From Elusimicrobium minutum Pei191 (GTDB lineage: Bacteria > Elusimicrobiota > Elusimicrobia > Elusimicrobiales > Elusimicrobiaceae): DNA of 64,000 nt. A program made the position numbers and the translations under genes. The stretch lies in contig NC_010644.1 in the NCBI RefSeq assembly GCF_000020145.1, positions 434,001 through 498,000 on the forward strand. The letters run 5' to 3'. Each line of letters begins with the position of its first letter. Within the stretch, counting starts at the first letter, position 1. The notes under the pieces were generated by a model that did no database searches, was not told where the DNA came from, and saw nothing but the letters and a program-made list of their open reading frames with translations. Of the stretch, positions 1-64,000 are shown in pieces.

Positions 1-86
1 AAATTCTTCCGGTCTATTTTTGATTAGTGTGAAAAGTTTGGGTCTGAACATATAAATATATTATAGTACTTTTGTTTTGAATGAAA

Positions 87-112
87 AAAGCCTCCGTCTT
101 AACGGAGGCTTT
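87..112 (-). terminator. Rho-independent terminator of the Lys/Ala-rich gene
   Basis: An 11-bp perfect stem (arms 87-97 and 102-112, containing GCCTCCGT) has a 4-nt loop. On the minus strand it is followed by a run of T. It lies 15 bp past the stop of the minus-strand gene at 127-564, so it most likely ends that transcript. The first 86 bases of the window show nothing else I can assign. Confidence 0.8.
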
Positions 113-126
113 AAATAAGTTAATTA

Positions 127-564
127 TTATTTAGCTATATTTTTCCAGGCTTCTTTTTCAGCTTTTAAAGAGGCTTTCGCATCTTTAGCCGTTGTTTTAG
201 CTTCGGCTTTTGCATCTTTAGCCGTTGTTTTAGCTTCAGTTTTTGCTGTTTTTGCTGTTGTTTTAGCTTCAGATTTAGCTGTTTTTACAGTTGATTTAGC
301 TTCATCTTTTTTTGCTTTTAAAGCGGCTTTTTGTTCTTCGCTGGCTTTGGCGTTTTCGGCTTTTTTAGCTTCCGCAGCTGCTTTCTGGTCTTCAGAAGCT
401 TTTTTTGCGGAGACTTTAGCATCCGAAGCTGATTTTTTTGCTGAATCGGAGGAAACTTTAACTGATTTTTTAAAGTTGCTTACAGTTTCAGCGCCTGTTG
501 TCTGCGCTTTTGCGAAAGTTACAAGCGCGAATACTGATACTACTGATATTAATATTTTTTTCAT
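127..564 (-). CDS. Secreted Lys/Ala-rich repeat protein
   Basis: This is a 145-aa protein of unknown function. Residues 1-20 form a signal peptide (MKK, a hydrophobic core, then AKA-Q). The mature part is almost entirely Ala, Lys, Ser, Thr, Glu and Asp, built from degenerate 11-residue units such as EAKTTAKDAKA. Such a pattern predicts a long amphipathic helix without a hydrophobic core, like late-embryogenesis, apolipoprotein or histone-H1-like tails. No catalytic motif is visible. It may coat or bridge a negatively charged periplasmic or surface component, but that is inference. The gene stands alone, has its own terminator, and a purine-rich AGAGAGG ribosome site just upstream of the ATG. 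Short repeats of this kind are prone to length change, so a copy-number comparison between strains would be informative. Confidence 0.75.
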   Translation of the reverse strand: MKKILISVVSVFALVTFAKAQTTGAETVSNFKKSVKVSSDSAKKSASDAKVSAKKASEDQKAAAEAKKAENAKASEEQKAALKAKKDEAKSTVKTAKSEAKTTAKTAKTEAKTTAKDAKAEAKTTAKDAKASLKAEKEAWKNIAK

Positions 565-726
565 ACTGTGTTTTACCTCTCTTTAAATCGGGCTGCGCCC
601 GTGTCTAATATATATTACAATTTATTAACACAAAATATTACTTTTTTATTGCACCCTTATGTTTGGAAGATGCCGTAAAAAGCAAAATTTAATAGTAGAA
701 TTTACAGAAGTTGAAAGAGGAATCTT

Positions 727-1998
727 ATGGATACTTTAAAAAAGAAAAAGAGCATAAGAAAGGGGTTGGTGTTTTTTTTATTCTTGGCGGCGGGATTTTT
801 GGCTTATGACAGGCTGCTTGTCCCATGCCGAAACGCCCAGGACTGTAATTACAGGTGTTATGAAGCTTTAAAACAGGGGCAAAATATAAAAGCTAAAAAT
901 CTGTGCTCGTTAGCGATAAAGAAAGATCCTGATTTTACATGGCCTTATAACAACAGAGCTACGGCAAAAAATAATCTTCATGAACATATATCCGCTATAG
1001 AGGATGCTGATAAAGCCGTTTCTTTAGATTTTGCTTACGCAAACGCATATAATACCAAGGGTATAGCTAAATATACAATGGGTGATAATGATGGCGCTTT
1101 GGCTGATTACGAACAGGCTGTTAAATATAATCCCGGCCATGAAGCCTTGCTCAATATAGGAGTTGTAAAAAACGAGATAAAAGATTTTGACGGCGCTATA
1201 GCCGCATATGAAAAAGCCGCTGAAAAGCATATCGCCGCCGCATATGAAGGTATAGGCGCGTCTAAAAGAAATAAAGGCGATTATTTGGGGGCTTTACTCG
1301 CTTTTACAAACGGGCTTGAGAAAAACCCCAATTCCAGATTTGCTTTAACAAACCGGGCTAGGATATATATGATTTTTGGCGATTTTGACGCGGCGTGTGA
1401 AGATTATAAAAAAACGTCAAACGGATGGTGCGGTTATATAAAAAACATTGAATCTTACATAAAATCCAAACAAAAAGAGATAGCTGAAAACGAAAAAAAG
1501 GGCCTTCCTTTAGCTACGCCTTATTTTGAGCTTGGTTTGGTTTATTTTAATAATTTAAACGACTATAAAGGCGCTGTCGGGTTGTATGACAAAGCTATAT
1601 CCATAACCCCTTCTTATAAATTTTATAATGAGCGCGGCTGGACCAAAACCTTGATTGGAGATTATAAAGGCGCGCTTGAAGACGCTGACGCCGCCATTTC
1701 ACTTGCTCCTGAAGATGTAAATATAGGTTATATTTATGATACTAAAGCTGTAGCGTTGCGCGGCCTTGGCTTATATGCCGAAGCTCTTAACGCACACGAT
1801 AAAGCGCTGTCGCTTGATGTTAAGCATTCCGAACTGTTTTTAAACAGAGCGCAAACAAAAGGCGCCGCAGGAGATTATGAAGGCGCGGAAGAAGATTTAA
1901 AAATTTCAAAAGGTTATATAGGTATTACAAAGAACGAAAATATTTTTGATTACTTTAAAAACTTTTTTGACGACGGTAAAAAATTTAGGGACAGATGA
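727..1998 (+). CDS. Membrane-anchored TPR-repeat protein
   Basis: This 423-aa protein has a basic N-terminus (KKKKSIRK), one transmembrane or uncleaved signal segment (about residues 13-30), then tetratricopeptide repeats to near the C-terminus. Recurring units read like YNNRATAKNN, AYNTKGIAKY and FLNRAQTKGA, with the usual Gly/Ala/Asp-Ala spacing of 34-residue TPRs. TPR arrays are protein-interaction scaffolds; the anchor suggests it works at the periplasmic face of the inner membrane, or the outer membrane if processed. Two Cys pairs near residues 37-50 (PCRNAQDCNYRC) just after the anchor could form disulfides. The start is supported by GAGGAATCTT upstream. It has no operon partner; tRNA-Ala follows. 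The specific client is unknown. Confidence 0.8.
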   Translation: MDTLKKKKSIRKGLVFFLFLAAGFLAYDRLLVPCRNAQDCNYRCYEALKQGQNIKAKNLCSLAIKKDPDFTWPYNNRATAKNNLHEHISAIEDADKAVSLDFAYANAYNTKGIAKYTMGDNDGALADYEQAVKYNPGHEALLNIGVVKNEIKDFDGAIAAYEKAAEKHIAAAYEGIGASKRNKGDYLGALLAFTNGLEKNPNSRFALTNRARIYMIFGDFDAACEDYKKTSNGWCGYIKNIESYIKSKQKEIAENEKKGLPLATPYFELGLVYFNNLNDYKGAVGLYDKAISITPSYKFYNERGWTKTLIGDYKGALEDADAAISLAPEDVNIGYIYDTKAVALRGLGLYAEALNAHDKALSLDVKHSELFLNRAQTKGAAGDYEGAEEDLKISKGYIGITKNENIFDYFKNFFDDGKKFRDR

Positions 1999-2089
1999 TT
2001 TTATTAACCCAAAAAACAGTTTTTAATTTTTTTGCTATAATATATCTAGTCAGCTGGTTTTAAGTTTAATCGCCTGATTAATTGTTTAA

Positions 2090-2162
2090 GGGCCTGTAGC
2101 TCAGCTGGGAGAGCGCTTCGCTGGCAGCGAAGAGGTCGTCGGTTCGATCCCGATCAGGTCCA
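2090..2162 (+). tRNA. tRNA-Ala (anticodon GGC)
   Basis: A 73-nt cloverleaf has a 7-bp acceptor stem (GGGCCTG with CAGGTCC, including one G-T pair), D-loop AGCTGGGA, anticodon stem CTTCG/CGAAG with loop CTGGCAG (anticodon GGC), and T-arm with GGTTCGATCCC. The discriminator is A. CCA is not encoded. A TATAAT -10-like box lies at 2036-2041, and a T-run follows the gene. Confidence 0.95.
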
Positions 2163-2228
2163 CTTTTTTATAAAAAGCTAAGGGGATTTCCCTTTGAAAA
2201 ACATTAAATTAAATTTAAAAAAGCATTT

Positions 2229-2259
2229 AAAACCGCACCACAAAACGGGTGCGGTTTTT
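2229..2259 (+). terminator. Rho-independent terminator
   Basis: The stem ACCGCACC/GGTGCGGT, extended by A/T pairs and with a loop of 8 nt, is followed by a T-run. It ends about 10 bp before the ATG at 2269, so it probably stops the tRNA-Ala transcript. Because it sits so close to the next start it could also affect initiation of the transporter gene. Confidence 0.75.
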
Positions 2260-2268
2260 GTATAAAAT

Positions 2269-3147
2269 ATGCACATATCCCCTTATATTTACGCTTTGCT
2301 TTCAAACCTTACATTCGGTATAGGCGCGCAGATTTTTACAAAATTTTCACGCAAAATATCGCCCGTTTGGATGACTGTTTTTAAAGGCTCCTTAGCTTGC
2401 CTTTTTTTCTTTTTGTCCGTTATGCTCATGGGCGGGTTTCACCCCATACCTCTTAAATATATGGCGACGTTTATTCTTTCGGGGTTTATAGCGTTGGGAC
2501 TGGGGGATATCCTTCTTTTAAAAGCTTTCGCGGACATGGGGCCGGGTAGAACTATGATGTTGTTTGCTTTTCAGCCTTTGATAGTGGGCGTTTTTAGTTA
2601 TTTTTTATTCGGACAGGCGGTAAACGCCGCAAAGTTTTTTAGCATAATATTTTTTATTATTTGTATTTTTATATTCGCTTTTGAAAATTTTAAAAAAAGC
2701 GGAAAGTGGAGTTTTACCTCAATGCTTATCGCTTTTTGCGGTATGACTGTGGATGCGGTGGGCATTTTAATAACAAGATATTCTTTTAACGGCAGCAACG
2801 CTGCCGCTCTGGAAGGAAATTTTTACCGCGCTTTAGGGGCGGTGTTAAGTTTTATTCTTGTTTGCGGCGTTTTTAAAATAAATTTTTTCGCTAAATTTAA
2901 AATCCTTACGAAAAAAGAGATTGCGCTTTCCTCCCTTGGCGTTTTTATGGGCTGCTATTTATGTTTGCTGTTTTATTTGGCGGCTATAAAAACGGGGCAT
3001 TTAGCCACGCTTTCAAGCATAGCTATAACGGGGGTAATTTTCGCGGGACTTTTTGAGTGTCTATTTGAAAGGAAGCTTCCGTCTAAATATCTCATGACGG
3101 CGTTCTTTTTCTTTTGCGCCGGAATGTATATTTTATTAAGATATTAA
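2269..3147 (+). CDS. EamA/DMT-family transporter
   Basis: This 292-aa protein is almost entirely hydrophobic, with about ten predicted membrane helices in two similar halves, the length and layout of the drug/metabolite transporter (EamA) family. An N-terminal segment SNLTFGIGAQIFTKF and an internal FMGCYLCLLFYLAAIKTG, with the family-type small residues before a helix, support this. Substrate cannot be read from sequence; the family covers amino acids, sugars, purines and metabolites. It lies 1 base upstream of ispH and is likely co-transcribed. There is no good Shine-Dalgarno, and the ATG comes 10 bp after a terminator hairpin. It is only distantly similar to the two EamA paralogues at 28.7-30.6 kb. 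Confidence 0.8.
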   Translation: MHISPYIYALLSNLTFGIGAQIFTKFSRKISPVWMTVFKGSLACLFFFLSVMLMGGFHPIPLKYMATFILSGFIALGLGDILLLKAFADMGPGRTMMLFAFQPLIVGVFSYFLFGQAVNAAKFFSIIFFIICIFIFAFENFKKSGKWSFTSMLIAFCGMTVDAVGILITRYSFNGSNAAALEGNFYRALGAVLSFILVCGVFKINFFAKFKILTKKEIALSSLGVFMGCYLCLLFYLAAIKTGHLATLSSIAITGVIFAGLFECLFERKLPSKYLMTAFFFFCAGMYILLRY

Positions 3148-3148
3148 T

Positions 3149-4843
3149 ATGAAAGAAAAAGATTACGGCGTTACTATAGCCAAATCGGCGGGGTTTTGCC
3201 CCGGCGTAAAAAAAGCAATTGATAAAGTGCTTGAGTTAGAAAGCTCCGGCAAAAAACCCATTTTTACTTTAGGCCCTTTAATTCATAATAACCAGGTTAT
3301 AGCCACATTGGAAGAAAAGGGGATAACTTCCATTGGGCATCCTTCCGAAGTGGAAGGCAAAGAAGGTGTGCTTGTTATACGCGCACATGGTATTACGCCC
3401 GAATTTCAGCGTGAAGTTGAATCCTGCGGTAAAGAAGTTATTGACGCTACCTGCCCGCTTGTGAAACATGTGCATAATAATATTTCCAAATACGCGGGCG
3501 AAGGCTATACAACCGTTATTGTGGGGGACGCCGGACACGCCGAAGTTATAGGCCTTTTAGGCTATACTCAAGGGCGTGGATATGTTGTTGCCGATGAAAG
3601 CGAAGTGCTTGCGCTGCCTGATTTTGACAAAGTAAATATAGTAGCGCAGACAACGCAAAAAGAAGCCGCTTTTTATAAACTCGCGGAACTTATTAAACAA
3701 AAAGCTAAAGAAGCGGTTGTTTCAAATACTATATGTGAGCCTACCAAGCAGCGCCAATCCGAAACAATTGAATACGCCAAAAACGCTGATTTTGTTATTG
3801 TCGTAGGCGGCAAAAACAGCGCTAATACGGCAAGGCTTGCCAAATTATGCGGTGAGCTTGCCCCCAAAGTTTTACATGTTGAAACCGAGGCTGATTTAGA
3901 AGGGCATGACCTTAAAACTCCTAAAAAGATTTTTATTACTGCGGGAGCCAGCACTCCCAATTGGCTTATTGACCGTATAAGCGGCGCGGTTAAAAACGCC
4001 CGCATGGGCGCTATGGGCCATTTGGCTAACTTCCTTTATAAAATGTGGGCGTTTATTATTAACAGCTCTTTATACACCGCGTTTGCCGCTTTGGGTCTTA
4101 CATATGTTTGTATGAAGCTGCAGGGCGTTTTGTTCCATGTTCCGCTTTTGGTTCTATCATGGCTTTTTGTTTTCAGTTTAACTGTTATAAACAGAGGGGT
4201 TTCCAAAACAGGCCAAACCGAAAAACGCCTTCCTATAACTATTGGAGTTATAGCGGGGGCCGCGGCTTTGGTAATAGCTTTTACTTTAGGCTTTGAAATC
4301 TTTATAGCTACGGCTGTGTTTTTGGGCGCGGGCGTTTTATATCCTTTCAGATATATGTTTAAAATTAAAAAGTTTACTTCACTGCCGGCTACTAAAGATT
4401 TGTTTACCGCGCTGGGTTGGAGTTTTGTTTGCGCTTATTTGCCCGCCCAAAGTTTAGATATGCCTTTTACCAACGCAAATTACCTTGTTATCTTTTACGC
4501 TGTTTTGCTTGTTTTTGTACGTTCGGTAATTTTAGGTATAGGCGCCGCGCATAAAGATATTATGATAGGCAAGGAAAGTTTTTATAAAGCTTTCGGCCTT
4601 AAAGTAACGCGCGTGGCTATAATAGCTATAATAGCCGCTGTAGTCGGAGTACTTATCACTTTGCTTATTATGGGGTGGAAAGTAAAATTGGTAACAATGC
4701 TTCTTTTAGGTAATATTTATATAATATTCATAGCGGCGTATTACTATCTGCAAAGAAAGCCGAGAAATATAATGGAGGAAACTCTGGTTGACGGGCAGTT
4801 TTTGGTGCTTGCCGCGCTATGTTTTTTAGCCAGGTTTATTTAA
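3149..4843 (+). CDS. ispH: IspH (HMBPP reductase) fused to UbiA-like membrane domain
   Basis: Residues 1 to about 285 are a full IspH/LytB, the last enzyme of the MEP isoprenoid pathway, which reduces HMBPP to IPP and DMAPP with a [4Fe-4S] cluster. The three cluster cysteines are seen at C17 (GFCPGV), C102 (DATCP) and C196 (NTICEPT), plus the TAGASTP motif at 264-270. Residues from about 290 to 564 form a hydrophobic domain with roughly eight helices that resembles UbiA-type prenyltransferases, for example the KD(L)F.ALGW segment near residue 420. The Asp-rich prenyl-diphosphate motifs are weak: where NDxxD would be expected the sequence reads VINRGVSKTG, and later HKDIMIGKE. The fused domain may therefore be inactive or bind another isoprenoid. 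The reading frame is continuous through the junction. A transporter lies upstream and pfkA 3 bp downstream. Confidence 0.85.
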   Translation: MKEKDYGVTIAKSAGFCPGVKKAIDKVLELESSGKKPIFTLGPLIHNNQVIATLEEKGITSIGHPSEVEGKEGVLVIRAHGITPEFQREVESCGKEVIDATCPLVKHVHNNISKYAGEGYTTVIVGDAGHAEVIGLLGYTQGRGYVVADESEVLALPDFDKVNIVAQTTQKEAAFYKLAELIKQKAKEAVVSNTICEPTKQRQSETIEYAKNADFVIVVGGKNSANTARLAKLCGELAPKVLHVETEADLEGHDLKTPKKIFITAGASTPNWLIDRISGAVKNARMGAMGHLANFLYKMWAFIINSSLYTAFAALGLTYVCMKLQGVLFHVPLLVLSWLFVFSLTVINRGVSKTGQTEKRLPITIGVIAGAAALVIAFTLGFEIFIATAVFLGAGVLYPFRYMFKIKKFTSLPATKDLFTALGWSFVCAYLPAQSLDMPFTNANYLVIFYAVLLVFVRSVILGIGAAHKDIMIGKESFYKAFGLKVTRVAIIAIIAAVVGVLITLLIMGWKVKLVTMLLLGNIYIIFIAAYYYLQRKPRNIMEETLVDGQFLVLAALCFLARFI

Positions 4844-4846
4844 AAT

Positions 4847-5953
4847 ATGACAAATAAAATAAGAAAAATAGGCATACTTACCGCAGGGGGGGACTGCCCG
4901 GGACTTAACGCAGTGGTGCGCGCGGTTTCTAAAAACGCTTTAAGACAGGGGATTGAAGTTATAGGTTTTAAAAACGGTTTTGAGGGGTTGGTTAAAAATG
5001 AGTTTATTAAAATTAACGATTTTATAGCTTCCGGCATATTGACTTTGGGAGGGACCATACTGGGTACAAGTAATATCGCTAATCCTTTTAAATATATGCA
5101 GGAACCTTACGGCACGCCGGAAAACCCTGTCGACGTTTCAAATATAGCGATTAAAAATTTTGAAGACAACAAACTTGACGCTCTTGTAACTATAGGGGGG
5201 GACGGCACTTTATCAATGTCGCAGCAATTTGTTGAAAAGGGTATTCCTATAGTAGGGGTGCCTAAAACTATTGATAATGACTTGTCCGCCACGGACCAGA
5301 CTTTTGGTTTTGACTCCGCTTTAGCGATAGCTACCGAAGCGGTTGACAGGATTCATACCACGGCCCAGTCCCATCACAGAGCTATGATTGTTGAAACCAT
5401 GGGCAGATACGCCGGCTGGCTTGCTTTACGTTCAGGTATAGCGGGCGGCGGCGATATTATTTTAATACCCGAAATTCCTTACAGCGAGGATGTTATAGTT
5501 CAAACTATTGAAACCCGTAAAGCTAAGGGAAAAAATTTCAGTATTATAGTGGTATCCGAAGGCGCAAAAAATGAAAGCGGTGAAATGGTTATAGCAAAAA
5601 CTATAGCGGGATCAACCGACGCTATCAGACTTGGCGGCGTAGGCCAGCGCATAAGCCAAATGATTGAATGCCGCGCGGGCATTGAAAGCCGCTATTGTAT
5701 TTTAGGCCATGTGCAGAGGGGCGGTTCCCCCACCGCGTATGACAGATTGCTTTCCACAAGATACGGCGCTAAAGCGCTTGACCTTATAATAGAAGGCAAA
5801 ACAAAGAACATGGTTTCTTTACAGGGAACCCAAATTAAAGACGTGCTTATTAAAGACGCGGTTTCAAAATTAAAACTTGTTGACCCGCACGGGCAAGAAG
5901 TGCATGCAGCCGTTTCAATAGGAACAAGTTTCGGCTCTAAGGAGATTGGTTAA
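4847..5953 (+). CDS. pfkA: 6-phosphofructokinase (mixed ATP/PPi signature)
   Basis: This 368-aa protein phosphorylates fructose-6-phosphate at C1, the committed step of glycolysis. Visible motifs are GGDCPGLNAVVRAV near the N-terminus, GGDG at 117-120 (phosphoryl-donor site), PKTIDND at 139-145 with catalytic D143, METMGRYAGW-type substrate motif (ETMGRYAGWL), and HVQRGGSPTAYDR. The donor residue equivalent to E. coli Gly104 is Gly, typical for ATP. The residue equivalent to Gly124 is Lys140, typical for PPi enzymes. This combination occurs in group III PFKs, in which either donor is known. Donor is therefore open; in an anaerobe, PPi use would save ATP and allow reversal. It shares its last base with the start of rlmB (TAATG) and follows ispH by 3 bp, so translation is probably coupled. 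Confidence 0.93.
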   Translation: MTNKIRKIGILTAGGDCPGLNAVVRAVSKNALRQGIEVIGFKNGFEGLVKNEFIKINDFIASGILTLGGTILGTSNIANPFKYMQEPYGTPENPVDVSNIAIKNFEDNKLDALVTIGGDGTLSMSQQFVEKGIPIVGVPKTIDNDLSATDQTFGFDSALAIATEAVDRIHTTAQSHHRAMIVETMGRYAGWLALRSGIAGGGDIILIPEIPYSEDVIVQTIETRKAKGKNFSIIVVSEGAKNESGEMVIAKTIAGSTDAIRLGGVGQRISQMIECRAGIESRYCILGHVQRGGSPTAYDRLLSTRYGAKALDLIIEGKTKNMVSLQGTQIKDVLIKDAVSKLKLVDPHGQEVHAAVSIGTSFGSKEIG

Positions 5954-6702
5954 TGGCGGATAATTTAGATATTGTTTTCGGCGTTCATGCCGTAACGGAA
6001 GTAATTAAAAACAGAAAAAGACGTGTTATACAACTTTATGTGCTTGATAATAAGGCCGGGCACAGAGGCATAGAAGATGCTATTAAAGCGGCTAAACGCA
6101 ATAATATAAAAATAGACCGTATGGACGTTAAAACTATGGACGCTCTTACCAAAAAAGGCAATCACCAGGGTATAGCGGCCAGGGTTGAACCGGTTAAAAT
6201 AATGCGCCTTATAGACGCTATTGACGTTTCCCGCGGCAATAAAAAAGACCTTTGGATAGCCGTTGACGAAATGACGGATCCCCAAAATTTAGGTTCTATA
6301 ATCCGCTCGGCCGCTTGTTTAGGCTTTAGTACAATAATTTTGCCTTCAAGACGTACGGTCGGCCTTACGCCTTCAGTATATAAGGTAGCCAGCGGAGCTA
6401 CGGAAAAAGTTACCGTGGTTGAAGTTGCTAACCTTGCAACCGCTCTTCTTGACTTAAAAGATGAAGGTTTTTGGATTTACGGCGCTGATATGGGCGGGCA
6501 GTCAATTGTAAAAACGGACTACTCTTTCCCCGCTGTGCTTGTGGTCGGCTCCGAAGGTACAGGTATAAGAGAAAAAACTGCTGAACACTGCGACCAGGTT
6601 GTAAGTATTCCGCAGGCTCCGGGCAGCGTGGACAGTTTAAACGCCGCCAACGCCGCAAGCATTATCATGTTTGATATGTTTGCAAAAGCCAACCTTAAAT
6701 AG
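5953..6702 (+). CDS. rlmB: 23S rRNA 2'-O-ribose methyltransferase, RlmB/SpoU family
   Basis: This 249-aa protein has the SpoU/TrmH layout. The N-terminal substrate-binding domain (about 1-80) begins IVFGVHAVTEVI, typical of RlmB. The SPOUT knot domain carries motif 1 (MTDPQNLGSIIRSA), motif 2 (VVGSEGTGIR) and motif 3 (SLNAANAASIIMF). It likely methylates the ribose of G2251 in the 23S P-loop using SAM. The close relative TrmH/RlmH-like tRNA enzyme cannot be fully excluded, but the FGVHAV start favours RlmB. The start overlaps the pfkA stop by one base. Confidence 0.9.
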   Translation: MADNLDIVFGVHAVTEVIKNRKRRVIQLYVLDNKAGHRGIEDAIKAAKRNNIKIDRMDVKTMDALTKKGNHQGIAARVEPVKIMRLIDAIDVSRGNKKDLWIAVDEMTDPQNLGSIIRSAACLGFSTIILPSRRTVGLTPSVYKVASGATEKVTVVEVANLATALLDLKDEGFWIYGADMGGQSIVKTDYSFPAVLVVGSEGTGIREKTAEHCDQVVSIPQAPGSVDSLNAANAASIIMFDMFAKANLK

Positions 6703-6722
6703 GTTTAATCAGTTTCTATATT

Positions 6723-6809
6723 TTGGGTAAATAGCCCGTTTATGGCGCTTAAAAGCGTGTGTAAACATATAAAAGGGCTGTTTTACCCAATTTACTTAAA
6801 TGTTATAAT
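6723..6809 (+). promoter_or_regulatory. Nested hairpin and putative smc promoter
   Basis: Arms 6723-6731 and 6782-6790 (TTGGGTAAA/TTTACCCAA) pair perfectly, extended inward by 6733-6737 with 6775-6779 (AGCCC/GGGCT). Inside lie GTTTA/TAAAC and CGCTTAAAAGCG arms. The outer structure could end the rlmB transcript. A -35-like TTTACC (6782-6787) and TATAAT (6804-6809), 16 bp apart, could start smc, with AAGGAAG as ribosome site. The putative -35 sits inside the hairpin arm, so the same DNA may serve both roles. Confidence 0.5.
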
Positions 6810-6837
6810 GTAAACATCTCACTTTATAAGGAAGTTT

Positions 6838-9800
6838 ATGTATTTAAAGGCTATTGAAATCATCGGTTTTAAATCTTTTGCGGACAGACAAAGGCTTGAT
6901 TTTGAAAAGGGCATAACGTGCGTAGTAGGCCCCAACGGCTGCGGCAAATCAAACGTTGTGGATTCTGTGCGCTGGGCTATAGGTGAAATGAGCTGGAAAA
7001 GCCTGCGTTCCGCTTCCATGATTGATATTATCTTTAATGGAACCGCCAGAAGAAGCCCTTTAAACCTTGCCCAGGTTAACATGATTTTTGATAACGAAAG
7101 CCGCAAGCTTCCTTTAGATTTTAATGAGATAACCGTTTCCCGCAAAATTTTCCGTTCGGGGGAAAGTGAATATTTTTTAAATAAAGTGCAGTGCCGTTTG
7201 CGTGATATCAGGGATTTGTTTTTAGATACCGGTATCGGCGGCGAAGGCTACGCCATTATTGACCAGGGCGGGGTGGAGTCCGTTCTTTCCGCGAGCGCCG
7301 AACAAAGACGCGAAATGTTTGAGGAAGTGGCCGGCGTTTCAAAATATAAAGCCAAACGCGAGGAAGCCATAAGAAGGTTAGACCGTGTTGATCTTGATAT
7401 CGCCAGGCTTTCAGACACCGTTGTACTTCTTGACGAGCAGATTAAAAAACTTGACACCGAGGCAAAAAAAGCCAGGCTTTACCAAAAATACCGTGAAGAA
7501 CTTAAAGAAAGCGAAATAGCTATTTCACTTGAATCCATAAAAGAATTTGACGCTAATATAGTAAAAGATTCTGCCGAGCTTGAACCTTTAATAAAACAAA
7601 TTGAGGATTTAAACAACAATACTTCCGCCGTGGAAGGTTCAGTCGCCGCGCTTGACCTTAATTTAACGCACAAACAAAAACAGTTGGGCGAATTTAACGA
7701 AAAAATTTCAACCATAAAATACCAAATAGGTGTTTTGGAAGGCGCGGTAAAAAACTGCGAAAACCTGACAATTGAGTTAACCGCGCAGATAACCTATTCC
7801 GCCAGCGAAGGACAAAGAGGGCAAAACAGATTAAAAGAAATTACGCCCATAATAAGCGGTTTTAAAGAAAAGCTTAACGCCATTGAAGCGGAACTTCTTC
7901 CTTTGCAGAAAAAATATAACGACCAATTTGCTTTAGTTAAAGAAAATGAAGAGGCTTTAAAAAACGTTGACATTACCTCCCAGCAGCTTAATACAAATTT
8001 AATGAGAGCCGTACAGGCCGAAATGGAACTTTCAAACAAAATCGCTTTGGAAGAAAGCTCCGCAGCGCATGAGCAGCAAAATTTAATAACTTTAGAAAAA
8101 AGCGGCGCCGGCAATAACGAAAATTTAGAAAACCTTAAAAAAACGCTTGAAAATATTTCGGAAAAAATAACCGAAAAACATGCCTCCTTAGAAGGCGTTA
8201 AAAACCAGCTTAATGAAGCTGAGGAAAAAACGCGCTCTCTTTCCCGCTCGCGCATCGTTTTAAACGACCAGCTCAGCGCCAGCAAAGCGCAGGCGGCAGC
8301 TTTAAACGCCCGTTTGGAAATGATTCAAAGTCAGGGTAAAAACGACCCTTACTGGGTAGGAGCTAAATTAATTGAGGAAGCGGGCATCCCCGGGGTTAAA
8401 GGCACTCTTAGAAAAAATATTAAGTTCTCCTCTTCAGACAATTTAATTATTGAGGAAGCTTTCGGCAAATTTTTAGACTCCGTTATCTGCGATACTTTGC
8501 AAACGGCTGACTTAGCTCTTGAAAAACTAAAAGCGGCAAATAACGCCAGATGCAAATTTATTATTTTAAGCGAAGTTCCCGAAACTCCCGCCACAGGCGA
8601 TGTTAAAAATTTAATTAAATATCCTTCCGGGCTTGAAAGGTTAATAAACTGCTTATCTAACTCCAATGTAAGCGGCGGTACGGTAAAAGGCGGTTTTTGG
8701 ATTTCGGGTGGGGCGCAAAATATTAAAGTGCCCGAGGCCTATTGGGGGGAGGAAGAGTCCGTTAAAGACGAAATAAACTCCGTAAAAGAGAAGGCCGCTT
8801 CCATAACCAAGCAAATTGAGGAAAACGCCGCCGATATTAACAACGCGGAAAACAACCTTAAAACATTAAGAACAAGATTTCAGGAAGAAAGTATTTCTTT
8901 AAATTCCTTTAAAAATGACCTTGCTTCCAGAGAGCGAGAAATAAAAAACATTGAACAGTCATTGGAAGCTATTTCAAAAAATAAAGAATCTCTTCTTAAT
9001 AAAGTGTCCGAGCGCAAAAATAAATCCGAAGAGTTAAGAAAACAATTGTCCGAAATTAAAGCCTCCCAGGATAAGATTAAGGCGGAAATTGACGCAGCCA
9101 AATCGGCCAAAGCAAAAATTGTGCAAGACGGCGAAGGTTTAAGAACGGAAATAAGCCGCGTAAACGCTGATTTATACGAAGTAAAACTTAAGAAAAATAA
9201 TATTGAGGTTGACTTAAGAAGTACCGAGTTCGAATACAATAATATTATAGAAGCCGATAAAAAAAGGCAGGACCAGATTACCGCCGGTAATGAAAGGATT
9301 AAAGCCTTGTCGGAAGAAAAACTTACCGCACAGGCGCAGCTTTCCACCCAGCGTGAAGATTTAAAAACTTTAGAGCTTGACCAAACCAAACTTGCCTCGG
9401 AACTGCAGGCTCTTAAAAAAGATTTTGACGAAAAAAGCACTAAACTTAACGAATATAAAAAACGCCAGTCCGATATGCAGCTGCGCGCGCATGATTTGGA
9501 AAACGCTTTAACAAATTACCGCCGCCAGAGAACAACTATAGTTAACCATTTAATGGAGTCATGGAATATCACGCCTGAAGAAGCGGCCATGAAATTTACT
9601 AATAAAGAAATTGACCATGAACGCGTTAAGATGATGAGAAAGCGCATTGAGAACATGGGGGCGGTTAACATGACCGCGCCTGAAGAGTACGACGCGCTTA
9701 ACGAACGCGCCACCTTCCTTAAAAAGCAAATTGAGGATTTGGAAAATGCCAAGCGCGACCTTAAAACCGCAATTAACAAAATTAACGCCACAACAAAAGA

Positions 9801-10284
9801 GAATTTTAAATATACTTTTGACCATGTGCGCAACCATTTTAAAAATATATACCAAACTCTTTTTAGAGGCGGCGAGGCGGACCTTGTTCTTACCGACCCT
9901 GAAAATCTGCTTGAAACGGGTATAGAAATTTACGCGCAGCCGCCGGGTAAAAAACTGCTTAACCTCTCGGCCATGTCCGGCGGGGAAAAAACATTAACGG
10001 CATTATCGCTTCTTTTCGCGTTTTTTACGCATAACCCGGCGCCTTTCTGCGTGTTGGACGAAGCGGACGCCGCTTTGGATGAAGCTAACGTTGAGCGTTA
10101 CGTTAATTTGATTAAAGAGTTTTCAAATACCACGCAGTTTATTGTGGTTACGCACAATAAACGCACTATGGAAGCCGCGCAAATGCTTTACGGTATAACA
10201 ATGGAAGAAAGCGGCATTTCAAAAGTAATGTCGGTAAATATGAAAGAAGAAAGCGCTAAACTTGACGAGCTTGTTAACGCGTAA
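6838..10284 (+). CDS. smc: Chromosome segregation protein SMC
   Basis: This 1148-aa ATPase is the core of the bacterial condensin, which compacts and segregates the chromosome with ScpA and ScpB. Walker A is GPNGCGKS at 31-38. Long coiled coils (about 165-500 and 670-1000) flank a globular hinge (about 510-660) containing GVKGTLRKN. The C-terminal head has signature LSAMSGGEKTLTA and Walker B with D-loop (VLDEADAALDEANV). Length is normal for bacterial SMC. The coiled coil is rich in Lys/Glu/Ala and very low in Pro, as expected. Neither scpA nor scpB is in the window. A phosphoesterase gene follows after 29 bp, possibly on the same transcript. Confidence 0.97.
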   Translation: MYLKAIEIIGFKSFADRQRLDFEKGITCVVGPNGCGKSNVVDSVRWAIGEMSWKSLRSASMIDIIFNGTARRSPLNLAQVNMIFDNESRKLPLDFNEITVSRKIFRSGESEYFLNKVQCRLRDIRDLFLDTGIGGEGYAIIDQGGVESVLSASAEQRREMFEEVAGVSKYKAKREEAIRRLDRVDLDIARLSDTVVLLDEQIKKLDTEAKKARLYQKYREELKESEIAISLESIKEFDANIVKDSAELEPLIKQIEDLNNNTSAVEGSVAALDLNLTHKQKQLGEFNEKISTIKYQIGVLEGAVKNCENLTIELTAQITYSASEGQRGQNRLKEITPIISGFKEKLNAIEAELLPLQKKYNDQFALVKENEEALKNVDITSQQLNTNLMRAVQAEMELSNKIALEESSAAHEQQNLITLEKSGAGNNENLENLKKTLENISEKITEKHASLEGVKNQLNEAEEKTRSLSRSRIVLNDQLSASKAQAAALNARLEMIQSQGKNDPYWVGAKLIEEAGIPGVKGTLRKNIKFSSSDNLIIEEAFGKFLDSVICDTLQTADLALEKLKAANNARCKFIILSEVPETPATGDVKNLIKYPSGLERLINCLSNSNVSGGTVKGGFWISGGAQNIKVPEAYWGEEESVKDEINSVKEKAASITKQIEENAADINNAENNLKTLRTRFQEESISLNSFKNDLASREREIKNIEQSLEAISKNKESLLNKVSERKNKSEELRKQLSEIKASQDKIKAEIDAAKSAKAKIVQDGEGLRTEISRVNADLYEVKLKKNNIEVDLRSTEFEYNNIIEADKKRQDQITAGNERIKALSEEKLTAQAQLSTQREDLKTLELDQTKLASELQALKKDFDEKSTKLNEYKKRQSDMQLRAHDLENALTNYRRQRTTIVNHLMESWNITPEEAAMKFTNKEIDHERVKMMRKRIENMGAVNMTAPEEYDALNERATFLKKQIEDLENAKRDLKTAINKINATTKENFKYTFDHVRNHFKNIYQTLFRGGEADLVLTDPENLLETGIEIYAQPPGKKLLNLSAMSGGEKTLTALSLLFAFFTHNPAPFCVLDEADAALDEANVERYVNLIKEFSNTTQFIVVTHNKRTMEAAQMLYGITMEESGISKVMSVNMKEESAKLDELVNA

Positions 10285-10313
10285 CCCGTAAATATAAAAA
10301 CCGGAGTAGGCAA

Positions 10314-11054
10314 ATGAAATACGGCGTATTTTCAGACGTGCATGCTAATCTGCCCGCTTTAGAAGCTGTTCTGGCTGAGTTTGATAAAGCCGGGATAGAC
10401 CATTTTATATGCTGTGGTGATATTATAGGTTACGGTCCCCACGCGGAAGCCTGCGCTTCTGCTGTGCGTAAACTTCCCAATCTTATAGCGGTTATGGGCA
10501 ATCACGATAAAGCCCTTTCCGATCCGGATATATTACAGTTTTTCAGCCAGGAATCGGTTATGCCTATAGTAGACGCGAATATGTATCTTTCAAACCAGAA
10601 TATTCTTTTTTTGTCTGAACTTCCCAATGTTTATCTTTCAGAAACATTTTCTTTAGTCCACGGCACATTTTCCGATCCTTTTAAGGAATATCTTTTAACT
10701 CCGGCCCAGTTTAAATTAAATAAAGACGAGTTCCCCGGCTCTTATTGTTTTATAGGGCACAGCCATATACCTTTTATTATGTGCGGACATGATGAGCAGC
10801 ATGTTTCTGTGGAATTATTTCCCAAAGAAGAAGTTACTATAAAATTTGACCCTAAAAAGAAATATTTTATTAACCCCGGGTCGGTAGGCCAGCCCAGGGA
10901 CCATAATCCTTTAGCCAGCGCCGGTATTTTTGATTCCGATAACAACACTTTTAAACTTATCCGCGTAGCTTACGATATAAAAAAAGTGCAGGAAGACATG
11001 AAGAAAAAAGGCTTTTCCGAGCGTTTGATGAACAGGCTTGGCAAAGGAGTATAG
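10314..11054 (+). CDS. Calcineurin-like metallophosphoesterase
   Basis: This 246-aa cytoplasmic phosphoesterase carries the full set of metal-binding motifs: FSDVHANLPAL (D-x-H), CGDIIGYGPH (GD), GNHDKAL (GNHD), and GHSHIPF (GHxH), plus NPGSVGQPRD. This arrangement is the YfcE/MJ0936-like or PrpE-like branch, whose members act on phosphodiesters or phosphoproteins with Mn or Fe/Zn. The natural substrate is unknown. It has a GGAGTAGG ribosome site 29 bp after smc. The MFS gene begins 6 bp downstream, so the two are probably cotranscribed. Confidence 0.88.
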   Translation: MKYGVFSDVHANLPALEAVLAEFDKAGIDHFICCGDIIGYGPHAEACASAVRKLPNLIAVMGNHDKALSDPDILQFFSQESVMPIVDANMYLSNQNILFLSELPNVYLSETFSLVHGTFSDPFKEYLLTPAQFKLNKDEFPGSYCFIGHSHIPFIMCGHDEQHVSVELFPKEEVTIKFDPKKKYFINPGSVGQPRDHNPLASAGIFDSDNNTFKLIRVAYDIKKVQEDMKKKGFSERLMNRLGKGV

Positions 11055-11060
11055 AATAAT

Positions 11061-12482
11061 ATGTTGGCGCTAGACAGTGTGGCCGGCCGGTTGCGCGGGT
11101 CCAAAAAAGTAATCGCGTGGCTTGTGGCGGTAGCTTTTTTTATGCAGATGTTAGACGGTACTATTCTAAATACAGCTCTTCCAGAAATAGCCAAATCGTT
11201 TGGCGAAAACCCTTTAAGAATGCAGTCTGTTGTAATATCCTATATGCTTACCGTGGCGTTTATTTTGCCCATATCCGGCTGGCTGGCGGATTTTCTTGGC
11301 ACTAAAAGGGTTTTTATAAGCGCTATTTTTATTTTCAGTTTAGGTTCTCTTTGCTGTGCTTTGTCAAACACTCTTACGCAGTTGGTGCTCTCGCGCGTTT
11401 TGCAAGGCGTGGGCGGCGCTTTAATGGTGCCCGTGGGCAGGCTTGCCGTAATGAGGATATTTCCTAAAAAAGAACTTGTTTCGGCTTTAAGTTTTATCAC
11501 AATACCTGCTCTTGTAGGGCCTATTGTCGGGCCTTTCGCGGGTGGTGTTATTGTGCAGTATGTTTCCTGGCATTGGATTTTTTTAATTAATCTGCCCATA
11601 GGCGTTGTTTGCGCCGTATTTACTTATATAGCTATGCCTAAAGTAACGCCCGTTAAATTTAAATTTGACTGGATAGGCTACCTTTTATTTAGCGCGGCTG
11701 TTATACTTATATCACTTTCATTAGGAAGTGTTGATGAGGCTACGCTCGGCCGCAGGGCCGCGGTATTAATGTTTTTAGCCGGAGCTTTATGCCTTGGCGC
11801 TTACGCAAGGCTTTCAATAGCCAAACCATGGAGCGCTTTATTTAAACCAAGGCTTTTTTATGAACGCAGTTTTACCGTGGGTATAATAGCTAATTTATTT
11901 ATACGCTTTGCCGGCGGCAGTTTGCCTTTTTTAGCTCCTTTATTTTTGCAAACGGCCTTAAATTATTCCCCTTTAAAAGCGGGTGTGGCAATGCTTCCTT
12001 TAGGCGTAATGTCCATAGCCGCTAAGACTTTTGTGGAACCAGTGTTAAACAAGTTAGGATACAGGCGTTTAATGACTTATAACGCTATAATCATAGGTAT
12101 TATGCTTTGTTTTCTTGCGTTCATAGGGCCAAATACAAGCTATTTGTTTATTTTGGTTTATTTGGGCGTGCTAGGCATATTCAACTCTATGCAGTTTACC
12201 TCTTTAAACACTCTTACGCTTATTGCGGTTCCGCCAAGGGATTTAAGCCAGGCTAACAGCCTGCTTTCGGCTGTTATGCAAATTTCAATGGGACTGGGCG
12301 TATCTTTAGTTTCGGCCGCGCTTGCTTATTTCGGTGCGCATACGGCTAAAATAGGGTCTGAAAATATACTTTATTCCTTCCACGCCACATTTGTTTTTAT
12401 AGGCGTTATTTCAATACTGGGGGTAATTTTATTTCAAAGCAAATTTGCCCGGGGTATAGTAGATAAGCCTAAAAACATGTAA
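11061..12482 (+). CDS. MFS multidrug exporter, DHA2-like
   Basis: This 473-aa inner-membrane transporter has about 13-14 predicted helices. The family D1 motif is seen in the first helix (MLDGTILNTALPEIAKSF), motif A follows helix 2 (GWLADFLGTKRVF), and motif C-like glycine/proline-rich VGPIVGPFAGG lies in helix 5, which is typical of drug:H+ antiporters such as MdtD/EmrB. No EmrA-like partner or TolC is adjacent, so it may work alone. A start at the ATG at 11061 fits the spacing to GGAGTATAG upstream. Its substrate is not predictable. Confidence 0.88.
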   Translation: MLALDSVAGRLRGSKKVIAWLVAVAFFMQMLDGTILNTALPEIAKSFGENPLRMQSVVISYMLTVAFILPISGWLADFLGTKRVFISAIFIFSLGSLCCALSNTLTQLVLSRVLQGVGGALMVPVGRLAVMRIFPKKELVSALSFITIPALVGPIVGPFAGGVIVQYVSWHWIFLINLPIGVVCAVFTYIAMPKVTPVKFKFDWIGYLLFSAAVILISLSLGSVDEATLGRRAAVLMFLAGALCLGAYARLSIAKPWSALFKPRLFYERSFTVGIIANLFIRFAGGSLPFLAPLFLQTALNYSPLKAGVAMLPLGVMSIAAKTFVEPVLNKLGYRRLMTYNAIIIGIMLCFLAFIGPNTSYLFILVYLGVLGIFNSMQFTSLNTLTLIAVPPRDLSQANSLLSAVMQISMGLGVSLVSAALAYFGAHTAKIGSENILYSFHATFVFIGVISILGVILFQSKFARGIVDKPKNM

Positions 12483-12548
12483 ATAACCATTAAAAAAAGG
12501 TAAAATGTCTTATAATACTTTTAAGATTACGCAGAGGTTAATTTTGTT

Positions 12549-13067
12549 ATGAAAAAAAATAAAAAGGCCGCTTTAAAGAAAATTATTAAAAAAACTACAA
12601 AAGCAAACACCCCCAAGGAATCAAAAAACGAATCTCCCCTTCTTAAAGAAGTTAAACAAATTTATTCATTTATGCAGTCTGAAAATTTAGGCTCTGTTTC
12701 TTATGAGCAAAAAGGCGTTACTGTTAAAATAGTACGCGCGGCCCCCCAGCAGGTAGCGGTACCCGTTGCCGTTGGTGCGGTTGCCACTGGCAGCGCGCAA
12801 GCCTGTAGCGCTCCCACGCCGGAATACAAACAGGTTATCAAATCACCTCTTATGGGTATTTTCTTTAGAGGTTCATCACCGAGCGCGGCTCCTTTTATAA
12901 GAGAAGGGGAAAAGGTTAAAGCCGGCGATGTTGTGTGCCTTATCGAAGCTATGAAAGTTTTTAACGAAGTAAAAGCCGATGTGGACTGCGTGATAAAAAA
13001 AGTTTTAGTAGATAACGGCAAACCGATTAAAGCGGGCGAGCCGCTTTTCGCGATTGAAAAAATTTAA
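12549..13067 (+). CDS. accB: Biotin carboxyl carrier protein of acetyl-CoA carboxylase
   Basis: This 172-aa carrier has a lysine-rich N-terminal extension (about 1-30), then a linker, and a C-terminal biotinyl domain. The biotin attachment site is EAMKVFNEV with K136. It carries CO2 from biotin carboxylase to the carboxyltransferase for malonyl-CoA synthesis. The thumb-like SSPSAAPFIREG segment places it with AccB rather than with decarboxylase subunits. accC is not adjacent, which is unusual, as the genes are commonly paired. A helix-winged small protein and pyrE follow within 10 bp. The N-terminal basic tail is longer than in most AccB. Confidence 0.92.
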   Translation: MKKNKKAALKKIIKKTTKANTPKESKNESPLLKEVKQIYSFMQSENLGSVSYEQKGVTVKIVRAAPQQVAVPVAVGAVATGSAQACSAPTPEYKQVIKSPLMGIFFRGSSPSAAPFIREGEKVKAGDVVCLIEAMKVFNEVKADVDCVIKKVLVDNGKPIKAGEPLFAIEKI

Positions 13068-13076
13068 CGGTGTTTT

Positions 13077-13274
13077 ATGACAGATAATATTAAAGATACC
13101 TCAGCTAAAATATTGGCCTATTTACAGGGTAAGGAAAAAGTAAGTTCCTGGGAGCTTAAACTGCGCCTTCACCTGGCGGGCTCAATGCTTTATATATCTT
13201 TAGGCTCTCTTCTCGAACAAGGTAAAATTGAGGTTGAGCAGCACGGTTTGGATTACAATATAAAATTAAAATGA
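13077..13274 (+). CDS. Small winged-helix-like protein
   Basis: This 65-aa protein shows an AKILAYL...VSSWELKLRLHLAGSML helix-turn-helix pattern followed by LGSLLEQGKIEVEQHG, which fits the third helix and wing of a small winged-helix domain (DUF2582-like or similar). It could bind DNA or act as a small adaptor. It sits 9 bp after accB and overlaps pyrE by 4 bp (ATGA), so it is a real translated member of this operon. I cannot assign a function; a regulator of the accB-pyrE unit is a guess from position. Confidence 0.7.
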   Translation: MTDNIKDTSAKILAYLQGKEKVSSWELKLRLHLAGSMLYISLGSLLEQGKIEVEQHGLDYNIKLK

Positions 13275-13861
13275 ACAAAATAGAAAAAGAAGAAGTTTTA
13301 TCCGTTTTTAAAGAAAAAGGCGCTTTGCTTGAAGGCCATTTTAAACTTTCAAGCGGCCTGCACAGCGCCAAATATTTGCAATGCGCCAAAGTGCTTCAAT
13401 ATCCCGAAACGGCCGAGCGTTTTTGCAAACAACTGGCCGCCGAACTTAAAACCAAAGGCGTTAAGGTTGACGTGGTTGTAGGGCCCGCTATGGGCGGCGT
13501 TATTATAGCCTATGAACTTGCAAGGCAGCTTGGCGTAAGAAGCGTTTTTACGGAAAGAGTTGACGGTAAAGTTCTTTTAAGGCGCGGTTTTGAAATTAAT
13601 AAAGGCGAAAATTGCGTAATAGCTGAAGACGTTGTTACAACAGGCAAATCAACAAAAGAAGTTATTGATGTCTTAAAAGAGCATGGCGCGAACCTTACGG
13701 CCTGCGCTTCTTTAATTGACCGTAGCGGCGGGGAAGCCTCTTTCGGGGTTCCTTTTGTTAATATGGCCCAAGTTGAGGTGGAAACGTTTGAACAGTTCGC
13801 CTGTCCTATGTGCAAACAAAATATTCTGGTTGAAAAGCCCGGCTCAAGAAAAGAAATATAA
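13271..13861 (+). CDS. pyrE: Orotate phosphoribosyltransferase
   Basis: This 196-aa enzyme joins orotate and PRPP to give OMP in pyrimidine synthesis. It has the PRPP motif VIAEDVVTTGKSTKE and substrate segments FKLSSGLHSAKYLQ and GPAMGGVII, as in the archaeal/Thermus-type branch of PyrE. The tail contains a CPMC pair (FACPMCKQN), seen in several PyrE of this branch and possibly metal-binding. The start overlaps the upstream stop (ATGA), so coupling is likely. No other pyr genes are in the window. Confidence 0.93.
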   Translation: MNKIEKEEVLSVFKEKGALLEGHFKLSSGLHSAKYLQCAKVLQYPETAERFCKQLAAELKTKGVKVDVVVGPAMGGVIIAYELARQLGVRSVFTERVDGKVLLRRGFEINKGENCVIAEDVVTTGKSTKEVIDVLKEHGANLTACASLIDRSGGEASFGVPFVNMAQVEVETFEQFACPMCKQNILVEKPGSRKEI

Positions 13862-13929
13862 TATAAAACACATTAAAATTTTGTATATTAAAAAATAAGT
13901 AAAAATATAAAGTCCTTAAAGGAGGAATT

Positions 13930-14190
13930 ATGAAAAAGTTCTTAGTATTGGCAGTATCCGCAGTGGCGCTCTTTGCCTGCGCAAAAAATAAAGTAGAAGA
14001 TTCCTCCGCAGCCGCTTACAGACAGCAGCAAAAGGCGCTCATCACAGACCAGGAATTTGACAAAGTTTTAGCCCCCAAACTGGATTATGAAACGGAAATA
14101 AGCTACGAACAGCAGCTTAGAACCTCGGGTACGTTTGTCAAAGGAACACAAGGTTCTTCTAAAAAGACCTCTGCTAAAAAGAGCAAGTAA
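13930..14190 (+). CDS. Small lipoprotein of unknown function
   Basis: This 86-aa protein starts MKKFLVLAVSAVALFAC, a signal peptide ending in a lipobox (LFAC), so Cys17 should be lipidated. The mature part is charged, Gln- and Ser-rich, and ends in KKTSAKKSK. No domain is recognised. A strong AAAGGAGG ribosome site precedes the ATG. It ends one base before the nadA start, so it is probably the first gene of the nadA-nadC-aminotransferase unit, although no functional link is obvious. Confidence 0.7.
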   Translation: MKKFLVLAVSAVALFACAKNKVEDSSAAAYRQQQKALITDQEFDKVLAPKLDYETEISYEQQLRTSGTFVKGTQGSSKKTSAKKSK

Positions 14191-14191
14191 C

Positions 14192-15226
14192 ATGTCTTCC
14201 GATTCAGATATTAAGCAAGAATCAGTGCGTTTATTTAGCGAGCTGAAAAATGTCTCCTTAAGAAAAAATGTTAAGTGGACATTGGAAGACTGCGAAAAAA
14301 TAGCTCCTTATACCTTAGAAATAAACAAGCTTAAAAAAGAAAAGGACGCTGTTATCTTAGCTCATTCCTACACTAACCCCGAAATAATGTACGGCGTTGC
14401 TGATACGATAGGGGACTCTTACGCTTTAAGCATGGAGGCAAGCCGCGTTAAAGCTAAGACAATAATTTTTGCCGGCGTATGGTTCATGGCCGAAACGGCT
14501 AAAATAATAAACCCGTCTAAAAATATTTATATTCCCGCCGGCCACGCCGGCTGCACGCTGGCTGATTCCATGACGGGGGAAGACCTTTCTAAATTTAAAG
14601 AAAAATATCCCGGCGTTCCGGTAATTTGCTATATCAACAGCTCAGCCGACGTTAAAGCATACAGTGATGTTTGCGTTACGTCCGCCAATGTTTATGATAT
14701 TGCAGCAAAAATGCCGGGCGATAAACTTATTTTTGTACCTGATGTTTTGATGGCGGATAATCTGCAGGCCGAACTTAAAAGGCGCGGCGTAAGAAAGGAA
14801 ATTGTTTCTACTGGCGGTTCTTGCTGTGTACATGATAAGTATACAGAGCAAGATGTTGAACATTTACGCTCCGAATACCCGGGCATTAAGGTAATGATAC
14901 ACCCCGAAGCCAGGATAGAAATATGCCGTCTTTGCGATTATGTAGGCGGTACGGGCGGTATGCTTAAATATGTGGCGGAGTCAAAAGATAAAACCTTAGG
15001 TCTTCTTACGGAAGTAGGTTTGGTTAACCGCCTTGAGCATGACAACCCGGATAAAAAATTTATATGGAACAAAGGCACTTGCGCTTATATGAAAAGAAAT
15101 ACTCTTCTTAATACTTTAAGCGCCCTGCAAAATCCTTCGTCCGCGCAAACGGTTGTTGTTGAGGAAAATATCTGTAACCGCGCGTCCGAATGTATTGAGA
15201 AAATGTTTAAAATGACGGACAGGTGA
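14192..15226 (+). CDS. nadA: Quinolinate synthase A
   Basis: This 344-aa Fe-S enzyme condenses iminoaspartate with dihydroxyacetone phosphate to quinolinate in NAD synthesis. It shows AHSYTNPEIMYGVADTIGDS, GVWFMAETAKI, the GSCCVHDKY cysteines, HPEARIEICRLCDYVG and NKGTCAYMKRN, covering the three [4Fe-4S] ligands. An upstream in-frame TTG at 14135 would add 19 residues inside the lipoprotein gene; I prefer the ATG at 14192 because it directly follows the upstream stop and starts a normal-length NadA. nadC follows. No nadB is seen, so the iminoaspartate source must be encoded elsewhere or be an aspartate dehydrogenase. Confidence 0.93.
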   Translation: MSSDSDIKQESVRLFSELKNVSLRKNVKWTLEDCEKIAPYTLEINKLKKEKDAVILAHSYTNPEIMYGVADTIGDSYALSMEASRVKAKTIIFAGVWFMAETAKIINPSKNIYIPAGHAGCTLADSMTGEDLSKFKEKYPGVPVICYINSSADVKAYSDVCVTSANVYDIAAKMPGDKLIFVPDVLMADNLQAELKRRGVRKEIVSTGGSCCVHDKYTEQDVEHLRSEYPGIKVMIHPEARIEICRLCDYVGGTGGMLKYVAESKDKTLGLLTEVGLVNRLEHDNPDKKFIWNKGTCAYMKRNTLLNTLSALQNPSSAQTVVVEENICNRASECIEKMFKMTDR

Positions 15227-15231
15227 TTTTT

Positions 15232-16065
15232 ATGATAGATAAACTTATTATTCTTGCTTTAGAGGAAGATTTGGGGCTGGGGGACATAACTTCAGACAAT
15301 ATTTTTACCGAGAATGACGAAGCCCTTGCCGAAATAACAGCCAAAGAAGATATGGTAATTTGCGGCATGAACATAGCTAGAGATGTTTTTAATTATGTTG
15401 ACCCTTCTTTAAAATTTACGCCTTTAAAAAAAGACGGCGATACCGTCAAAAAAGGCGAAACAGTGCTTAAGCTTGACGGTAAAACTTTAAGCATTTTACG
15501 GGGTGAACGCACCGCTTTAAACTTTATGCAGCGTATGAGCGGAATTGCGACAGCCTCAAAAGAATTTTCCGAAACAGGCAAAAAATACGGCGTTATGATT
15601 GTTGATACAAGAAAAAGCCTCCCTGGTATGCGTAAACTTGATAAATACGCAGTGCGCTGCGGCGGGGCCAAAAACCACCGTATGAGCTTGTCGGACTCGG
15701 TTCTTATTAAAGACAACCACATAGCCGCCGCCGGCGGTATAGCCAAAGCTGTGGAAAAAATACGCGCGGCTATAGGCCACACTCCTAAAATTGAGGTTGA
15801 AACAACCAATATTGATGAAGTAAAAGAAGCGCTGTCCTCCAAGGCTGATATTATTATGCTTGATAACATGACGCCCGCTCAGGTTACACAAGCTTTAAAA
15901 GTAATTAATAAGGCCGCCATAGCGGAAGTATCGGGCGGAGTTAATAAAAACAATTTGGAAGACTACTGTAAAACAGGGGCTGACGTTATTTCTATGGGCG
16001 CTTTAACGCATTCTGTTCCTTCTAAAGACTTAAGCCTTAAAATTACAGGATATAAGGAGATTTAA
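15232..16065 (+). CDS. nadC: Nicotinate-nucleotide pyrophosphorylase (carboxylating)
   Basis: This 277-aa enzyme converts quinolinate and PRPP to nicotinate mononucleotide, CO2 and PPi. The N-terminus is LALEEDLGLGDITSDNI and the active-site segment is DTRKSLPGMRKLDKYAVRCG, followed by NHRMSLSDSVLIKDNH and EVSGGVN, all diagnostic. A GTG at 15223 overlaps the nadA stop, but the ATG at 15232 is preceded at good distance by AGGTG, so it is preferred. It lies in the nadA-nadC-aminotransferase run. Confidence 0.93.
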   Translation: MIDKLIILALEEDLGLGDITSDNIFTENDEALAEITAKEDMVICGMNIARDVFNYVDPSLKFTPLKKDGDTVKKGETVLKLDGKTLSILRGERTALNFMQRMSGIATASKEFSETGKKYGVMIVDTRKSLPGMRKLDKYAVRCGGAKNHRMSLSDSVLIKDNHIAAAGGIAKAVEKIRAAIGHTPKIEVETTNIDEVKEALSSKADIIMLDNMTPAQVTQALKVINKAAIAEVSGGVNKNNLEDYCKTGADVISMGALTHSVPSKDLSLKITGYKEI

Positions 16066-16067
16066 TT

Positions 16068-17279
16068 ATGCTAAATTATTCAAATTTATTTTCAGAAGTA
16101 ACTAAACGCACCAAAGCTTCAGTAATAAGAGAGCTTTTAAAACTTACCGCCAAGCCTGAAATTATTTCTTTCGCGGGCGGATTGCCTGACCCTAAAGAAT
16201 TTCCCGTTGAAGACGTTAAAAAAATGTTTGATATTATTTTAAACAAATATTCCTCCGCCGCTTTACAGTACGGCGCTACTGAAGGCTGTGCTTCTTTAAA
16301 AACAGCTCTTTGCAAATGGCTAAAAGATGTTGAGGATATTGACGTTGCCGATAACCAGATGTTAATTACATCAGCCTCACAGCAGGCGCTTGATATGGTA
16401 GCCAGGATTTTTATTAACCCCGGCGACAGGATTATAGTTGCCACCCCGACATATTTAGGGGCGTTACAGTCCTTTCAAACAGCGGGGGCCGATATTAAAG
16501 GCGCAGATAGCGATGATGACGGCGTAATACCTGAAAGTTTGGAAAAATGTTTGGAACAAACCAAAGAGGAAGGCAAACAGTGCAAATTTGTTTACCTGGT
16601 GCCTGATTTCCAAAATCCTACAGGGGTTACAATACCCCAGGAACGCAGGTTAAAAATATTAGAAACCGCTAAAAAATATAACACCGTAATTGTGGAAGAT
16701 TCCCCTTATAGACAGGTGCGTTTTGAAGGGGAAGCGCCAAAAACATTTTACAACCTTGATAAAGGGCAGGGTAATGTAATTACATTGTTTACTTTTTCAA
16801 AGATTTTTGTTCCCGGTTTCAGGTTAGGCTATATTATCGCCAATGAGGAAGTTATAAGAAAGTTTGTGGTTTTAAAACAGGCTATGGATTTATGCTCACC
16901 TTCAATACTCCAGCTTGCCACGGCGGAATATATTAACGGCGGATATCTTGAAAAACATATAAAAAGAGTTGTGGAAGTTTACAGAAAAAAAAGAACAGCC
17001 ATGCTTGCCGCGCTTGAAAAATATATGCCCGAGGGGGTTAAATGGACCCGTCCCGAAGGCGGTTTATTCTTATGGGTAACATTGCCCAAATATTTAGATA
17101 CGGAAAAAATGTTCCCCAGCGCTATTGAAAATAATGTGGCGTATGTGGTTGGCTCGGCCTTTTACTATGACGGCAAAACCAAAAATGATATGAGGCTTAA
17201 TTTTTCTTACGCTACGCCTGAAGAAATTGACGAAGGTATTAAGCGTTTGGCCTTGGCTGTTAAAAAGAATCTTAAATAA
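16068..17279 (+). CDS. PLP-dependent class I/II aminotransferase (2-aminoadipate/LysN type)
   Basis: This 403-aa fold-type I aminotransferase has FAGGLPDPKEFP at the N-terminus, LQYGATEGCASLK, PDFQNPTGVTIPQERR and the PLP-lysine segment TFSKIFVPGFRLGYI. This set is shared by the LysN, KAT-II and MocR-catalytic branch, which transaminates 2-aminoadipate, aromatic or branched amino acids with 2-oxoglutarate. The exact substrate cannot be fixed. It begins 2 bp after nadC, so it may be translated with it; in a NAD cluster an aspartate-related role is possible but unproven. It is followed by a strong terminator. Confidence 0.88.
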   Translation: MLNYSNLFSEVTKRTKASVIRELLKLTAKPEIISFAGGLPDPKEFPVEDVKKMFDIILNKYSSAALQYGATEGCASLKTALCKWLKDVEDIDVADNQMLITSASQQALDMVARIFINPGDRIIVATPTYLGALQSFQTAGADIKGADSDDDGVIPESLEKCLEQTKEEGKQCKFVYLVPDFQNPTGVTIPQERRLKILETAKKYNTVIVEDSPYRQVRFEGEAPKTFYNLDKGQGNVITLFTFSKIFVPGFRLGYIIANEEVIRKFVVLKQAMDLCSPSILQLATAEYINGGYLEKHIKRVVEVYRKKRTAMLAALEKYMPEGVKWTRPEGGLFLWVTLPKYLDTEKMFPSAIENNVAYVVGSAFYYDGKTKNDMRLNFSYATPEEIDEGIKRLALAVKKNLK

Positions 17280-17292
17280 AAAAATATATAAT

Positions 17293-17322
17293 AAAGAGCC
17301 CCGCTTTTAAGCGGGGCTCTTT
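17293..17322 (+). terminator. Rho-independent terminator after the nadA-nadC operon
   Basis: A 14-bp near-perfect stem (AAAGAGCCCCGC with GCGGGGCTCTTT) and TTTTAA-centred loop are followed by a T-rich tract. It ends the plus-strand operon. Its A-rich left flank could also let it serve the convergent pilin gene at 17379. Confidence 0.9.
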
Positions 17323-17378
17323 GTTTTTTAATTTTAAAATGAATTTATAAGTGAAAGTGTTTTTGCTTTTACATCATT

Positions 17379-17870
17379 TTAACTTGCTTTTACTATAAAA
17401 TAGCCAGATGCCTGCCCTGAAGATGTTGTGTCTTTTACCGATTTTCCGGTAATTGATTGGCAAATTTTTTCTGCATTTAAATCTCCGTTGGCAGCCCAAC
17501 AAATAAAGTGCCCATTATAATATTTTTCAATCTGGACTTTTGTTTTTATGCTGTTACAATAAACCGAATTGTATGAGGATTGCGCATTAGTAAGAAAACA
17601 TAAAAAATTATTATATTCTATTTTGGCGTCAGTAAGTTTTGTTCCTCCGGCAGGCATTTCAATATCAAGTTCATCAAAAGTCTTAGCGTAGGAGCCTGTG
17701 GCAAGGTGATATCTTACTTGTGCCTGTTCGATAGCTCTTACAAGTGGAAAAAGGCCTGTAACACGTGTCTTTTCAACTGCTCTTGTGTATTGTGGCAAGG
17801 CGATAGCCGCTAAAATGCCTATAATTAATACAACCACTAAAAGCTCAATAAGAGTAAAACCTTTTTTCAT
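17379..17870 (-). CDS. Type IV pilin-like (pseudopilin) protein
   Basis: This 163-aa protein begins [20 protein letters not shown], the class III signal cleaved and N-methylated by prepilin peptidase before Phe, with Glu5 of the mature protein. After the hydrophobic spine helix comes [14 protein letters not shown], the conserved pseudopilin neck. The rest is variable and holds four Cys in the C-terminal half, able to form disulfides. It could be a minor pilin or pseudopilin of type IV pili, a type II-like system or a competence device. No assembly ATPase or secretin lies nearby. It shares its first about 28 residues with the pilin at 48156 but uses different codons and has an unrelated C-terminal half. 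AGAGAGGATAA precedes the ATG. The 155 bp upstream hold nothing I can assign. Confidence 0.9.
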
Positions 17871-18029
17871 AATTATCCTCTCTATATTTTAAAGTATAAC
17901 AATTTATAAAATGTAACATCAAATGATTTGTAAATAAAAATACGTTTAAAATGCGGAGAAAAAATAGCTTTTTTAAATAAAAATAAGATAGGAATAATAA
18001 AGGCGAAAACTTATTTTAGGGCAAAAAAA

Positions 18030-18102
18030 AGCCGAGGATGGGGATCGAACCCACGACCTACGGTTTACAAAACCGTTGCTCTACCAGCTGAGCTACCTCG
18101 GC
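18030..18102 (-). tRNA. tRNA-Thr (anticodon TGT)
   Basis: A minus-strand cloverleaf has acceptor GCCGAGG/CCTCGGC, D-loop AGCTGGTA, anticodon stem ACGGT/ACCGT with loop TTTGTAA (anticodon TGT) and T-arm GGTTCGATCCC. The discriminator is T. CCA is not encoded. Confidence 0.95.
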
Positions 18103-18151
18103 GTACAAATAATAAAATTGTAAAATTTAAGTCCGGAAGAACTTCAAAAAA

Positions 18152-18225
18152 TTGCGGGGACAGGATTTGAACCTGTGGTCTCAAGGTTATGGGCCTTGCG
18201 AGATACCGGGCTTCTCTACCCCGCA
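18152..18225 (-). tRNA. Initiator tRNA-fMet (CAT) with unusual anticodon arm
   Basis: This minus-strand 74-nt tRNA has the A11-T24 pair and overall pattern of bacterial initiators (GCGGGGTAGAG at the 5' end, CCCGGTA D-loop, CAAATCCTG T-arm). The anticodon loop reads CCCATAA: anticodon CAT but C at position 33, where T is nearly universal. The anticodon stem is CAAGG/CCTTG, so pair 29-41 is A-T and only two of the three conserved G-C pairs remain. Positions 1-72 are T-A rather than the usual C/A mismatch. CCA is not encoded. A TATAAT-like box lies about 6 bp upstream on the minus strand. Confidence 0.88.
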
Positions 18226-18318
18226 ATATTATTATAGCATAATAAAGCGGTTTTTAGAATAATTTTTTATTTTTTACGACGGAAACAAGTCTGTTTTTTT
18301 ATATGTAAAATTTAGGCC

Positions 18319-18346
18319 TTGACACTTCCTTTTAAGTTGTTATACT
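18319..18346 (+). promoter_or_regulatory. Sigma-70-type promoter of the ncRNA
   Basis: A perfect TTGACA at 18319-18324 and TATACT at 18341-18346 with 16-bp spacing point to a start near 18353. No open reading frame of credible quality follows, but a strong terminator lies about 200 bp later, which supports an RNA gene. Confidence 0.75.
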
Positions 18347-18352
18347 ATCTTT

Positions 18353-18580
18353 ACACACCCTGATTGTTGTTATATACACTAACAGGGTAACCAGAAGGCC
18401 AGTTATGGCCGTGAGGATGAAAAAGATGAGTTCTGTTCTTTCCGGTTGCTGTGTGATTCGGTGGAGGCACCAATACATAGCGTTAAGACCCGTAAGACAG
18501 GACAGTACACAAAAGAGATGGAGTCGTAATGAGTAAACTAACGAACTAAACCCCCGTAATATTAACGGGGGTTTATTATT
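18353..18580 (+). ncRNA. Unassigned structured RNA of about 225 nt
   Basis: The transcript runs from the promoter at 18319-18346 to a terminator with arms 18548-18557 and 18565-18574 (AAACCCCCGT/ACGGGGGTTT). Internal helices include ACCCTG/CAGGGT near the 5' end, GGCCA-GTTA-TGGCC, and GCTGTGT/ACATAGC enclosing GGTG-GAGG-CACC. The size is in the range of 6S RNA, but I cannot build the long interrupted duplex with a central bubble, and no SRP, tmRNA or RNase P motif is seen. A 39-codon ORF inside lacks coding character. It stands between tRNA-fMet and glycerate kinase. Confidence 0.55.
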
Positions 18581-18661
18581 TGTTAAATAAGCAATAAAAA
18601 CCAAAAACCCGCGCTATTATATAGGCCCGCCGGGTTTTAAATTAACTAAAATGTTAAGCGT

Positions 18662-19771
18662 TTAATGTTTTGGGCGCGGGCGGCTGTTAAATAATACCGC
18701 GGCGGTTTTATTTAATAATTTGGCGGCTTTTTTTAAGGAATCTTCCTCATTTTTACAAAGAGCGCAAAGTTCAAACACTGCGGTTATTGATTTGTTTTTA
18801 TAATTTTTTATCTCATTTTTACCGCATATAAAAGCAAGCGGTTTATTATATTTACCGGCAAGTCTTACGGCGTGAAAAGGGGCTTTGCCCATAAAAGTTT
18901 GTTCATCTAATTTACCTTCGGTGGTAATAACTAAATCAGCTTTTTTTATTAGATCTTCTATTTTAAATTTATTAAATATGAACTCGGCGCCGTTAATAAA
19001 CCGGGCGTTTAAAAAAGCAAGCATCCCAGCCGCTATAGCGCCTGCTGCTCCAGTGCCGGGAATAGTACTTATATCTTTTTTAAATTGTTTTGTTAAAACA
19101 TTATTGTATGTGATAAGAGCTTTTTCTATAACAGCCACTTCGCTTAATTTTTTAGACTTTTGCGGACCGTATACCGCGGCCGAACCTTTTGGCCCCAAAA
19201 GCGGGTTAACTACATCCGTAAGCGCAAAAAATTGAAGTCCTTTTACTTTTAAATCTTCTGTGTCAAAACTGTGTAAACTGACAAGGCCTTTTGTAGTGTC
19301 TGGGATTTTAATACCTTTGGAATTAAAAAAATTAACGCCCATGGCTCTCGCCATTCCTGCGCCGCCGTCGTTACACGCCACGCCGCCTAATCCGACATAA
19401 AAATTTTTAACGCCTTTTTTGGCCGCCTGCATTATCATTTCGCCAACGCCATACGAGGTTGAATCTAACACACGTAAATCTTTTTTAGCTATACCGCCAA
19501 GACCGCATATTTTGGCCGTCTCTATAAGCGCGGTTTTTTTGTTTAACAAAACGCAAGGGGCAAAATGTTTTTTGCCGTAAGCGTCGGAAACTTTAAATTT
19601 TAATATTTTAAGATTTTTATTGTTTGATAAAAAAGCGTCTATAATGCCGTCGCCGCCGTCGGCAATAACTTTTACGCGCGCGTTTTTAGGTGCATGTTTT
19701 TTTATTATTTTACCCGCGGCTGGGGCTGTTAAGCTGCCTTTAAAAGCGTTAGGTAAAATAAGAACTTTCAT
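18662..19771 (-). CDS. glxK: Glycerate kinase, GlxK/GarK family
   Basis: This 369-aa enzyme starts KVLILPNAFKGSLTAP, the hallmark of the GarK/GlxK glycerate kinase family, with KVIADGGDGIIDAFL, GLGGVACNDGGAGMARAMG and TTEGKLDEQTFMGKAP following. It phosphorylates glycerate, usually at the 2-position in this family, feeding glycolysis. The ending is PRPKH, slightly truncated relative to E. coli GlxK. Its start overlaps the stop of the upstream gene by TAATG, so the two are translationally coupled. A GC-rich hairpin at about 18604-18638 downstream may end the transcript. Confidence 0.92.
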   Translation of the reverse strand: MKVLILPNAFKGSLTAPAAGKIIKKHAPKNARVKVIADGGDGIIDAFLSNNKNLKILKFKVSDAYGKKHFAPCVLLNKKTALIETAKICGLGGIAKKDLRVLDSTSYGVGEMIMQAAKKGVKNFYVGLGGVACNDGGAGMARAMGVNFFNSKGIKIPDTTKGLVSLHSFDTEDLKVKGLQFFALTDVVNPLLGPKGSAAVYGPQKSKKLSEVAVIEKALITYNNVLTKQFKKDISTIPGTGAAGAIAAGMLAFLNARFINGAEFIFNKFKIEDLIKKADLVITTEGKLDEQTFMGKAPFHAVRLAGKYNKPLAFICGKNEIKNYKNKSITAVFELCALCKNEEDSLKKAAKLLNKTAAVLFNSRPRPKH

Positions 19772-21021
19772 TATAACATCCAGCTGAATTTTAGTAATGC
19801 GGAAAAGTATGTGGAAGGGGAGTCTTTAAAGTCGTTGCTTCTGCTTGCGTTATGAAGTCTTGCCTCAAGGCCGACATAAGTGTCGCCAAATTTTCTTGAA
19901 ACGCCCAACCCCACTGTTCCTACAAAACCAGATGACGACGCGCTGTTTGTTGAATATGTAGGAGTCGGGTCCGTAGGGCTTACGGGATTATTATAATCGT
20001 CTTTTTTAATATTTAAAGAAGCGTGCTCATAACCCGCGGACGCCAATATATAGGTTTTTAATTTTGGGCTTGTGGTAAGGTAGTAATTTGTTATTAGATT
20101 AAAATGAAATAACTGGCCCGAAGTTTCGTAAGCTTCCCTGTCCGTAAAACCGGGGGGCCAAATATCAAAGTTAGACTTACGCATGGCAGATACTAAAATG
20201 CCTGGGCCTATCCATAAATTGGTTTTTTTTATGCGCCACAAATGCTCAATTTGGGCTGAGGCGCCAAAACCGCCCACATCTTCACCCATAATTTTTAAAG
20301 AACTGTCTAAGGCGCCCGCTGATAATGCGAAATATCTTTTTTCATTACTTTTGGAAGAAGCTGTTTTTGGCGTTTTTTCTTTTTTAGGTTTTGGTTCTTT
20401 TATGGCCGGCGTTTTTTTATCAGTCGTTAAAGTGGTTTCTTTATAAACTTCTTTTGAAGCCTGTGTTGCCTGTACAAGAGGTGTTGTTTGCGCGGGCGCT
20501 GTGCGGACGGGAATATATTCCAAAGCCGGCGCTACGGAGCTTTTAGCTCCGAAAGCTTTTTCTAAATCTTCGTCAATAGCTATACCTGTTTTTTTTATTT
20601 CCGTTTCTTTTTTAGCTTCCAGCATATCTTTTTCTTTTTGTTGCTGGTCGGCGTATTTTCTTTCTTCTTCAGCCTGGCCGTAGTCATAAATTTCAATAGA
20701 AGCGATTTTAGGCATGTCTATATTGGTGTAACCGTTATCCGTTTTTAAGCGTACGTTAAACTGGTCAATATCTTCAATAACGCCTATTATCTCACCGCCG
20801 CCTTTTAAAGAGATTTTATGTTTGTCAGGCATAATTTCAACAATATTTCTTTGTGGCAGAGTAAGAACACCGTATTTTGTTTTTAAATCTAAAGTGTATT
20901 CCGTTTGTCCTAAAATAGAGCCTGTTAATATAGTGCCGTTTTTAAGGCGTACGCCTTCCGCGCCGGCGAAAACAGCGGTTAAAAATGTAAAAACTAAAAC
21001 TAACAAAATTCTATTTTTCAT
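19771..21021 (-). CDS. Predicted outer-membrane protein with SH3-like N-terminal domain
   Basis: This 416-aa secreted protein has signal peptide MKNRILLVLVFTFLTAVFAGA. About residues 22-105 form a duplicated small beta domain (RLKNGTILTGSILGQTEYT, then KGGEIIGVIEDIDQFNVRL), like the LSm/SH3-like folds found in other periplasmic proteins. A charged, Lys- and Thr/Pro-rich linker follows (to about 225). The last 190 residues alternate polar and hydrophobic positions, end in FSWML and look like an eight-strand-type outer-membrane barrel (LGVSRKFGDTYVGLEARLH). A GTG three codons upstream is possible, but AGGTG lies well placed before the ATG at 21021. Function unknown; a link with glycerate kinase is only positional. 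Confidence 0.75.
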   Translation of the reverse strand: MKNRILLVLVFTFLTAVFAGAEGVRLKNGTILTGSILGQTEYTLDLKTKYGVLTLPQRNIVEIMPDKHKISLKGGGEIIGVIEDIDQFNVRLKTDNGYTNIDMPKIASIEIYDYGQAEEERKYADQQQKEKDMLEAKKETEIKKTGIAIDEDLEKAFGAKSSVAPALEYIPVRTAPAQTTPLVQATQASKEVYKETTLTTDKKTPAIKEPKPKKEKTPKTASSKSNEKRYFALSAGALDSSLKIMGEDVGGFGASAQIEHLWRIKKTNLWIGPGILVSAMRKSNFDIWPPGFTDREAYETSGQLFHFNLITNYYLTTSPKLKTYILASAGYEHASLNIKKDDYNNPVSPTDPTPTYSTNSASSSGFVGTVGLGVSRKFGDTYVGLEARLHNASRSNDFKDSPSTYFSALLKFSWML

Positions 21022-21035
21022 TAAAGACACCTGTT

Positions 21036-21061
21036 AAGGCAGGGCTTGGAAGCCCTGCCTT
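21036..21061 (-). promoter_or_regulatory. Hairpin between two minus-strand genes
   Basis: Arms 21036-21047 and 21050-21061 (AAGGCAGGGCTT/AAGCCCTGCCTT) form a perfect 12-bp stem. On the minus strand no T-run follows; instead the AGGTG ribosome site of the next gene begins within 10 bp. It may be a weak terminator of the 21070-21438 gene, an mRNA-processing stop or a translation modulator. Confidence 0.55.
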
Positions 21062-21069
21062 AATTAAGT

Positions 21070-21438
21070 TTATTTTTTGGAATGTTTTTCTTCTTTTTCT
21101 TTGCAGGCGCCTTTTACCGCGCATTTAATTTTCTTAAGTGCTTTTGTAATAGTTGCGAATGTGATAAGAGCAAGAGCCACTAATCCGAAGTTGCTTGCTA
21201 TTGCGAATATCGCGGGCCATCTGGCTTCGATAGGTTCATAGCCGATTGCCGTTCTTACAAAAACGTCATAGGTTTGCACTAATCCGTAAATGACAACTAT
21301 ATAGAACAAAACTACAAATATATAGTACAAAACGTTAAGTTTGAACCAGTTATGCGGAAAAACATATTTAAATTTTTTCAATTTACAGAGACCTTCTTTG
21401 CAGCAACAGGCTTTTTTATCTTTCTTTTCTTCTGTCAT
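21070..21438 (-). CDS. Small membrane protein with Cys-rich N-terminus
   Basis: This 122-aa protein has a Lys/Cys-rich N-terminal tail (KKDKKACCCKEGLCKLKK), two hydrophobic segments (about 40-60 and 80-100), and a Lys-rich, Cys-containing C-terminal tail (KCAVKGACKEKEEKHSKK). Both tails would lie in the cytoplasm. The five N-terminal Cys could bind metal or be lipid- or redox-modified; no known family is recognised. It has a strong AGGAGAAATT ribosome site. It lies between recN and the barrel gene and may be cotranscribed with recN. Confidence 0.7.
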   Translation of the reverse strand: MTEEKKDKKACCCKEGLCKLKKFKYVFPHNWFKLNVLYYIFVVLFYIVVIYGLVQTYDVFVRTAIGYEPIEARWPAIFAIASNFGLVALALITFATITKALKKIKCAVKGACKEKEEKHSKK

Positions 21439-21492
21439 AATTTCTCCTTAATAGCGAGGCGGCTTATATTTTTATTCCGCCTCTTGTAAAAT

Positions 21493-23154
21493 TTACGCCG
21501 TTTCACGGCTGTGTTTAATGAGCTCCTGGGCGTGTTTAAAACCCGCGGAATCCTTGCCGTGCGTACTACCTAACATTCTAGCAATTTCTAAAGTTTTTGC
21601 GTCACTGTCGAGTTGTGTTACTGTTACGCGGGTATTTTTTTTATCGCTTGTTTTACTTACGTTAAAATGTTTGTCCCCGTAAACGGCAACTTGCGCCAAA
21701 TGTGTAACGCAAAGCGTTTGTTTACCTAAAGAAACTTTTTTAAGTTTTTGTCCTACCAAAAGGCCTGTATGTCCGCCTATGCCCGCGTCAATTTCGTCAA
21801 ATACCATAACAGGCGTGTTACCGGCCAAAACGGTTTTAAGGCCCAGCATAACGCGGCTCATTTCTCCGCCGGAAGCTATGTTTTTTAAAGGTCTAAGGCT
21901 TTGCCCCGGGTTTGGCGAGAATAAAAACTCAACTATATTGGCGCCTTTAGGACCCAAAGACTCTTCCTCAAAAATAATATCCGTTTTAAATTTAACGTCA
22001 TTAAATCCCAACTTGCTTATTTCTAAGGTAATCAAAGAATCCAGCTTTGATGCTGCCGTTACGCGCGATTCATGCAAAACCATACAGCCTTTCATAAGCT
22101 TTTCTTTTACTTCGGCAAGTTCCTGTTGTAATTCCTGCTCCTTTTCTTCTGAGTAGGACAGGCTTTCAATTTGTTTTAAAAATATTTCGGCGTTATTCAA
22201 AATATCCTGTATTTCAGGGCCGTACTTTAATTTAAGATTGTTAATTTTTTGCTGTCTGCTCAGCATAGCATCCAATATCGAGGGGTCCGCCTCAATGTTT
22301 TCATTATAAGTGTAAAGCGTTTGGGCAGCGTCTTCCAAATTGCGCAGAGATGATGTTACCTCTTCCAGTACAGGGGCTAAAGCCTCGTCCAGTTCGGACA
22401 TTTCTGAAATGTTTTTTTCCGCCTTGGATATTAAATCTATACCCGCGGTTTCGCCTTCATACAGCAGGTTATAAGCATCTTTAGCCAATTCTTTTAATTT
22501 GCCGGAGTGTTTAAGCTTTGGCAAAGCGTTGTCGATTTCAATATCTTCACCTGGTTTAAGGTTAACGTCCATAATTTCTTTATATTGGAACCTATAAAGA
22601 TCAAGAAGCTTTTCTTTTTGCGTTTTGCTCATATGAAGAGCTTCTATTTTAGACATTATGTCGCGCATTTTATTATAGTAAAGCGCAATGCCTTCCAAAT
22701 GTTTATGGTTTTTTGCAAACTTATCTAGCAAATCTAAATGTGTGGAGGTTTTTAAAAGCGTATGATGGTCGTGCTGGCCGTGAAAGTCAACTAAAAATTC
22801 GCCCAATTCAGCCAAGGCGCCGGCAGGAACTACGGTATTGTTAATCCATCCTTTGCCTTTGCCTTTTATGTCGAGTTCTCTTTTAATGTTAATCACCGGG
22901 CCACATATATTATATTTAGCGGCCACATTTTTGGGTATAAAAGATGAATCAAAAGACGCGGAAACCGACATTTTGCCCGCGCCCTCTTTAATTAAACTGC
23001 TTCCTCCGCGCGCGCCCAAGACAAAACCCAAAGCTTCTATAATAATTGATTTGCCCGCGCCTGTTTCACCGCTAAACACATTCAGGCCGGGCGCCGGTTC
23101 TAAATTAATATCATCTAAAATAGCGAAATTTTTTATACTTAAATTTTTTAACAC
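21493..23154 (-). CDS. recN: DNA repair ATPase RecN
   Basis: This 553-aa SMC-like ATPase acts early in double-strand-break repair. Walker A is GETGAGKS at 29-36; VDFHGQHDHHTLL is the RecN-specific segment; signature IASGGEMSRVMLGLK and Walker B VFDEIDAGIGG complete the C-terminal head; coiled coils lie between. Length is normal. Its ATG overlaps the nadK stop by one base, a nadK-recN order known from many bacteria. Confidence 0.96.
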   Translation of the reverse strand: MLKNLSIKNFAILDDINLEPAPGLNVFSGETGAGKSIIIEALGFVLGARGGSSLIKEGAGKMSVSASFDSSFIPKNVAAKYNICGPVINIKRELDIKGKGKGWINNTVVPAGALAELGEFLVDFHGQHDHHTLLKTSTHLDLLDKFAKNHKHLEGIALYYNKMRDIMSKIEALHMSKTQKEKLLDLYRFQYKEIMDVNLKPGEDIEIDNALPKLKHSGKLKELAKDAYNLLYEGETAGIDLISKAEKNISEMSELDEALAPVLEEVTSSLRNLEDAAQTLYTYNENIEADPSILDAMLSRQQKINNLKLKYGPEIQDILNNAEIFLKQIESLSYSEEKEQELQQELAEVKEKLMKGCMVLHESRVTAASKLDSLITLEISKLGFNDVKFKTDIIFEEESLGPKGANIVEFLFSPNPGQSLRPLKNIASGGEMSRVMLGLKTVLAGNTPVMVFDEIDAGIGGHTGLLVGQKLKKVSLGKQTLCVTHLAQVAVYGDKHFNVSKTSDKKNTRVTVTQLDSDAKTLEIARMLGSTHGKDSAGFKHAQELIKHSRETA

Positions 23155-23993
23155 TATCTGTTACCCCACTTAAGTTTGCTGTTTAAAGTTTTTAAAAAGT
23201 CGTAATTTTCAACCTGTAAAAGTTTTAATTTAGTGGGACTTGTGGATATTAAAACGCTGTCGCCCGTTTCAATAATGTAGGTTATTTGCCCGTCTATGTT
23301 TACGGTGGCGTAATCGCCATCTCTCTTAAATTGGGGGGTAAAAACCAACTGTGAACTGCCTTGCATAACAAGCGGACGCTGCGTTAAAGTGTGCGGGCAT
23401 ATCGGGGTAATTAAAATTACGTCAACCTCAGGCGCTATTACGGGGCCTCCGGCGGCTAAAGAATAAGCGGTAGAGCCTGTGGGGGTGGAAGCTATAATTC
23501 CGTCGCCAAAGTATTTCTGGGTTTCTTTGCCTAAAGAGGACATTTCAATAGTAAAAGCCCTTGCCCCGCCTGTTTTTATAACGCAGTCATTAAAGGCGGG
23601 CTGTTCTTTCGTTATATATTTGCCGTTTTTAAATATGCTTACCGTTAGAAGAGATAAATCATGCCCGCTGTATTTACCTCTTATTATTTGAGAAAGGATT
23701 TCTTTGTAATTGATTAAATCCGCGCTTGTCAAAAAGCCGAGGTTGCCGGCGTTAATGCCAAAAAGTTTAACCTTCTTTTTTAAGGCCGCTCTTCCCGCCT
23801 GTAAAACAGTGCCATCCCCGCCTATGGTTATTAAAAGTTCAATTTCAGCGAGCATATGGGTAAAATCCGAATTATCAAAAATGGTTGTTTTTGCCCCTTG
23901 TTCCTGTAAAAAGGAGGCTACCGCCTCAGCCACGGCGCGATTATGTGTTTTTTCCTTATTATAATATAGCCCGATATTCTTAAATATAATCAT
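23154..23993 (-). CDS. nadK: NAD kinase
   Basis: This 279-aa enzyme makes NADP from NAD and ATP. The GGDGTVLQAGR motif, NAGNLGFLTSAD, and GSTAYSLAAGGP with ITPICPHTLTQRP are diagnostic. It overlaps recN by a base. Together with nadA-nadC in the same window it covers part of NAD(P) supply, though the genes are not in one operon. Confidence 0.95.
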   Translation of the reverse strand: MIIFKNIGLYYNKEKTHNRAVAEAVASFLQEQGAKTTIFDNSDFTHMLAEIELLITIGGDGTVLQAGRAALKKKVKLFGINAGNLGFLTSADLINYKEILSQIIRGKYSGHDLSLLTVSIFKNGKYITKEQPAFNDCVIKTGGARAFTIEMSSLGKETQKYFGDGIIASTPTGSTAYSLAAGGPVIAPEVDVILITPICPHTLTQRPLVMQGSSQLVFTPQFKRDGDYATVNIDGQITYIIETGDSVLISTSPTKLKLLQVENYDFLKTLNSKLKWGNR

Positions 23994-24034
23994 ATAGAAA
24001 TTCTATCATAAAATTAAAACAAATCTCCGCGCGG

Positions 24035-24119
24035 GTTTAGAGGCTAAGGCCCGGAAGGTAAGACCTATTTGACGTATAGGTCTTTTGACCCTGGAAAACG
24101 GGCTCCCCAAAAACTAAAC
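24035..24119 (+). ncRNA. Structured intergenic element upstream of the ChaN-like genes
   Basis: Nested helices can form: GTTTAG/CTAAAC (24035-24040 with 24114-24119), GCCCG/CGGGC (24049-24053 with 24099-24103), GGT/ACC, and a 9-bp perfect stem AAGACCTAT/ATAGGTCTT (24060-24068 with 24076-24084). The loop-side sequence CCCGGAAGGTAAG partly recalls the SRP RNA tetraloop, but the AGCA motif is missing and the halves do not pair as SRP RNA. It ends just before the ATG at 24127, so a 5'-leader or riboswitch-like role is possible. Strand is inferred from the downstream gene. Confidence 0.4.
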
Positions 24120-24126
24120 TTTTAAT

Positions 24127-25086
24127 ATGGGAAATAATATAAGAAAAATGTTTTTTGCATTTTTATTTTTATATGTTGCCGCTTTTGTTTTTGGGCAAAG
24201 CGCAGCGGAGCCTTCTTTAAAAGCTGTTGAAATGTCTATAACCGCCTATCAAAATGACGCTATGGCTTTTGCCGTTAAGGACGGGTTTAATAAAACTAAA
24301 AGCCTTAGAGTTCCTAGAGAAGACCCTTCCATCGACAAGCTGACTTTTGAAATAAACGCTTTTTTAGGTGATAGAAATAACGGCGGGTATATTAAAAATA
24401 AAGGGGCAAAAATTGATTATGCCAAAGAGTTGCCCAAGGTAAAAGTAATTTTGGCGGGGGAAATTCATTTTTTTAATTCAGAGGAGCAGGTTGAAGGCAT
24501 TTTAAAATCATTTAAGAACCCATATTTAGCTTCCGAATTTTTCTCAACGGATATGGAGGATGAAATTGAAGTTTACAGGCTGACTAAGGATGATTTTTAT
24601 ATCCCTTCTTACGCACCCGAGCTAAAAGAATTAAGGGCAAAACTTATAAAACTGGCTGGAAACTCGCACATTATAGCTTTGGAAAACGGACGTATGTACG
24701 AACCAAAGAAAATAGCCGAAAAAATAAACGAAGCGGATGATTATATAATGGCTTCATTAATCGCTTCAAGTTCATTTGAGTTTCATAAAACGGTTGTCGG
24801 TTTGGGATACAGAAACGGATTTTGGCTTGATCGTTTGTCAGATATTATAAAAGATGATAACACGATAGTCGTTTACGGCGGCATGGGGCATATGCTCTAC
24901 GGAGCGGAGTCAGGTTCTTTGTCAGACAGGCTTGCCGCAGAAAATATTGAAACGGCTGTTATATTTTTAATTTCAAAACAAAGGCTTGATGTACGGGTCG
25001 CCCAAGGTTTGGGTCCGGGGCTTACTTTAGTAAAAATGCCCGAACCTGAAAAATACGGTTTTGATTTTATGGTGATTCACGATTAA
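24127..25086 (+). CDS. Secreted ChaN/TIKI-like protein, copy 1
   Basis: This 319-aa protein has a signal peptide (FFAFLFLYVAAFVFGQS). The core carries VILAGEIHFFNSEEQ near residue 112 (GExH motif) and VYGGMGHMLYGAESGSLSDRL near the C-terminus. GExH plus a late GHM histidine is the pattern of the TIKI/TraB, ChaN and erythromycin-esterase-like superfamily, whose members are metal- or heme-dependent hydrolases or binding proteins. It differs from copies 2 and 3: the YRNRHW segment reads YRNGFW, so one conserved histidine is lost. Start ATG at 24127 has no clear ribosome site; an ATG at 24148 is an alternative. It is first of three tandem paralogues. Confidence 0.7.
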   Translation: MGNNIRKMFFAFLFLYVAAFVFGQSAAEPSLKAVEMSITAYQNDAMAFAVKDGFNKTKSLRVPREDPSIDKLTFEINAFLGDRNNGGYIKNKGAKIDYAKELPKVKVILAGEIHFFNSEEQVEGILKSFKNPYLASEFFSTDMEDEIEVYRLTKDDFYIPSYAPELKELRAKLIKLAGNSHIIALENGRMYEPKKIAEKINEADDYIMASLIASSSFEFHKTVVGLGYRNGFWLDRLSDIIKDDNTIVVYGGMGHMLYGAESGSLSDRLAAENIETAVIFLISKQRLDVRVAQGLGPGLTLVKMPEPEKYGFDFMVIHD

Positions 25087-25104
25087 AAAACCGGGGATTT
25101 TTAT

Positions 25105-26079
25105 ATGAAAAAAGCAATTATAACTTTAGTTTTAATCTTAATGGTTTCTGTTTGCCAGGCGCAAAATTCTGCCACCGCTTTTGTCTATCCTGGGCATGAA
25201 AGAATTGAAGAGAAATTAAAAATTTACCAGAAAGAATTTGAACTTTCAAGTTATACTGACCCGTTTATACGTAAAGATATTGACACAAAGGCTACGGCGG
25301 AAACAGACTCCCTTATTAATGGCTTTCTACGTTCCTCTTTGACTTCTAAAAACATAAAACATATTCCGTACGGTATAGATTATTCAAAATTTATTCCTAA
25401 AGACACAAAAGTTGTGTTAGTGGGAGAGACGCATGGTTATGGCTTTGAAACCCATATGGAAAGCATAATAAAGAGTTTGAGATCTGCCGGGAAAAACCCT
25501 TATTTCGCCACAGAATTTCTTTCCTCGGAGGCTAATGCCTGGCTTGCCGCGGCCAAAAAAGAAAAAAATAAAAATTATTTAGATTTTGTTGCAATTTCTG
25601 AGGAGGCCTTCCCCATTCTGGAAGCTTTTGATGATTTAACCGTTATCGGGCTTGAAGTGCCGGAAATTTTTAATGACAGACAAATGATAAACGCTTTTTG
25701 TATACACGCCGCTCTTTTTTGCGCGCTACATGAAGGCGAGATTGCCGACACAAAGGCTGACCTTGCCTGTGTTATAAGCGCGGCTGAAGCCACTGCGTAT
25801 CGCAACAGGCACTGGATTAACGTGCTTGACCCTTACCTGCGTAACAGCGAACCTGTTGTAATCTACGGGGGTATAGGGCATATGTATTATGGCGAGCCTT
25901 CCGGTTCTTTGGCGGACAGGCTTGTAGCGCGCGACATAAAGACTGTTGTTATATATATGTTCTCAAAAAAACAGTTGGACCAAGATTTAAAAGAAAAATT
26001 TAAACAAGAAGCTGTTGTCAAAATCCCGTCAGGACGGAAATCCGAACTTGGAATTGATTATGTTATTATTATTGACTAA
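25105..26079 (+). CDS. Secreted ChaN/TIKI-like protein, copy 2
   Basis: This 324-aa paralogue has signal peptide MKKAIITLVLILMVSVCQAQ. Motifs are VVLVGETHGYGFETHMES, EATAYRNRHWINVLDPYL and VIYGGIGHMYYGEPSGSLADR. The complete set GETH, RNRHW and GHM suggests an intact active or ligand site. The substrate is unknown; peptide, polyketide lactone or heme handling are all known in the wider superfamily. It follows copy 1 by 18 bp with a GGGGATTT ribosome site, so the first two copies form one operon. Confidence 0.72.
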   Translation: MKKAIITLVLILMVSVCQAQNSATAFVYPGHERIEEKLKIYQKEFELSSYTDPFIRKDIDTKATAETDSLINGFLRSSLTSKNIKHIPYGIDYSKFIPKDTKVVLVGETHGYGFETHMESIIKSLRSAGKNPYFATEFLSSEANAWLAAAKKEKNKNYLDFVAISEEAFPILEAFDDLTVIGLEVPEIFNDRQMINAFCIHAALFCALHEGEIADTKADLACVISAAEATAYRNRHWINVLDPYLRNSEPVVIYGGIGHMYYGEPSGSLADRLVARDIKTVVIYMFSKKQLDQDLKEKFKQEAVVKIPSGRKSELGIDYVIIID

Positions 26080-26142
26080 AAGGCAAAAAACATAATTGTT
26101 TTGTCTTTACGACTTGCTGAGGTTAATTTATAAATTTCTATT

Positions 26143-27117
26143 ATGAAACATATTAATATTTTTTTACTTTTAATTTTACTTATAAGCTATGCGCACGGCG
26201 CTCGGGATTATCTTAAAACATCTGAAGGAAACGGATACCCCAAAAAACTTTTGGCTTATATAGAAAATTACAGGGCCGAAACCGAGGCCGACCCATATAT
26301 CCTTGCGAACTCCGATAGAAACGATATTACAGCGGGTGACAATTCTAAAATATTTGACTTTATAGCAAATCAGGATAATGACGCATATATAAAATATTAT
26401 GGTAAAACCATAAATTATAATGAGTTTATAAGTTCCGGTATAAAAGCGCTGCTTGTGGGAGAAACGCATAACTTTGATTTGGAAAAAGAAGTTGTTAAAA
26501 TAGTGGAAAATTTTAAAAAACACAGGCATATGCCATATTTTGCATCCGAGTTTATGGCTTCAGACGCCAATGATTTGATTGCCTTATGCCAAAGTTCGGG
26601 TGATAAAAATATATTAAACGGTAAACAGGTAAGAAAAGAAGTCAAACCTTTTATAGAAGAGTTTTCTGAATTAAAAATAATCGGGCTTGAGCCTCCTGAA
26701 ATTTTTAACGCCCCTTTTCCGTTTGTGTGCGACTATAGCCGCGCTGTCTTATATTACCGAGCGAAAGCAGATGACGATGTGCGCCTTGCCGTGCTGTCGC
26801 CCGAGGCTGTTGCCTACCGCAACAGACATTGGGTTAAAATGCTTACGCCTTATTTATCTGATAATAATATCATTGTCGTTTACGGCGGCGCGGGACATAT
26901 GTTTTATGGTGACCCTTCCGGCTCAATAGCGGACAGGCTGATGGGGCAGAATATAAACACGGCGGTTATGTTTTTGCTTTCAAAAAAGCAGTTTAAAACT
27001 AAAGGCGGGGAATATAAAAATCTTGAAAAAAAGTTTTCAAAAGGCAAAGCCGTTGTCAAAATACCCGATAGTGAGAAAAAGATTTTTCCTTTTGACTATC
27101 TTGTTATCACCGATTAA
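26143..27117 (+). CDS. Secreted ChaN/TIKI-like protein, copy 3
   Basis: This 324-aa paralogue has signal sequence IFLLLILLISYAHGA and motifs LLVGETHNFDLEKEV, EAVAYRNRHWVKMLTPYL and VVYGGAGHMFYGDPSGSIADR. It is closer to copy 2 than to copy 1 by these motifs. A 63-bp gap after copy 2 lacks a clear terminator. All three copies end in I(I/V).D after a FDY/IDY(V/L) strand, so the domain is complete in each. A short hairpin-like GCGCCCGAACATCAGGGGGC follows the stop. Confidence 0.72.
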   Translation: MKHINIFLLLILLISYAHGARDYLKTSEGNGYPKKLLAYIENYRAETEADPYILANSDRNDITAGDNSKIFDFIANQDNDAYIKYYGKTINYNEFISSGIKALLVGETHNFDLEKEVVKIVENFKKHRHMPYFASEFMASDANDLIALCQSSGDKNILNGKQVRKEVKPFIEEFSELKIIGLEPPEIFNAPFPFVCDYSRAVLYYRAKADDDVRLAVLSPEAVAYRNRHWVKMLTPYLSDNNIIVVYGGAGHMFYGDPSGSIADRLMGQNINTAVMFLLSKKQFKTKGGEYKNLEKKFSKGKAVVKIPDSEKKIFPFDYLVITD

Positions 27118-27278
27118 AAAAGCGCCCGAACATCAGGGGGCTTTTTTTATTGTAAAAGCGTCCTTTTGTGTTTATCTTGTTAACATGGTTTTGTTGGCTC
27201 CTTCCCAAAGTTAGAGATTATGTTATTTATACAAAAAATGCCTAAATAATGATTAGATTACAGTTTGTTTTTGTATGT

Positions 27279-27307
27279 TTGAGGTAATATCTGTTGTTAA
27301 TGATAAT
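27279..27307 (+). promoter_or_regulatory. Promoter of the 27.3-kb ncRNA
   Basis: TTGAGG at 27279-27284 and GATAAT at 27302-27307 are separated by exactly 17 bp, predicting a start near 27313. The stretch 27118-27278 upstream shows no gene. Confidence 0.6.
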
Positions 27308-27312
27308 TTTAT

Positions 27313-27676
27313 ATATTAGTACAAGGTGTTAATAACCTAAGTAAAAGGAGTTCACTTGCAAAAGTATAGTCGCCAGTTACGGGCATAACCTCTGCGGCTA
27401 CTGTTACTCTTAGCCTGTTGAGGAAGTAGAGTTAGGGCCAAACCACTTTAAAGGATTCTTATTTTATTGTGAACTTACAAAGGATAAAGTTAAATATAAA
27501 CAAAGAAATATAATCTGTTGCGCCAAACCGTAATGGAGTGTGTTTGCTTGATTAGTGTTATTAATGCCGCAAAACGCGGACTCAGATAAGTATCTTAATT
27601 CGTAAACTAAAAAATGCTCTTTTATAAAGCGTTTATTTAGAAAATCACAGTCCTTTTTAACGGCTGTGATTTTTTT
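27313..27676 (+). ncRNA. Unassigned structured RNA of about 360 nt
   Basis: The region between the promoter at 27279-27307 and a strong terminator (arms 27642-27650 and 27664-27672, AAATCACAG/CTGTGATTT plus T7) has no credible ORF. A closing stem AGTTCAC/GTGAACT (27349-27355 with 27469-27475) encloses TAGTCGC/GCGGCTA (27367-27373 with 27394-27400) and ACTCT/AGAGT. The size matches tmRNA or RNase P RNA, but there is no tRNA-like 3' end, no tag ORF ending in Ala-Ala, and no RNase P GAGGAAAGTCC or CR-V motif. It could be a very divergent form of a known RNA or a new family. Confidence 0.5.
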
Positions 27677-27853
27677 GCCTAAAGCAAAACTAAAAGATAA
27701 TTTCCTTCTGGTAAAACATAAAAAGCATTTTATTAAATATAGCGTGATGTTTATGGAAAAACTGCGGCTCTTATTTTTGTGCTTTGCATACGCGCGGTAT
27801 TTTAAAGCCGCTAATATATATTCTTTCCATGGTCTGTGTATTAGAGCAGATAA

Positions 27854-27897
27854 AACAAATAAAACCCCCGGGTTTTAACCCGGGGGTTTTATTTGTT
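27854..27897. terminator. Long bidirectional terminator
   Basis: A perfect 21-bp stem (arms 27854-27874 and 27877-27897, core ACCCCCGGG) has T-rich flanks on both strands. It ends the minus-strand HAD gene, overlapping its stop, and can also block plus-strand transcription. The stretch 27677-27853 contains only a doubtful ORF. Confidence 0.85.
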
Positions 27898-28750
27898 AAA
27901 ACAATTTGCCTGAGGGCAGCTTTTCATATTTTTTTATTCTAAACATTTTAAGCCTGTCCTCATCAATGCCTGTACGGCTGAAAAAAACGTGCTCAATAGC
28001 GCTTGCGGGCATAATATAATTGCCTCTTTTAACGCCTTTAGGGTCAGACTTTATATCAAGCCATACAGACCATGTGTTTAAATCCGTAAAGTCTTTTTCT
28101 TCAAGTTCCGCCGCCGCTCGGTAAAGCTTTTTAAGTTCCGGTGAAGACGGGTCCGTAATAACAACGGCGCTGTGGTAACCGTTTTCTTTAGCGGCCACAA
28201 TATCTTTATAAGTATCACCCACTATATAAACATTTTCAGGGGTGAATTTGTTTTTAAAAAACTTTTCCGCATTTTTTACGCCTTCAGCCAGCATTTTTGC
28301 CCTGTCAATGCAATTGTCGCCAAAACCGCCTGTTTTAAAATATTTACCCAGACCCGAAGGTTCAAGCTTTATGTAAGCGGCTTTTTCAAAATTACCGGTG
28401 CCTAAACCTAAACAAATATCTTTTTGTTTAGAAAGCAACGTTAAAAATTTTTCAATGCCTTTAATATTTTTTATTTTTTTAATTTTTTGGTTTTTCTTAA
28501 CCATTTGAGGTAAAACTTTTAAATACTCTTCCTTTAATTTTTTAAATTCCGCAGGTTTAATTTTTCGGCCTTTAACAAGCTCAAAAATCATACCGAAGTT
28601 TTTAGAATCGGTGTTCCCCGTAATAAGCTGCAGGGAATATTGCGGTTTTTTACCCGTGATATTTTCCAAAGCGGTATCAAGGCCTTCTTTGCCACACATA
28701 CCCGAAGTAATTAAAGTACCGTCTAAATCAAATAAAACTAACTTTTTCAT
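27896..28750 (-). CDS. HAD-superfamily phosphatase
   Basis: This 284-aa protein has HAD motif I (VLFDLDGTLITSG), motif II-like GLGTGNFEKAA, and motif IV region YIVGDTYKDIVAAKENG. Family members hydrolyse small phosphometabolites; this has the phosphoglycolate-phosphatase-like cap. A C-terminal extension of about 60 residues beyond the usual HAD fold (from LNTWSVWLDIKSDPKG) is of unknown role. The substrate is unknown. It overlaps the EamA gene upstream by one base (start shares with its stop), so it is probably coupled. Confidence 0.85.
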   Translation of the reverse strand: MKKLVLFDLDGTLITSGMCGKEGLDTALENITGKKPQYSLQLITGNTDSKNFGMIFELVKGRKIKPAEFKKLKEEYLKVLPQMVKKNQKIKKIKNIKGIEKFLTLLSKQKDICLGLGTGNFEKAAYIKLEPSGLGKYFKTGGFGDNCIDRAKMLAEGVKNAEKFFKNKFTPENVYIVGDTYKDIVAAKENGYHSAVVITDPSSPELKKLYRAAAELEEKDFTDLNTWSVWLDIKSDPKGVKRGNYIMPASAIEHVFFSRTGIDEDRLKMFRIKKYEKLPSGKLF

Positions 28751-29640
28751 TAACTTTCCTTCTCCTTCTTATTTTGCTTTTTAACAATCATTGTAATCCA
28801 GTAAGCGCCGCCGAAAGCCAGCGCCAAACCCATACCTTGGTACAGATGTATCTTCTCAAGCCCGAAAATGGCCGAAATTGTAAACGTAAGTATAGGGTAA
28901 GATAATATTATAGCAGTTGCTTTGCTCAAATCCATACCTCTTATGGCTTTATACCACAAGGGCTGCGCCGCGCCGTAATAAATTGTTCCCATAAAAAACA
29001 ACATCAAATAACTTTTTGGCGTGTTTGTAAAATATAAACCGCCTTTAACGGCGAAAAATAAGAGTATTGGCAAAATTGTAATACCAGCGTAAATTACCCT
29101 TGCGCCGGATATGAAAACGGGGCTTAAATCCGCAGGAAGTTTTTTTGCCGCTATATGGCTTACCTGAAACATCCATGGGGTTAACAACACAATAATATCG
29201 CCTGTCCAGCGGGGGGTAAAATGTTCATTAAGTAAAATTATAACAACGCCCGATATAACCAAAACGCTTCCACCCAGTTGCCCCAGTGTAGGTTTTTCCT
29301 TTAAAAAAACAAAAGCTAAAATAAGTGAATATAAAATTTCAACCTGGTTTAATATAGCCGCGTTTGAAGGAGTAGTGTACCTTAAAGCGAAAAACATTGA
29401 AGTAAAAGGCAAAGCCGTACCGAACATACCTAAAACCAAAAGATATGGCCAAACGCCTTTTTGAAAAAGTTTGCCCCAAAGTTTTTGTTTGGTAAATATT
29501 GGCGCGAAATAAAGCATTGAAAATACGCATGCCAAAAACACCATAAGAGCGGGCGCCATTAAAGCCGCCCCCTGTTTGCCCGCTATAGGCCATAAACCTG
29601 TTACAAACCAATTTGTCCAAAGCGCCGCTAAAGGCGTCAT
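28750..29640 (-). CDS. EamA-family transporter, paralogue A
   Basis: This 296-aa membrane protein has ten predicted helices in two EamA repeats, with ALRYTTPSNAAILNQVEI in the first half and LSKATAIILSYPILTF in the second. It matches the paralogue 58 bp upstream at many positions (TPxNAAILNQ, LNEHFTPRW, LSKxTAIILSYP). The export substrate is unknown. It starts MTPLAALWTNWFV; the last residues are Lys-rich and cytoplasmic. It is coupled with the HAD gene. Confidence 0.85.
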   Translation of the reverse strand: MTPLAALWTNWFVTGLWPIAGKQGAALMAPALMVFLACVFSMLYFAPIFTKQKLWGKLFQKGVWPYLLVLGMFGTALPFTSMFFALRYTTPSNAAILNQVEILYSLILAFVFLKEKPTLGQLGGSVLVISGVVIILLNEHFTPRWTGDIIVLLTPWMFQVSHIAAKKLPADLSPVFISGARVIYAGITILPILLFFAVKGGLYFTNTPKSYLMLFFMGTIYYGAAQPLWYKAIRGMDLSKATAIILSYPILTFTISAIFGLEKIHLYQGMGLALAFGGAYWITMIVKKQNKKEKES

Positions 29641-29698
29641 AAATCCTGTTCTCCGTTTTACGGCTATGCCAAAATACGGTAAAGCCGTTTAGTAAATA

Positions 29699-30610
29699 TT
29701 AAATTGTTTCTTCTATGCTTTCTAAATTTTCTTTTTTAGCGTTTTGTTTTTTTACAACATGCGTTACCCAATATGCGCCCGCGAAAGTGAGAACCAGCCC
29801 TATTATTTGATATGTTTGCGGTTTTTCAAAACCTAACAGCACCGATAAAATAAAAGATAAAGCCGGGTAAGATAAAATAATTGCCGTTACTTTACTTAAA
29901 TCAAGGTTTCTTATGGCTGTGTACCAAAGCAGCATTGCTATACCGTATTTAAAAATACCCGTGGCTCCTATAACGGCCGCTGCCTGAAAACCGGGTTTAA
30001 AATAAAGTGTGCCCGTGGGCCACATAAATAAAATTAAAATTATTGTGGCAGGCAAAGCCCAAAAACTTCTTGCCGCGGATATTAAAGTGTAATCTAAACC
30101 TTCGGGTAATTTTTTTGCCGCTATATGGCTTATTTGAAACAACCAAACGCTGCCTATAATAATTAAATCGCCTTTCCAACGGGGGGTAAAATGTTCGTTA
30201 AGCAAAATGGCCGCCACGCCTAAAATAACTAAAAAACTGCCGCCTAACTGGCCGAGCGACGGGCGTTCTTTAAGTAAAATTGATGTTAATATTAAGGAAT
30301 AAATTATTTCCGTTTGGTTAAGTATGGCTGCGTTAGCGGGCGTTGTGTAGTTAAGCGCGAACAGCATTATTGAAAACGGCAGCGCCGTGCCGAAAGTTCC
30401 CATCACCAAATAAAGCCCTAAAGTTTTTTTATCAAAGAGCTTGCCCCAAAGCTTCTTTTTAGTCATTGCGGGGGCAAAATAAATGACAGCAAGTATGCTG
30501 CCTGAGAAAACCACTAAAACCGGGTGCGCTACGGGCATTGCGTATTTGCCTATAATGGGCGAAAACGCCGTAATAACCCAGCACAGCCAAAGCGCTGCAA
30601 GAGGATTCAT
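29699..30610 (-). CDS. EamA-family transporter, paralogue B
   Basis: This 303-aa membrane protein is clearly a duplicate of the transporter at 28750-29640: same start pattern (MNPLAALWLCWVI), the TPANAAILNQTEI segment, LLNEHFTPRWKGDL and LSKVTAIILSYPALSF. The tandem pair may form a heterodimer, as EamA proteins can act as two-component pumps, or may transport different substrates. It faces the Sel1 lipoprotein divergently across 84 bp. Confidence 0.85.
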   Translation of the reverse strand: MNPLAALWLCWVITAFSPIIGKYAMPVAHPVLVVFSGSILAVIYFAPAMTKKKLWGKLFDKKTLGLYLVMGTFGTALPFSIMLFALNYTTPANAAILNQTEIIYSLILTSILLKERPSLGQLGGSFLVILGVAAILLNEHFTPRWKGDLIIIGSVWLFQISHIAAKKLPEGLDYTLISAARSFWALPATIILILFMWPTGTLYFKPGFQAAAVIGATGIFKYGIAMLLWYTAIRNLDLSKVTAIILSYPALSFILSVLLGFEKPQTYQIIGLVLTFAGAYWVTHVVKKQNAKKENLESIEETI

Positions 30611-30694
30611 ATTTTCAAGTCTCCTTAGTACATGCTTATTAAAGTCATGTCTTTATATATTGTATCATTTAAAAAAAATGAATAGAATTTAACT

Positions 30695-32089
30695 ATGAAA
30701 AAAATAATTTATATATTTTTACTTTTGCCTTTTATTTTTGCCTGTTCGGAAACAACGGATTTAGGGCGTGAGGATAATGTGCCCCCCGCTTTAGAGTCTG
30801 TTTTTAAATCCGCCAAAAAAGGCGATGCTGAGGCGCAGCTTAAAATTGCCAAAGCGTATTTTGACGGGCTGGAAGGCATGCCGTTAAATTATGAAAAAGG
30901 GTTTTATTGGGCGCAGAAATCAGCCAAAGGCGGTAATAATGACGCTTTACGCGAGGTTGGCTTTTCCTATCTGAACGCGCGCGGCGTAAAAAGGGATTTT
31001 AGAACCGCGCTTAAACATCTTACCAACGCGGCTGACTCTGGTAACGTTCAGGCAATGTTAGATATAGCGGCTTTATATTACGATTTAAAAAAGCCTAGAG
31101 AAGAGTATGAGTGGTATGAAAAAGCGGCCGCTTCAGGCGCGGAGGCGGGTATGCAAATTTTAGTTGACCGCTACTGCTACGCCGCAAGGAAAGACGGGGA
31201 AAAATGTTTAATTTGGCTTACAAAATTAGCTGACGGCGGCTCTATTGAAGCTATGAAACAGCTGGCACAAATTTATGAAAAAGGCGAAATTACCGCCAAA
31301 ACGCTTGAAAAAACAGAGTATTGGTATGAACGCGCCGCCCAAGCGGGGGACGTTGAGGCTATGAGCTTGGTAGGCCAGGCGTACGCTTTGGGCAGCATGC
31401 ACACAAAAGATGCTAAACTCGCTTTTAAATGGAATTTAGAGGCCGCCAAGCAGGGTAATGAAAAAGCAATTTTCGCTTTATGCAGTTCGTATATTTACGG
31501 GCAGTTTACCTCTAAAGACATGAAAAAAGCCGTGGAATGGTGCACAAAAGCGGCTGAAAAAAACAGCGTTAAAGCCATGTATTATTTAGGCATAATTTAT
31601 GAAAGGCCCTACGCTCCCGTAAAAAAAGATCTTCCTAAGGCCGTATCCTGGTTTACCAAAGCTGCACAAGCGGGGGACGGCTCTTCCATAGGGGAGCTGA
31701 GTCTTTATTATTTAAAAGCAAAAAATTATGATAAAGCCTTTGAGTGGGCTTCCAAAGGGGCATTGCTTGATAATGAACAGTCGGCCTATGTTTTGGGCCA
31801 TCTTTACATGCATGGACTAGGCGTAAAAAAGGATTTGGCACAGGCTTTAAAATGGAATACTAAAGTGGTTTCTTTAAATAAAGAAAATTTTTTATATATG
31901 TATAACCTGGCTGAAGTTTACACTGCGCAGCGTAAATATTCAAACGCTTTTACGTGGTATTTGCGCGCCGCGAAAGCCGGGCATGAACCTTCCATGAAAG
32001 AACTTGTTGTTATGTATGTAGCCGGCAGAGGTACGGAAAAAAACCTTGACGCTGCCCGCTATTGGCAAAAAAAGATTGAAGGAAAATAA
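30695..32089 (+). CDS. Sel1-repeat lipoprotein
   Basis: This 464-aa protein begins MKKIIYIFLLLPFIFAC with lipobox IFAC. The mature protein consists of about eleven Sel1-like repeats of 36 residues, for example ALKHLTNAADSGNVQAMLDI and AVSWFTKAAQAGDGSSIGEL. Sel1 proteins act as scaffolds in signalling or envelope complexes. It is likely anchored in the periplasm or outer membrane. The partner is unknown. Single gene with a terminator at 32112-32140. Confidence 0.85.
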   Translation: MKKIIYIFLLLPFIFACSETTDLGREDNVPPALESVFKSAKKGDAEAQLKIAKAYFDGLEGMPLNYEKGFYWAQKSAKGGNNDALREVGFSYLNARGVKRDFRTALKHLTNAADSGNVQAMLDIAALYYDLKKPREEYEWYEKAAASGAEAGMQILVDRYCYAARKDGEKCLIWLTKLADGGSIEAMKQLAQIYEKGEITAKTLEKTEYWYERAAQAGDVEAMSLVGQAYALGSMHTKDAKLAFKWNLEAAKQGNEKAIFALCSSYIYGQFTSKDMKKAVEWCTKAAEKNSVKAMYYLGIIYERPYAPVKKDLPKAVSWFTKAAQAGDGSSIGELSLYYLKAKNYDKAFEWASKGALLDNEQSAYVLGHLYMHGLGVKKDLAQALKWNTKVVSLNKENFLYMYNLAEVYTAQRKYSNAFTWYLRAAKAGHEPSMKELVVMYVAGRGTEKNLDAARYWQKKIEGK

Positions 32090-32111
32090 ACTATTCTTAA
32101 TAATATTAACA

Positions 32112-32140
32112 AAGGGGGTGTTTTGCCCCCTTATTTTTTT
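32112..32140 (+). terminator. Rho-independent terminator of the Sel1 gene
   Basis: Stem AAGGGGG/CCCCCTT (32112-32118 with 32126-32132) has a 7-nt loop and is followed by seven T. The loop and right arm GTTTTGCCC recur in another hairpin at about 32205-32223. Confidence 0.85.
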
Positions 32141-32223
32141 GTTATAATAGTTTACCAGTCAACTAACTGGAATATGCGTTTTATTATGATAAAATATATA
32201 AAAGGGGGGCAAAGTGTTTTGCC
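32141..32223 (+). promoter_or_regulatory. Leader with palindrome and hairpin before the activase gene
   Basis: CCAGT/ACTGG (32155-32159 with 32166-32170) is a small palindrome just after TATAAT (32143-32148). Near the start codon, GGGCAAA and TTTTGCCC (about 32205-32223) form a hairpin 10 bp before the ATG at 32234, where it may limit ribosome access. These are weak, inferred elements. Confidence 0.35.
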
Positions 32224-32233
32224 CTGAAAGATT

Positions 32234-35200
32234 ATGGCAGATATTTTAAAAGTCGGTTTAGACATAGGGTCAACCACCGCGAAAATTGTTGTTATTAGCA
32301 CGGATAATGAAATTTTGTATTCCGATTACAAAAGGCATCACCTTGAGCTGGGCAAAACAATTCTTGCGTTGGTAAGGGATGTGATGTTAAAATATCCCGA
32401 GCAGAAGGTAAAAATAGCTATAACGGGCTCGGGCGCTATAAAACTTTCCCAAGAAGCGGGCATACAATTTGTTCAAGAGGTTGTGGCCTGCACACTTGCC
32501 ATAAAAACTTATATTCCTCAAACCGAAGTCGCCATAGAAATCGGCGGCGAAGACGCTAAAATTACTTTTTTTGACTCATCAGTCGAGCAGCGCATGAATG
32601 AAACCTGCGCGGGCGGCACGGGCGCTTTTATAGACCAAATGGCCGCTGTGCTGCGTGTTGAACCCATGGGCTTAAACGAGCTTGCCAAAAACTACAAAAC
32701 AATTTACCCTATTGCCGCCCGCTGCGGCGTGTTTGCAAAAACGGACGTTATGCCGCTTTTAAACGACGGCGCTCCCAGGGAAGATATAGCGGCCAGCATT
32801 TTACAAAGCGTGGTTAACCAAACAATAGGCGGCCTTGCCTGCGGCAGAACCATCCGCGGCAACGTTGCTTTTTTGGGCGGGCCTTTATACTTTTTTTCGG
32901 AACTGCGCAAACGTTTTATTGAAACCTTAAAACTGCCTGATGAAAATATTGTTTTTCCCAAAAACCCGCATTTTTTTGTGGCTATGGGTGCGGCTTTAAG
33001 CGCAGCGGAAACGGAAATAGATCTAAAAGAGCTTTACGGAAGGATAGAAAAATACACAAAACAGCATTCGGCGGAGGAAACGTCTTTCCTTCCTCCTTTG
33101 TTTAACTCAGATGAAGAAATAGCACAGTTTAAAAAACGCCATTCCGAAGCTGTGCCCAAATACGCTGAAATGAAAGACGCCCAAGGTCCTTTATTTTTAG
33201 GCCTTGACGCGGGCTCCACCACAACAAAAGCCGTTGTTATAGATGAAAACAGCAATATCCTTTACACCCACTACGGCTCCAATGAAGGCAGCCCTTTAGA
33301 TTCGGCGGTAAAAGTTATTAAAGATATATATGATAAACTGCCCAAAAACGCTTTTATACAAAATGGTTGCGTTACCGGTTACGGCGAGGCGCTTTTAAAA
33401 GCGGCTTTGGGTTTTGACGGAGGTGAAGTTGAAACCATTGCCCACTATAAGGCTGCGCGTTATTTTGTGCCGCAAGTGTCTTTTATTTTAGACATAGGCG
33501 GGCAGGATATGAAGTGTATTTACGTTGATAACGGAGTAATCGATAAAATAGTTTTAAATGAGGCATGTTCCAGCGGGTGCGGCTCTTTTATAGAAAATTT
33601 TGCCCTTTCTTTAGGCACTACCGTGCAGGAATTTGCCGAGGCGGCTTTAACTTCAAAAAAACCGGTGGACCTTGGGTCAAGATGCACGGTTTTTATGAAC
33701 TCAAAGGTTAAGCAGGCTCTTAAAGAAGGCAGCGGTTCATCGGACATTTCGGCGGGCCTTTCATACTCGGTAATACGAAACGCTTTATATAAAGTAATAA
33801 AAGTAAAATCACCGGAAGACTTAGGTCAAAACATTGTTGTTCAGGGTGGTACGTTTTTTAATAATGCAGTTTTAAGAGCCACGGAACTTTTGGTAAGCGG
33901 CAAAGTAACACGCCCCACGATATCGGGCGTTATGGGGGCTTTCGGCGCGGCTTTAATAGCTTTGGAAGAAAGAGTCCTGCGCAAAAGCACTTTGCTTAGC
34001 AAAGAAGAATTGAATAATTTTACCTGTACAAATAAAAACGCGCGCTGTAAAGGCTGTTCAAACAACTGTCTTTTAACAATAAGTAAATTCGGCAGCGGCA
34101 AAACATTTATTTCCGGCAACAGGTGTGAAAAAGGTTTGGGTTTGGAAAGCGCGGGCAAAGAATCCGCCGTTAATATGTATGAATATAAATACAAACGTCT
34201 TTTTGACCACTATAAACCGTTAGACTCCGCAAACGCCTCCCGGGGGGAAATAGGCATGCCGCGCGTTCTTAATATGTATGAGAATTACCCGTTTTGGTTT
34301 ACTTTGTTTACCGAACTCGGTTTTAGAGTTGTGTTGTCTGACAAATCAAGCGTAAAACTTTTTAATTCGGGTTTGGATACAATACCTTCCCAAACAATTT
34401 GTTATCCCGCTAAAATGGTGCACGGGCATATTATTAATTTAACGGAAAAGGGCGTAAAAACTATTTTTTATCCCTGCCTTCCTTTTGAGCAAAAAGAATT
34501 TTCCGATGCCAACAACCATTATAACTGCCCGGTGGTGGGCAGTTACCCCGAAGTCGTGCGCCTTAATATGGACGTGCTTGAAAAAGAGAAAATAAAATTC
34601 CTCCAGCCATTTTTACCTATAGACAGTTTTACCCGTTTAGAAAAGCGTTTGCTTACCGAACTTAAGGATTTTAATATAGAAAAAAAGGAACTGCGCCGCG
34701 CTTTAAAACGCGCCAGGGGCGCTCAAAACCTGTTTAAAAAAGATATACGCAAACAGGGCGCTAAAATTATTGAAGATATTAAAAAGGGCGGAAGCGCGGG
34801 CATAATTTTAGCGGGCAGGCCGTATCATTTGGACCCCGCAATAAACCACGGTATACCGGAATTTATAGCCGCTTGCGGAGTTGCCGTTCTTACGGAAGAC
34901 AGCGTTGCCCATTTAGGAGGCAGGCTGCCGTTTGTTTTAAATGTTATTGACCAGTGGACCTATCATTCCCGTCTGTACCGCGCGGCGCATTTGGCTACCA
35001 GTATAAAAGGGTTAGAAGTAGTTCAGCTTAATTCCTTCGGCTGCGGTTTGGACGCTATTACAACTGAGCAAGTTGAGGATATTTTGCGTGCAGCTGGCAA
35101 AGTTTACACTGTTTTAAAAATTGACGAAGGCTCCAATTTAGGAACTATAAAAATAAGGGTTCGCTCTCTTTTAGCGTCTGTCAAAGAACGCCCGGGGGTT

Positions 35201-36454
35201 GAGTTTGACAGCGCCGAAATATGGCATCACAAACACCCTGTTTTTACAAAAGAAATGCGTAAGGACTACACAATTTTGTGCCCTCAAATGTCGCCTGTGC
35301 ACTTTTCTCTTTTAGCTTCGGCGGTTAACAGGCACGGATATAATTTAGAAGTGCTTCCCAACTTGTCAAAAGAAGACGTTGAGGAAGGCTTGAAATATGT
35401 TAATAACGACGCCTGCTACCCCGCCATAGTTGTTGTGGGGCAGCTAATTAACGCTTTAAAAAGCGGTAAATATAACACAGATAAAACGGCGTTAATAATT
35501 TCCCAAACGGGCGGCGGCTGCAGGGCCACAAACTACGTAAGCTTTTTAAGAAGCGCGGCCGCTAAAGCCGGTTTTAAAAATGTACCCGTTATAGCTTTTG
35601 CTTTCGGGGGAGACAAACACCCCGGGTTTAATATAACCGTTCCCATGTTTAAAGATATTTTAGCCGCTTTCTTACTTGGCGACCTTGTTATGCGTATGGC
35701 AAACCGTTTAAGACCTTACGAGATTGAGCCTGGCTCCGTTAATAAATTGGTTGAAGAAACATTGTCCTATATCTCAAAAGAGGTAATAGGCAAATCCCCT
35801 TTTAAAATAAACAGGGAAGCCGCAAAGATAGTAAAAACTTTTGATGCTTTCCCCATTAAAGAAGAACGCAGGCCGCGCGTTGGTATCGTGGGCGAGATTT
35901 TAGTTAAATTCCACCCTGACGCTAACAACAGGCTTGTTGATGTTATCGAGTCCGAAGGAGGTGAGGCCATTGTACCTGATCTTATGGACTTTGTTAACTA
36001 TTGTCTTATGGACGATACTTACAGGCATAAATATCTTTCCGGCAAACTGATTAACAGGGTAGTGTCTAATTTAATAGCTGCTTATATAGAGTTTTGCAGA
36101 AAACCTTTAAGAAAAATGCTTGAAAAAAGTTTGCGCTTTAATTCCTACAAACCCACAAGATACCTTGCAAAAAAAGTTGAGGATATTGTTTCCGTCTGCA
36201 ACCAAACGGGCGAGGGCTGGCTTCTTACGGCCGAGATGCTTGAGCTTATGGAAGAAGGCGCAAACAACATTGTCTGCGTGCAGCCCTTTGGCTGCCTGCC
36301 CAACCATATTACAGGTAAAGGCGTTACTAAAGAATTAAAACGCAGATATAAAGACCTTAACATGGTAGCCATAGATTATGACCCCGGCGCCAGCGAGGTC
36401 AACCAGCTTAACAGAATTAAGCTTATGATGTCCGTAGCGCATTCCAAAAAATAG
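32234..36454 (+). CDS. Giant 2-hydroxyacyl-CoA dehydratase activase-type protein
   Basis: This 1406-aa protein carries two BadF/HgdC-type ASKHA ATPase domains in tandem. Domain 1 (about 5-260) has VGLDIGSTTAKIVVIS, NETCAGGTGAFIDQ and ARCGVFAKTDV; domain 2 (about 320-590) has GLDAGSTTTKAVVID, NEACSSGCGSFIEN and SRCTVFMNSKV. The Cys pairs hold the inter-subunit [4Fe-4S] cluster in HgdC homologues. A CxxC-rich stretch (ARCKGCSNNC) follows at about 600. The C-terminal half resembles DUF2229 and the dehydratase HgdB/C subunits (NNDACYPAIVVVGQ, QTGGGCRATNYV). Such long proteins occur in anaerobes and are thought to drive ATP-dependent low-potential electron transfer. The substrate is unknown. It stands alone. 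Confidence 0.9.
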   Translation: MADILKVGLDIGSTTAKIVVISTDNEILYSDYKRHHLELGKTILALVRDVMLKYPEQKVKIAITGSGAIKLSQEAGIQFVQEVVACTLAIKTYIPQTEVAIEIGGEDAKITFFDSSVEQRMNETCAGGTGAFIDQMAAVLRVEPMGLNELAKNYKTIYPIAARCGVFAKTDVMPLLNDGAPREDIAASILQSVVNQTIGGLACGRTIRGNVAFLGGPLYFFSELRKRFIETLKLPDENIVFPKNPHFFVAMGAALSAAETEIDLKELYGRIEKYTKQHSAEETSFLPPLFNSDEEIAQFKKRHSEAVPKYAEMKDAQGPLFLGLDAGSTTTKAVVIDENSNILYTHYGSNEGSPLDSAVKVIKDIYDKLPKNAFIQNGCVTGYGEALLKAALGFDGGEVETIAHYKAARYFVPQVSFILDIGGQDMKCIYVDNGVIDKIVLNEACSSGCGSFIENFALSLGTTVQEFAEAALTSKKPVDLGSRCTVFMNSKVKQALKEGSGSSDISAGLSYSVIRNALYKVIKVKSPEDLGQNIVVQGGTFFNNAVLRATELLVSGKVTRPTISGVMGAFGAALIALEERVLRKSTLLSKEELNNFTCTNKNARCKGCSNNCLLTISKFGSGKTFISGNRCEKGLGLESAGKESAVNMYEYKYKRLFDHYKPLDSANASRGEIGMPRVLNMYENYPFWFTLFTELGFRVVLSDKSSVKLFNSGLDTIPSQTICYPAKMVHGHIINLTEKGVKTIFYPCLPFEQKEFSDANNHYNCPVVGSYPEVVRLNMDVLEKEKIKFLQPFLPIDSFTRLEKRLLTELKDFNIEKKELRRALKRARGAQNLFKKDIRKQGAKIIEDIKKGGSAGIILAGRPYHLDPAINHGIPEFIAACGVAVLTEDSVAHLGGRLPFVLNVIDQWTYHSRLYRAAHLATSIKGLEVVQLNSFGCGLDAITTEQVEDILRAAGKVYTVLKIDEGSNLGTIKIRVRSLLASVKERPGVEFDSAEIWHHKHPVFTKEMRKDYTILCPQMSPVHFSLLASAVNRHGYNLEVLPNLSKEDVEEGLKYVNNDACYPAIVVVGQLINALKSGKYNTDKTALIISQTGGGCRATNYVSFLRSAAAKAGFKNVPVIAFAFGGDKHPGFNITVPMFKDILAAFLLGDLVMRMANRLRPYEIEPGSVNKLVEETLSYISKEVIGKSPFKINREAAKIVKTFDAFPIKEERRPRVGIVGEILVKFHPDANNRLVDVIESEGGEAIVPDLMDFVNYCLMDDTYRHKYLSGKLINRVVSNLIAAYIEFCRKPLRKMLEKSLRFNSYKPTRYLAKKVEDIVSVCNQTGEGWLLTAEMLELMEEGANNIVCVQPFGCLPNHITGKGVTKELKRRYKDLNMVAIDYDPGASEVNQLNRIKLMMSVAHSKK

Positions 36455-36503
36455 AATTTTAAGATGTAAAATTTAACGGTAAAAACTTTTTTCTCCCTAG
36501 TAT

Positions 36504-36544
36504 TTCAACAACTGTTGAACTAGTTTTAAAAAACATGCTATAAT
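36504..36544 (+). promoter_or_regulatory. Promoter with palindromic operator before nifU-nifS-cysE
   Basis: TTCAACA and TGTTGAA (36504-36510 and 36513-36519) form a 7-bp inverted repeat with 2-bp centre. The -35-like TTGAAC (36515-36520) lies in its right arm and TATAAT (36539-36544) is 18 bp downstream. A repressor bound here would block RNA polymerase. An Fe-S-sensing Rrf2/IscR-type factor is a plausible but unproven ligand; no such gene is in the window. Confidence 0.6.
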
Positions 36545-36604
36545 ATAATAGTAACGCAAAGGGATATGTAAATAGCCTGCGTTGCTGATAATGGAGAGAT
36601 TATT

Positions 36605-37459
36605 ATGTGGGATTATACAGACAAAGTAAAAGAATATTTTAAAAACCCTAAAAACGTGGGGGAAGTTGAAAATGCAGACGGCACCGGCCAGGTAGGCAGC
36701 ATGGTTTGCGGGGACGCTTTAAAATTAACTTTAAAAATTGATAAAGAAACTGAAAAAATTACGGACGCTAAATTCCAAACCTTCGGCTGTGCGAGCGCCA
36801 TAGCTTCCAGCTCCATTTTAACGGAAATGGTTAAAGGTAAAACTTTGGAAGAAGCCTCAAAAATCACGAATGTGGAGATAGCAGAGGAACTTGGCTCTTT
36901 GCCTGAGGAAAAAATGCATTGCTCGGTAATGGGTATGGAAGCGTTGGAAGCGGCCATTAAATCCTACCGCCAGGGCGGCAACCCCGTTGTGTTTGAGGAA
37001 GACGCTCACAACGTTGTATGTAAATGTTTTAACGTAACCGAAGAAACAATTATAAAAGCCGTAAGAAACAATAATTTACACAGCGTGGAAGATGTTACCC
37101 ACTTTACAAAAGCGGGCGGAGCCTGCGGCAAATGCAAAGGTGACATACAAAAAATTATAGATAAAGTTTATTCCTGCGAAGTATCCGAACCCGAAGAACA
37201 GCAGCCCGTTGTTTTTGAGAATATGTCAATAGTGGCAAAAGTAAAAGCTGTTGAAGCCGTGCTTGAAAAAGACGTAAGGCCCAAACTTAATATGGACGGC
37301 GGCTCTGTAGAGCTTGTTGATATAGAAGGCACCAATGTTAAAGTTAAACTGCTTGGGGCATGCAGGGGTTGCATGGGTGCACAGGGCACAATTAAAATGA
37401 TTATTGAAAGCGCTTTAAAAGATAAGATATCGCCAAACATTACCGTAACGGGGGTTTAA
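36605..37459 (+). CDS. nifU: Fe-S cluster scaffold NifU (three-domain)
   Basis: This 284-aa protein has the full NifU architecture. The IscU-like N-domain (1-125) has cluster ligands C35, C62 and C106. The middle BFD-like [2Fe-2S] domain (135-185) has C139, C141, C174 and C177. The C-terminal Nfu-type domain (210-284) has CxxC at C253 and C256. It assembles clusters from sulfur delivered by NifS and passes them to apo-proteins. No nitrogenase gene is seen; such three-domain NifU serve general assembly in many anaerobes. nifS starts 1 bp downstream. Confidence 0.95.
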   Translation: MWDYTDKVKEYFKNPKNVGEVENADGTGQVGSMVCGDALKLTLKIDKETEKITDAKFQTFGCASAIASSSILTEMVKGKTLEEASKITNVEIAEELGSLPEEKMHCSVMGMEALEAAIKSYRQGGNPVVFEEDAHNVVCKCFNVTEETIIKAVRNNNLHSVEDVTHFTKAGGACGKCKGDIQKIIDKVYSCEVSEPEEQQPVVFENMSIVAKVKAVEAVLEKDVRPKLNMDGGSVELVDIEGTNVKVKLLGACRGCMGAQGTIKMIIESALKDKISPNITVTGV

Positions 37460-37460
37460 T

Positions 37461-38621
37461 ATGAAGGTAATTTATCTTGACAATAACGCAACAACGCGTA
37501 CAGCACCTGAAGTTGTTAAGGAAATGCTTCCTTATTTTTCCGAACATTACGGCAATGCTTCAAGCATGCATACTTTTGGCGGGGAAAATAAAAAAGTTAT
37601 CGAGGACGCCAGAAAAAAAATGGCCGCCCTTATAGGCGCCCAATATCCGGACGAAATTATTATTACCGCGGGCGGCACGGAAGCGGACAATACGGCAATA
37701 ATGTCTGCCATAAATTCTTTTCCCGATAAAAAACATATTATTACCTCAGCTGTGGAACACCCGGCCGTTTTGGAAGTTTTTAAAAACCTGCAGGCCAAAG
37801 GATATAAGGTTGATTATATAGGCGTTGATAAAAACGGCAGGTTTAATATGGACGAATTTAAAGCAGCCGTTAATGAAAACACGGCCTTAGTTTCCATAAT
37901 GTGGGCCAACAGCGAAACGGGCACAATTTTCCCTATAGAAGAAATAGCAAAAATAACCAAAGAGGCGGGCAGCGTTTTTCATACAGACGCTGTGCAAGCT
38001 GTCGGTAAAATACCCGTTAACGTGGCGGATACGGATATAAACATGCTTTCTTTTTCGGCTCACAAGTTTCACGGGCCTAAAGGTATAGGCGCTTTATATG
38101 TAAAACGCAGAACACGCTTTATGCCTTTTATAATAGGCGGACACCAGGAAAAAGGGCACAGGGCAGGCACGGAAAATGTGCCCGCTATAGCGGGTTTCGG
38201 CAAAGCGTGTGAAATGGCGTTGGAGAATTTAAAAAACACTTCTAAAACAGCCGTTTTAAGGGACAGGCTTGAAAAGGGTCTCCTTGCAAAAATTTCTCAT
38301 TCAAAAGTTAACGGTGATGTTGAAAACAGGCTTCCTAATACGTCAAATATAAGTTTTGGCTATATTGAAGGGGAATCAATACTTTTACATTTAAACGATT
38401 ACGGCATTTGCGCTTCTTCAGGTTCGGCCTGCACGTCCGGAAGTTTGGAGCCGAGCCACGTTTTAAGAGCAATGTGCGTTGATTTTAATTTTGCGCACGG
38501 TTCGGTAAGGTTTTCTTTAAGCGATGAAAATACAGAACAGGAAATTGATTTTGTTATAGAAAAACTGCCGCCCATAATCGAGACGCTTCGCCAAATATCA
38601 CCTTTCGGCCGCCGGAGCTAG
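37461..38621 (+). CDS. nifS: Cysteine desulfurase NifS/IscS-like
   Basis: This 386-aa PLP enzyme removes sulfur from cysteine for NifU. It starts YLDNNATTR, has the PLP-lysine segment FSAHKFHGPKGIGA, RAGTENVPAI, and the active-site Cys in SSGSACTSGS, the short loop of NifS/IscS group I. The nifU-nifS-cysE order links sulfur mobilisation to cysteine supply. Confidence 0.95.
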   Translation: MKVIYLDNNATTRTAPEVVKEMLPYFSEHYGNASSMHTFGGENKKVIEDARKKMAALIGAQYPDEIIITAGGTEADNTAIMSAINSFPDKKHIITSAVEHPAVLEVFKNLQAKGYKVDYIGVDKNGRFNMDEFKAAVNENTALVSIMWANSETGTIFPIEEIAKITKEAGSVFHTDAVQAVGKIPVNVADTDINMLSFSAHKFHGPKGIGALYVKRRTRFMPFIIGGHQEKGHRAGTENVPAIAGFGKACEMALENLKNTSKTAVLRDRLEKGLLAKISHSKVNGDVENRLPNTSNISFGYIEGESILLHLNDYGICASSGSACTSGSLEPSHVLRAMCVDFNFAHGSVRFSLSDENTEQEIDFVIEKLPPIIETLRQISPFGRRS

Positions 38622-38623
38622 AT

Positions 38624-39478
38624 ATGGATAATATAAAAAAGATTTCCGCAGTTTTAAGCGAAAATATTTTTTCTAAAGACAGTCCTTTGCATACGGTAAA
38701 AGGCAAGGAATGTTTTTTCCCGTCTCATAAAAATATTATAGACGCTTTTAGAAATGTAAAACAAGCACTATTTGTTAATATTTTTTCGCACAAAAGGCTT
38801 ACTCCCGAGCAGGCTGACGCCAATACCCAAAAACTTCTCAGTGACGCGCACGCCCTTTTAACGGCTGAAATAAATAATACTTTTTGCTTGTTTTCGGACG
38901 CGGTTTGCTTTGCCTCTAAAAACAAAAAAAACGCTAAGGAAATAGTTGATAATTTTATTTTTCACCTTCCCGAAATACAAAAACTTTTGCTTACTGATAT
39001 CAAGGCCGCCTTTAACGGCGACCCGGCCGCTTTGGACCCGTACCAAATAGTGCTTTGTTATCCTGGTCTTCGCGCTGTCTGTTACCAGCGTATGGCGCAT
39101 TTTTTTTATAAAGAAGGCGTGCAGCTTATTCCCAGGATTATTACGGAATACGCGCATTCTAAAACAGGCATAGATATTCACCCTGGCGCAAAAATAGGGC
39201 ACAGTTTTTTTATTGATCACGGCACAGGCGTTGTTATCGGCGAAACTTGCGAAATAGGTAATAACGTAAAAATTTACCAAGGCGTTACATTGGGGGCAAA
39301 AAGCATTCCTTTAGATGAAAACGGTAACTCCGTTAAAGGCGTTAAAAGGCACCCTAATTTGAAAGATAATGTTACAGTTTACGCCAACGCCACGATTTTA
39401 GGAAATATAACGGTTGGTCGAGGGGCGGTAATCCCGGGCAACAGTTGGGTAATCAAAGACATTCCCCCTAAAAAATAA
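38624..39478 (+). CDS. cysE: Serine O-acetyltransferase (CysE/EpsC type)
   Basis: This 284-aa enzyme makes O-acetylserine from serine and acetyl-CoA, the first step of cysteine synthesis. The N-terminal helical domain is followed by left-handed beta-helix hexapeptides with HPGAKIGHSFFIDHGTG, GETCEIGNNVKIYQGVTLG and RHPNLKDNVTVYANATILG. It starts 2 bp after nifS, so is cotranscribed. The short C-terminal tail lacks the usual feedback-tail sequence ending in Ile, so complex formation with CysK is doubtful. A terminator follows. Confidence 0.92.
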   Translation: MDNIKKISAVLSENIFSKDSPLHTVKGKECFFPSHKNIIDAFRNVKQALFVNIFSHKRLTPEQADANTQKLLSDAHALLTAEINNTFCLFSDAVCFASKNKKNAKEIVDNFIFHLPEIQKLLLTDIKAAFNGDPAALDPYQIVLCYPGLRAVCYQRMAHFFYKEGVQLIPRIITEYAHSKTGIDIHPGAKIGHSFFIDHGTGVVIGETCEIGNNVKIYQGVTLGAKSIPLDENGNSVKGVKRHPNLKDNVTVYANATILGNITVGRGAVIPGNSWVIKDIPPKK

Positions 39479-39490
39479 TTTAGCAATGTT

Positions 39491-39524
39491 AAAAAGCCCC
39501 CATTTAAAATATGGGGGCTTTTTT
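39491..39524 (+). terminator. Rho-independent terminator after cysE
   Basis: A 13-bp perfect stem (arms 39491-39503 and 39511-39523, core AGCCCCCAT) is followed by T-rich sequence. It closes the nifU-nifS-cysE operon. Confidence 0.9.
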
Positions 39525-39596
39525 AATGTTTTTCAGATATATTTGAAATAATAAATCGGCTATTAAAATGTTGCCTATAAATGTTAAAATGTATAT

Positions 39597-41888
39597 ATGC
39601 AACGTAAAGGCTATTATTTGTATAAGAAAAAGACTAAAAAACAAAGACGCCAGCAGAAGAACACAACCAATGTTTTTGTGTTTTTGTTTTGGGCGCTTGC
39701 TTTTGCCTTATGTGCTTGGCTGTTTTTTATACAATGGTTTAACGTGTCAAAAGGCCCCTACGGCGAAAGGGTCGCAGCATTCTTTTTTACTTACCTGGGC
39801 CACAGCGCTTATTTAGTTCCCATATTTTTCTTTTATTGGTTAATACGCTGTATCAAACATAAAAGCGTTAACATTTTTACGTTTTTGGTGGGCATGTGCG
39901 TATCTTTATTTTCAATTGCCTCTGTTATGACAGGGCTTCGTTATATTTTTAAAGGATCCTACATTGAAGGCGGCTCCATAGGAAGGGAAGTGTTTTTCTT
40001 CCTGCAGGGGCTGGTAGGCTCGGCGGGTGCGGTTTTATTTTCACTTGCCATTCTTCTTACCGGCGTGCATCTTTTATTTGCCATACCGTGGGTTTCAACC
40101 GCTAAATATTTAATGGAACTTCTTAAAGAGGACTACCACTCCTGGCACGACGCCAGGGCCGAACTTAAAACAAAAATAAGGGAAGCTAAAGAAGCCGAAT
40201 CTAAAACAACCAAAACCGTTATTGAAAATAAACAAGATGAGCCTGCCGTCGCGGCAATTCGCTCCAAACCGGAAATACGCCGCCCCGTGGCTGAAATTAT
40301 AAGGGCGCCCAAACCTTATGACAAGCAGGAAAACTCCGCTAAAAAAGAAGCGGCGGAAAATATTGTAATGCCTTCTAAAAAAGCTGATATGAAGGATTTT
40401 AAATTGCCGCCTGTTTCTATTTTAAACGACCCTAAAAATGAGGGTATTTTAGGCCCTTCGGACGAAGAAATCGCCATGGCAACAGCTTTACTTGAAAACA
40501 CTTTAAAAAGTTTTGAAATAGGCGCGACTGTAACAGGAGTGTCCCCGGGGCCTGTTGTTACCCGTTATGAAATTAAGCCTGACCCGGGTGTGCGAATAAG
40601 CAATATCGTGGCAATTGCCAACGATATCGCCCTTGCCATGAAGGCGCGCGGCATACGCGTTGAAGCGCCTATCCCCGGTAAAGACGCCATAGGTTTTGAA
40701 ATACCTAATGATCACGCCATGATGGTTACCGTAAAAGAAATTTTGCAAGACCCTAAATTTACCGAGTCCAAAGCTGTAATGCCTATAGCTTTAGGCCGCT
40801 ACGCGGACGGCCTTCCCGCCACAACCGCTTTGGAAAAAACACCCCATCTTTTAATCGCAGGGGCTACAAACTCGGGTAAAAGTATTTGTCTTCACACAAT
40901 TATAATGTCAATACTTTATACCAAAAAGCCCGACGAAGTTAAATTTTTAATGATTGATCCCAAACGCCTTGAACTTACTTTGTATGAGGGCATACCCCAT
41001 CTTTATGACCCCAAAACAACCTGTGAGGACGTTAACGTTATTACGGACGCGCATGGCGCGGTAAAATCCTTACAAACCCTTGTTAAAGTAATGGAAAAGC
41101 GCACCAAAATTATGGAGCTTGCCAAAGTAAAAAATATAGAAGGTTATAATAAATGGGCCGAGCAAAACAGCGAGGAAAAAATGTTTTACGTTGTTGTAAT
41201 TATTGACGAACTTGCCGACCTTATGCTTCAAACAAGGGCCGCTATTGAGGATTCTATCCAACGTCTTGCCCAAATGGCAAGAGCGGTCGGTATCCACTTG
41301 GTTTTATGCACGCAGCGTCCTTCGGTAAACGTTATTACCGGCGTAATTAAAGCCAACTTACCTTCCAGGATTGCTTTGCAGGTGGCTTCCAAAACAGATT
41401 CCAGGGTTATTTTAGATTCTTTAGGGGCAGACGCTCTTTTAGGTAAAGGCGATATGCTTTACCAAGGCACTTCTGACCAAAAACCGCACCGGATACAGGG
41501 TGCGTATGTGTCTGAAACGGAAATATCCTCCGTGGCGGATTTCCTGCGTGAGCAGGGCGGGCCGGATTATCCTTTGCAAATAGCGCAGGAACAGCAAAAC
41601 GGAGGCAGACCGCAAGACGGCCTTGGCGCCAGTGCGGAAGAAATGACGCAGGCCTTAACTCTTATTTTGGAAAGGAGAAGAGTTTCACAAGATTTGCTTA
41701 AGGCGCATTTCGGCTCCAGCGCGAGGGCCACAAACATTTTAAGCGTACTTGAGATGAAGGGTTATATAACAAAACCGGAAGGCTCTAACAGATGGGAAAT
41801 ACATTTTGACCTTATCGAAACGGGCCTTGCCGAACTTAAAGAAAAAAGCGGCGGCAATGAACCGCTGTATGAAACCGTTTATAAGTAA
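39597..41888 (+). CDS. ftsK: DNA translocase FtsK/SpoIIIE
   Basis: This 763-aa translocase pumps DNA at the division septum. About four transmembrane helices lie in the first 170 residues; a Lys/Glu/Pro linker follows; the RecA-like motor has Walker A GATNSGKS near residue 422, MIDPKRLELTLYEGIPHL and Walker B VVIIDELADLM; the C-terminal gamma winged helix (LLKAHFGSSARATNILS) reads KOPS-like DNA signals. It is slightly shorter than average. The N-terminus is very basic (KKKTKKQRRQQK). Confidence 0.95.
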   Translation: MQRKGYYLYKKKTKKQRRQQKNTTNVFVFLFWALAFALCAWLFFIQWFNVSKGPYGERVAAFFFTYLGHSAYLVPIFFFYWLIRCIKHKSVNIFTFLVGMCVSLFSIASVMTGLRYIFKGSYIEGGSIGREVFFFLQGLVGSAGAVLFSLAILLTGVHLLFAIPWVSTAKYLMELLKEDYHSWHDARAELKTKIREAKEAESKTTKTVIENKQDEPAVAAIRSKPEIRRPVAEIIRAPKPYDKQENSAKKEAAENIVMPSKKADMKDFKLPPVSILNDPKNEGILGPSDEEIAMATALLENTLKSFEIGATVTGVSPGPVVTRYEIKPDPGVRISNIVAIANDIALAMKARGIRVEAPIPGKDAIGFEIPNDHAMMVTVKEILQDPKFTESKAVMPIALGRYADGLPATTALEKTPHLLIAGATNSGKSICLHTIIMSILYTKKPDEVKFLMIDPKRLELTLYEGIPHLYDPKTTCEDVNVITDAHGAVKSLQTLVKVMEKRTKIMELAKVKNIEGYNKWAEQNSEEKMFYVVVIIDELADLMLQTRAAIEDSIQRLAQMARAVGIHLVLCTQRPSVNVITGVIKANLPSRIALQVASKTDSRVILDSLGADALLGKGDMLYQGTSDQKPHRIQGAYVSETEISSVADFLREQGGPDYPLQIAQEQQNGGRPQDGLGASAEEMTQALTLILERRRVSQDLLKAHFGSSARATNILSVLEMKGYITKPEGSNRWEIHFDLIETGLAELKEKSGGNEPLYETVYK

Positions 41889-41898
41889 AGGACTATTT

Positions 41899-42879
41899 AT
41901 GAAAAATTTTTTAACCGTGGTATTTTTGTTCTCTTTCGTTTTATCCTACGGGGAAATTATTGACCCAGCACCCGCTTTGGGCAAAGCCCCCACGCTTGAA
42001 AAAGCGCCCGTTGTTTCCGCCGCGCCTTATGTAGCGCCCGCGCCATATACGGCTCCTTCAGTTTCATTGGGCAAAGCTCCTTATGTAAGCGCTGCGCCGA
42101 AGGTTTCATCTTCCGTTAAAGCAAAAAAAATTGTTTCAGTTTCGGCTGCGCAAAAAGCTGCTCCTGCGCCTAAAATTGAGCAAAGCGCCGAAAGCGGTAA
42201 TATAATACAAATCGGGCAAAACACAAATATACCTGAAGGCACCATGCAGATAAACGTTTTGTCCGCTTCGGAGGAACAATTTCCTCCTGGTGTAAAATCT
42301 CCTTTTAAAACAAATGCAGCGGCCGATAAAAATACCGCTGTGGCAAAATTAAAGGAATGGGACGCAAAACTTAAAAATTTACAGACTGATTTTGAACAAG
42401 ATACTTCTTACGAAGGTATTTTAGTGTCTAAATCGGGCGGAAAACTTTATTTCAGCGCGCCTAATCTTATACGTTTAGAACAGCGCAGCCAAGACGGCGT
42501 AGTATCCCAAGTAGCTCTTACAAACAAAAAAGATATTAAAATTTTTGACGCTGATATGAAGCTTGTAACCTCTTTTAAATGGAAAGACTGGCTTGACAGC
42601 CAGCCTAATAAAGCTTTATTTGATTTCGGCAAATATACAGAGTTGGTTAACAACCACAATATTGAAAGTTTTGAAGTGAAAAATGACAACATGTATCTTC
42701 TTACGCTTACTCCTAAAATAAAAACGGACGAAAAATACAGACTTAGGATTGTAATGTCGGCCGCGGATTTTTTTCCGGTAAGCATAGGGCTTGAAGTTGA
42801 CGGGCTTTTAACAAACGCCGTACTTAAAAACACACAAAAAAACATGGGTTTAAAGGCTGATGTTTTTAAAGGAATATAA
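41899..42879 (+). CDS. lolA: LolA-like outer-membrane lipoprotein carrier
   Basis: This 326-aa protein has signal peptide MKNFLTVVFLFSFVLSYG. About residues 20-120 are Ala/Pro-rich low complexity with repeated KAP, APY and SAAP units. The C-terminal 200 residues match the LolA fold: a start LKNLQTDFEQDTSYEGI, the PNLIRLEQ strand, and FFPVSIGLEVDGL. It likely carries lipoproteins across the periplasm. The Ala/Pro region is unusual for LolA and may act as a spacer. An upstream in-frame start at 41806 would lie inside ftsK; the ATG at 41899 gives a clean signal peptide and is preferred, with AAAGGAC before it. Confidence 0.82.
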   Translation: MKNFLTVVFLFSFVLSYGEIIDPAPALGKAPTLEKAPVVSAAPYVAPAPYTAPSVSLGKAPYVSAAPKVSSSVKAKKIVSVSAAQKAAPAPKIEQSAESGNIIQIGQNTNIPEGTMQINVLSASEEQFPPGVKSPFKTNAAADKNTAVAKLKEWDAKLKNLQTDFEQDTSYEGILVSKSGGKLYFSAPNLIRLEQRSQDGVVSQVALTNKKDIKIFDADMKLVTSFKWKDWLDSQPNKALFDFGKYTELVNNHNIESFEVKNDNMYLLTLTPKIKTDEKYRLRIVMSAADFFPVSIGLEVDGLLTNAVLKNTQKNMGLKADVFKGI

Positions 42880-42881
42880 CT

Positions 42882-43532
42882 ATGAGTAAAACGGAAATGA
42901 CGCTTGCAAATAAAATCACGTTATCCCGCGCTCTTTTGGCGATGATAATGTTTTTCGCTATTTTGATACCTGAGTATGTAACAAGGCTGACGGCCACTCT
43001 AATTTTTATTTTTGCCGCCGCTACAGACTGGGTGGACGGCAAAATAGCCAGGGCTACAAACACATATACGCCGTTTGGCGCTATAGTTGATCCTTTTGTC
43101 GACAAAATTTTGGTTTGTTCCGCTTTATTTGCTTTTACCGCTATCCCGCAGTTAAACGTGCCTGTCTGGGCGGTGTTTTTAATTATTTTACGCGAACTCA
43201 CCGTTTCAACGCTGCGGGTTATAGCCGCTTTGGACGGTTCTGTATTAGCGGCGGAAAGATGGGGAAAATTTAAAACCGTGGTTCAAATGTCCACAGTAGG
43301 TTTAATATTTTTTGTTTTAAACTGTTATCACCTTTCTTTAATTACCTCAGGTAAAGCAAGTTTTGTTTTCGGAGTGCTTTTTAACCTGGGCAGACATTTG
43401 GATTATGCCGCAACGGTGGTTGCTGTTATTGTTACCTGGGGCAGCATGGCAAGTTATTTAAGCAATAACTGGAAAATTCTTGAAAAATCATGGGCGCTCC
43501 CCGTTCAGAAAAATAAAGAGGAAAACAAGTGA
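42882..43532 (+). CDS. pgsA: Phosphatidylglycerophosphate synthase
   Basis: This 216-aa membrane enzyme joins CDP-diacylglycerol and glycerol-3-phosphate. It has the CDP-alcohol phosphotransferase motif with D49, D52, G53, A56, R57, G66, D70 and D74 in exact spacing and about five helices. It starts 2 bp after the LolA-like gene and overlaps pgpA by 4 bp; the two enzymes catalyse consecutive steps to phosphatidylglycerol. Confidence 0.94.
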   Translation: MSKTEMTLANKITLSRALLAMIMFFAILIPEYVTRLTATLIFIFAAATDWVDGKIARATNTYTPFGAIVDPFVDKILVCSALFAFTAIPQLNVPVWAVFLIILRELTVSTLRVIAALDGSVLAAERWGKFKTVVQMSTVGLIFFVLNCYHLSLITSGKASFVFGVLFNLGRHLDYAATVVAVIVTWGSMASYLSNNWKILEKSWALPVQKNKEENK

Positions 43533-44017
43533 AAGCTTTTTGGAATTTTTTAGCCTCCGGGTTTGGCGTAAGTTTGCTGCCCGCAACAATTTTAAAAGGA
43601 CATAAAAACACGGGCGCGGGTTTTTGGGGCACATTGGTCGCCGTGCCTTTTGCGTGGTGGATTTTAATGCCTTTGGCTTGGTGGGCGCAGTTAATCTTTA
43701 TAATTTTATTTACGTTTTTCGCTGTTTATGTTACAAAAAAAGCATCTTTTGAAGGGCATGACAGCCCCAAAATTGTTATTGATGAAATGGCGGGTTACTT
43801 TTTTGCGGTGTTTTATATGCCGAGAACGGCTTTTTTTGTAGTAGCCGCGTTCGTTTTGTTTAGAATTTTTGATTGGCTTAAACCGTTGTTTATCAAATAT
43901 TTCGATAATATGCAAACAGCTTCGGGCGTTGTTCTTGACGATGTGGCCAGCGGCGTTTTAGCCAATGTGATTTTATGGGCGGTTTTTTGGGCATGCGTGG
44001 GACTTGGTTTAATGTAA
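43529..44017 (+). CDS. pgpA: Phosphatidylglycerophosphatase A
   Basis: This 162-aa membrane phosphatase removes the terminal phosphate of phosphatidylglycerophosphate. Motifs FEGHDSPKIVIDEMAGYF (with D and E metal ligands) and FRIFDWLKP, ending in DDVASGVLANVI, are diagnostic. The start is GTG overlapping the pgsA stop (GTGA). Confidence 0.93.
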   Translation: MKAFWNFLASGFGVSLLPATILKGHKNTGAGFWGTLVAVPFAWWILMPLAWWAQLIFIILFTFFAVYVTKKASFEGHDSPKIVIDEMAGYFFAVFYMPRTAFFVVAAFVLFRIFDWLKPLFIKYFDNMQTASGVVLDDVASGVLANVILWAVFWACVGLGLM

Positions 44018-44121
44018 AACGTGCTTTTAAATTTTGTTTAAAAGCGTTGTAATAATTTTTATTAATAAACTTTAAAAAAAGCGGTAAGACAGATAATATT
44101 TGTTATTAACAGGAGAGGAAA

Positions 44122-44751
44122 ATGGATTTTAGCAATATAACCAACATTGAGGAACTTTTAAAGGCAGGCGGGCCGGTGCTTATTTTTCTTATATTTTTAT
44201 CCATTGTTTCGCTTACTATAATTTTGGAAAGATTTTTTACTTTAAGAAAGCAAATTAAAATGAGCCGCAAGCTTATCGCGTACGCTAAATACCAGTTGCA
44301 AGCCGGGCAGATTGATAAAATTATTGAAGCTTGTGGCCGTGATATAGCCAAAAATACCCCCGCTGGAAGGCTTATAAAAACCTTGTTAACCTCAAACAGG
44401 CAGGGTGCAAATTTAAAAGATTATTCGGATGAAGTTATTGATTGGGAAGTTACGCTTTTACATAAGAAACTGCCTGTTTTAGCCACATTAGGCAGCACTA
44501 CGCCTTTTATAGGTTTGTTTGGTACCGTATTAGGCGTTATGCGCGCTTTCGCGGATTTAGCCGCTATGACGGCCGCTACGGCCGGACCTTCTGTTGTGGC
44601 AAAAGGTATTGCGGAAGCTCTTATTAACACCGCTGCGGGCTTGTTTGTCGCTGTTCCTGCTGTTATAGCGTATAACTATTTTACTACGCAAATTAATTTT
44701 TTTGAACGTGAACTTGAAAATATAGCGAGCGAGATTACACATGCCAGGTAG
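44122..44751 (+). CDS. exbB: MotA/TolQ/ExbB proton-channel protein
   Basis: This 209-aa inner-membrane protein has three helices, with LATLGSTTPFIGLFGTVLGV and TAAGLFVAVPAVIAYNYF typical of ExbB/TolQ. With ExbD it uses the proton gradient to power a TonB- or TolA-like rod. Whether it serves nutrient uptake or cell-envelope constriction cannot be told from sequence alone. It overlaps exbD by 11 bp. AGGAGAGG is a strong ribosome site. Confidence 0.93.
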   Translation: MDFSNITNIEELLKAGGPVLIFLIFLSIVSLTIILERFFTLRKQIKMSRKLIAYAKYQLQAGQIDKIIEACGRDIAKNTPAGRLIKTLLTSNRQGANLKDYSDEVIDWEVTLLHKKLPVLATLGSTTPFIGLFGTVLGVMRAFADLAAMTAATAGPSVVAKGIAEALINTAAGLFVAVPAVIAYNYFTTQINFFERELENIASEITHAR

Positions 44752-45145
44752 AGTAAAAAAGCAAATAATGGGCGATATCAACATGGTGCCTTTTATAGAC
44801 ATCGCGCTGATACTGCTTATCATTTTTATGGTTATGTCCCCTTTTTTGGTACAGATGCAGCTTAACGTAGATTTACCTAAAAGCAGCTCCGTCAACGCGG
44901 TTGTGGAAGATGATTTGATAAGAATTGAAGTTTTAAAAGATGGCACTATTATTGTTCAGGAGCAAAAAGTTACAATGTCGGAATTGCAGCGCGAGCTTAC
45001 CCTTAGAATGGGCAAAGCCAACAAAAAGGCCATTCTTGTTCAGGCTGATAAAGACGTGCCCGTTCAAATAGTAGTTGACGTATTTGATATAGCCAAAGAG
45101 CTTGGCGCGGCTAAATTAGGCATAGGCGTTTTAGAAAGAAAATAA
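44741..45145 (+). CDS. exbD: ExbD/TolR protein
   Basis: This 134-aa protein has one N-terminal helix with MVPFIDIALILLIIFMV, including the proton-carrying Asp, and a periplasmic domain ending in KELGAAKLGIGV. It overlaps exbB and precedes the tonB-like gene. Confidence 0.93.
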   Translation: MPGRVKKQIMGDINMVPFIDIALILLIIFMVMSPFLVQMQLNVDLPKSSSVNAVVEDDLIRIEVLKDGTIIVQEQKVTMSELQRELTLRMGKANKKAILVQADKDVPVQIVVDVFDIAKELGAAKLGIGVLERK

Positions 45146-45154
45146 AGGGCGGAA

Positions 45155-45889
45155 ATGTTTAACAGGTATTTTTTTATATCGGGCGTTTTGCACGCGTTAA
45201 TGGCGGGATTTTTATTCTTTGTCATTATGCCTGCTTCCGTAAAAAAACCTTTAGCTACTTACACTATTGATTTTTTAGGCGCGTCTTTCCAAGCTCCTGC
45301 GGACGGCTCGGACTCTAAAAAAAGCGACGAACCGACTCCGACGCCTGCCGCTCCTAAGGAAGAGGCCAAAAAAGAAGAAATAAAAAAACCCGAAACTCCC
45401 GTGGCCGATAAAAAAGCTTACGCCGCTAAAAGCCAGATAACAACCAAGCCCCAGCCCGCGCCAAAAAAGAAGATTGTTTTAGGAACTCCCAGCATTTTGG
45501 CCGACAATGAAAAAGAAAAAAAAGCCGAGGCGGCTAAAACATCCGCTAAAGCAGGTTCAAGCCAAGGCGAGGGGGATGGCGTAGGAGGCATAAAAACAGA
45601 TTTCCCTAATTTTCCGTTTCCGTGGTATATAACACAGGTTAGAAACGCTCTTTGGACAGAATGGGAAAAACGTAAACCAAAACAGGCTAATGTGGCTGCG
45701 CTGGTTACTTTCGCTATTCAAAGAGACGGGAGTATAAAAAATTTAAAAGTTTCAAAGGCTTCAGGCAACGAGCTTTACGATTACGCGGCAAAAACAAGTG
45801 TGGACGCCGCGGCCCCGTTTCCGCCGTTACCGGCGGAGTTTGAGAAAAGCGAACTTACCGTTACCGTTGAGTTTAAGGACGAAAATTAG
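45155..45889 (+). CDS. tonB: TonB/TolA-like energy transducer
   Basis: This 244-aa protein has an N-terminal anchor (FFISGVLHALMAGFLFFVIM), a Lys/Pro/Ala/Glu-rich spacer (about 50-150), and a C-terminal TonB-like domain (VTFAIQRDGSIKNLKVSKAS, SVDAAAPFPPLPAEF, LTVTVEF). It spans the periplasm to energise outer-membrane receptors or the Tol system. No TonB-dependent receptor, TolB or Pal gene is in the window. TonB and TolA cannot be safely separated; PFPPLP favours TonB-type C-termini. Confidence 0.87.
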   Translation: MFNRYFFISGVLHALMAGFLFFVIMPASVKKPLATYTIDFLGASFQAPADGSDSKKSDEPTPTPAAPKEEAKKEEIKKPETPVADKKAYAAKSQITTKPQPAPKKKIVLGTPSILADNEKEKKAEAAKTSAKAGSSQGEGDGVGGIKTDFPNFPFPWYITQVRNALWTEWEKRKPKQANVAALVTFAIQRDGSIKNLKVSKASGNELYDYAAKTSVDAAAPFPPLPAEFEKSELTVTVEFKDEN

Positions 45890-45944
45890 TAGTTTTATAA
45901 AGTAGGGTTTAATTTTTTTTAAATAACAGCAACAGGAGTGCTTT

Positions 45945-46385
45945 ATGACTATAAGAAGAGTATTTTTTGTAGCTTTAATCCATTTCGCCGTAATGGTTTT
46001 CTTTCCTTATTACGGCCAGGGCGGATTTTCCTTCGGTGTAATGTCTTGTCTTTTATGGGCGGGCGGCGCCATTCTTTTAGGCGTTTTAGTCACAATTTTA
46101 GGCATGGAAAATTGGAAAAAGCTTAACGCCTTGTTAACCTGCGTTTTATTAATAGCATGCGCGGTTTTCCTTTTACAGCGTTTCCCGCAGGAAGATAAAG
46201 TTTCTCCTTTAAAAAAATTAGCTTACGGCGATTTGCCTAAACAGGAAGATATGAAAAAAGGTCTTTCCGCTTTCGGCATAAACATAGGCGCCGCTAAAGA
46301 ATGGGTTGAAGACGCTAAAGATGGCGCGAAAAGCCTTAAAAGAGGCGACGATAAGTTGGACGGCGCTTTAAAAAGGCTGGAGTAA
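45945..46385 (+). CDS. Small membrane protein of unknown function
   Basis: This 146-aa protein has three predicted helices (about 5-22, 28-50 and 60-80) and a charged soluble C-terminal third (KKGLSAFGINIGAAKEW then Lys/Asp-rich helix). AGGAG is well placed before the ATG. It stands between tonB and the epimerase and ends 4 bp before the latter. No family is recognised. Confidence 0.7.
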   Translation: MTIRRVFFVALIHFAVMVFFPYYGQGGFSFGVMSCLLWAGGAILLGVLVTILGMENWKKLNALLTCVLLIACAVFLLQRFPQEDKVSPLKKLAYGDLPKQEDMKKGLSAFGINIGAAKEWVEDAKDGAKSLKRGDDKLDGALKRLE

Positions 46386-46389
46386 TTTT

Positions 46390-47340
46390 ATGAAGTTTGC
46401 CATAACGGGCGGAGCCGGTTTTATAGGCGGCGCGCTTACAAAAAAATTAAATTCTATGGGCCACAGCGTTCGTATATTAACAAGGGGCTCGGGCCGTAAA
46501 TCAGCTGATCCGCAAGTAGAATACATTACCGCGAAGTACACGGATGTTGATTCTTTAGCTAATGCGTTGGAAGGATGTGACGGCGTTTTTCATTTAGCCG
46601 CGGCGATATTTGCTTTTAATTATAAAGAATTTGAAGCAGCTAATGTCCTTACCACCCGTAATTTAGTTGACGCCGCGGCTAAAACAAACAGCGTAAAATA
46701 TTTTACCTATATGTCAAGCCAGGCGGCGGGAGGATACAGCGCTGATTTGGAACATATAAGAACCGAAGACGATAAACCTAAACCCGCTTCAGATTACGGA
46801 CGTACAAAATTAGGGGGGGAAAACGCCGTTGAGTCCCTTCCCGCGCGTATAAAAAAAATAATATTTCGCCCGCCAATAGTCTATGGTAAAAATGATTCAG
46901 GCGTAAGCAAAATAGCCGATTGGGTAAAAATGGGCATAATGGTTAACACCTCTAAGGGGGACGCGTATTTTAACTTTATTCATGTGGACGATTTGGTTAA
47001 TGCAATAGTTAAACCTATTGAAGACGAATCTTTATTCGGCGGCATTTACTATGTATGCGAAAATAAACCTTATAATTGGAAATTTTTTATATATTCAATG
47101 GCGGACGCAATGAAAGTCAAACGCCCTTTTATGTTTACGGCGCCATTATTTGTTTTACACATTGTGGCGTTTTTATATGAAATTATAGCCAAGCTTTTTA
47201 ATATAGCCCCTGCTTTAAATTACGATAAAGTAAAGGAGGCCTCTATAAAAGGGCATTGGGTAAGCAGCAGTAAAAAATGGATTGACCGCACAGGCCAGCA
47301 GTTTACCTCTTTAGAGGACGGACTTAGAAAAAGTTTTTAG
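46390..47340 (+). CDS. NAD-dependent epimerase/dehydratase (SDR family)
   Basis: This 316-aa extended SDR has the Rossmann motif ITGGAGFIGGALTKKL, GVFHLAAA, Ser in YMSSQAA and YGRTKLGGE with the catalytic Tyr-Lys. FRPPIVYGKND and FNFIHVDDLVNAI follow. Members modify nucleotide sugars, sterols or other alcohols; the hydrophobic late segment (MFTAPLFVLHIVAFLYEI) resembles 3-beta-HSD-like or membrane-associated types. The substrate is unknown. A short degraded look-alike of residues around SQAAGGYSADLE is found at 55263-55379. Confidence 0.87.
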   Translation: MKFAITGGAGFIGGALTKKLNSMGHSVRILTRGSGRKSADPQVEYITAKYTDVDSLANALEGCDGVFHLAAAIFAFNYKEFEAANVLTTRNLVDAAAKTNSVKYFTYMSSQAAGGYSADLEHIRTEDDKPKPASDYGRTKLGGENAVESLPARIKKIIFRPPIVYGKNDSGVSKIADWVKMGIMVNTSKGDAYFNFIHVDDLVNAIVKPIEDESLFGGIYYVCENKPYNWKFFIYSMADAMKVKRPFMFTAPLFVLHIVAFLYEIIAKLFNIAPALNYDKVKEASIKGHWVSSSKKWIDRTGQQFTSLEDGLRKSF

Positions 47341-47349
47341 GGAAATGTT

Positions 47350-48147
47350 ATGGAAGGATACGTTTGTTCAGCTTTGTTTTTAAGTTTTTTGGCCGGAAGC
47401 GCCACGTTAATAGGCGGCTTTGTCGCTTTTTTTGTTAAAAAGCATGATTTAACAGTTTTATCTATAGGCATGGGCTTTTCCGCAGGGGTGATGATATATG
47501 TTTCTTTTATGGAGCTTTTACCCGTTGCCATAGAATATATCTCCGCCTCATACAGCGGTAATACCGCTAAATGGATTATGGGCGGCGGTTTTTTTACCGG
47601 TATTTTAATAGCCGCTATAATTGACCAGCTTATACCCGAACACCATTTAGAAGAACATGAAGTGGAAGAGGCTTCCCTTGATCCGCATTCTAATTCAAAT
47701 AAAATAAAAAGAGTCGGTCTTGTAACCGCGATAGCTTTGGCCATACATAATTTCCCCGAAGGCCTGGCCACTTTCATGAGCGCTTTGGAAAGCACGCAGC
47801 TTGGTATTTCAATAGCGGTTGCCGTCGCGATACATAATATACCCGAAGGCATTGCCGTTGCTTTGCCCGTTTATAATGCCACAGGAAGCAGAAAAAAGGC
47901 TATACTGTATTCCGGCCTTTCGGGCATGGCTGAGCCGGTCGGCGCGATTATAGGCTATTTGTTTTTAGCCAGGTTTCTTAATACAACAGGTTTTGGAATA
48001 TTATTTGCGGTTGTGGCTGGCATAATGATTTATATTTCTTTTGACGAGCTTTTACCTACAGCCAATGAATATGGAGACGGGCATAAAGAAATTTGGGGTC
48101 TGCTTTTCGGCATGCTCGTTATGTTTATAAGTTTACAGTTATTCTAG
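47350..48147 (+). CDS. zupT: ZIP-family metal transporter
   Basis: This 265-aa protein has eight helices, with the ZIP metal motifs HNFPEG and HNIPEG in helices 4 and 5 and a His/Glu-rich loop (EHHLEEHEVEE). It likely imports Zn and perhaps Fe or Mn. It is ZupT-like in length. It starts 9 bp after the epimerase gene. The pilin gene starts 8 bp downstream. Confidence 0.93.
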   Translation: MEGYVCSALFLSFLAGSATLIGGFVAFFVKKHDLTVLSIGMGFSAGVMIYVSFMELLPVAIEYISASYSGNTAKWIMGGGFFTGILIAAIIDQLIPEHHLEEHEVEEASLDPHSNSNKIKRVGLVTAIALAIHNFPEGLATFMSALESTQLGISIAVAVAIHNIPEGIAVALPVYNATGSRKKAILYSGLSGMAEPVGAIIGYLFLARFLNTTGFGILFAVVAGIMIYISFDELLPTANEYGDGHKEIWGLLFGMLVMFISLQLF

Positions 48148-48155
48148 GATAAGAT

Positions 48156-48659
48156 ATGAAAAAAGGGTTTACGCTTATTGAACTTTTGGTAGTTGTTTTA
48201 ATTATAGGTATATTAGCGGCGATAGCATTGCCCCAGTATAACCTGGCGGTTGAAAAGTCCCGCGCGGCGGAAGCCTTTACCGTTTTAAAATCGCTTTCCC
48301 AAGCGGCTGAAATTTACAGGCTTGAAACAGGCTCTTACCCTACTGTTAATGATTGGGACAATTTATCCGTTGATATGCCTGCCGGCAACAGAGTGCACTA
48401 TACTTCCATCGGAGGGGACGCCTGGGTAGTGTCAAGCGGCAAATGGCGCTATTACTTGGGTTATGGTAACGGAATTTGGGCCAACAGGGGTGCTTCAGGC
48501 AGCGCGTATAATATACAATACAGATTTTCGGATAACAGATATTATTGCCAGGCCTATTTAGGCAAATCAGAGGTCTATAGAAAAGTTTGCCTAAATCTTT
48601 GCGCGGGCAATGCCTTTACGGCTAAAAGCGATAGGGAAGAATGTCTTATTAAAAACTAA
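48156..48659 (+). CDS. Type IV pilin-like protein
   Basis: This 167-aa protein starts [20 protein letters not shown] then ALPQYNLAVEKSRA. The C-terminal globular part (KSLSQAAEIYRLETGSYPTV, VDMPAGNRVHYTSIGG) has the usual TGSYP pilin segment and Cys residues near the end. It is a relative of the protein at 17379: both carry a MPAG segment, but their C-terminal cores differ. It may be cotranscribed with zupT, though it has no obvious functional link. Confidence 0.9.
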   Translation: MKKGFTLIELLVVVLIIGILAAIALPQYNLAVEKSRAAEAFTVLKSLSQAAEIYRLETGSYPTVNDWDNLSVDMPAGNRVHYTSIGGDAWVVSSGKWRYYLGYGNGIWANRGASGSAYNIQYRFSDNRYYCQAYLGKSEVYRKVCLNLCAGNAFTAKSDREECLIKN

Positions 48660-48773
48660 ATAATATAAAAACATCTTTCTGCCTAACGCGGATTTAAGAT
48701 TATTTTTAGTGAAGTAAAAATTTGATATAATAACTCTTGTAGTTTTCTTAAAAGTCAAATCAAAAACGTTTTT

Positions 48774-48864
48774 GGAGAGGTGGCTGAGTGGTCGAAAGCG
48801 GCGGTTTGCTAAACCGTTATACTGGTTAATTCCGGTATCAAGGGTTCGAATCCCTTCCTCTCCG
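48774..48864 (+). tRNA. tRNA-Ser (anticodon GCT)
   Basis: A 91-nt class II tRNA has acceptor GGAGAGG/CCTCTCC, anticodon loop TTGCTAA (GCT), a long variable arm (TATACTGGTTAATTCCGGTATC) and T-arm GGGTTCGAATCCC. The discriminator is G as in tRNA-Ser. CCA is not encoded. Confidence 0.95.
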
Positions 48865-48888
48865 TTTTCTAGTGTAAATTGATTGTAT

Positions 48889-48926
48889 AAAATCCTCGTT
48901 AGGCAATTTGCCCGACGAGGATTTTA
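48889..48926 (+). terminator. Terminator after tRNA-Ser
   Basis: Stem AAAATCCTCGT/ACGAGGATTTT has a small inner GGC/GCC pair and T-rich tail. It ends the tRNA transcript. Confidence 0.8.
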
Positions 48927-48929
48927 TTG

Positions 48930-49465
48930 TTAGCGAACACATAGCATGCTGTTTAAAGGACTCTTTCTGATTTATAAAAAAATAAAAAACGCATGCTCTC
49001 TTATAAAAAATTTTAGTTCACTTCTTTTTATATCGGAAGCTCAGAGCAAAAAAACGAATATCTCCTGTATCTAGTTTAAGTAACAAAAAGCTATTTTGAA
49101 ATATTATTTTTAATGTCCTGTAGGAAGAATTATTGATAAAGGGGCTCTTCTACCTTGAGTTTGAATTACTAATTTTCCTTATTCTAATATTAATAATAGA
49201 GCACCCCCCGTTTGGCATTAACTCCGCCGGGAATTTTTTTTTATTTCTGAATCGATAGCATTGTTTTTATGGAGTATAGGGGCATTCTACGATAAAGGCA
49301 ACATGCCAACGCTCTTTTTTTAAGTTTTTTACCCTGTTGTTTTTTAGGGAAAAATGCCTGGTTTTTAGTGCTTGGTATAGGAGTGGATATCGGTAAAATC
49401 GAATAATTTGACCAGTAAAGTTGTGTAAATTTTATTATAGTTTACAGCTAATATTAAAATTTAGA
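48930..49465. other. AT-rich stretch without identifiable gene
   Basis: No plausible ORF, tRNA or strong repeat is seen across about 535 bp. Weak hairpins include one near 49327-49356 (ACCCT/AGGG with T-runs). It may hold the remains of older genes or a long upstream control region for the fibre locus. Confidence 0.4.
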
Positions 49466-49494
49466 TTGACGAAATGCCTGCTATGATGTAAAAT
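49466..49494 (+). promoter_or_regulatory. Putative promoter of the DUF4402/usher locus
   Basis: TTGACG (49466-49471) and TAAAAT (49489-49494) are separated by 17 bp, 76 bp upstream of the first subunit ATG. A second TATGAT overlaps the spacer but has no matching -35. Confidence 0.55.
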
Positions 49495-49569
49495 TAAACA
49501 TATTTTGTTATGTAATAAGAATCCAACGATATAGGATTTATGAGTAAAAAAAGGAAAGGAGGATATGTT

Positions 49570-50046
49570 ATGAAAAAAATATTAGTAATGTTATTTGCTT
49601 TTTTGATTGTGAGCAGCGCAGCTTTTGCCGTTACCGGTACGGGTTCTGCCCAGGCTGAGATAATAGCGCCTTTGTCAGTAACCGGCGTTGTGACGCTTGA
49701 CTTCGGAAAGATAGTACAACCCACTGGAGCTGAAGTCGTTACGCTTACAACTGCAGGTGTAATAAGCGGTGCGACGGCAGGGCATGTCAGCGGTACTCAA
49801 ACTGTAGGGGAATTTGAAATTATCGGCGCGCCCAATCAAGATGTAACATTTTCTGTTGCGGACACTACGCTTACCGGCGTCGGGCCCGCAATGGTTCTTA
49901 AAAATTATACATTTGATAAAGCCTTAACCCACCCGCTTGATGCAACAGGCAACAGCTCTGTAAAAATAGGTGGAGAGCTTGAAGTAGCTGCAAATCAGGA
50001 TGCAGGGATGTACATCGGTAACTACACTGTTACAGTAAACTATTAA
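49570..50046 (+). CDS. DUF4402-like fibre subunit
   Basis: This 158-aa secreted protein has signal peptide MKKILVMLFAFLIVSSAAFA. The mature part (140 aa) is all-beta: AEIIAPLSVTGVVTLDFGKI near the start, GEFEIIGAPNQDVTFSV, and AGMYIGNYTVTVNY at the end. The LDFGKI and final Y.G.YTV.VNY pattern fits DUF4402, a family often beside chaperone-usher genes. It is probably the major subunit because it is first, short and precedes a hairpin that may lower expression of downstream genes. An in-frame ATG at 49540 exists, but GGAGG just before 49570 and the clean signal peptide decide for 49570. Confidence 0.8.
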   Translation: MKKILVMLFAFLIVSSAAFAVTGTGSAQAEIIAPLSVTGVVTLDFGKIVQPTGAEVVTLTTAGVISGATAGHVSGTQTVGEFEIIGAPNQDVTFSVADTTLTGVGPAMVLKNYTFDKALTHPLDATGNSSVKIGGELEVAANQDAGMYIGNYTVTVNY

Positions 50047-50054
50047 TAAGTATC

Positions 50055-50091
50055 GCATAAGCTCCTGCCTATATATGGCAGGGGCTTATGC
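50055..50091 (+). promoter_or_regulatory. Intercistronic hairpin after the first fibre subunit
   Basis: A 15-bp stem with one G-T pair (arms 50055-50069 and 50077-50091, core CCTGCC/GGCAGG) lacks a T-run. It looks more like an mRNA-stabilising or partial-termination element than a full terminator, so the first gene could be made in excess over the rest. Confidence 0.6.
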
Positions 50092-50150
50092 TTAGTAGCG
50101 GTTTTAAGCGTTAAAAGTTGTACTTTTGTTTTTAAAAAATTGTAGGAATT

Positions 50151-51131
50151 ATGAAACTATCTCAAGTCTTATCTCTAATAATCATTGTATTTTCTCCAGG
50201 GGTTTTATATGCCGGCAACATGTCTTCCGGTATAATTAACTTTGGCACTATTACATTGTTAACCTCTGCGGGCGGTACGGTTACACTAAACGCATCAACC
50301 GGTGCGGCTACTCCAAGCGCCAATGTGAGCGTAACTGGTGCGGCGCGCGGCTATGCCAGATACCAAGTTGCCGGCGATGAGTGTAAGTGCTCTCTATCAT
50401 GGAGCGGCCTTCCCTCCACCTTAAATCTTACCGGCCCCGGTACATTACAACTTACCAATTTTACTTTCAATGCAGGATCTGATTATGTCGTGGACGGCAG
50501 CTGCGGCGGCGCAGCTCAATATACCACTAACCCTGTTATAGGGTTTTGGTATAATCCTCCTTACGGCACTTATTACATAGGTGCTACAGCCAATATAACA
50601 ACTTCTACCAAGCCTGGTACATACACAGGCTCTTTTACTATAAACTCCAGTGGTACAAAAAGATTCGAAGCAGCTATAGGCAGCAACAGATGCACTATGT
50701 GGCCCGGCAGTGAGCCTGCGGAAAACTTAAACACTACCGTTAATGTTACTGCTACTGTAGAGTGGCCTTTAAGTGTTGAGGAAACCGCTCTGCTGGACTT
50801 CGGAAAGATAATAAGACCGACGGCGAACTGTACGGCTGTGGTTGCAACAAACGGCTCTTCAGGCGGTACGTGTTCTACTCTTACCGGCACTACGGCGGCG
50901 GGCCGCGTCAAAGTTAAAGGCATAGGCGGCAGCCCCATCTCTTATTCAATAGCGGCCTCCACCCTTGGCTCAATGACGCTGGATACTTTTACTACATCCC
51001 CTTCAGGCCTCACTACGATTGGCGCCAACGGAGAGGTGGAGGTTTCTGTAGGGGCGACATTGCATGTGCCTGCAGATAAAGCGCCGGGCGTTTATACGGG
51101 CACCTATACAATAGAGGTAAATTACCAATGA
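50151..51131 (+). CDS. Two-domain DUF4402-like protein, possible tip or adaptor
   Basis: This 326-aa protein has a signal peptide (LSLIIIVFSPGVLYAG). The C-terminal half (about 205-326) mirrors the 158-aa subunit: ALLDFGKIIRP and a final GVYTGTYTIEVNY. The N-terminal half (about 20-190) starts SGIINFGTITLL and has a related GTYTGSFTI strand, so two copies of the fold are likely. Six Cys are present, among them a CKC pair. By analogy a two-domain, Cys-containing, lower-copy subunit is often the tip adhesin or base adaptor; this is inference. Its stop overlaps the chaperone start. Confidence 0.75.
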   Translation: MKLSQVLSLIIIVFSPGVLYAGNMSSGIINFGTITLLTSAGGTVTLNASTGAATPSANVSVTGAARGYARYQVAGDECKCSLSWSGLPSTLNLTGPGTLQLTNFTFNAGSDYVVDGSCGGAAQYTTNPVIGFWYNPPYGTYYIGATANITTSTKPGTYTGSFTINSSGTKRFEAAIGSNRCTMWPGSEPAENLNTTVNVTATVEWPLSVEETALLDFGKIIRPTANCTAVVATNGSSGGTCSTLTGTTAAGRVKVKGIGGSPISYSIAASTLGSMTLDTFTTSPSGLTTIGANGEVEVSVGATLHVPADKAPGVYTGTYTIEVNYQ

Positions 51132-51934
51132 TTATGAAAAGGATACTCTTATCAACAATTTTTTTATTTGCCGTAAACTGTGCTGTAGCAAGCATTTCTA
51201 TACATCCCTATTCTCTTGAGTTTGAAATGTCATCCAAAAAACGTATGCACAGCGTTCGTATTATAAACAATTCGCAGGAAGAAAAGACATACCGCGTCAG
51301 TTTTGTAAACTACGTGCAGAGGGAGGACGGCTCCTACCGCGAACCGATGCCGCAAGAGGTCTTAAACACGGCGGACGCGTACTTGTATTTTTCCCCGCGC
51401 CAATTTACTCTTAAACCGGGCAAAATGCAGACTGTAAATGTTATCCGCCGCCCCACGGCGGAACTGCCTGACGGGGAATATGTTTCCCATCTAAAAGTGG
51501 CTGAGGTGGATATCCCGGTATCGCGCGAGCAGGCCGCTGAAAAACAGCAAAAAAATGAGCCGGGAGCTTTGCAGTTTCAGCTAAAGGCCCTCTATGCGGT
51601 AACCATACCTGTTACTTTGCAAAAAGGTAATTTGGAAAGTAAATTTGAAATAAGCAATGCACAGTTGTCCGTGCGAGATGCAGTGACCGTAATGGAGGTT
51701 GTTTTACAGGCTACGGGCACAAAATCCGCGCGCGGGGATATTTCCATACGGGACAGTAAGAAAAAAGTTATAGGCCAGTTAAATAATGTGCGTATTTTCC
51801 CTTATAATAAAGAGCGCCGCTTGGCAATACCCCTGTCCAAAACAGAGCAGGAACTGGTGGGTGAAACCCTCACCGTAATTTTGAAGAATAAAGAAACGGG
51901 GAAAAATGTTTCCGAAAAGAAAATATCTATCTAA
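51128..51934 (+). CDS. PapD-like periplasmic pilus chaperone
   Basis: This 268-aa protein has signal peptide IMKRILLSTIFLFAVNCAVA. The N-terminal immunoglobulin-like domain contains SISIHPYSLEFEMSSKKR, VRIINNSQEEKTYRVSF and YLYFSPRQFTLKPGKMQTV; the second domain follows from about 150. Layout and the PRQFTLKPG segment match pilus assembly chaperones, which hold subunits by donor-strand complementation. It overlaps the upstream gene by 4 bp and the usher gene by 29 bp, so all are one operon. Confidence 0.85.
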   Translation: MIMKRILLSTIFLFAVNCAVASISIHPYSLEFEMSSKKRMHSVRIINNSQEEKTYRVSFVNYVQREDGSYREPMPQEVLNTADAYLYFSPRQFTLKPGKMQTVNVIRRPTAELPDGEYVSHLKVAEVDIPVSREQAAEKQQKNEPGALQFQLKALYAVTIPVTLQKGNLESKFEISNAQLSVRDAVTVMEVVLQATGTKSARGDISIRDSKKKVIGQLNNVRIFPYNKERRLAIPLSKTEQELVGETLTVILKNKETGKNVSEKKISI

Positions 51935-54900
51935 AATTGCAGCCTTTGGAAGCAGCATTTTGTTAATGCTAATTTTGCCCTGTTGTTACCTTTTTGCCGA
52001 AAGCTACAACGACCCTCTTATTGTGACGCCTGTTTTGCAGAGTTACCCGCAGGAAGATTTTATTTTCATATATGAGAACCAGGGCGATAAATACATTCCG
52101 TTTTACCCTTTTGCCGCTGTGGTTGGTTTTTCCGTTACTAAAAATGACGGCGTGCGCATTGAAGGCTTTGCGGGCGAACAGCGCAATAATTTTTTCATTG
52201 ATTTCCAACATAAAAAAGCTTTTTTTGGCGGGCGGGAAATCCCGTTTTCCCCAAATGACATAGTGCGAATAGAAGATCAAATATCCTTTAAAACAGGCTT
52301 TTTGGAAGATCTCTTTAATATTAAAACAGACCTCGATGAGATGGCCCTTCTTCTTAACATAAACGCGGATTATAAATTGCCTAAAACCGTTAAAGAAGAG
52401 GCGCTGCGCAAAAGAGCAAATACATCTTTATACCAAGGCAATAAGGATTACTGGTCCGACTACGAGTTTGATGAACGCTCCTGGGCCTTGCCTGTTGTGG
52501 ATTTAAGCGTTACCGCAGGCCTTTTTGCCGCAGATGATACCGATACTAAGTATTCCCAGAATTACGGTTTAAATATAGCCGCCCTTACCGCCGGGCTAGA
52601 TAGCAATTTATACCTGTTTGGCGATAGTCATAGCGATTTTGAAACCAAGGCGCGCTTTACCACCGGCAGGGTATTTTTGAGGGATGAATACAAATTCCCA
52701 AATCTTACTGTTTTTGAGGCGGGGGATATAACAGGCACAGGTTCCTCTTTTTTTGAATCCAATACCTCAGGGCGCGGCGTAACTTTAAGTTCTTTCAAAA
52801 ACTATGTTATTTCTGCGGATAAGACAATCACCATTACCGGGATTTTGCAGGACGGCTGGGATGTTGAACTGCACTTAAATTCACAGCTTTTAGGCTTCCG
52901 CCAACCTTCCATAGGCGGCCGCTATGTGTTTGATAATGTTCCGGTAAGTTACGGCCTTAATGTTTTTAAATTGGTTTTCTACGGCCCTTTCGGTGAGATA
53001 CGTACAGAAGAAAGGCGCTATTATTCAGGCACCTCTCCTGTTGCCAAAGGGGAAGTGGGCTATATTTTAAATGCGTACCAGCCGCAACGTTATCTTATTG
53101 AGGTTAATGAACCTTATGTTTCCAAAAGCGATATTCCTGTTGTTGATTTTATAGGTTTTTACGGCTTATCGGAGCACCTAACGTTAATGGGCGGGTTTAC
53201 AAACTCTCAAGATGCGCTGGATAACTTAAAAGAGCGCCGCTTTGCTATGGCTGGCGCGCAGCTGTTGTTTAGCGGGGCATCGTTGCAGTATAACCTTTCC
53301 CAAGATTTGCAAAGCGGTGAAATAGGCCACCGCGCCGAGGTGCAAGGCAATATTTATATAGGGGATATTTTCTCCCGCTATGAATATTACGGCGATATAC
53401 AATCCCCAATATCTTTTGTGGGCAATAAATACTTAAAAGAACTTTTTGAAACGCGCTTAAGCGGTATTATTACCCCGCTTGACAATACGCCGTACTTTAT
53501 AAATTTTACACATACGCTAGATCATCAAAACTATTCCGAAGACGCTTTAAATATAAGGCTTTCACGCCAACTCTTCAGATATTATAATTTGTCTCTTGAG
53601 AATTTTTGGCAATCCGCCTCTTATAATAAAAATACGGCGACAAATGATGTTTCTCTTTTGGCACAGGCTAACTTTGGCCCTTTCGGTATTTATACGGGGG
53701 CTTTCTACAGGACTTATCCGTCAACATTTCTCTCCGAATTAAATGCAATGGTTGATTACCGCTGGGACCGCAGAACTTATCTTGCGCTGCAATACCGCCG
53801 CGGGCAAAGATATTATGAAAAAATGAATATGTACGATGTTTTTTTCCTTACGGGCAGCAGGATGTTTCCTTTTGGCGGCATAAGCGTTGCATTGTCAACA
53901 TCTTCATATAATAACTTAACTGCATCTCTTACTTATAATATAAGCTTCGGCCCGAAGGCGGACAGTGGAATATTTACCGATACAAAATCAAAATTAAGCG
54001 AATACGGGTCCGTTTTTGTCCGCGTGCAGGAAGAAGACGGAACCCCTCTGGAAAATGTTATAGTATCCGTAAGCGGGGCAGAAAAGGGCTTCCAAACCGA
54101 TAAAAAGGGGGAGGCGGTAATTACCTATATCCCGCCTTATGAAAAAGTTGTTTTAGATTTAGACCTCTCGGAAGTTGAGGATCCTTCTTTATCTCTGCTG
54201 GAGAGTAATTACAAATATATACTGCGCCCCGGTACAGTGCGTAATATTATGCTGCCGATGGCCCGCAAGGGTACGGTTGAGGGAAAGTTAATACATAATC
54301 TTGCGGATCAATTCCTCAGCGGTTATGAAATTAAAATTTACAACGAAGCAGGCGCTGAAGCCTCTTTCACTTTCACCGATTTATTCGGTTTCTTTGTATT
54401 GGATAACCTTCCGTTTGGGAACTACTCCCTTACTATAGCGAAGGAAGGGCGGGAAGTCACCAGAGTGGAGGACATAAAATTGGATACCTTTTCAATATAT
54501 CTTGAGCCTCACATTAACGCGCCGGAGCAGCCTTACATTAATTTGCCGGATACCATAGTGGCACAGGCGCAGGAGGGATTCTCGGAGCCGCTTGCCCGCA
54601 AGCTTGACGCTATACAGTTTAACAGCAGGGATATGGAATACCAATTTAATTCCTGCGAACTGACGGAAAAACAAAAAAATATTATAAGGGAAAAATGCGC
54701 CGCCTTAAAAGATTTCCCTTATACAAAAATAATAGTCACGGGCAATACGGATAATATAGGCTCTTATGGGGTAAATAAAAGCATATCGCTAAGGCGTGCT
54801 AATGCTGCGGCAAAAATTTTAATTGAAGAAGGCTTAAACCCGGATACCATAGAAATAATGGGTGTGGCGTATGATAACCCTGTAACCGGCAATTTGACAA

Positions 54901-54947
54901 GAGAAGGCCGGGCAATGAACAGAAGGACGGATATACTGATTTTGTAA
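51906..54947 (+). CDS. Usher-like outer-membrane protein with C-terminal OmpA domain
   Basis: This 1013-aa protein has a signal peptide (FGSSILLMLILPCCYLFA). About residues 20-170 form an N-terminal periplasmic domain; 190-690 a large beta-barrel region with usher-like features (FEAGDITGTGSSFFES, RGVTLSSF, ITGILQDGWDVELHLNSQLL, where ushers read GxLPDGWxVELYxNGxL). Two carboxypeptidase-regulatory/SdrD-like domains follow at about 700-770 and 787-860. From about 907 to the end is an OmpA-type peptidoglycan-binding domain (TGNTDNIGSYGVNKSISLRR, RAMNRRTDI). Typical FimD/PapC ushers end with small beta-sandwich domains and lack OmpA. The start ATG lies within the chaperone gene, with GGGGA before it. 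Confidence 0.82.
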   Translation: MFPKRKYLSKIAAFGSSILLMLILPCCYLFAESYNDPLIVTPVLQSYPQEDFIFIYENQGDKYIPFYPFAAVVGFSVTKNDGVRIEGFAGEQRNNFFIDFQHKKAFFGGREIPFSPNDIVRIEDQISFKTGFLEDLFNIKTDLDEMALLLNINADYKLPKTVKEEALRKRANTSLYQGNKDYWSDYEFDERSWALPVVDLSVTAGLFAADDTDTKYSQNYGLNIAALTAGLDSNLYLFGDSHSDFETKARFTTGRVFLRDEYKFPNLTVFEAGDITGTGSSFFESNTSGRGVTLSSFKNYVISADKTITITGILQDGWDVELHLNSQLLGFRQPSIGGRYVFDNVPVSYGLNVFKLVFYGPFGEIRTEERRYYSGTSPVAKGEVGYILNAYQPQRYLIEVNEPYVSKSDIPVVDFIGFYGLSEHLTLMGGFTNSQDALDNLKERRFAMAGAQLLFSGASLQYNLSQDLQSGEIGHRAEVQGNIYIGDIFSRYEYYGDIQSPISFVGNKYLKELFETRLSGIITPLDNTPYFINFTHTLDHQNYSEDALNIRLSRQLFRYYNLSLENFWQSASYNKNTATNDVSLLAQANFGPFGIYTGAFYRTYPSTFLSELNAMVDYRWDRRTYLALQYRRGQRYYEKMNMYDVFFLTGSRMFPFGGISVALSTSSYNNLTASLTYNISFGPKADSGIFTDTKSKLSEYGSVFVRVQEEDGTPLENVIVSVSGAEKGFQTDKKGEAVITYIPPYEKVVLDLDLSEVEDPSLSLLESNYKYILRPGTVRNIMLPMARKGTVEGKLIHNLADQFLSGYEIKIYNEAGAEASFTFTDLFGFFVLDNLPFGNYSLTIAKEGREVTRVEDIKLDTFSIYLEPHINAPEQPYINLPDTIVAQAQEGFSEPLARKLDAIQFNSRDMEYQFNSCELTEKQKNIIREKCAALKDFPYTKIIVTGNTDNIGSYGVNKSISLRRANAAAKILIEEGLNPDTIEIMGVAYDNPVTGNLTREGRAMNRRTDILIL

Positions 54948-55724
54948 TTATTTAGATAAAAACCGCTACTCTGTTCATTTTTTTAATATAAATAAAATTT
55001 GGGTTAAATGAGTTCCCTGTAAAGGTTTTCTATGCCTTAAGTTCTTTTGCGGAACTCCTGCTTTATCTAGTATAATTCCATCTGGTTTTCACTTCCTACC
55101 CACGGCTTTTATTATAAATAATCTTTAGAACAGCATGTAACTAATAGTATAATTTAATATCTGTCCGAAACGCCTGGCCGCAAAGGTTCTGTAATAGCGT
55201 ATAAATTTCAATAGTATAGAATTTCTTTAGGCGAAAAAGGCTTTTCCTGTAGAGAAAGCCTTTTGAGCGCGGCTGCGGGCGCCCACAGCGCTGATTTGGA
55301 ATATACACTTAATAAATTTATTTTGTTGAGTGTCGCTATGAAAATTACATACAACGTATTTGTTCCGTCTAAACAATAAAGTTTTTAAGTATCCCTAATA
55401 TTTTAGGTGTATAATAAAATCATAAATCTCCAAAATATTTTTTCTTTCTTTATATTATAGAACCGTCAATTTTTAAAGAATATTGACGGTTTCGCTATTA
55501 AATCTGTAAATTAAGGAGGTATTGATAATTCGCCTTAATTCTTTAACCGATAAAAGGATAATTATATGACTTTTTGTAATTGTGCCGCTGTTTAAATATT
55601 ATTATAAAATATGCTTATATAAACAGGCAGTGCCACTGTGGCGGATAAAATAACTCCACCTGTATAAAAACAAATAATTTTTAATTTAAGATTATTAAAG
55701 CTATTTAATAATAAGGAATATGAA
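54948..55724. other. 777-bp intergenic region with hairpins
   Basis: No intact gene is seen. Hairpins lie at 55235-55264 (AAAAGGCTTT/AAAGCCTTTT) and 55461-55491 (AACCGTCAAT/ATTGACGGTT). An AATTAAGG/CCTTAATT inverted repeat flanks AGGAGG near 55513. A gene relic lies at 55263-55379. The first hairpin may act as a terminator for the usher operon, although it is 290 bp after the stop. Confidence 0.4.
55263..55379 (+). pseudogene. Possible relic of an SDR epimerase gene
   Basis: An open frame of 38 codons ending at TAA 55377-55379 reads LLSAAAGAHSADLEYT near its start. It resembles SSQAAGGYSADLEHIR in the epimerase at 46390; 17 bases (ACAGCGCTGATTTGGAA) are identical in both. It has no start codon or ribosome site. 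The match is short and could be chance, so confidence is low. Confidence 0.3.
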
Positions 55725-57296
55725 ATGAATAAAAAAATCTTTAAGCTTGTTAAATATACGGTTATAATTTTTATAGTATTGTTTTTTCTGTTGCTTGCAG
55801 GAGTTGCTTTACGTCTGCATTATGTGCCTGATTTGCAGCCGTGGCATACATTTGCGCCTAATGAACTGACCGTCAAGGAATTGGAAAAAGCCACATGGCA
55901 AGATTACACCGCCCGTGAAAACAAAATATTTGAAGAAGTTCATAAGAACGTAATTTTAAAAACGCCCGAAAGCGAGCAAAACCAAATCAACCGTTATTTC
56001 AAAGGCAGTAAAATATATCCCGGCAATTTTAAGCAAGACTGGAACCGTTCTTATCTTTTAATACCGGAAAATCCTAAAGGGGCGGTTGTTTTAATACACG
56101 GCCTTACGGATACTCCTTACAGCCTGCGTCATATAGCGGAGATATATTATAAAAAAGGCTTTGTTGCGGTGGGGTTAAGGGTTCCCGGGCACGGTACGGT
56201 GCCTGGCGCGCTTACCAAAAGCGTTTGGCAGGATTGGGCCGCTGCTACCAAATTCGCGGTAAAGGAAGCCAAAAAGCTTACGCCGGAGGGGGCGCCTCTT
56301 CACATAGCGGGTTTTTCACAAGGCGGCGCGCTTGCCGTAAAATACGCGTTGGACGCGCTTGAGGATGACTCTCTTATAAGGCCTGACAGACTGGTTCTAA
56401 TTTCTCCCATGATAGGTATTACAAGGCTTTCCAAACTGGCCGAGATACTTGCCATTCCATCAATGCTTCCAGGGTTTGAAAAAGCCGCGTGGATCAGTAT
56501 TATTCCCGAGTTTAACCCTTTTAAATACAACTCTTTTCCTGTTAATGCGGTTAAACAGGCCCGTCTTTTAATTGCGGATGTGAAAAGGCAAGCCATAAGG
56601 CTTGGGCAAAAAGATATGTTAAAGGAGCTTCCGCCTATAATTACATTTCAGTCAATAGCGGATTACACGGTCAGTACTCCCGCTATTATAAATGACCTTT
56701 ATAGCAATCTGCCGGAAAATGAAAGTGAGTTGGTTTTGTTTGATATTAACCGCGATACAGCGTTTTTACCGTTGGTGCGTCCTGTTTTTGTTAATATGAT
56801 GTCAATAATGTTACCGGGATTTCCGCAAAAATATAAGATAACTGTAATAGGCAACTCCGGCCCCAATGATTCAGGCGCGGTAGAGCGCAGCGTCGAGCCC
56901 GGCGGAGTGGATTTTAAAACAAGAGCGTTGGGTCTGGTTTATCCTAAAGAGTTGTTTTCTCTTTCTCATATTTCGCTTCCTTTTCCGGAAACTGACCCGT
57001 TATACGGCTCTATTCCTGACCCGGAAATAAAAGATGCTTTTGGCATAAATCTGGGCCTTATATCAAACGCGCAGGGAGAACGCGGCGTTTTGGGAATAAA
57101 CACCAATTTATTTTTCAGAGTTTCATCAAACCCTTTGTTTTCCTATATTACCGCACGCATAGAAGACATTATTGACACCTTTCCCCAGGAGACGGAAAAG
57201 ACATCCGCAGGGGCGTCTGCTTCTAAATCTAAAATTACGCAAAAACAATACGGCGATATTATGAAAGCCGCTGATTATAAAGATGAGCCTTTTTAA
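55725..57296 (+). CDS. Alpha/beta-hydrolase (serine esterase/lipase-like), membrane-anchored
   Basis: This 523-aa protein has an N-terminal anchor or signal (YTVIIFIVLFFLLLAGVAL). The hydrolase core has VVLIHGLTDTPYSLR (oxyanion HG), VPGHGTVPG and nucleophile elbow GFSQGG with S198. An acid such as in SIADYT and a late histidine (LSHISLPF) complete a possible triad. The C-terminal half from about 330 is longer than in simple esterases. It is probably periplasmic. Substrate unknown. The start at 55725 follows AAGGAATATGAA. It is followed by a bidirectional terminator. Confidence 0.82.
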   Translation: MNKKIFKLVKYTVIIFIVLFFLLLAGVALRLHYVPDLQPWHTFAPNELTVKELEKATWQDYTARENKIFEEVHKNVILKTPESEQNQINRYFKGSKIYPGNFKQDWNRSYLLIPENPKGAVVLIHGLTDTPYSLRHIAEIYYKKGFVAVGLRVPGHGTVPGALTKSVWQDWAAATKFAVKEAKKLTPEGAPLHIAGFSQGGALAVKYALDALEDDSLIRPDRLVLISPMIGITRLSKLAEILAIPSMLPGFEKAAWISIIPEFNPFKYNSFPVNAVKQARLLIADVKRQAIRLGQKDMLKELPPIITFQSIADYTVSTPAIINDLYSNLPENESELVLFDINRDTAFLPLVRPVFVNMMSIMLPGFPQKYKITVIGNSGPNDSGAVERSVEPGGVDFKTRALGLVYPKELFSLSHISLPFPETDPLYGSIPDPEIKDAFGINLGLISNAQGERGVLGINTNLFFRVSSNPLFSYITARIEDIIDTFPQETEKTSAGASASKSKITQKQYGDIMKAADYKDEPF

Positions 57297-57342
57297 AAAA
57301 CAGTTATATAAAACAGTGTTTATTTTGTTTTTGTAAAGCAAC

Positions 57343-57376
57343 AAAAAACCGTTCTTTTTTCAAAGGACGGTTTTTT
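57343..57376. terminator. Bidirectional terminator
   Basis: Arms 57343-57352 and 57367-57376 (AAAAAACCGT/ACGGTTTTTT) can terminate both the hydrolase gene and the convergent repressor gene. Confidence 0.8.
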
Positions 57377-57391
57377 ATTGTCTCTTAATTT

Positions 57392-58036
57392 TTAAAGAAG
57401 TTTTTTTACGGCAGTCACACGGCCTAGAATTTCAACTTTATTTTTTGGGATGCGTTTTGTTTTGCCCGCTATGGAAAGATTTATATCATTGCCTAAAACT
57501 GTGCATTTATAAATTAACTGCTCATCTTTTATTTCAACAATATAATATTTTCCATTATATTCGGGTTCAATTTCTTTTGTTGTAATTATTTCTAAAGTAT
57601 CAGTTTTTTCAAAATCGGGAGAAAGGGAATTGTCCTTTACGTTAAAAAATAATTTTTGGGGCGGGATAGTTTTGTTTTTTGAGTTAGAGATGTCGTCATC
57701 TTCAAAAAATATAGCGGCGCCTTTTTTAAAGACTCCCGCGAATTTTATTTCATTTTTCGTTTCATCACTATGAAAAGAAAAAATGTTTTCATTATCGCGG
57801 ATTTCACCTTTTGCTTTTTTAAATACGGTAAATATATCTTCTTGGGTTTCGTAAAAATATTTATATTCTCTGCCTAGAGCTTTAGACAATTTTTCAATAT
57901 TTTTAGGGGAAGGGCTAAACGAATCCGTTTCCCAACGCGCAATTGTACTTCCTGGCAAACCTATTTTTTGGGCAAGTTCTTTTTGCGTTAAATTAAGTTC
58001 TCGTCTTGCTTGTAGAATTTTTTTTCCGATACTCAT
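57392..58036 (-). CDS. XRE/S24-type repressor (phage CI-like)
   Basis: This 214-aa protein has an N-terminal HTH (ARRELNLTQKELAQKIGL and STIARWETDSFSPS, about 8-55) and a C-terminal LexA/CI-like domain (VKDNSLSPDF with a putative catalytic Ser, later LIYKCTVLG with a possible Lys, ending VEILGRVTAVKK). Such repressors bind operators until RecA-stimulated self-cleavage. A possible cleavage site lies in the FAGVFKKGA segment. An in-frame ATG 27 bp earlier (58063) lacks a ribosome site; the one at 58036 follows AAGAG and is preferred. It faces the operator array at 58067-58116 and probably controls the accessory region. Confidence 0.83.
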   Translation of the reverse strand: MSIGKKILQARRELNLTQKELAQKIGLPGSTIARWETDSFSPSPKNIEKLSKALGREYKYFYETQEDIFTVFKKAKGEIRDNENIFSFHSDETKNEIKFAGVFKKGAAIFFEDDDISNSKNKTIPPQKLFFNVKDNSLSPDFEKTDTLEIITTKEIEPEYNGKYYIVEIKDEQLIYKCTVLGNDINLSIAGKTKRIPKNKVEILGRVTAVKKLL

Positions 58037-58062
58037 AAATCTCTTATTTATAACAAAAAACA

Positions 58063-58116
58063 CATATTAGTGTTGACATTATGTGTGTTTAGTGATATAA
58101 TTTTAATATATTAGTG
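58063..58116 (+). promoter_or_regulatory. Consensus promoter with three TTAGTG operators at 22-bp spacing
   Basis: TTGACA (58073-58078) and TATAAT (58096-58101) are perfect and 17 bp apart. TTAGTG occurs at 58067-58072, 58089-58094 and 58111-58116, exactly two helical turns apart, bracketing both promoter elements and the start site. The divergent S24 repressor is the obvious candidate ligand. Such a strong promoter would need tight control. Confidence 0.8.
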
Positions 58117-58310
58117 ATAAGCTAAGGTATTATTGTTATATACCATAGCGGTTGTGGGCATAAAAAAACCCGGAAGTAACGGAAACAAATTTTTACAATT
58201 TCTACATTATATGCGGTTTAGGCATATGATGCAGAGTGTTACCGTAAACAACCGATAGCGGCATATTAAAACATGCCAAACTCAGGCAAAGAGGCTATCG
58301 GTTTAATTTT
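58108..58310 (+). ncRNA. Attenuator-like leader RNA
   Basis: From the promoter start near 58108 to 58310 there is no ORF. AACCGATAGC/GCTATCGGTT (58250-58259 with 58294-58303), with inner GGCAT/ATGCC and a following T-rich tract, resembles a terminator. An upstream segment CGGTTGT (58149-58155) can pair instead with ACAACCG (58248-58254), which overlaps the terminator's left arm. The two foldings exclude each other, as in attenuators. It might also be an independent regulatory RNA. Confidence 0.5.
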
Positions 58311-58346
58311 ACCATAAAAACGAGTTTTTGTGATTAGGTGTGAAAT

Positions 58347-58583
58347 ATGGCTGTAAGAAAAACAGAAGAAATTTTAAAGCGACAGGCCGAATATATTATG
58401 GATGGAAGAGTTAAACTCAGCCCGAAAGAATATGTTAAAGCCCGTAATAACTGTTTTTCAAACGGCAGATTGCGGGTAATACAGGAAAAATGTAAGAATA
58501 GGCAGCTTTATTTCACTTCTGAAGGGGGCCGGTATTTTTTTTATTTCACAGATGTTCTTTTAAATCTTAAAGATGGGCTTTAA
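58347..58583 (+). CDS. Small basic protein of unknown function
   Basis: This 78-aa basic protein (ILKRQAEYIMDGRVKLSPKE, then YFTSEGGRYFFYFTDVLLNL) is the first gene after the leader. No family is recognised; size and charge allow a nucleic-acid-binding or phage/plasmid accessory role. It overlaps the next ORF by 11 bp. Confidence 0.5.
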   Translation: MAVRKTEEILKRQAEYIMDGRVKLSPKEYVKARNNCFSNGRLRVIQEKCKNRQLYFTSEGGRYFFYFTDVLLNLKDGL

Positions 58584-58758
58584 CAAAAAATATAAAAATA
58601 TATCTAATAATTTCATAGAATATCGATTAACCGGAATATCCCCCAACGCGCTAACAAGAAAATTAAAGCATTATGATAGTTACTATATATTAAATAACGC
58701 AATTCGGTTTTATATTTTGCTAAAGGAATATTATGGGCTGTTATACAAACAAGGCTAA
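58573..58758 (+). CDS. Small protein of unknown function
   Basis: This 61-aa Asn/Tyr/Lys-rich peptide overlaps the upstream gene by 11 bp and the downstream ORF by 26 bp. Base composition is very AT-rich. It has no recognisable domain; it may be a real small gene or debris. Confidence 0.35.
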   Translation: MGFNKKYKNISNNFIEYRLTGISPNALTRKLKHYDSYYILNNAIRFYILLKEYYGLLYKQG

Positions 58759-58927
58759 ATGTTTTGTATTGTTTTTTGCTTTTTTATATCTTTGTGTATA
58801 TTCACACTCAACTTGTGTAGAATTGACTGCCGGCAACTTTGTCTGCGATTATAACGAAGGCGAAACAGACATATTTTCTGACAGTATTTCCGCAGATACG
58901 TTGCGCATGACGCTGCTGGCGCGTTAG
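58733..58927 (+). CDS. Truncated secreted-protein start fused out of frame to a module
   Basis: This 64-aa ORF starts with a hydrophobic signal-like segment (FVLFFAFLYLCVYSHS) and ends 33 bp into the repeated pretoxin segment in the wrong frame (ADTLRMTLLAR). It looks like the 5' end of another gene, cut off by insertion of the toxin module at about 58895. The product, if any, would be a short secreted peptide. Confidence 0.4.
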   Translation: MGCYTNKAKCFVLFFAFLYLCVYSHSTCVELTAGNFVCDYNEGETDIFSDSISADTLRMTLLAR

Positions 58928-59052
58928 GCACGTGGGTAGGGAGTGAAAACTTAAGTACAGAGCAAAAGCTGATATTGGGTTTAAGGATTGGTAATGGAGT
59001 ATTGGGAGCAGTAACAGGGCCATTATCAGGAGTGAGCCTGCTTAGAACGGGA
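58895..59052 (+). repeat. Direct repeat copy 1, pretoxin segment
   Basis: This 158-bp segment recurs at 61010-61167 with about five mismatches and no gap. It encodes AHDAAGALGTWVGSENLST and onward to SGVSLLRTG, the conserved part ahead of two different C-terminal domains. Confidence 0.9.
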
Positions 59053-59442
59053 AGTAATGCTTTAGGAACGACTACAACAGGAACGGGTTATCGTGTTATT
59101 GAATCAAAATATGCTCAATCTACACTAGAATCAGGTACGTTCTATCAATCAGGTGCTGCTGGTCGTATAGGCAATGATGGCACTTATATCAATAACACAA
59201 TTGAAGGAGCAATAAAGGAATTTATATATCACAAGCCCAATACACCGTTTACAGTGTTTGAAGTAAATTATCCTATTACTCCCTCTCTCAATATATCAAG
59301 TCCGCCAAGTAATTATATAAACCAACCATTATCGTTTACTGGAGATGTAAATATTTTGACTACGCCGTCATTGCGTGCGCCCGGCACTACCAATCTTTTA
59401 ATTAGAGAGGGGGCTGTGCCTATAAAAATTATTAAGCCGTGA
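58975..59442 (+). CDS. Orphan toxin module 1 (truncated N-terminus)
   Basis: The frame is open from 58882 but has no ATG; a TTG at 58975 is the only nominal start. The first part encodes the repeated pretoxin segment (RIGNGVLGAVTGPLSGVSLL). From about 59055 a unique domain follows (TGTGYRVIESKYAQSTLES, GRIGNDGTYINNTIEGAIKE, SPPSNYINQPL, LLIREGAVPIKIIKP). YRV with later R-E-G recalls ADP-ribosyltransferase-like toxins, but I cannot assign it. It is followed by an immunity-like gene 42 bp on. Like orphan cdiA-CT modules, it would become active only after recombination onto a full-length toxin gene. Confidence 0.6.
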   Translation: MGLRIGNGVLGAVTGPLSGVSLLRTGSNALGTTTTGTGYRVIESKYAQSTLESGTFYQSGAAGRIGNDGTYINNTIEGAIKEFIYHKPNTPFTVFEVNYPITPSLNISSPPSNYINQPLSFTGDVNILTTPSLRAPGTTNLLIREGAVPIKIIKP

Positions 59443-59484
59443 TGAACTATTAAAACAACATTTTTATTAAGAGGAAGATAATTT

Positions 59485-59835
59485 ATGAACAAGGTTCAAG
59501 TAAGATGTTATCGTGGATATGCTGTAGTAGATGGGGAATACAACGTAGAAGTTGAGTATACATTGCCCGACTTTGGCTATTATACGGAATTATACACTGA
59601 TTTAAGAACAGGAGAGATTTATGCCTTAGAAATTGGAGATAAAAATACCGCATCAAAAACCATTGATGAAATTGTGGCAGGTATAAAATGCCCGATAACT
59701 GGACGGTCCTTGGCAGGCCACTTGACAAAATATCCTCAAAGTTTTTTATATAAAGATAAAATAGGCCATTTTGAACCAGACAAGCGATATCCAAATGATG
59801 AGGATAGTTCTATTCGTGAGTTTTGGGAAATATAA
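59485..59835 (+). CDS. Putative immunity protein for module 1
   Basis: This 116-aa soluble, acidic protein (EVEYTLPDFGYYTELYTDLR, then KDKIGHFEPDKRYPNDEDSS) has no signal peptide, follows module 1 directly and has an AGAGGAAG ribosome site. Position and size fit a cognate immunity protein. It shows no clear family to me. Confidence 0.6.
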   Translation: MNKVQVRCYRGYAVVDGEYNVEVEYTLPDFGYYTELYTDLRTGEIYALEIGDKNTASKTIDEIVAGIKCPITGRSLAGHLTKYPQSFLYKDKIGHFEPDKRYPNDEDSSIREFWEI

Positions 59836-59837
59836 TA

Positions 59838-60314
59838 TTGAGTATTATTAAAAAACTAACCGTTGTTTATTTAGTGGTAATCTTAGTATTGCCGCTAAAC
59901 GCGTTTGTGCCCAGTGGCAGCGGTTTTAGCGTAGGCGGCGGAATAGGCGGCGGAGTTAGCGGAAATTTTGGTTTAAATAACTCAAGCGGTTATACGGATA
60001 TGGCTTGGGTAAATAACCAAACCAGTATAATAGGCACAAACAGCGTCAATATAGAGGCGGATAAAACGCATATAGCAGGCGCGGTAATAGCTAATGTAAC
60101 AGATTCTGACCAGGCAATGTTGACAAGCTTTCATGAAGGGGTAGCGCACCAAGGTATAGAAGTAGGCATGTTTAAAGGGCAAGACGGAGTGGTTCTAAGA
60201 GGTTCACAACGTGCAGTTGAAGAAACAGGCAAATCAAGCGGCATACATGAACAAATAGCTTTTTATATGGAAATAAGATTGCAAGAACGTTTAGCAACGT
60301 TTAGAAGAAAATAG
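59838..60314 (+). CDS. Mini hemagglutinin-derived module 2 with signal peptide
   Basis: This 158-aa protein begins at TTG with signal-like IIKKLTVVYLVVILVLPLNA. It then carries SGSGFSVGGGIGGGVSGNFG and DMAWVNNQTSIIGTNSVNI, followed by DKTHIAGAVIANVTDSDQAM. This is the hemagglutinin-repeat pattern of two-partner-secreted CdiA/FhaB proteins, where GAVI(A)S/N strands recur. The tail has SFHEGVAHQGIEVGM and SSGIHEQIAFYMEIR, with two HE pairs that could be metal ligands. The whole looks like a large deletion product that joined a signal to a C-terminal piece. The TTG at 59823 is an alternative start. It precedes a lipoprotein gene by 11 bp. Confidence 0.55.
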   Translation: MSIIKKLTVVYLVVILVLPLNAFVPSGSGFSVGGGIGGGVSGNFGLNNSSGYTDMAWVNNQTSIIGTNSVNIEADKTHIAGAVIANVTDSDQAMLTSFHEGVAHQGIEVGMFKGQDGVVLRGSQRAVEETGKSSGIHEQIAFYMEIRLQERLATFRRK

Positions 60315-60325
60315 AGAGGTGTTTT

Positions 60326-60922
60326 ATGTATATAAAGAATGTAATTTTTGTGATGTTAATACCAATATTTCTTTATGGGTGTACTTTATATCATAAAGAT
60401 GGAGAAAAAACAAGATACTATCATATAATAAGTATGCAACCAGTTTCTATGGATGGGGATAAAAAAATTTTTGATAAAGAAACAATCAAGTATCAAGGTT
60501 ATATAACTTTTAGCTTTATATCCCCATCTGCAGGATGTGTTTTGTGTGAATCAAATAATTTGCGAAATGCATTGTTTGACTACGCACAGGAAGGATTCGC
60601 GTTTAAAAAGTTTTATTTAGAAAAGCCTGAGCCTAAACTACCATGGTTTAAAGTGTATGAGGGTAAAAATAAAAGGGGTGTTAGCGGTTGGTATGTAGAA
60701 GGTATTTTATACCCAGGAGAGTGCGGGTATTGGGACATTTTTGAAAAAATACCATTAGATTTTGATGGTAAATACTATAGAATTATAAAATATGCAACAG
60801 GAAGAAAATATTTATTAGAAAGAATAGATGCTGTTCGGGAAGGGCGAGCTATTCCAGCAGAAAATAAAGATAAATTTGCGAAATCAGTTAAACTTTTAAA
60901 AGGTGAAAGTTTTGCAAAATAA
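60326..60922 (+). CDS. Lipoprotein, possible immunity protein for module 2
   Basis: This 198-aa protein has a signal and lipobox (VMLIPIFLYGC). The mature part has four more Cys (GCVLCESNN, GECGYW) and no known domain. A membrane-anchored immunity protein would fit a toxin acting in the periplasm or envelope, but this is positional inference. GAGAGGTG lies before the ATG. The coding region is AT-rich compared with the core genome. Confidence 0.55.
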   Translation: MYIKNVIFVMLIPIFLYGCTLYHKDGEKTRYYHIISMQPVSMDGDKKIFDKETIKYQGYITFSFISPSAGCVLCESNNLRNALFDYAQEGFAFKKFYLEKPEPKLPWFKVYEGKNKRGVSGWYVEGILYPGECGYWDIFEKIPLDFDGKYYRIIKYATGRKYLLERIDAVREGRAIPAENKDKFAKSVKLLKGESFAK

Positions 60923-60954
60923 AAAATACCGCCGTTGATAATTCAGCGGCGGTA

Positions 60955-61533
60955 TTGGGAAAAACGGGAGGAGCGTTATTTGTAGGAGGGGTAGGTGTAG
61001 TAAGCAGCGGATACGCTGCGCATGACGCTGCTGACGCGTTAGGCACGTGGGTAGGGAGTGAAAACTTAAGTACAGAGCAAAAGCTGGTATTGGGTTTAAG
61101 GATTGGTAATGGAGTATTGGGAGCTGTAACAGGGCCATTATCAGGAGTGAGCCTGCTTAGAACAGGAAATAGATTAATAAGCGCATCCTCATCTAATTTG
61201 AAAACTGGATACTTGGAATTTGATTCATATTCCGCTTTTAAAAGGGAGTTGGGGATAGCAGGAACAAATAGAGCATGGCATCACATAGTAGAGCAGACGC
61301 CTTCAAACAAACTGCTGTTTGGGGAAAGAGCATTACAAAATACAGATAATATAGTTCCCATAAATCATGGTGTTGGGAGCATACATCAAAAAATATCTTC
61401 CTATTATAGTTCAAAACAGGAATTTACAGGAAATAAAACTGTGCGACAATGGCTTAGTACTCAGAGCTATGAACAACAATATGATTTTGGGTTAAAAATA
61501 TTAGATAAATCAAACAAGGGGATGTTGCCATGA
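60955..61533 (+). CDS. Orphan toxin module 3 with HNH/EndoVII-like nuclease
   Basis: The open frame extends upstream to about 60907 (NTAVDNSAAVLGKTGGALFV) without an ATG, so the N-terminus is lost; TTG at 60955 is a nominal start. After the repeated pretoxin segment (61010-61167) comes a unique domain with RAWHHIVEQTPSN, NTDNIVPINHGVGSIHQKIS and SYYSSK. WHH followed by N...H is typical of HNH/endonuclease VII-fold toxin domains (WHH/AHH-type) that cleave DNA. It is followed with a 4-bp overlap by a DUF2019-like immunity gene. Presumably cytoplasmic target after delivery. Confidence 0.7.
   Translation: MGKTGGALFVGGVGVVSSGYAAHDAADALGTWVGSENLSTEQKLVLGLRIGNGVLGAVTGPLSGVSLLRTGNRLISASSSNLKTGYLEFDSYSAFKRELGIAGTNRAWHHIVEQTPSNKLLFGERALQNTDNIVPINHGVGSIHQKISSYYSSKQEFTGNKTVRQWLSTQSYEQQYDFGLKILDKSNKGMLP
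61010..61167 (+). repeat. Direct repeat copy 2, pretoxin segment
   Basis: This is the partner of the repeat at 58895-59052, offset by 2115 bp. Both copies lead into different C-terminal toxin sequences. Homologous recombination between them would swap or delete modules 1 and 2. Confidence 0.9.
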
Positions 61534-61874
61534 GAGAAAATGATATAGATAAAATATTAATAGATTTTAAACATGCCGCTATTGAAAACTGGACAGCGCA
61601 AAAAAATTGCGATTCCAAAAAAGCTAATAAATATGCGGATAAACTTATAAAAATTAAAGAGAAATTAAAGAAAATAGGGAAATTAATCGTTTTAAAGGAA
61701 TTGTTAGTAGAATCTTCTCCCATAGTACGTTCTTGGGCAGCAACATACTTATTGGCAGAAGATGAAAATCTTGCAATAAAAGCATTAGAAAAATTAATTG
61801 CAGAGCGGGGAGAAAAATCATTTGCGGCAGAGATGGTCCTAAATGAATGGCGTAATGGAAAACTCAATCCTTAA
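61530..61874 (+). CDS. DUF2019-like immunity protein
   Basis: This 114-aa helical protein (KHAAIENWTAQKNCDSKKAN, SPIVRSWAATYLLAEDENLA, ALEKLIAERGEKSFAAEMVL) matches the DUF2019 pattern, a HEAT-like family found beside polymorphic toxins. It overlaps module 3 by 4 bp (ATGA), as toxin-immunity pairs often do. It likely binds the nuclease domain. Confidence 0.7.
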   Translation: MRENDIDKILIDFKHAAIENWTAQKNCDSKKANKYADKLIKIKEKLKKIGKLIVLKELLVESSPIVRSWAATYLLAEDENLAIKALEKLIAERGEKSFAAEMVLNEWRNGKLNP

Positions 61875-61890
61875 ATATTAGTAGAAGATT

Positions 61891-62277
61891 ATGGAAAATA
61901 TTTTTGAATATTACAATGGAAGAGAAATATCTTATAAAAGGAAAGCATTTTATATTTCGCTAAATGTAAATTCTAAAAAAGAATTGCTAAAAGAATTTGC
62001 GGAAAAGTTGAAATTTCCTGATTATTTTGGATATAACTGGGATGCATTAGACGAATGTTTAAAGGATTTAGATTGGTTAAATGCAACGGATATAATCATA
62101 CATCATGAAAAGAATATAATCATAAATGAGATTGATTTTAAGATATATATAGAGATTTTAGCGGATGCGGTTTTATATTGGAACAATGACGGTGCATGTA
62201 CGTTGATTGTTGGATTCCCAATAGAATACAAAGAAAAAATAGAAAAATATTTGCATAAAGAACCCGGGAAAATATAG
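61891..62277 (+). CDS. Barstar-like immunity protein
   Basis: This 128-aa protein has KKELLKEFAEKLKFPDYFGY and NWDALDECLKDLDWL, the barstar core motif. Barstar blocks barnase-type ribonucleases by inserting an acidic helix. No barnase-like toxin gene is next to it; module 3 has its own immunity gene. It is therefore an orphan immunity gene, kept for protection or left from a lost toxin. It is AT-rich. Module 4 starts right at its stop. Confidence 0.85.
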   Translation: MENIFEYYNGREISYKRKAFYISLNVNSKKELLKEFAEKLKFPDYFGYNWDALDECLKDLDWLNATDIIIHHEKNIIINEIDFKIYIEILADAVLYWNNDGACTLIVGFPIEYKEKIEKYLHKEPGKI

Positions 62278-62362
62278 TGCGCAAGAAGTAGCGCAAGCAG
62301 AAGCCATAAGAGATAGTTATTATAAAACCTATGGTGTATCAGGCAAAGATTATAAAGCGGTT

Positions 62363-63322
62363 GTGTATGCCAAGTCAGAAGGAGAAACGTATATTATAAA
62401 AGATGCGGGCGGCAATGAGGTAGAAGTATACCGACAAGGCGGCTACATAAAAGAAGCAGGCATAGGCGGAACTAACCTGATAGGAGCGGATGGCAATATA
62501 ATAGACGGTAAAACCATGAAATCTGTTGGAGTAGAGGAAGGCTTTCATGGTTTGGGATTTAGTGACCCGTATGCGGGGCTCATGGGTGAATATGCGGCAG
62601 ACAGGAACGGATTATTTACAATATTTGGCAGTGGTTTTGGCAGCAGTGATATAAGTGCGAATGATTGGTTAAAGGGGGGAAGCAACAACTATAGTGATAA
62701 AAGCTTTATGGGAGGGTTGTATAGCGGGCCTTTGGGATATACTGGCGGTGCAGTAAGCAATGCAGATTATTTAGCAAATACAAACGGATTGTATACAACA
62801 TACGGGCCGCAGGATACAGAGAATTCTGCCATAGTATTAACTCCTGCGGGAATGCTGGGCACGGCAGTATTGATAGGGGGTATGCTATACTTTGCAAAGA
62901 AAGCGTCAGATGATTTGGCAAAAGGAATACAGCAATCATCTGGAAGCGGGTCAAAAAAGGGGGAGGGGAAACAGGAACAGAGTTCACCAGCAACCCCGCC
63001 GCCGCCTAAAATGCCGGAAGAGCCTAAAGGAGATAAGAAAGAAAAGAAACAAGGTGAAAGTTCTGAATATAAAGATAGTACAAATAAGGATTCTATAGAA
63101 AACAGATTAACTAACAGAACTCATAAAGAAATAAGTGATACCTTGCAAGAAAATGGATATGAGAAAAGTTTTTCAAAAGATGGAAAAGTGGAAATTTACA
63201 AAAAATCAGGAGAAAATATAAGTTATACATTTAGGAATTTTTCTACATCAGGCAACAAAGAGCCTACTTTAGAAGTTTTAAAGAATGGTAAAATTTTTAA
63301 AAAAATAAGGTTAATACAATGA
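62363..63322 (+). CDS. Orphan toxin module 4 (truncated N-terminus)
   Basis: The frame is open from inside the barstar gene (AQEVAQAEAIRDSYYKTYGV), but the first nominal start is GTG 62363, so this is a 5'-truncated piece of a larger protein. Glycine-rich segments (GGYIKEAGIGGTNLIGADG) lead to one hydrophobic helix (MLGTAVLIGGMLYF), a Pro/Lys linker (SSPATPPPPKMPEEPK) and a C-terminal domain of about 80 aa (HKEISDTLQENGYEK to NGKIFKKIRLIQ). The latter has no family I recognise, but position predicts a toxin. The next ORF overlaps by 4 bp. Confidence 0.6.
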   Translation: MYAKSEGETYIIKDAGGNEVEVYRQGGYIKEAGIGGTNLIGADGNIIDGKTMKSVGVEEGFHGLGFSDPYAGLMGEYAADRNGLFTIFGSGFGSSDISANDWLKGGSNNYSDKSFMGGLYSGPLGYTGGAVSNADYLANTNGLYTTYGPQDTENSAIVLTPAGMLGTAVLIGGMLYFAKKASDDLAKGIQQSSGSGSKKGEGKQEQSSPATPPPPKMPEEPKGDKKEKKQGESSEYKDSTNKDSIENRLTNRTHKEISDTLQENGYEKSFSKDGKVEIYKKSGENISYTFRNFSTSGNKEPTLEVLKNGKIFKKIRLIQ

Positions 63323-63879
63323 AAAATAAAATAGAAGATATATTCGAATGTAAAGAAGTTGACTATGGGGATTCTAAAGGTAAATGGATTGTTTTTAAAG
63401 AAGATTTCTTGCAAGCTAAGAAAGATTTTATAGTTTTCGTTTTATTTCAAAAACCTAAGATTTTTCAGAAAATACTTTTTTCTTTATGTAAAGATAAATC
63501 AATTAAATGGATTGAAAATTTTAATAAAAACTTAGCATTTTCAGAATCGCGCAAGTTGGAAATAAATAACGAAGCTGAATTTAGTAAATTTTACAATGAA
63601 TTTAGATTGAATTATTATGAATATAATTTATTTTATTCGGAGGATGAAGAATTATATATATTGATGGATGATGATGATAATTTTCATGTTTTGTGTCACA
63701 AGGACACACTAAGGAAAGTCTTTGATCTTGAATTCATATTTGCAAATGATGCTATGTTATATGAAACATTTAATACTTTTAAAGGATATCATCAAATAGT
63801 CTTAAATCTATATAGTAAATATTTCTTTAGCAAGAGGATAACAATAGATGATTTTAGAATAATAGATAAAAGAGAATAA
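63319..63879 (+). CDS. Putative immunity protein for module 4
   Basis: This 186-aa protein is acidic and Phe/Tyr/Asn-rich (FSKFYNEFRLNYYEYNLFYS, MDDDDNFHVL), very AT-rich, and overlaps module 4 by 4 bp. It has no recognised domain. Gene order and overlap support an immunity role. Confidence 0.6.
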   Translation: MKNKIEDIFECKEVDYGDSKGKWIVFKEDFLQAKKDFIVFVLFQKPKIFQKILFSLCKDKSIKWIENFNKNLAFSESRKLEINNEAEFSKFYNEFRLNYYEYNLFYSEDEELYILMDDDDNFHVLCHKDTLRKVFDLEFIFANDAMLYETFNTFKGYHQIVLNLYSKYFFSKRITIDDFRIIDKRE

Positions 63880-64000
63880 AGATATATCAACTATGTAATA
63901 AAAGCGAAAGGGAGGATATCTATTTCCTATATTAATTGTTGGTAAGTGAGGTTCAGCCTTAATGCCCGGTGCGGCAGTGGCGGTATGTGACAGTGTTAAA
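63880..64000. other. Window end, start of next module possible
   Basis: The last 121 bp hold a ribosome-site-like GGGAGG at about 63910 and a more GC-rich end (GCCCGGTGCGGCAGTGGCGG). No complete ORF is visible. The change in composition suggests another toxin or parent-gene fragment continues beyond the window. Confidence 0.3.

What the first reader, a model, noticed from the sequence alone, without database searches (positions are those of the whole stretch)
24127..27117. Three tandem secreted ChaN/TIKI-like paralogues
Three full-length relatives with signal peptides stand in a row; copies 2 and 3 keep GETH, RNRHW and GHM, while copy 1 has RNGFW. Tandem expansion with loss of a conserved histidine in one copy hints at different substrates or a regulatory subunit. 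The biological role of such secreted proteins here is unknown.
Basis: partly seen in the sequence, partly recalled or inferred. Interest (0 to 1): 0.55.

Follow-up and report, generated by a model that had tools for sequence, protein, structure and literature searches.

The report
Tandem trio of secreted TIKI-type hydrolases
Three neighbouring genes of a gut bacterium encode exported enzyme-like proteins of an ancient hydrolase fold, all three apparently with an intact active site; they belong to a fast-changing, lineage-specific family that shares a likely genetic switch with other exported proteins.

Summary
The three ORFs are real and most simply one operon; each has an export-signal-like start. 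Structure prediction places copies 1 and 2 in the TIKI/ChaN/EreA fold (EreC Z 13.5 and 16.0; ChaN 12.1 and 13.4). The 'lost conserved histidine' of copy 1 is not a loss: that site is H in only 12 of 103 relatives, while the superfamily's 2His/2Glu set is present in all three copies and nearly invariant. Copy 1 looks as competent as its neighbours.

In these searches the family was seen only in one family-level group of Elusimicrobiota (55 of 149 genomes of the order), up to 21 matches per genome, many in tandem arrays. (2) In a related genus many arrays sit between phage terminase and portal-like connector genes of a mostly single-copy virion cassette. Substrate and regulator are unknown.

The parts
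24060..24084 (.). 25-bp palindrome AAGACCTA-N9-TAGGTCTT
   Evidence: AAGRCCTA-N(3-18)-TAGGYCTT has 6 distinct sites in the 1.64 Mb genome, backwards control 0; it can fold as a hairpin, but the window leader folds no better than shuffles (z -0.85)
24077..24092 (+). operator-like motif (here TAGGTCTTTTGACCCT), 50 nt before the copy 1 ATG
   Evidence: pattern TRGG-N-C-N(4-5)-GDCYCT before 29 of 41 first genes of family arrays, 5 of 99 internal genes, 3 of 591 other genes; backwards control 0 of 731; pattern TRGGNCNWWNGRCYCT has 27 sites in this genome, backwards control 0; only such site in the window
24115..24120 (+). weak -10-like element TAAACT where relatives have a TATAGT-like box
   Evidence: position profile of 36 motif-anchored upstream regions; sequence. 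A sigma-70 consensus scan reported no + strand site before copy 1
24127..25086 (+). copy 1: TIKI-fold protein with export-signal-like start, 319 aa; 2His/2Glu = E112, H114, E137, H255; RNGFW
25105..26079 (+). copy 2: TIKI-fold protein with export-signal-like start, 324 aa; 2His/2Glu = E108, H110, E137, H259; RNRHW
26143..27117 (+). copy 3: TIKI-family protein with export-signal-like start, 324 aa; same motifs as copy 2; no structure predicted
27118..27150 (+). intrinsic-terminator-like hairpin with T run after copy 3
   Evidence: 27112-27152 folds at -16.5 kcal/mol, z -4.56, 0 of 200 shuffles as good; the consensus scan listed this hairpin on the - strand only

Best explanation
The locus is a three-gene operon of exported TIKI-superfamily hydrolases that arose by tandem duplication in this lineage. 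Shown by computation: paralogy, TIKI fold for copies 1 and 2, retention of the 2His/2Glu set in all three, a family seen in these searches only in one family-level group, purifying selection on family members in relatives, and one operator-like motif before and one terminator-like hairpin after the three genes. Inferred: the proteins are released by signal peptidase into the periplasm or outside; the His/Glu set activates water to cut a peptide or ester bond of a diffusible substrate (a peptide signal, a bacteriocin-like peptide, or a host or diet compound); the three copies have diverged in substrate rather than in competence; and a regulator bound at the 24077 motif switches the operon together with about twenty other exported proteins.
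For: Fold: copy 2 aligns to EreC 6xcq (Z 16.0, 3.2 A over 224), BcR135 2qgm (15.6), ChaN 2g5g (13.4, 4.2 A over 192), HopBA1 (11.8), RRSP (11.5) and PMT (10.3), with the first unrelated row at 9.4. Copy 1: EreC 13.5, BcR135 13.3, ChaN 12.1, HopBA1 11.2, RRSP 10.7, PMT 8.9, first unrelated row 8.1. Active site: passages of PMC6254334 give 2His/2Glu as E-x-H, a Glu (28 residues on, by their numbers) and a later His, all four essential in RRSP. The family has E-x-H, E 27 on (copy 2) or 23 on (copy 1), and a later H: E 102, H 103, E 102 and H 103 of 103; 70, 71, 70 and 71 of 71 profile-picked members; 57 of 58 phage-slot members, one gapped. Selection: eight family pairs chosen, dN/dS 0.13-0.28 in seven, the eighth saturated; controls portal, ObgE and RplA 0.04-0.07, TerL 0.10-0.13. 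Duplication: the three copies group (SH-aLRT 93) beside two proteins of a same-genus genome (90). Regulation.
Against: No activity, metal or substrate is shown; PMT keeps this fold without the catalytic set, so fold alone proves nothing, and I could not measure the geometry of the four residues in the models. For copy 1 PMT (8.9) is tied with the first unrelated row (8.1). The tree is a quick one: the trio's fork is open and not starred, and copy 1 has a long branch. One of two other same-genus genomes has no match, as have 34 of 90 genomes of the family. The signal-peptide rule is crude. A sigma-70 consensus scan of 23900-27200 found 9 promoter-like sites against 9.4 expected and none on the + strand before copy 1. 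The motif's regulator is not identified, and 12 of 41 first genes lack the motif, as does own_1078.
Confidence: 0.6

Rival explanations
1. TraB/PrgY-like role: the proteins bind and degrade or sequester the cell's own or neighbours' signal peptides or bacteriocins. This is a narrower version of the main reading.
For: 10 of 26 alignment rows match PF01963 TraB/PrgY/gumN weakly (best 0.0018); the matches shown lie over the R-N-x-x-W to G-x-x-H region. PrgY is described as a membrane-localised peptidase thought to degrade the cCF10 pheromone outside the cell and as similar to the human Tiki metalloprotease (PMC7117660 passages). Fast divergence of copies fits changing peptide targets.
Against: No match listed or 63 reaches the Pfam cut-off. 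No pheromone or bacteriocin gene is recognisable by eye beside the operon (ORFs; ORFs under 100 aa were not listed there, so a small peptide gene could be missed).
Confidence: 0.25
2. ChaN-like role: the proteins bind haem or iron outside the cytoplasm.
For: ChaN 2g5g is the best Foldseek hit of both models (2.9e-6 and 3.3e-4); 15 of 26 alignment rows match PF04187 (best 9e-7).
Against: By VIA-align EreC and BcR135 score above ChaN for both copies. No window copy is listed for PF04187 at E 5. No haem-transport gene is recognisable by eye among the neighbours (no family search was run on them). The 2His/2Glu conservation points to catalysis.
Confidence: 0.1
3. Copy 1 is a non-catalytic or regulatory partner of copies 2 and 3.
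For: Copy 1 has the longest branch of the three (1.55 against 1.01 and 0.80) and departs at two motif positions (GEIH, RNGFW).
Against: Both positions vary freely in the family, and the four catalytic-type residues and R-N-x-x-W are intact.
Confidence: 0.1
4. The upstream motif is an RNA leader or a transcription terminator rather than a DNA operator.
For: The palindrome can fold as a hairpin; four of six leaders tested fold clearly better than shuffles (z -4.06 to -5.43) and a fifth has z -3.20. At the Etf locus of relatives a similar hairpin with a T run follows the etfA-like gene.
Against: The window leader folds no better than shuffles (z -0.85). The core motif is conserved in sequence and holds a fixed place before a TATAGT-like box; in the window and at own_1488 it lies between divergent genes, where no terminator is needed.
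Confidence: 0.2

Closest known systems
Erythromycin esterase family (EreC, BcR135)
   Same: best VIA-align match of both copies; E-x-H ... E ... H set as described for Ere/TIKI
   Different: export-signal-like start; 319-324 aa against 392-408; 10-15% identity in those alignments; lineage-restricted tandem family
ChaN (PF04187, Campylobacter jejuni ChaN 2g5g)
   Same: fold (Z 13.4 and 12.1); G-E-x-H region matches PF04187 in relatives
   Different: no window copy listed for PF04187; haem binding untested
TraB/PrgY/gumN, TIKI (PF01963)
   Same: R-N-x-x-W ... G-x-x-H segment matches PF01963 in relatives
   Different: below cut-off; no peptide target known
RRSP and HopBA1 (effector proteins with the TIKI fold)
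   Same: fold; RRSP has the 2His/2Glu set
   Different: no effector-delivery context seen here; chromosomal genes with ordinary signal-peptide-like starts

Membership tests
TIKI superfamily (TIKI/ChaN/EreA/TraB) | parallel beta-sheet TIKI core fold | tested here: met
   copies 1 and 2 match EreC, BcR135, ChaN, HopBA1 and RRSP at Z 10.7-16.0, more than 2 above unrelated rows; copy 3 not modelled
TIKI superfamily (TIKI/ChaN/EreA/TraB) | 2His/2Glu catalytic set (E-x-H, Glu, His) | tested here: met
   all three copies and nearly all family members in sequence; geometry not measured
ChaN (PF04187) | match above the Pfam gathering score | tested here: not met
   no window copy listed at E 5; own-genome search: 0 of 1 genome over cut-off; relatives: 15 of 26 rows at E 0.1
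ChaN (PF04187) | haem binding | not testable with these tools
   needs protein
TraB/PrgY/gumN (PF01963) | match above the Pfam gathering score | tested here: not met
   copies 2 and 3 at 11.6 and 12 bits against 26.8, copy 1 not listed
Erythromycin esterase (EreA/EreC) | Ere-type fold | tested here: met
   EreC Z 16.0 and 13.5
Erythromycin esterase (EreA/EreC) | recognisable sequence membership | tested here: not met
   no erythromycin-esterase family among the Pfam and NCBIfam hits (at E 5; at E 0.1)
Erythromycin esterase (EreA/EreC) | macrolide hydrolysis | not testable with these tools
   needs protein
TIKI metalloprotease | metal-dependent proteolysis | not testable with these tools
   needs protein; by PMC6254334 metal dependence varies within the superfamily
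phage cargo (moron) genes, for the arrays in relatives | own promoter-like motif and placement between conserved phage genes that lack the insert elsewhere | tested here: met
   13 of 40 TerL loci hold 60 family ORFs, all next to TerL and, in the 12 loci with the connector in view, between TerL and connector; 27 have none; motif before the first gene in several. Not met for the window array, which has no phage genes recognisable beside it

The most novel reading that the evidence does not exclude
Elusimicrobiaceae carry a fast-diversifying arsenal of exported TIKI hydrolases, aimed at peptides or toxins of competitors, switched by a dedicated regulator of exported proteins for which I found no description. 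In one gut genus the arsenal has been loaded as arrays of up to 11 genes into one fixed slot (TerL-connector) of a mostly single-copy virion cassette that may be a domesticated, gene-transfer-agent-like element. The E. minutum trio is the chromosomal, phage-free version of this system.
Probability: 0.3. Interest if true: 0.78.

Novelty: new variant of a known kind. Interest (0 to 1): 0.56.

Why it matters
TIKI-fold proteins range from Wnt regulators to antibiotic esterases and bacterial effectors, yet the role of most bacterial ones is open (my recall of the field). The terminase-connector slot links such genes to phage-derived loci.

Tried and rejected
Rejected: (a) loss of a catalytic histidine in copy 1. 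(b) ChaN haem transporter as first choice. (c) A known RNA family: Rfam at gathering gave only 4 tRNAs in the window; a permissive search of 27100-27890 gave 29 matches, all below gathering; the upstream leader was covered only. (d) Relatives of these proteins in viruses: three viral-contig scans with family queries confirmed none, 'phages' by tblastn with one member none, and 0 family hits at E 1 in the 80 viral loci kept of 82 found by terminase. A connector query in viral contigs confirmed none. (e) PHROGs for 26 rows: none. (f) PDB sequence profiles: nothing convincing (HopBA1 appears at E 1.6).

Results against my reading: the window leader RNA folds no better than shuffles. The sigma-70 scan finds no + strand site before copy 1 and no excess over shuffles. 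An earlier palindrome-only pattern was less specific (9 of 41 first genes, 1 of 99 internal, 5 of 591 others), and at the Etf locus it marks what looks like the terminator of the gene before. The DcuC-like gene upstream of the phage cassette is shared by 10 of 40 loci; five other upstream settings exist and 7 loci have no same-strand gene of 300 aa within 3.5 kb, so the cassette is not at one chromosomal site. 11 of the 59 genomes with TerL matches have two, some of them fragments. own_1488 is not found by the family profile and is a tentative member. A match at 1634231 (E 0.007) reads as another protein and was dropped. One genome of another family (G097) matched A1 weakly (5.5e-5), but its frame reads like a prolyl-tRNA synthetase (recalled) and I treat it as false. 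Outside the phylum the family was sought only by pattern scans (and the viral and phage searches), so wider occurrence is not excluded.

Literature searches; I saw their listings, passages of PMC6254334 and PMC7117660 only, and no paper on this family in those listings. The library is open-access only and the original genome paper of E. minutum was not seen. A paper on Tiki metalloproteases was not held.

Selection notes: the 103-member alignment is 29 relatives taken through a motif filter, the three window copies and 71 profile-picked members of 300 aa or more; 112 rows became 103 after duplicates were dropped. The enrichment test used non-overlapping ORFs of 150 aa or more, dropped upstream regions that were short or repeated, and includes orthologous loci, so the 41 first genes are not all independent; loci were chosen because they hold family genes or TerL. 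The 36 regions were chosen for having the motif, so only the box and the spacing there are informative. The signal-peptide rule is slightly wider than that; one search repeats the base rate with the rule.
Full report
WHAT IS THERE. Three ORFs on the + strand (24127-25086, 25105-26079, 26143-27117) are paralogues at 29-38% identity. Upstream, on the other strand, lie two ORFs that I read as NAD kinase-like and RecN-like; downstream, on the other strand, an HAD-like phosphatase and two DMT-like transporters (ORFs; names recalled, no family search was run on them). A terminator-like hairpin follows copy 3 (27112-27152, z -4.56), the gaps are 18 and 63 nt, and the only operator-like motif in the window lies before copy 1, so the three genes are most simply one operon. 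A sigma-70 consensus scan did not mark a promoter there.

FOLD. No window copy reaches a Pfam or NCBIfam cut-off. AlphaFold2 models from an alignment of the three copies and 22 relatives gave pLDDT 82.3 and pTM 0.78 for copy 2, and 86.4 and 0.83 for copy 1. Against solved structures the top rows are TIKI-superfamily members. Copy 2: EreC 16.0, BcR135 15.6, ChaN 13.4, HopBA1 11.8, RRSP 11.5, PMT 10.3, first unrelated row 9.4. Copy 1: 13.5, 13.3, 12.1, 11.2, 10.7, 8.9 and 8.1 in the same order. By Foldseek E-value ChaN is first for both. PF04187 matches 15 and PF01963 10 of 26 alignment rows at E 0.1; the matches shown in detail are below cut-off. Copy 3 was not modelled.

ACTIVE SITE. Passages of PMC6254334 state that TIKI/Ere enzymes share a catalytic set of two His and two Glu; in RRSP these are E-x-H, a Glu 28 residues on and a later His, and changing any of the four abolished cleavage. 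The family shows E108-x-H110, E137 and H259 (copy 2), equivalent to E112-x-H114, E137 and H255 in copy 1. Because part of that set was picked by motif, I recounted the 71 members picked by profile only: 70, 71, 70, 71, 71, 70, 61 and 7 in the same order. In 58 members from phage slots the four catalytic-type positions hold in 57, with one gap. Copy 1 is therefore not shown to be defective.

DISTRIBUTION. With a three-row profile, 27 of 149 genomes of the phylum matched, 26 of them in the window's family-level group. With a 26-row profile, 56 of 90 genomes of that group matched, with up to 21 matches per genome; 21 was also the number of candidates scored in the largest cases, so these are lower bounds. 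With a 25-row profile, 55 of 149 genomes of the order matched, all in the same group. Group codes are unnamed; the name Elusimicrobiaceae rests on the organism being E. minutum and on record titles such as 'uncultured Elusimicrobiales bacterium'. This genome has the trio plus own_1078 (HMM 3.3e-8) and own_1095 (1.6e-5) and tentatively own_1488 (PF01963 6.6e-4; missed by the profile). Of two other same-genus genomes one has two members and one none. In the tree the trio forms one group (SH-aLRT 93, open fork) next to two proteins of a same-genus genome (90), which fits duplication within this lineage; members of several other arrays also group together (quick tree). Of eight family pairs compared, dN/dS is 0.13-0.28 in seven and saturated in one, against 0.04-0.07 for portal, ObgE and RplA and 0.10-0.13 for TerL: constrained, and mostly less so than neighbours.

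OPERATOR AND REGULON. A motif noticed before copy 1 and before own_1488 led to a palindrome with 6 distinct sites in the genome and then to a core TRGGNC-N4-GRCYCT. With the slightly wider pattern TRGG-N-C-N(4-5)-GDCYCT, 731 upstream regions of relatives' and own loci were scanned: it occurs before 29 of 41 first genes of arrays, 5 of 99 internal ones and 3 of 591 others; one of these 3 is own_1488 and the other two precede proteins that begin like signal peptides by eye. The pattern read backwards occurs in 0 of 731; Fisher p 5e-23 for all family genes against others (loci partly orthologous). In 36 motif-anchored regions a TATAGT-like box sits at +38 to +43, and the ATG is at +50 in 13 of 36, the window included. 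Pattern TRGGNCNWWNGRCYCT has 27 sites in this genome with 0 in the backwards control. Of 27, 24 have an ORF of 90 aa or more within 300 nt, and 23 of 24 begin like a signal peptide (crude rule). With the same rule the window base rate is 15 of 48, and without the three family loci the regulon is 20 of 21, p 4e-7. Of 20 regulon proteins scanned with Pfam, 13 have no hit at E 0.01, 6 only sub-cut-off hits (trypsin and M10 among them), and 1 is pilin-like. Where the ATG sits about 7 nt after the box the mRNA may be leaderless (inference).

PHAGE LINK IN RELATIVES. In another genus of the group, arrays lie between phage genes: TerL (PHROG 2, 1.6e-52), a connector that PHROGs calls head-tail adaptor and I read as portal-like (PHROG 332, 1.1e-132), and a major head protein (1.1e-61). 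A family-free example carries terminase, connector, protease, head, tail and fibre-like genes. TerL of this type matches in 59 of 90 genomes of the group, one match in 48 of them, and is absent here. I fetched 40 of these loci (of 59 genomes): 13 hold 60 family ORFs, 1-11 each; in the 12 with the connector in view all lie between TerL and connector, and 27 loci have none. The 80 viral loci with related terminases have none. The cassette sits in several settings. Whether it is a prophage or a domesticated particle is open.

HOW IT LIKELY WORKS. A regulator acting at the 24077 motif turns on an operon whose three products leave the cytoplasm and, with the His/Glu site, hydrolyse a peptide or ester outside. 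PrgY, a TIKI-like bacterial protein, is thought to degrade a peptide pheromone outside the cell (PMC7117660 passages), which makes peptide substrates plausible. Shown here: sequence, fold of two copies, conservation, association of the motif. Inferred: export route, catalysis, substrate, direction of control.

Noticed in passing
27 sites in G000:C1 (L204-L230); window site 24077-24092: A regulon-like motif TRGGNC-N4-GRCYCT precedes proteins with export-signal-like starts, mostly without a Pfam hit; the regulator is unknown.
   Followed up: partly
L158-L197, L064, L065, L068-L070: A mostly single-copy podovirus-like virion cassette across one genus of the family-level group, with arrays of family genes inserted between TerL and the portal-like connector; possible domesticated or gene-transfer-agent-like element.
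   Followed up: partly
L063 (G140:C27) 2773-16415: Eleven family genes in a row in 13.6 kb at a contig end, no TerL in view; as many as the 11 in the phage slot of L162.
   Followed up: partly
L043-L055: 1-3 family genes at a conserved chromosomal place after Etf-like genes (names recalled); a 568-569 aa gene follows in 12 of 13 loci and the 13th (L045) ends before it. Copy number varies at a fixed site.
   Followed up: no
window 27340-27488: About 150 nt after the operon with ends GTTCAC...GTGAAC looks like a structured RNA by eye, but folds no better than shuffles (z -0.34) and reaches no Rfam gathering score.
   Followed up: partly
window 17382-17870 and 48156-48656; L034 2053-2580; L211: Type IV pilin-like genes ([24 protein letters not shown]) are scattered; one lies after own_1488 and one 251 nt after a regulon site.
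   Followed up: no
window 28753-30610: Two adjacent DMT-type transporter-like ORFs (name recalled) that look like a tandem duplicate.
   Followed up: no

What the first reader, a model, noticed from the sequence alone, without database searches (positions are those of the whole stretch)
49466..54947. Compact fibre locus with an usher-OmpA fusion
Four same-strand genes (DUF4402-like subunit, two-domain DUF4402-like protein, PapD-like chaperone, usher-like barrel) resemble a chaperone-usher pathway outside the classical FimD/PapC type. The assembly protein has two carboxypeptidase-regulatory-like domains and ends in an OmpA peptidoglycan-binding domain. That would fix the assembly platform to the cell wall. 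The subunits end in a Y.G.YTV.VNY strand. A minimal, peptidoglycan-anchored usher system in this phylum would be new to me.
Basis: partly seen in the sequence, partly recalled or inferred. Interest (0 to 1): 0.8.

Follow-up and report, generated by a model that had tools for sequence, protein, structure and literature searches.

The report
Cell-wall-anchored variant of pilus-building machine
Four neighbouring genes in a gut bacterium (genus Elusimicrobium) encode a small chaperone-usher pilus system from a branch that standard databases do not label as such, and its outer-membrane assembly pore carries an extra domain that probably ties it to the cell wall.

Summary
Window 49570-54947 encodes a DUF4402 subunit, a two-domain DUF4402 protein, a PapD-like chaperone and a 1013-aa usher ending in an OmpA domain. 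AlphaFold2 of the usher gives 24 barrel strands, a six-strand plug between strands 6 and 7, and two C-terminal domains. Its 18 best PDB matches are all FimD or PapC (best E=2.4e-30), although no usher model in Pfam or NCBIfam recognises it. The two-domain DUF4402 model best matches the tip adhesin CsuE and CfaE/CfaB donor-strand fusions. Profiles place chaperone and usher nearest the archaic (sigma) pathway. However, the Arg that marks archaic/alternative chaperones is a near-invariant His here (29/31), and the subunits are not the archaic SCPU type. The same gene set occurs in hundreds of genomes, mostly Alphaproteobacteria. The OmpA fusion recurs in one other Elusimicrobiota contig. In Endomicrobium a separate OmpA lipoprotein-like gene lies 8 bp after the usher. 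Other ushers of the family end in SPOR domains, another peptidoglycan binder. Wall-binding domains thus recur in this family, but their function is inferred, not shown. I file it as a new variant of the chaperone-usher pathway.

The parts
49466..49494 (+). promoter-like site (TTGACG-17-TAAAAT) upstream of the operon
   Evidence: consensus scan only; not enriched over shuffles
49570..50046 (+). single-domain DUF4402 subunit (158 aa, signal peptide; probable major fibre subunit)
   Evidence: PF14352 E=2.4e-27; AGGAGG before ATG 49570; conserved in relatives
50151..51131 (+). two-domain DUF4402 protein (326 aa; probable tip adhesin)
   Evidence: PF14352, two stretches; AF2 pLDDT 83.5 with one strand 191-204 joining the domains; Foldseek best CsuE, CfaE-CfaB fusion
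51128..51934 (+). PapD-like periplasmic chaperone (268 aa)
   Evidence: hhalign of 31 relatives vs archaic chaperones 98.6% and vs K-12 PapD-family chaperones 95.6%; one relative hits PapD_N at 2.6e-4, another at 1.1e-4 just below cut-off; invariant Pro90
51906..54947 (+). usher (1013 aa): N-terminal domain ~38-154, barrel 193-683 (24 strands), plug 307-374, CTD1 ~689-772, CTD2 777-866, linker ~867-911, OmpA domain 912-1006
   Evidence: AF2 pLDDT 80.8; Foldseek vs FimD 2.4e-30; hhalign vs archaic ushers 98.9% over 570 columns
54639..54923 (+). OmpA-type peptidoglycan-binding domain at the usher C-terminus (aa 912-1006); Asp949 and Arg964 keep the conserved Asp/Arg spacing of the ligand site
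   Evidence: PF00691 E=1.7e-16; phmmer vs PDB OmpA-like domains; residue check

Best explanation
This is a minimal chaperone-usher pilus operon of a divergent lineage nearest the archaic (sigma) branch. DUF4402 subunits enter the periplasm by signal peptide. The PapD-like chaperone holds them by their C-terminal strand and lends its own strand to the incomplete fold. The usher then links them by donor-strand exchange through a plugged 24-strand barrel, with the two-domain protein leaving first as the tip adhesin and the single-domain subunit forming the fibre. The OmpA domain on the periplasmic C-terminus of the usher binds peptidoglycan, holding the platform in place and letting load on the fibre pass to the wall. 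Shown here by sequence, profile or structure prediction: operon content, usher and chaperone identity, subunit fold resemblance, and presence of the OmpA domain. Inferred: fibre formation, order of export, donor-strand exchange, wall binding and its purpose.
For: Usher model: 24 barrel strands, six-strand plug between strands 6 and 7, two C-terminal domains. Its 18 best PDB matches are all FimD/PapC; the first porins come at about 1e-6 against 2.4e-30. hhalign of the usher family: archaic ushers 98.9%, classical ushers 97.4%, against 1.6% for FhuA and 1.8% for LptD as single-sequence controls. Chaperone family: archaic 98.6%, classical 95.6%, and it keeps a proline that I equate with the one reported as invariant in the chaperone superfamily (31/31; PMC4654587). 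Two-domain DUF4402: eight of the nine best Foldseek matches are chaperone-usher adhesins or pilins; a high-confidence 14-residue strand (191-204) joins the domains. The gene set recurs in nearly all sampled relatives. Anchoring: OmpA fused in window and L021; separate OmpA lipoprotein-like gene after the usher in L039; SPOR on other ushers; OmpA ligand-site Asp/Arg kept.
Against: No complex was modelled, so donor-strand exchange between chains is untested. The OmpA part of the usher model has low confidence because the alignment mostly lacks it; its identity rests on Pfam and phmmer. Most family members have no recognised wall-binding domain, so anchoring is not required for the system. The Arg89 carboxylate anchor of archaic/alternative chaperones is His121 here. 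DUF4402 and SCPU link only weakly by sequence.
Confidence: 0.8

Rival explanations
1. The machinery is a chaperone-usher secretion system, but the product is a short, non-filamentous coat or a single tip adhesin rather than a fibre, as with capsule-like polymers.
For: Only one or a few DUF4402 subunits per locus; subunit number varies between relatives; no fibre has been seen.
Against: A small single-domain subunit beside a two-domain adhesin-like protein is the usual layout of chaperone-usher pili, and the C-terminal strand pattern is kept across relatives.
Confidence: 0.15
2. The OmpA domain does not anchor the platform. It is a neutral add-on or serves stability or localisation, and wall binding plays no part in assembly or in bearing load.
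For: Most relatives lack any such domain (61 of 99 usher frames have fewer than 60 residues after the core; OmpA was found in 2 and SPOR in 8).
Against: A different peptidoglycan-binding family (SPOR) is fused at the same end elsewhere, and in Endomicrobium (L039) an OmpA lipoprotein-like gene sits directly after the usher. The conserved ligand-site Asp and Arg are present.
Confidence: 0.2
3. A non-usher outer-membrane barrel (porin or TonB receptor type) that happens to sit beside DUF4402 surface proteins.
For: No usher family model in Pfam or NCBIfam matches.
Against: Structure and profile comparisons single out ushers and reject FhuA and LptD; chaperone linkage in nearly all relatives.
Confidence: 0.02

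Closest known systems
Archaic (sigma) chaperone-usher pathway, e.g. Acinetobacter Csu (CsuA/B, CsuC, CsuD, CsuE)
   Same: Best profile match for both chaperone and usher; two-domain tip adhesin best matched by CsuE; subunits end in a similar G.Y...TVTV.Y strand.
   Different: Subunits are DUF4402, not SCPU; usher not found by PF00577, which finds archaic ushers at 1.9e-31 or better; chaperone has His where archaic ones have the carboxylate-binding Arg (29/31 vs 5/5); the usher carries an OmpA domain, which Pfam did not find in the three archaic ushers scanned.
Alternative (alpha) pathway: CFA/I, ECP (EcpA-E)
   Same: CarboxypepD_reg-like domain in the usher tail in both; CfaE-CfaB fusion among the best fold matches.
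   Different: No TcfC or CooC_C domain in this family; EcpC profile match weak, 50.7%.
Classical FimD/PapC ushers
   Same: 24-strand barrel, plug between strands 6 and 7, two C-terminal domains; best solved-structure matches.
   Different: About 10-13% identity in the structure alignment; no PF00577, PapC_N or PapC_C; C-terminal OmpA.
OmpA-like peptidoglycan-binding domains (OprF, Pal, YiaD, A. baumannii Omp38)
   Same: Domain of 95 aa with the conserved Asp and Arg.
   Different: Here fused to an usher rather than to a small barrel or lipoprotein.

Membership tests
Chaperone-usher pathway (whole) | Usher with 24-strand barrel and plug | tested here: met
   AF2 strand count and plug position; Foldseek FimD/PapC
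Chaperone-usher pathway (whole) | PapD-like two-domain periplasmic chaperone with superfamily-invariant proline | tested here: met
   hhalign 98.6% and 95.6%; Pro90 31/31; proline rule from PMC4654587; equating Pro90 with it is my reading of the joint alignment. The chaperone itself was not modelled.
Chaperone-usher pathway (whole) | Subunits with pilin-type incomplete Ig fold | tested here: met
   Two-domain DUF4402 model best matches CsuE, CfaE-CfaB, CfaB-CfaB, PapD-PapG; E-values significant, TM-scores low (0.20-0.34). The single-domain subunit was not modelled.
Chaperone-usher pathway (whole) | Donor-strand complementation and exchange | tested here: inconclusive
   Strand 191-204 joins the two domains at pLDDT 92-95 and has alternating hydrophobics, consistent with complementation in cis; coordinates and complexes were not available
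Archaic (sigma) pathway | SCPU (PF05229) subunits | tested here: not met
   Subunits match PF14352, not PF05229; DUF4402-SCPU profile link weak
Archaic (sigma) pathway | Usher recognised by PF00577 | tested here: not met
   E=0.135, 10.9 bits vs cut-off 27.1 in the genome scan; archaic ushers score 110-130 bits
Archaic (sigma) and alternative (alpha) pathways | Chaperone Arg89 that anchors the subunit carboxylate | tested here: not met
   Homologous column is His in 29/31, Tyr in 2; Arg in 5/5 archaic
Alternative (alpha) pathway | TcfC and CooC_C domains in the usher | tested here: not met
   Absent here, present in EcpC
OmpA peptidoglycan-binding domain | Sequence family and ligand-site Asp/Arg | tested here: met
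   PF00691 E=1.7e-16; D949, R964
OmpA peptidoglycan-binding domain | Binds peptidoglycan | not testable with these tools
   needs biochemistry

The most novel reading that the evidence does not exclude
The DUF4402 systems form a separate major branch of the chaperone-usher superfamily, with its own subunit family and a His in place of the usual subunit-anchoring Arg, and several of its lineages independently tied the usher to peptidoglycan (OmpA fusion, neighbouring OmpA lipoprotein, SPOR fusion), making the assembly platform a wall-fixed machine.
Probability: 0.45. Interest if true: 0.75.

Novelty: new variant of a known kind. Interest (0 to 1): 0.62.

Why it matters
As far as I know (own knowledge), the ushers of the characterised pathways are held by the outer membrane alone. 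A family in which the usher is repeatedly joined to two unrelated peptidoglycan binders makes wall anchoring of a pilus platform directly testable. The family also extends chaperone-usher pili to hundreds of genomes, including Elusimicrobiota. The few annotated relatives seen are called carboxypeptidase-like, SdrD-B-like or hypothetical proteins, so such systems are easily missed. It also gives DUF4402 a likely function.

Tried and rejected
A genome-contig search with the single window protein found nothing; the alignment query found 496. phmmer of chaperone and subunit against PDB sequences gave nothing, and PDB profile searches gave only weak or off-target hits. Single-sequence hhalign with FimD was uninformative (19.8%); profiles were needed. 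I first took the Arg at column 119 (18/31) as the archaic Arg89; the joint alignment showed that the homologous column is 121, so I dropped that reading. DUF4402 = SCPU homology by sequence: a C-terminal match of 29 columns (89.9%) when signal peptides were included, and 14-26% without them, so not claimed. OmpA-family genes in L035 and L046 are 1.5 kb or more from the usher and were not counted as linked. Literature searches found no paper that names DUF4402, and none of the papers listed for ushers with peptidoglycan-binding domains reads from its title or abstract as describing such a fusion; they were not read in full, and subscription papers are not covered.

Full report
What is there. 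The window is part of a 1,643,562-base single-contig genome. A same-genus genome (G182) has a contig of the same length (28,544) as the one titled Elusimicrobium sp. (L037), so the genus is most likely Elusimicrobium. From memory the genome size is that of E. minutum Pei191, a beetle-gut isolate; this was not checked. Four ORFs run on the + strand between 49570 and 54947, the last three overlapping. A ZIP-type transporter and a type IV pilin-like gene lie upstream, an alpha/beta hydrolase downstream. The genome has no other DUF4402 gene and no usher above the PF00577 cut-off.

Usher. No usher model in Pfam or NCBIfam matches the 1013-aa protein. An AlphaFold2 model from 52 sequences has an N-terminal domain, then six barrel strands, a six-strand plug (307-374), eighteen more barrel strands to 683, and two beta domains to 866. 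That is 24 strands with the plug between strands 6 and 7, as in FimD and PapC (own knowledge). I counted the strands from the DSSP listing. Foldseek against the PDB returns FimD and PapC entries as its 18 best matches (E down to 2.4e-30); porins follow from about 1e-6. Profile-profile comparison gives 98.9% with archaic ushers, 97.4% with classical ones, 50.7% with EcpC alone, and 1.6-1.8% with FhuA and LptD alone. The controls are single sequences, so they are weaker than the family comparisons; a single archaic usher reaches 88.1% and FimD alone 19.8%.

Chaperone. Its family profile matches archaic chaperones at 98.6% and classical ones at 95.6%. A proline (Pro90) that I equate with the one described as the only invariant residue of the superfamily (PMC4654587) is kept in 31 of 31. 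The arginine described there as the mark of archaic and alternative chaperones, which holds the subunit carboxylate, is histidine in 29 of 31 and tyrosine in 2; it is arginine in all five archaic chaperones aligned here. That this arginine column is CsuC Arg89 follows from its conservation and from counting EcpB residues after its signal peptide, not from a structure.

Subunits. Both proteins are DUF4402. The two-domain protein was modelled with 25 sequences (pLDDT 83.5). Its best solved matches are the CsuE tip adhesin, CfaE-CfaB and CfaB-CfaB donor-strand fusions, and the PapD-PapG complex; global TM-scores are low, as can happen when domain angles differ. A single strand, residues 191-204, joins the domains and has alternating hydrophobic residues, as expected if the linker completes domain 1. 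Without coordinates I could not confirm its place.

Distribution. An alignment-based scan of 84,980 species genomes found 496 relatives; the best 80 were fetched, most of them Alphaproteobacteria, with some Desulfobacteraceae, Gammaproteobacteria and Elusimicrobiota. Nearly all carry DUF4402 and chaperone genes next to the usher. In drawn samples matches to the usher query occur in 8 of 199 Elusimicrobiota (one of them, G004, a weak match to the tail only), 18 of 289 genomes of the class of L072 and 1 of 198 of the phylum of L059 (each count includes the centre genome itself, which is positive). In a quick maximum-likelihood tree the window usher sits, with L021, inside a fully supported set of 25 rows, most of which are Alphaproteobacteria from gut and rumen samples. 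This suggests transfer between phyla. The tree has long branches and 20 open forks. Of the seven plasmid relatives, five are annotated as carboxypeptidase-regulatory-like or SdrD B-like protein, one as hypothetical, and one record has no annotation.

Wall-binding domains. The window usher and L021 (cut by its contig end) end in OmpA domains and are sisters (100). In L039 (Candidatus Endomicrobium neocapritermitis) the usher stops after CTD2 and a separate OmpA-family gene with a lipoprotein-like signal starts 8 bp later. Ushers L059, L072 and L109 carry SPOR domains above the Pfam cut-off. An iterated profile seeded on L072 and L109 also recovers L059 and its near relative L063 and adds L060, L112, L118 and L120; of these four, the three scanned singly besides L120 score below the Pfam cut-off or not at all, so they are less sure. 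The OmpA and SPOR carriers lie apart in the tree, so two origins are likely; SPOR could be one old gain with losses. Other members have Lys-rich or acidic tails. In the window domain Asp949 and Arg964 are 15 residues apart, the spacing of the ligand-site pair (the residue roles are from my own knowledge of A. baumannii OmpA).

Verdict. The locus is homologous to the chaperone-usher pathway and most likely works like one. It is nearest the archaic branch but fails three of that branch's tested marks (SCPU subunits, PF00577 usher, chaperone Arg). Wall anchoring is the best explanation of the OmpA domain but has not been shown.

Noticed in passing
L059, L063, L072, L109 (and weaker L060, L112, L118, L120): Ushers of this family in Desulfobacteraceae and Alphaproteobacteria carry C-terminal SPOR domains, a second kind of peptidoglycan binder at the same end as OmpA.
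   Followed up: yes
L039 9523-10110 (= L008 872-1459, -): Separate OmpA-family lipoprotein-like gene starting 8 bp after the usher stop in Candidatus Endomicrobium neocapritermitis.
   Followed up: partly
L009-L012, L056, L062 usher C-termini: Elusimicrobiaceae ushers end in Lys-rich tails of about 40-170 aa; several gut Alphaproteobacteria ushers (L022-L032) end in acidic tails. Function unknown.
   Followed up: no
window 51906-54947 and L021, L037, L039 against gut Alphaproteobacteria: These Elusimicrobiota ushers group with gut Alphaproteobacteria rather than with the other Elusimicrobiota group (L056, L062, L069), suggesting transfer between phyla in animal guts.
   Followed up: partly
window 48156-48659: Type IV pilin-like gene (N-terminal methylation motif) upstream of the operon.
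   Followed up: no
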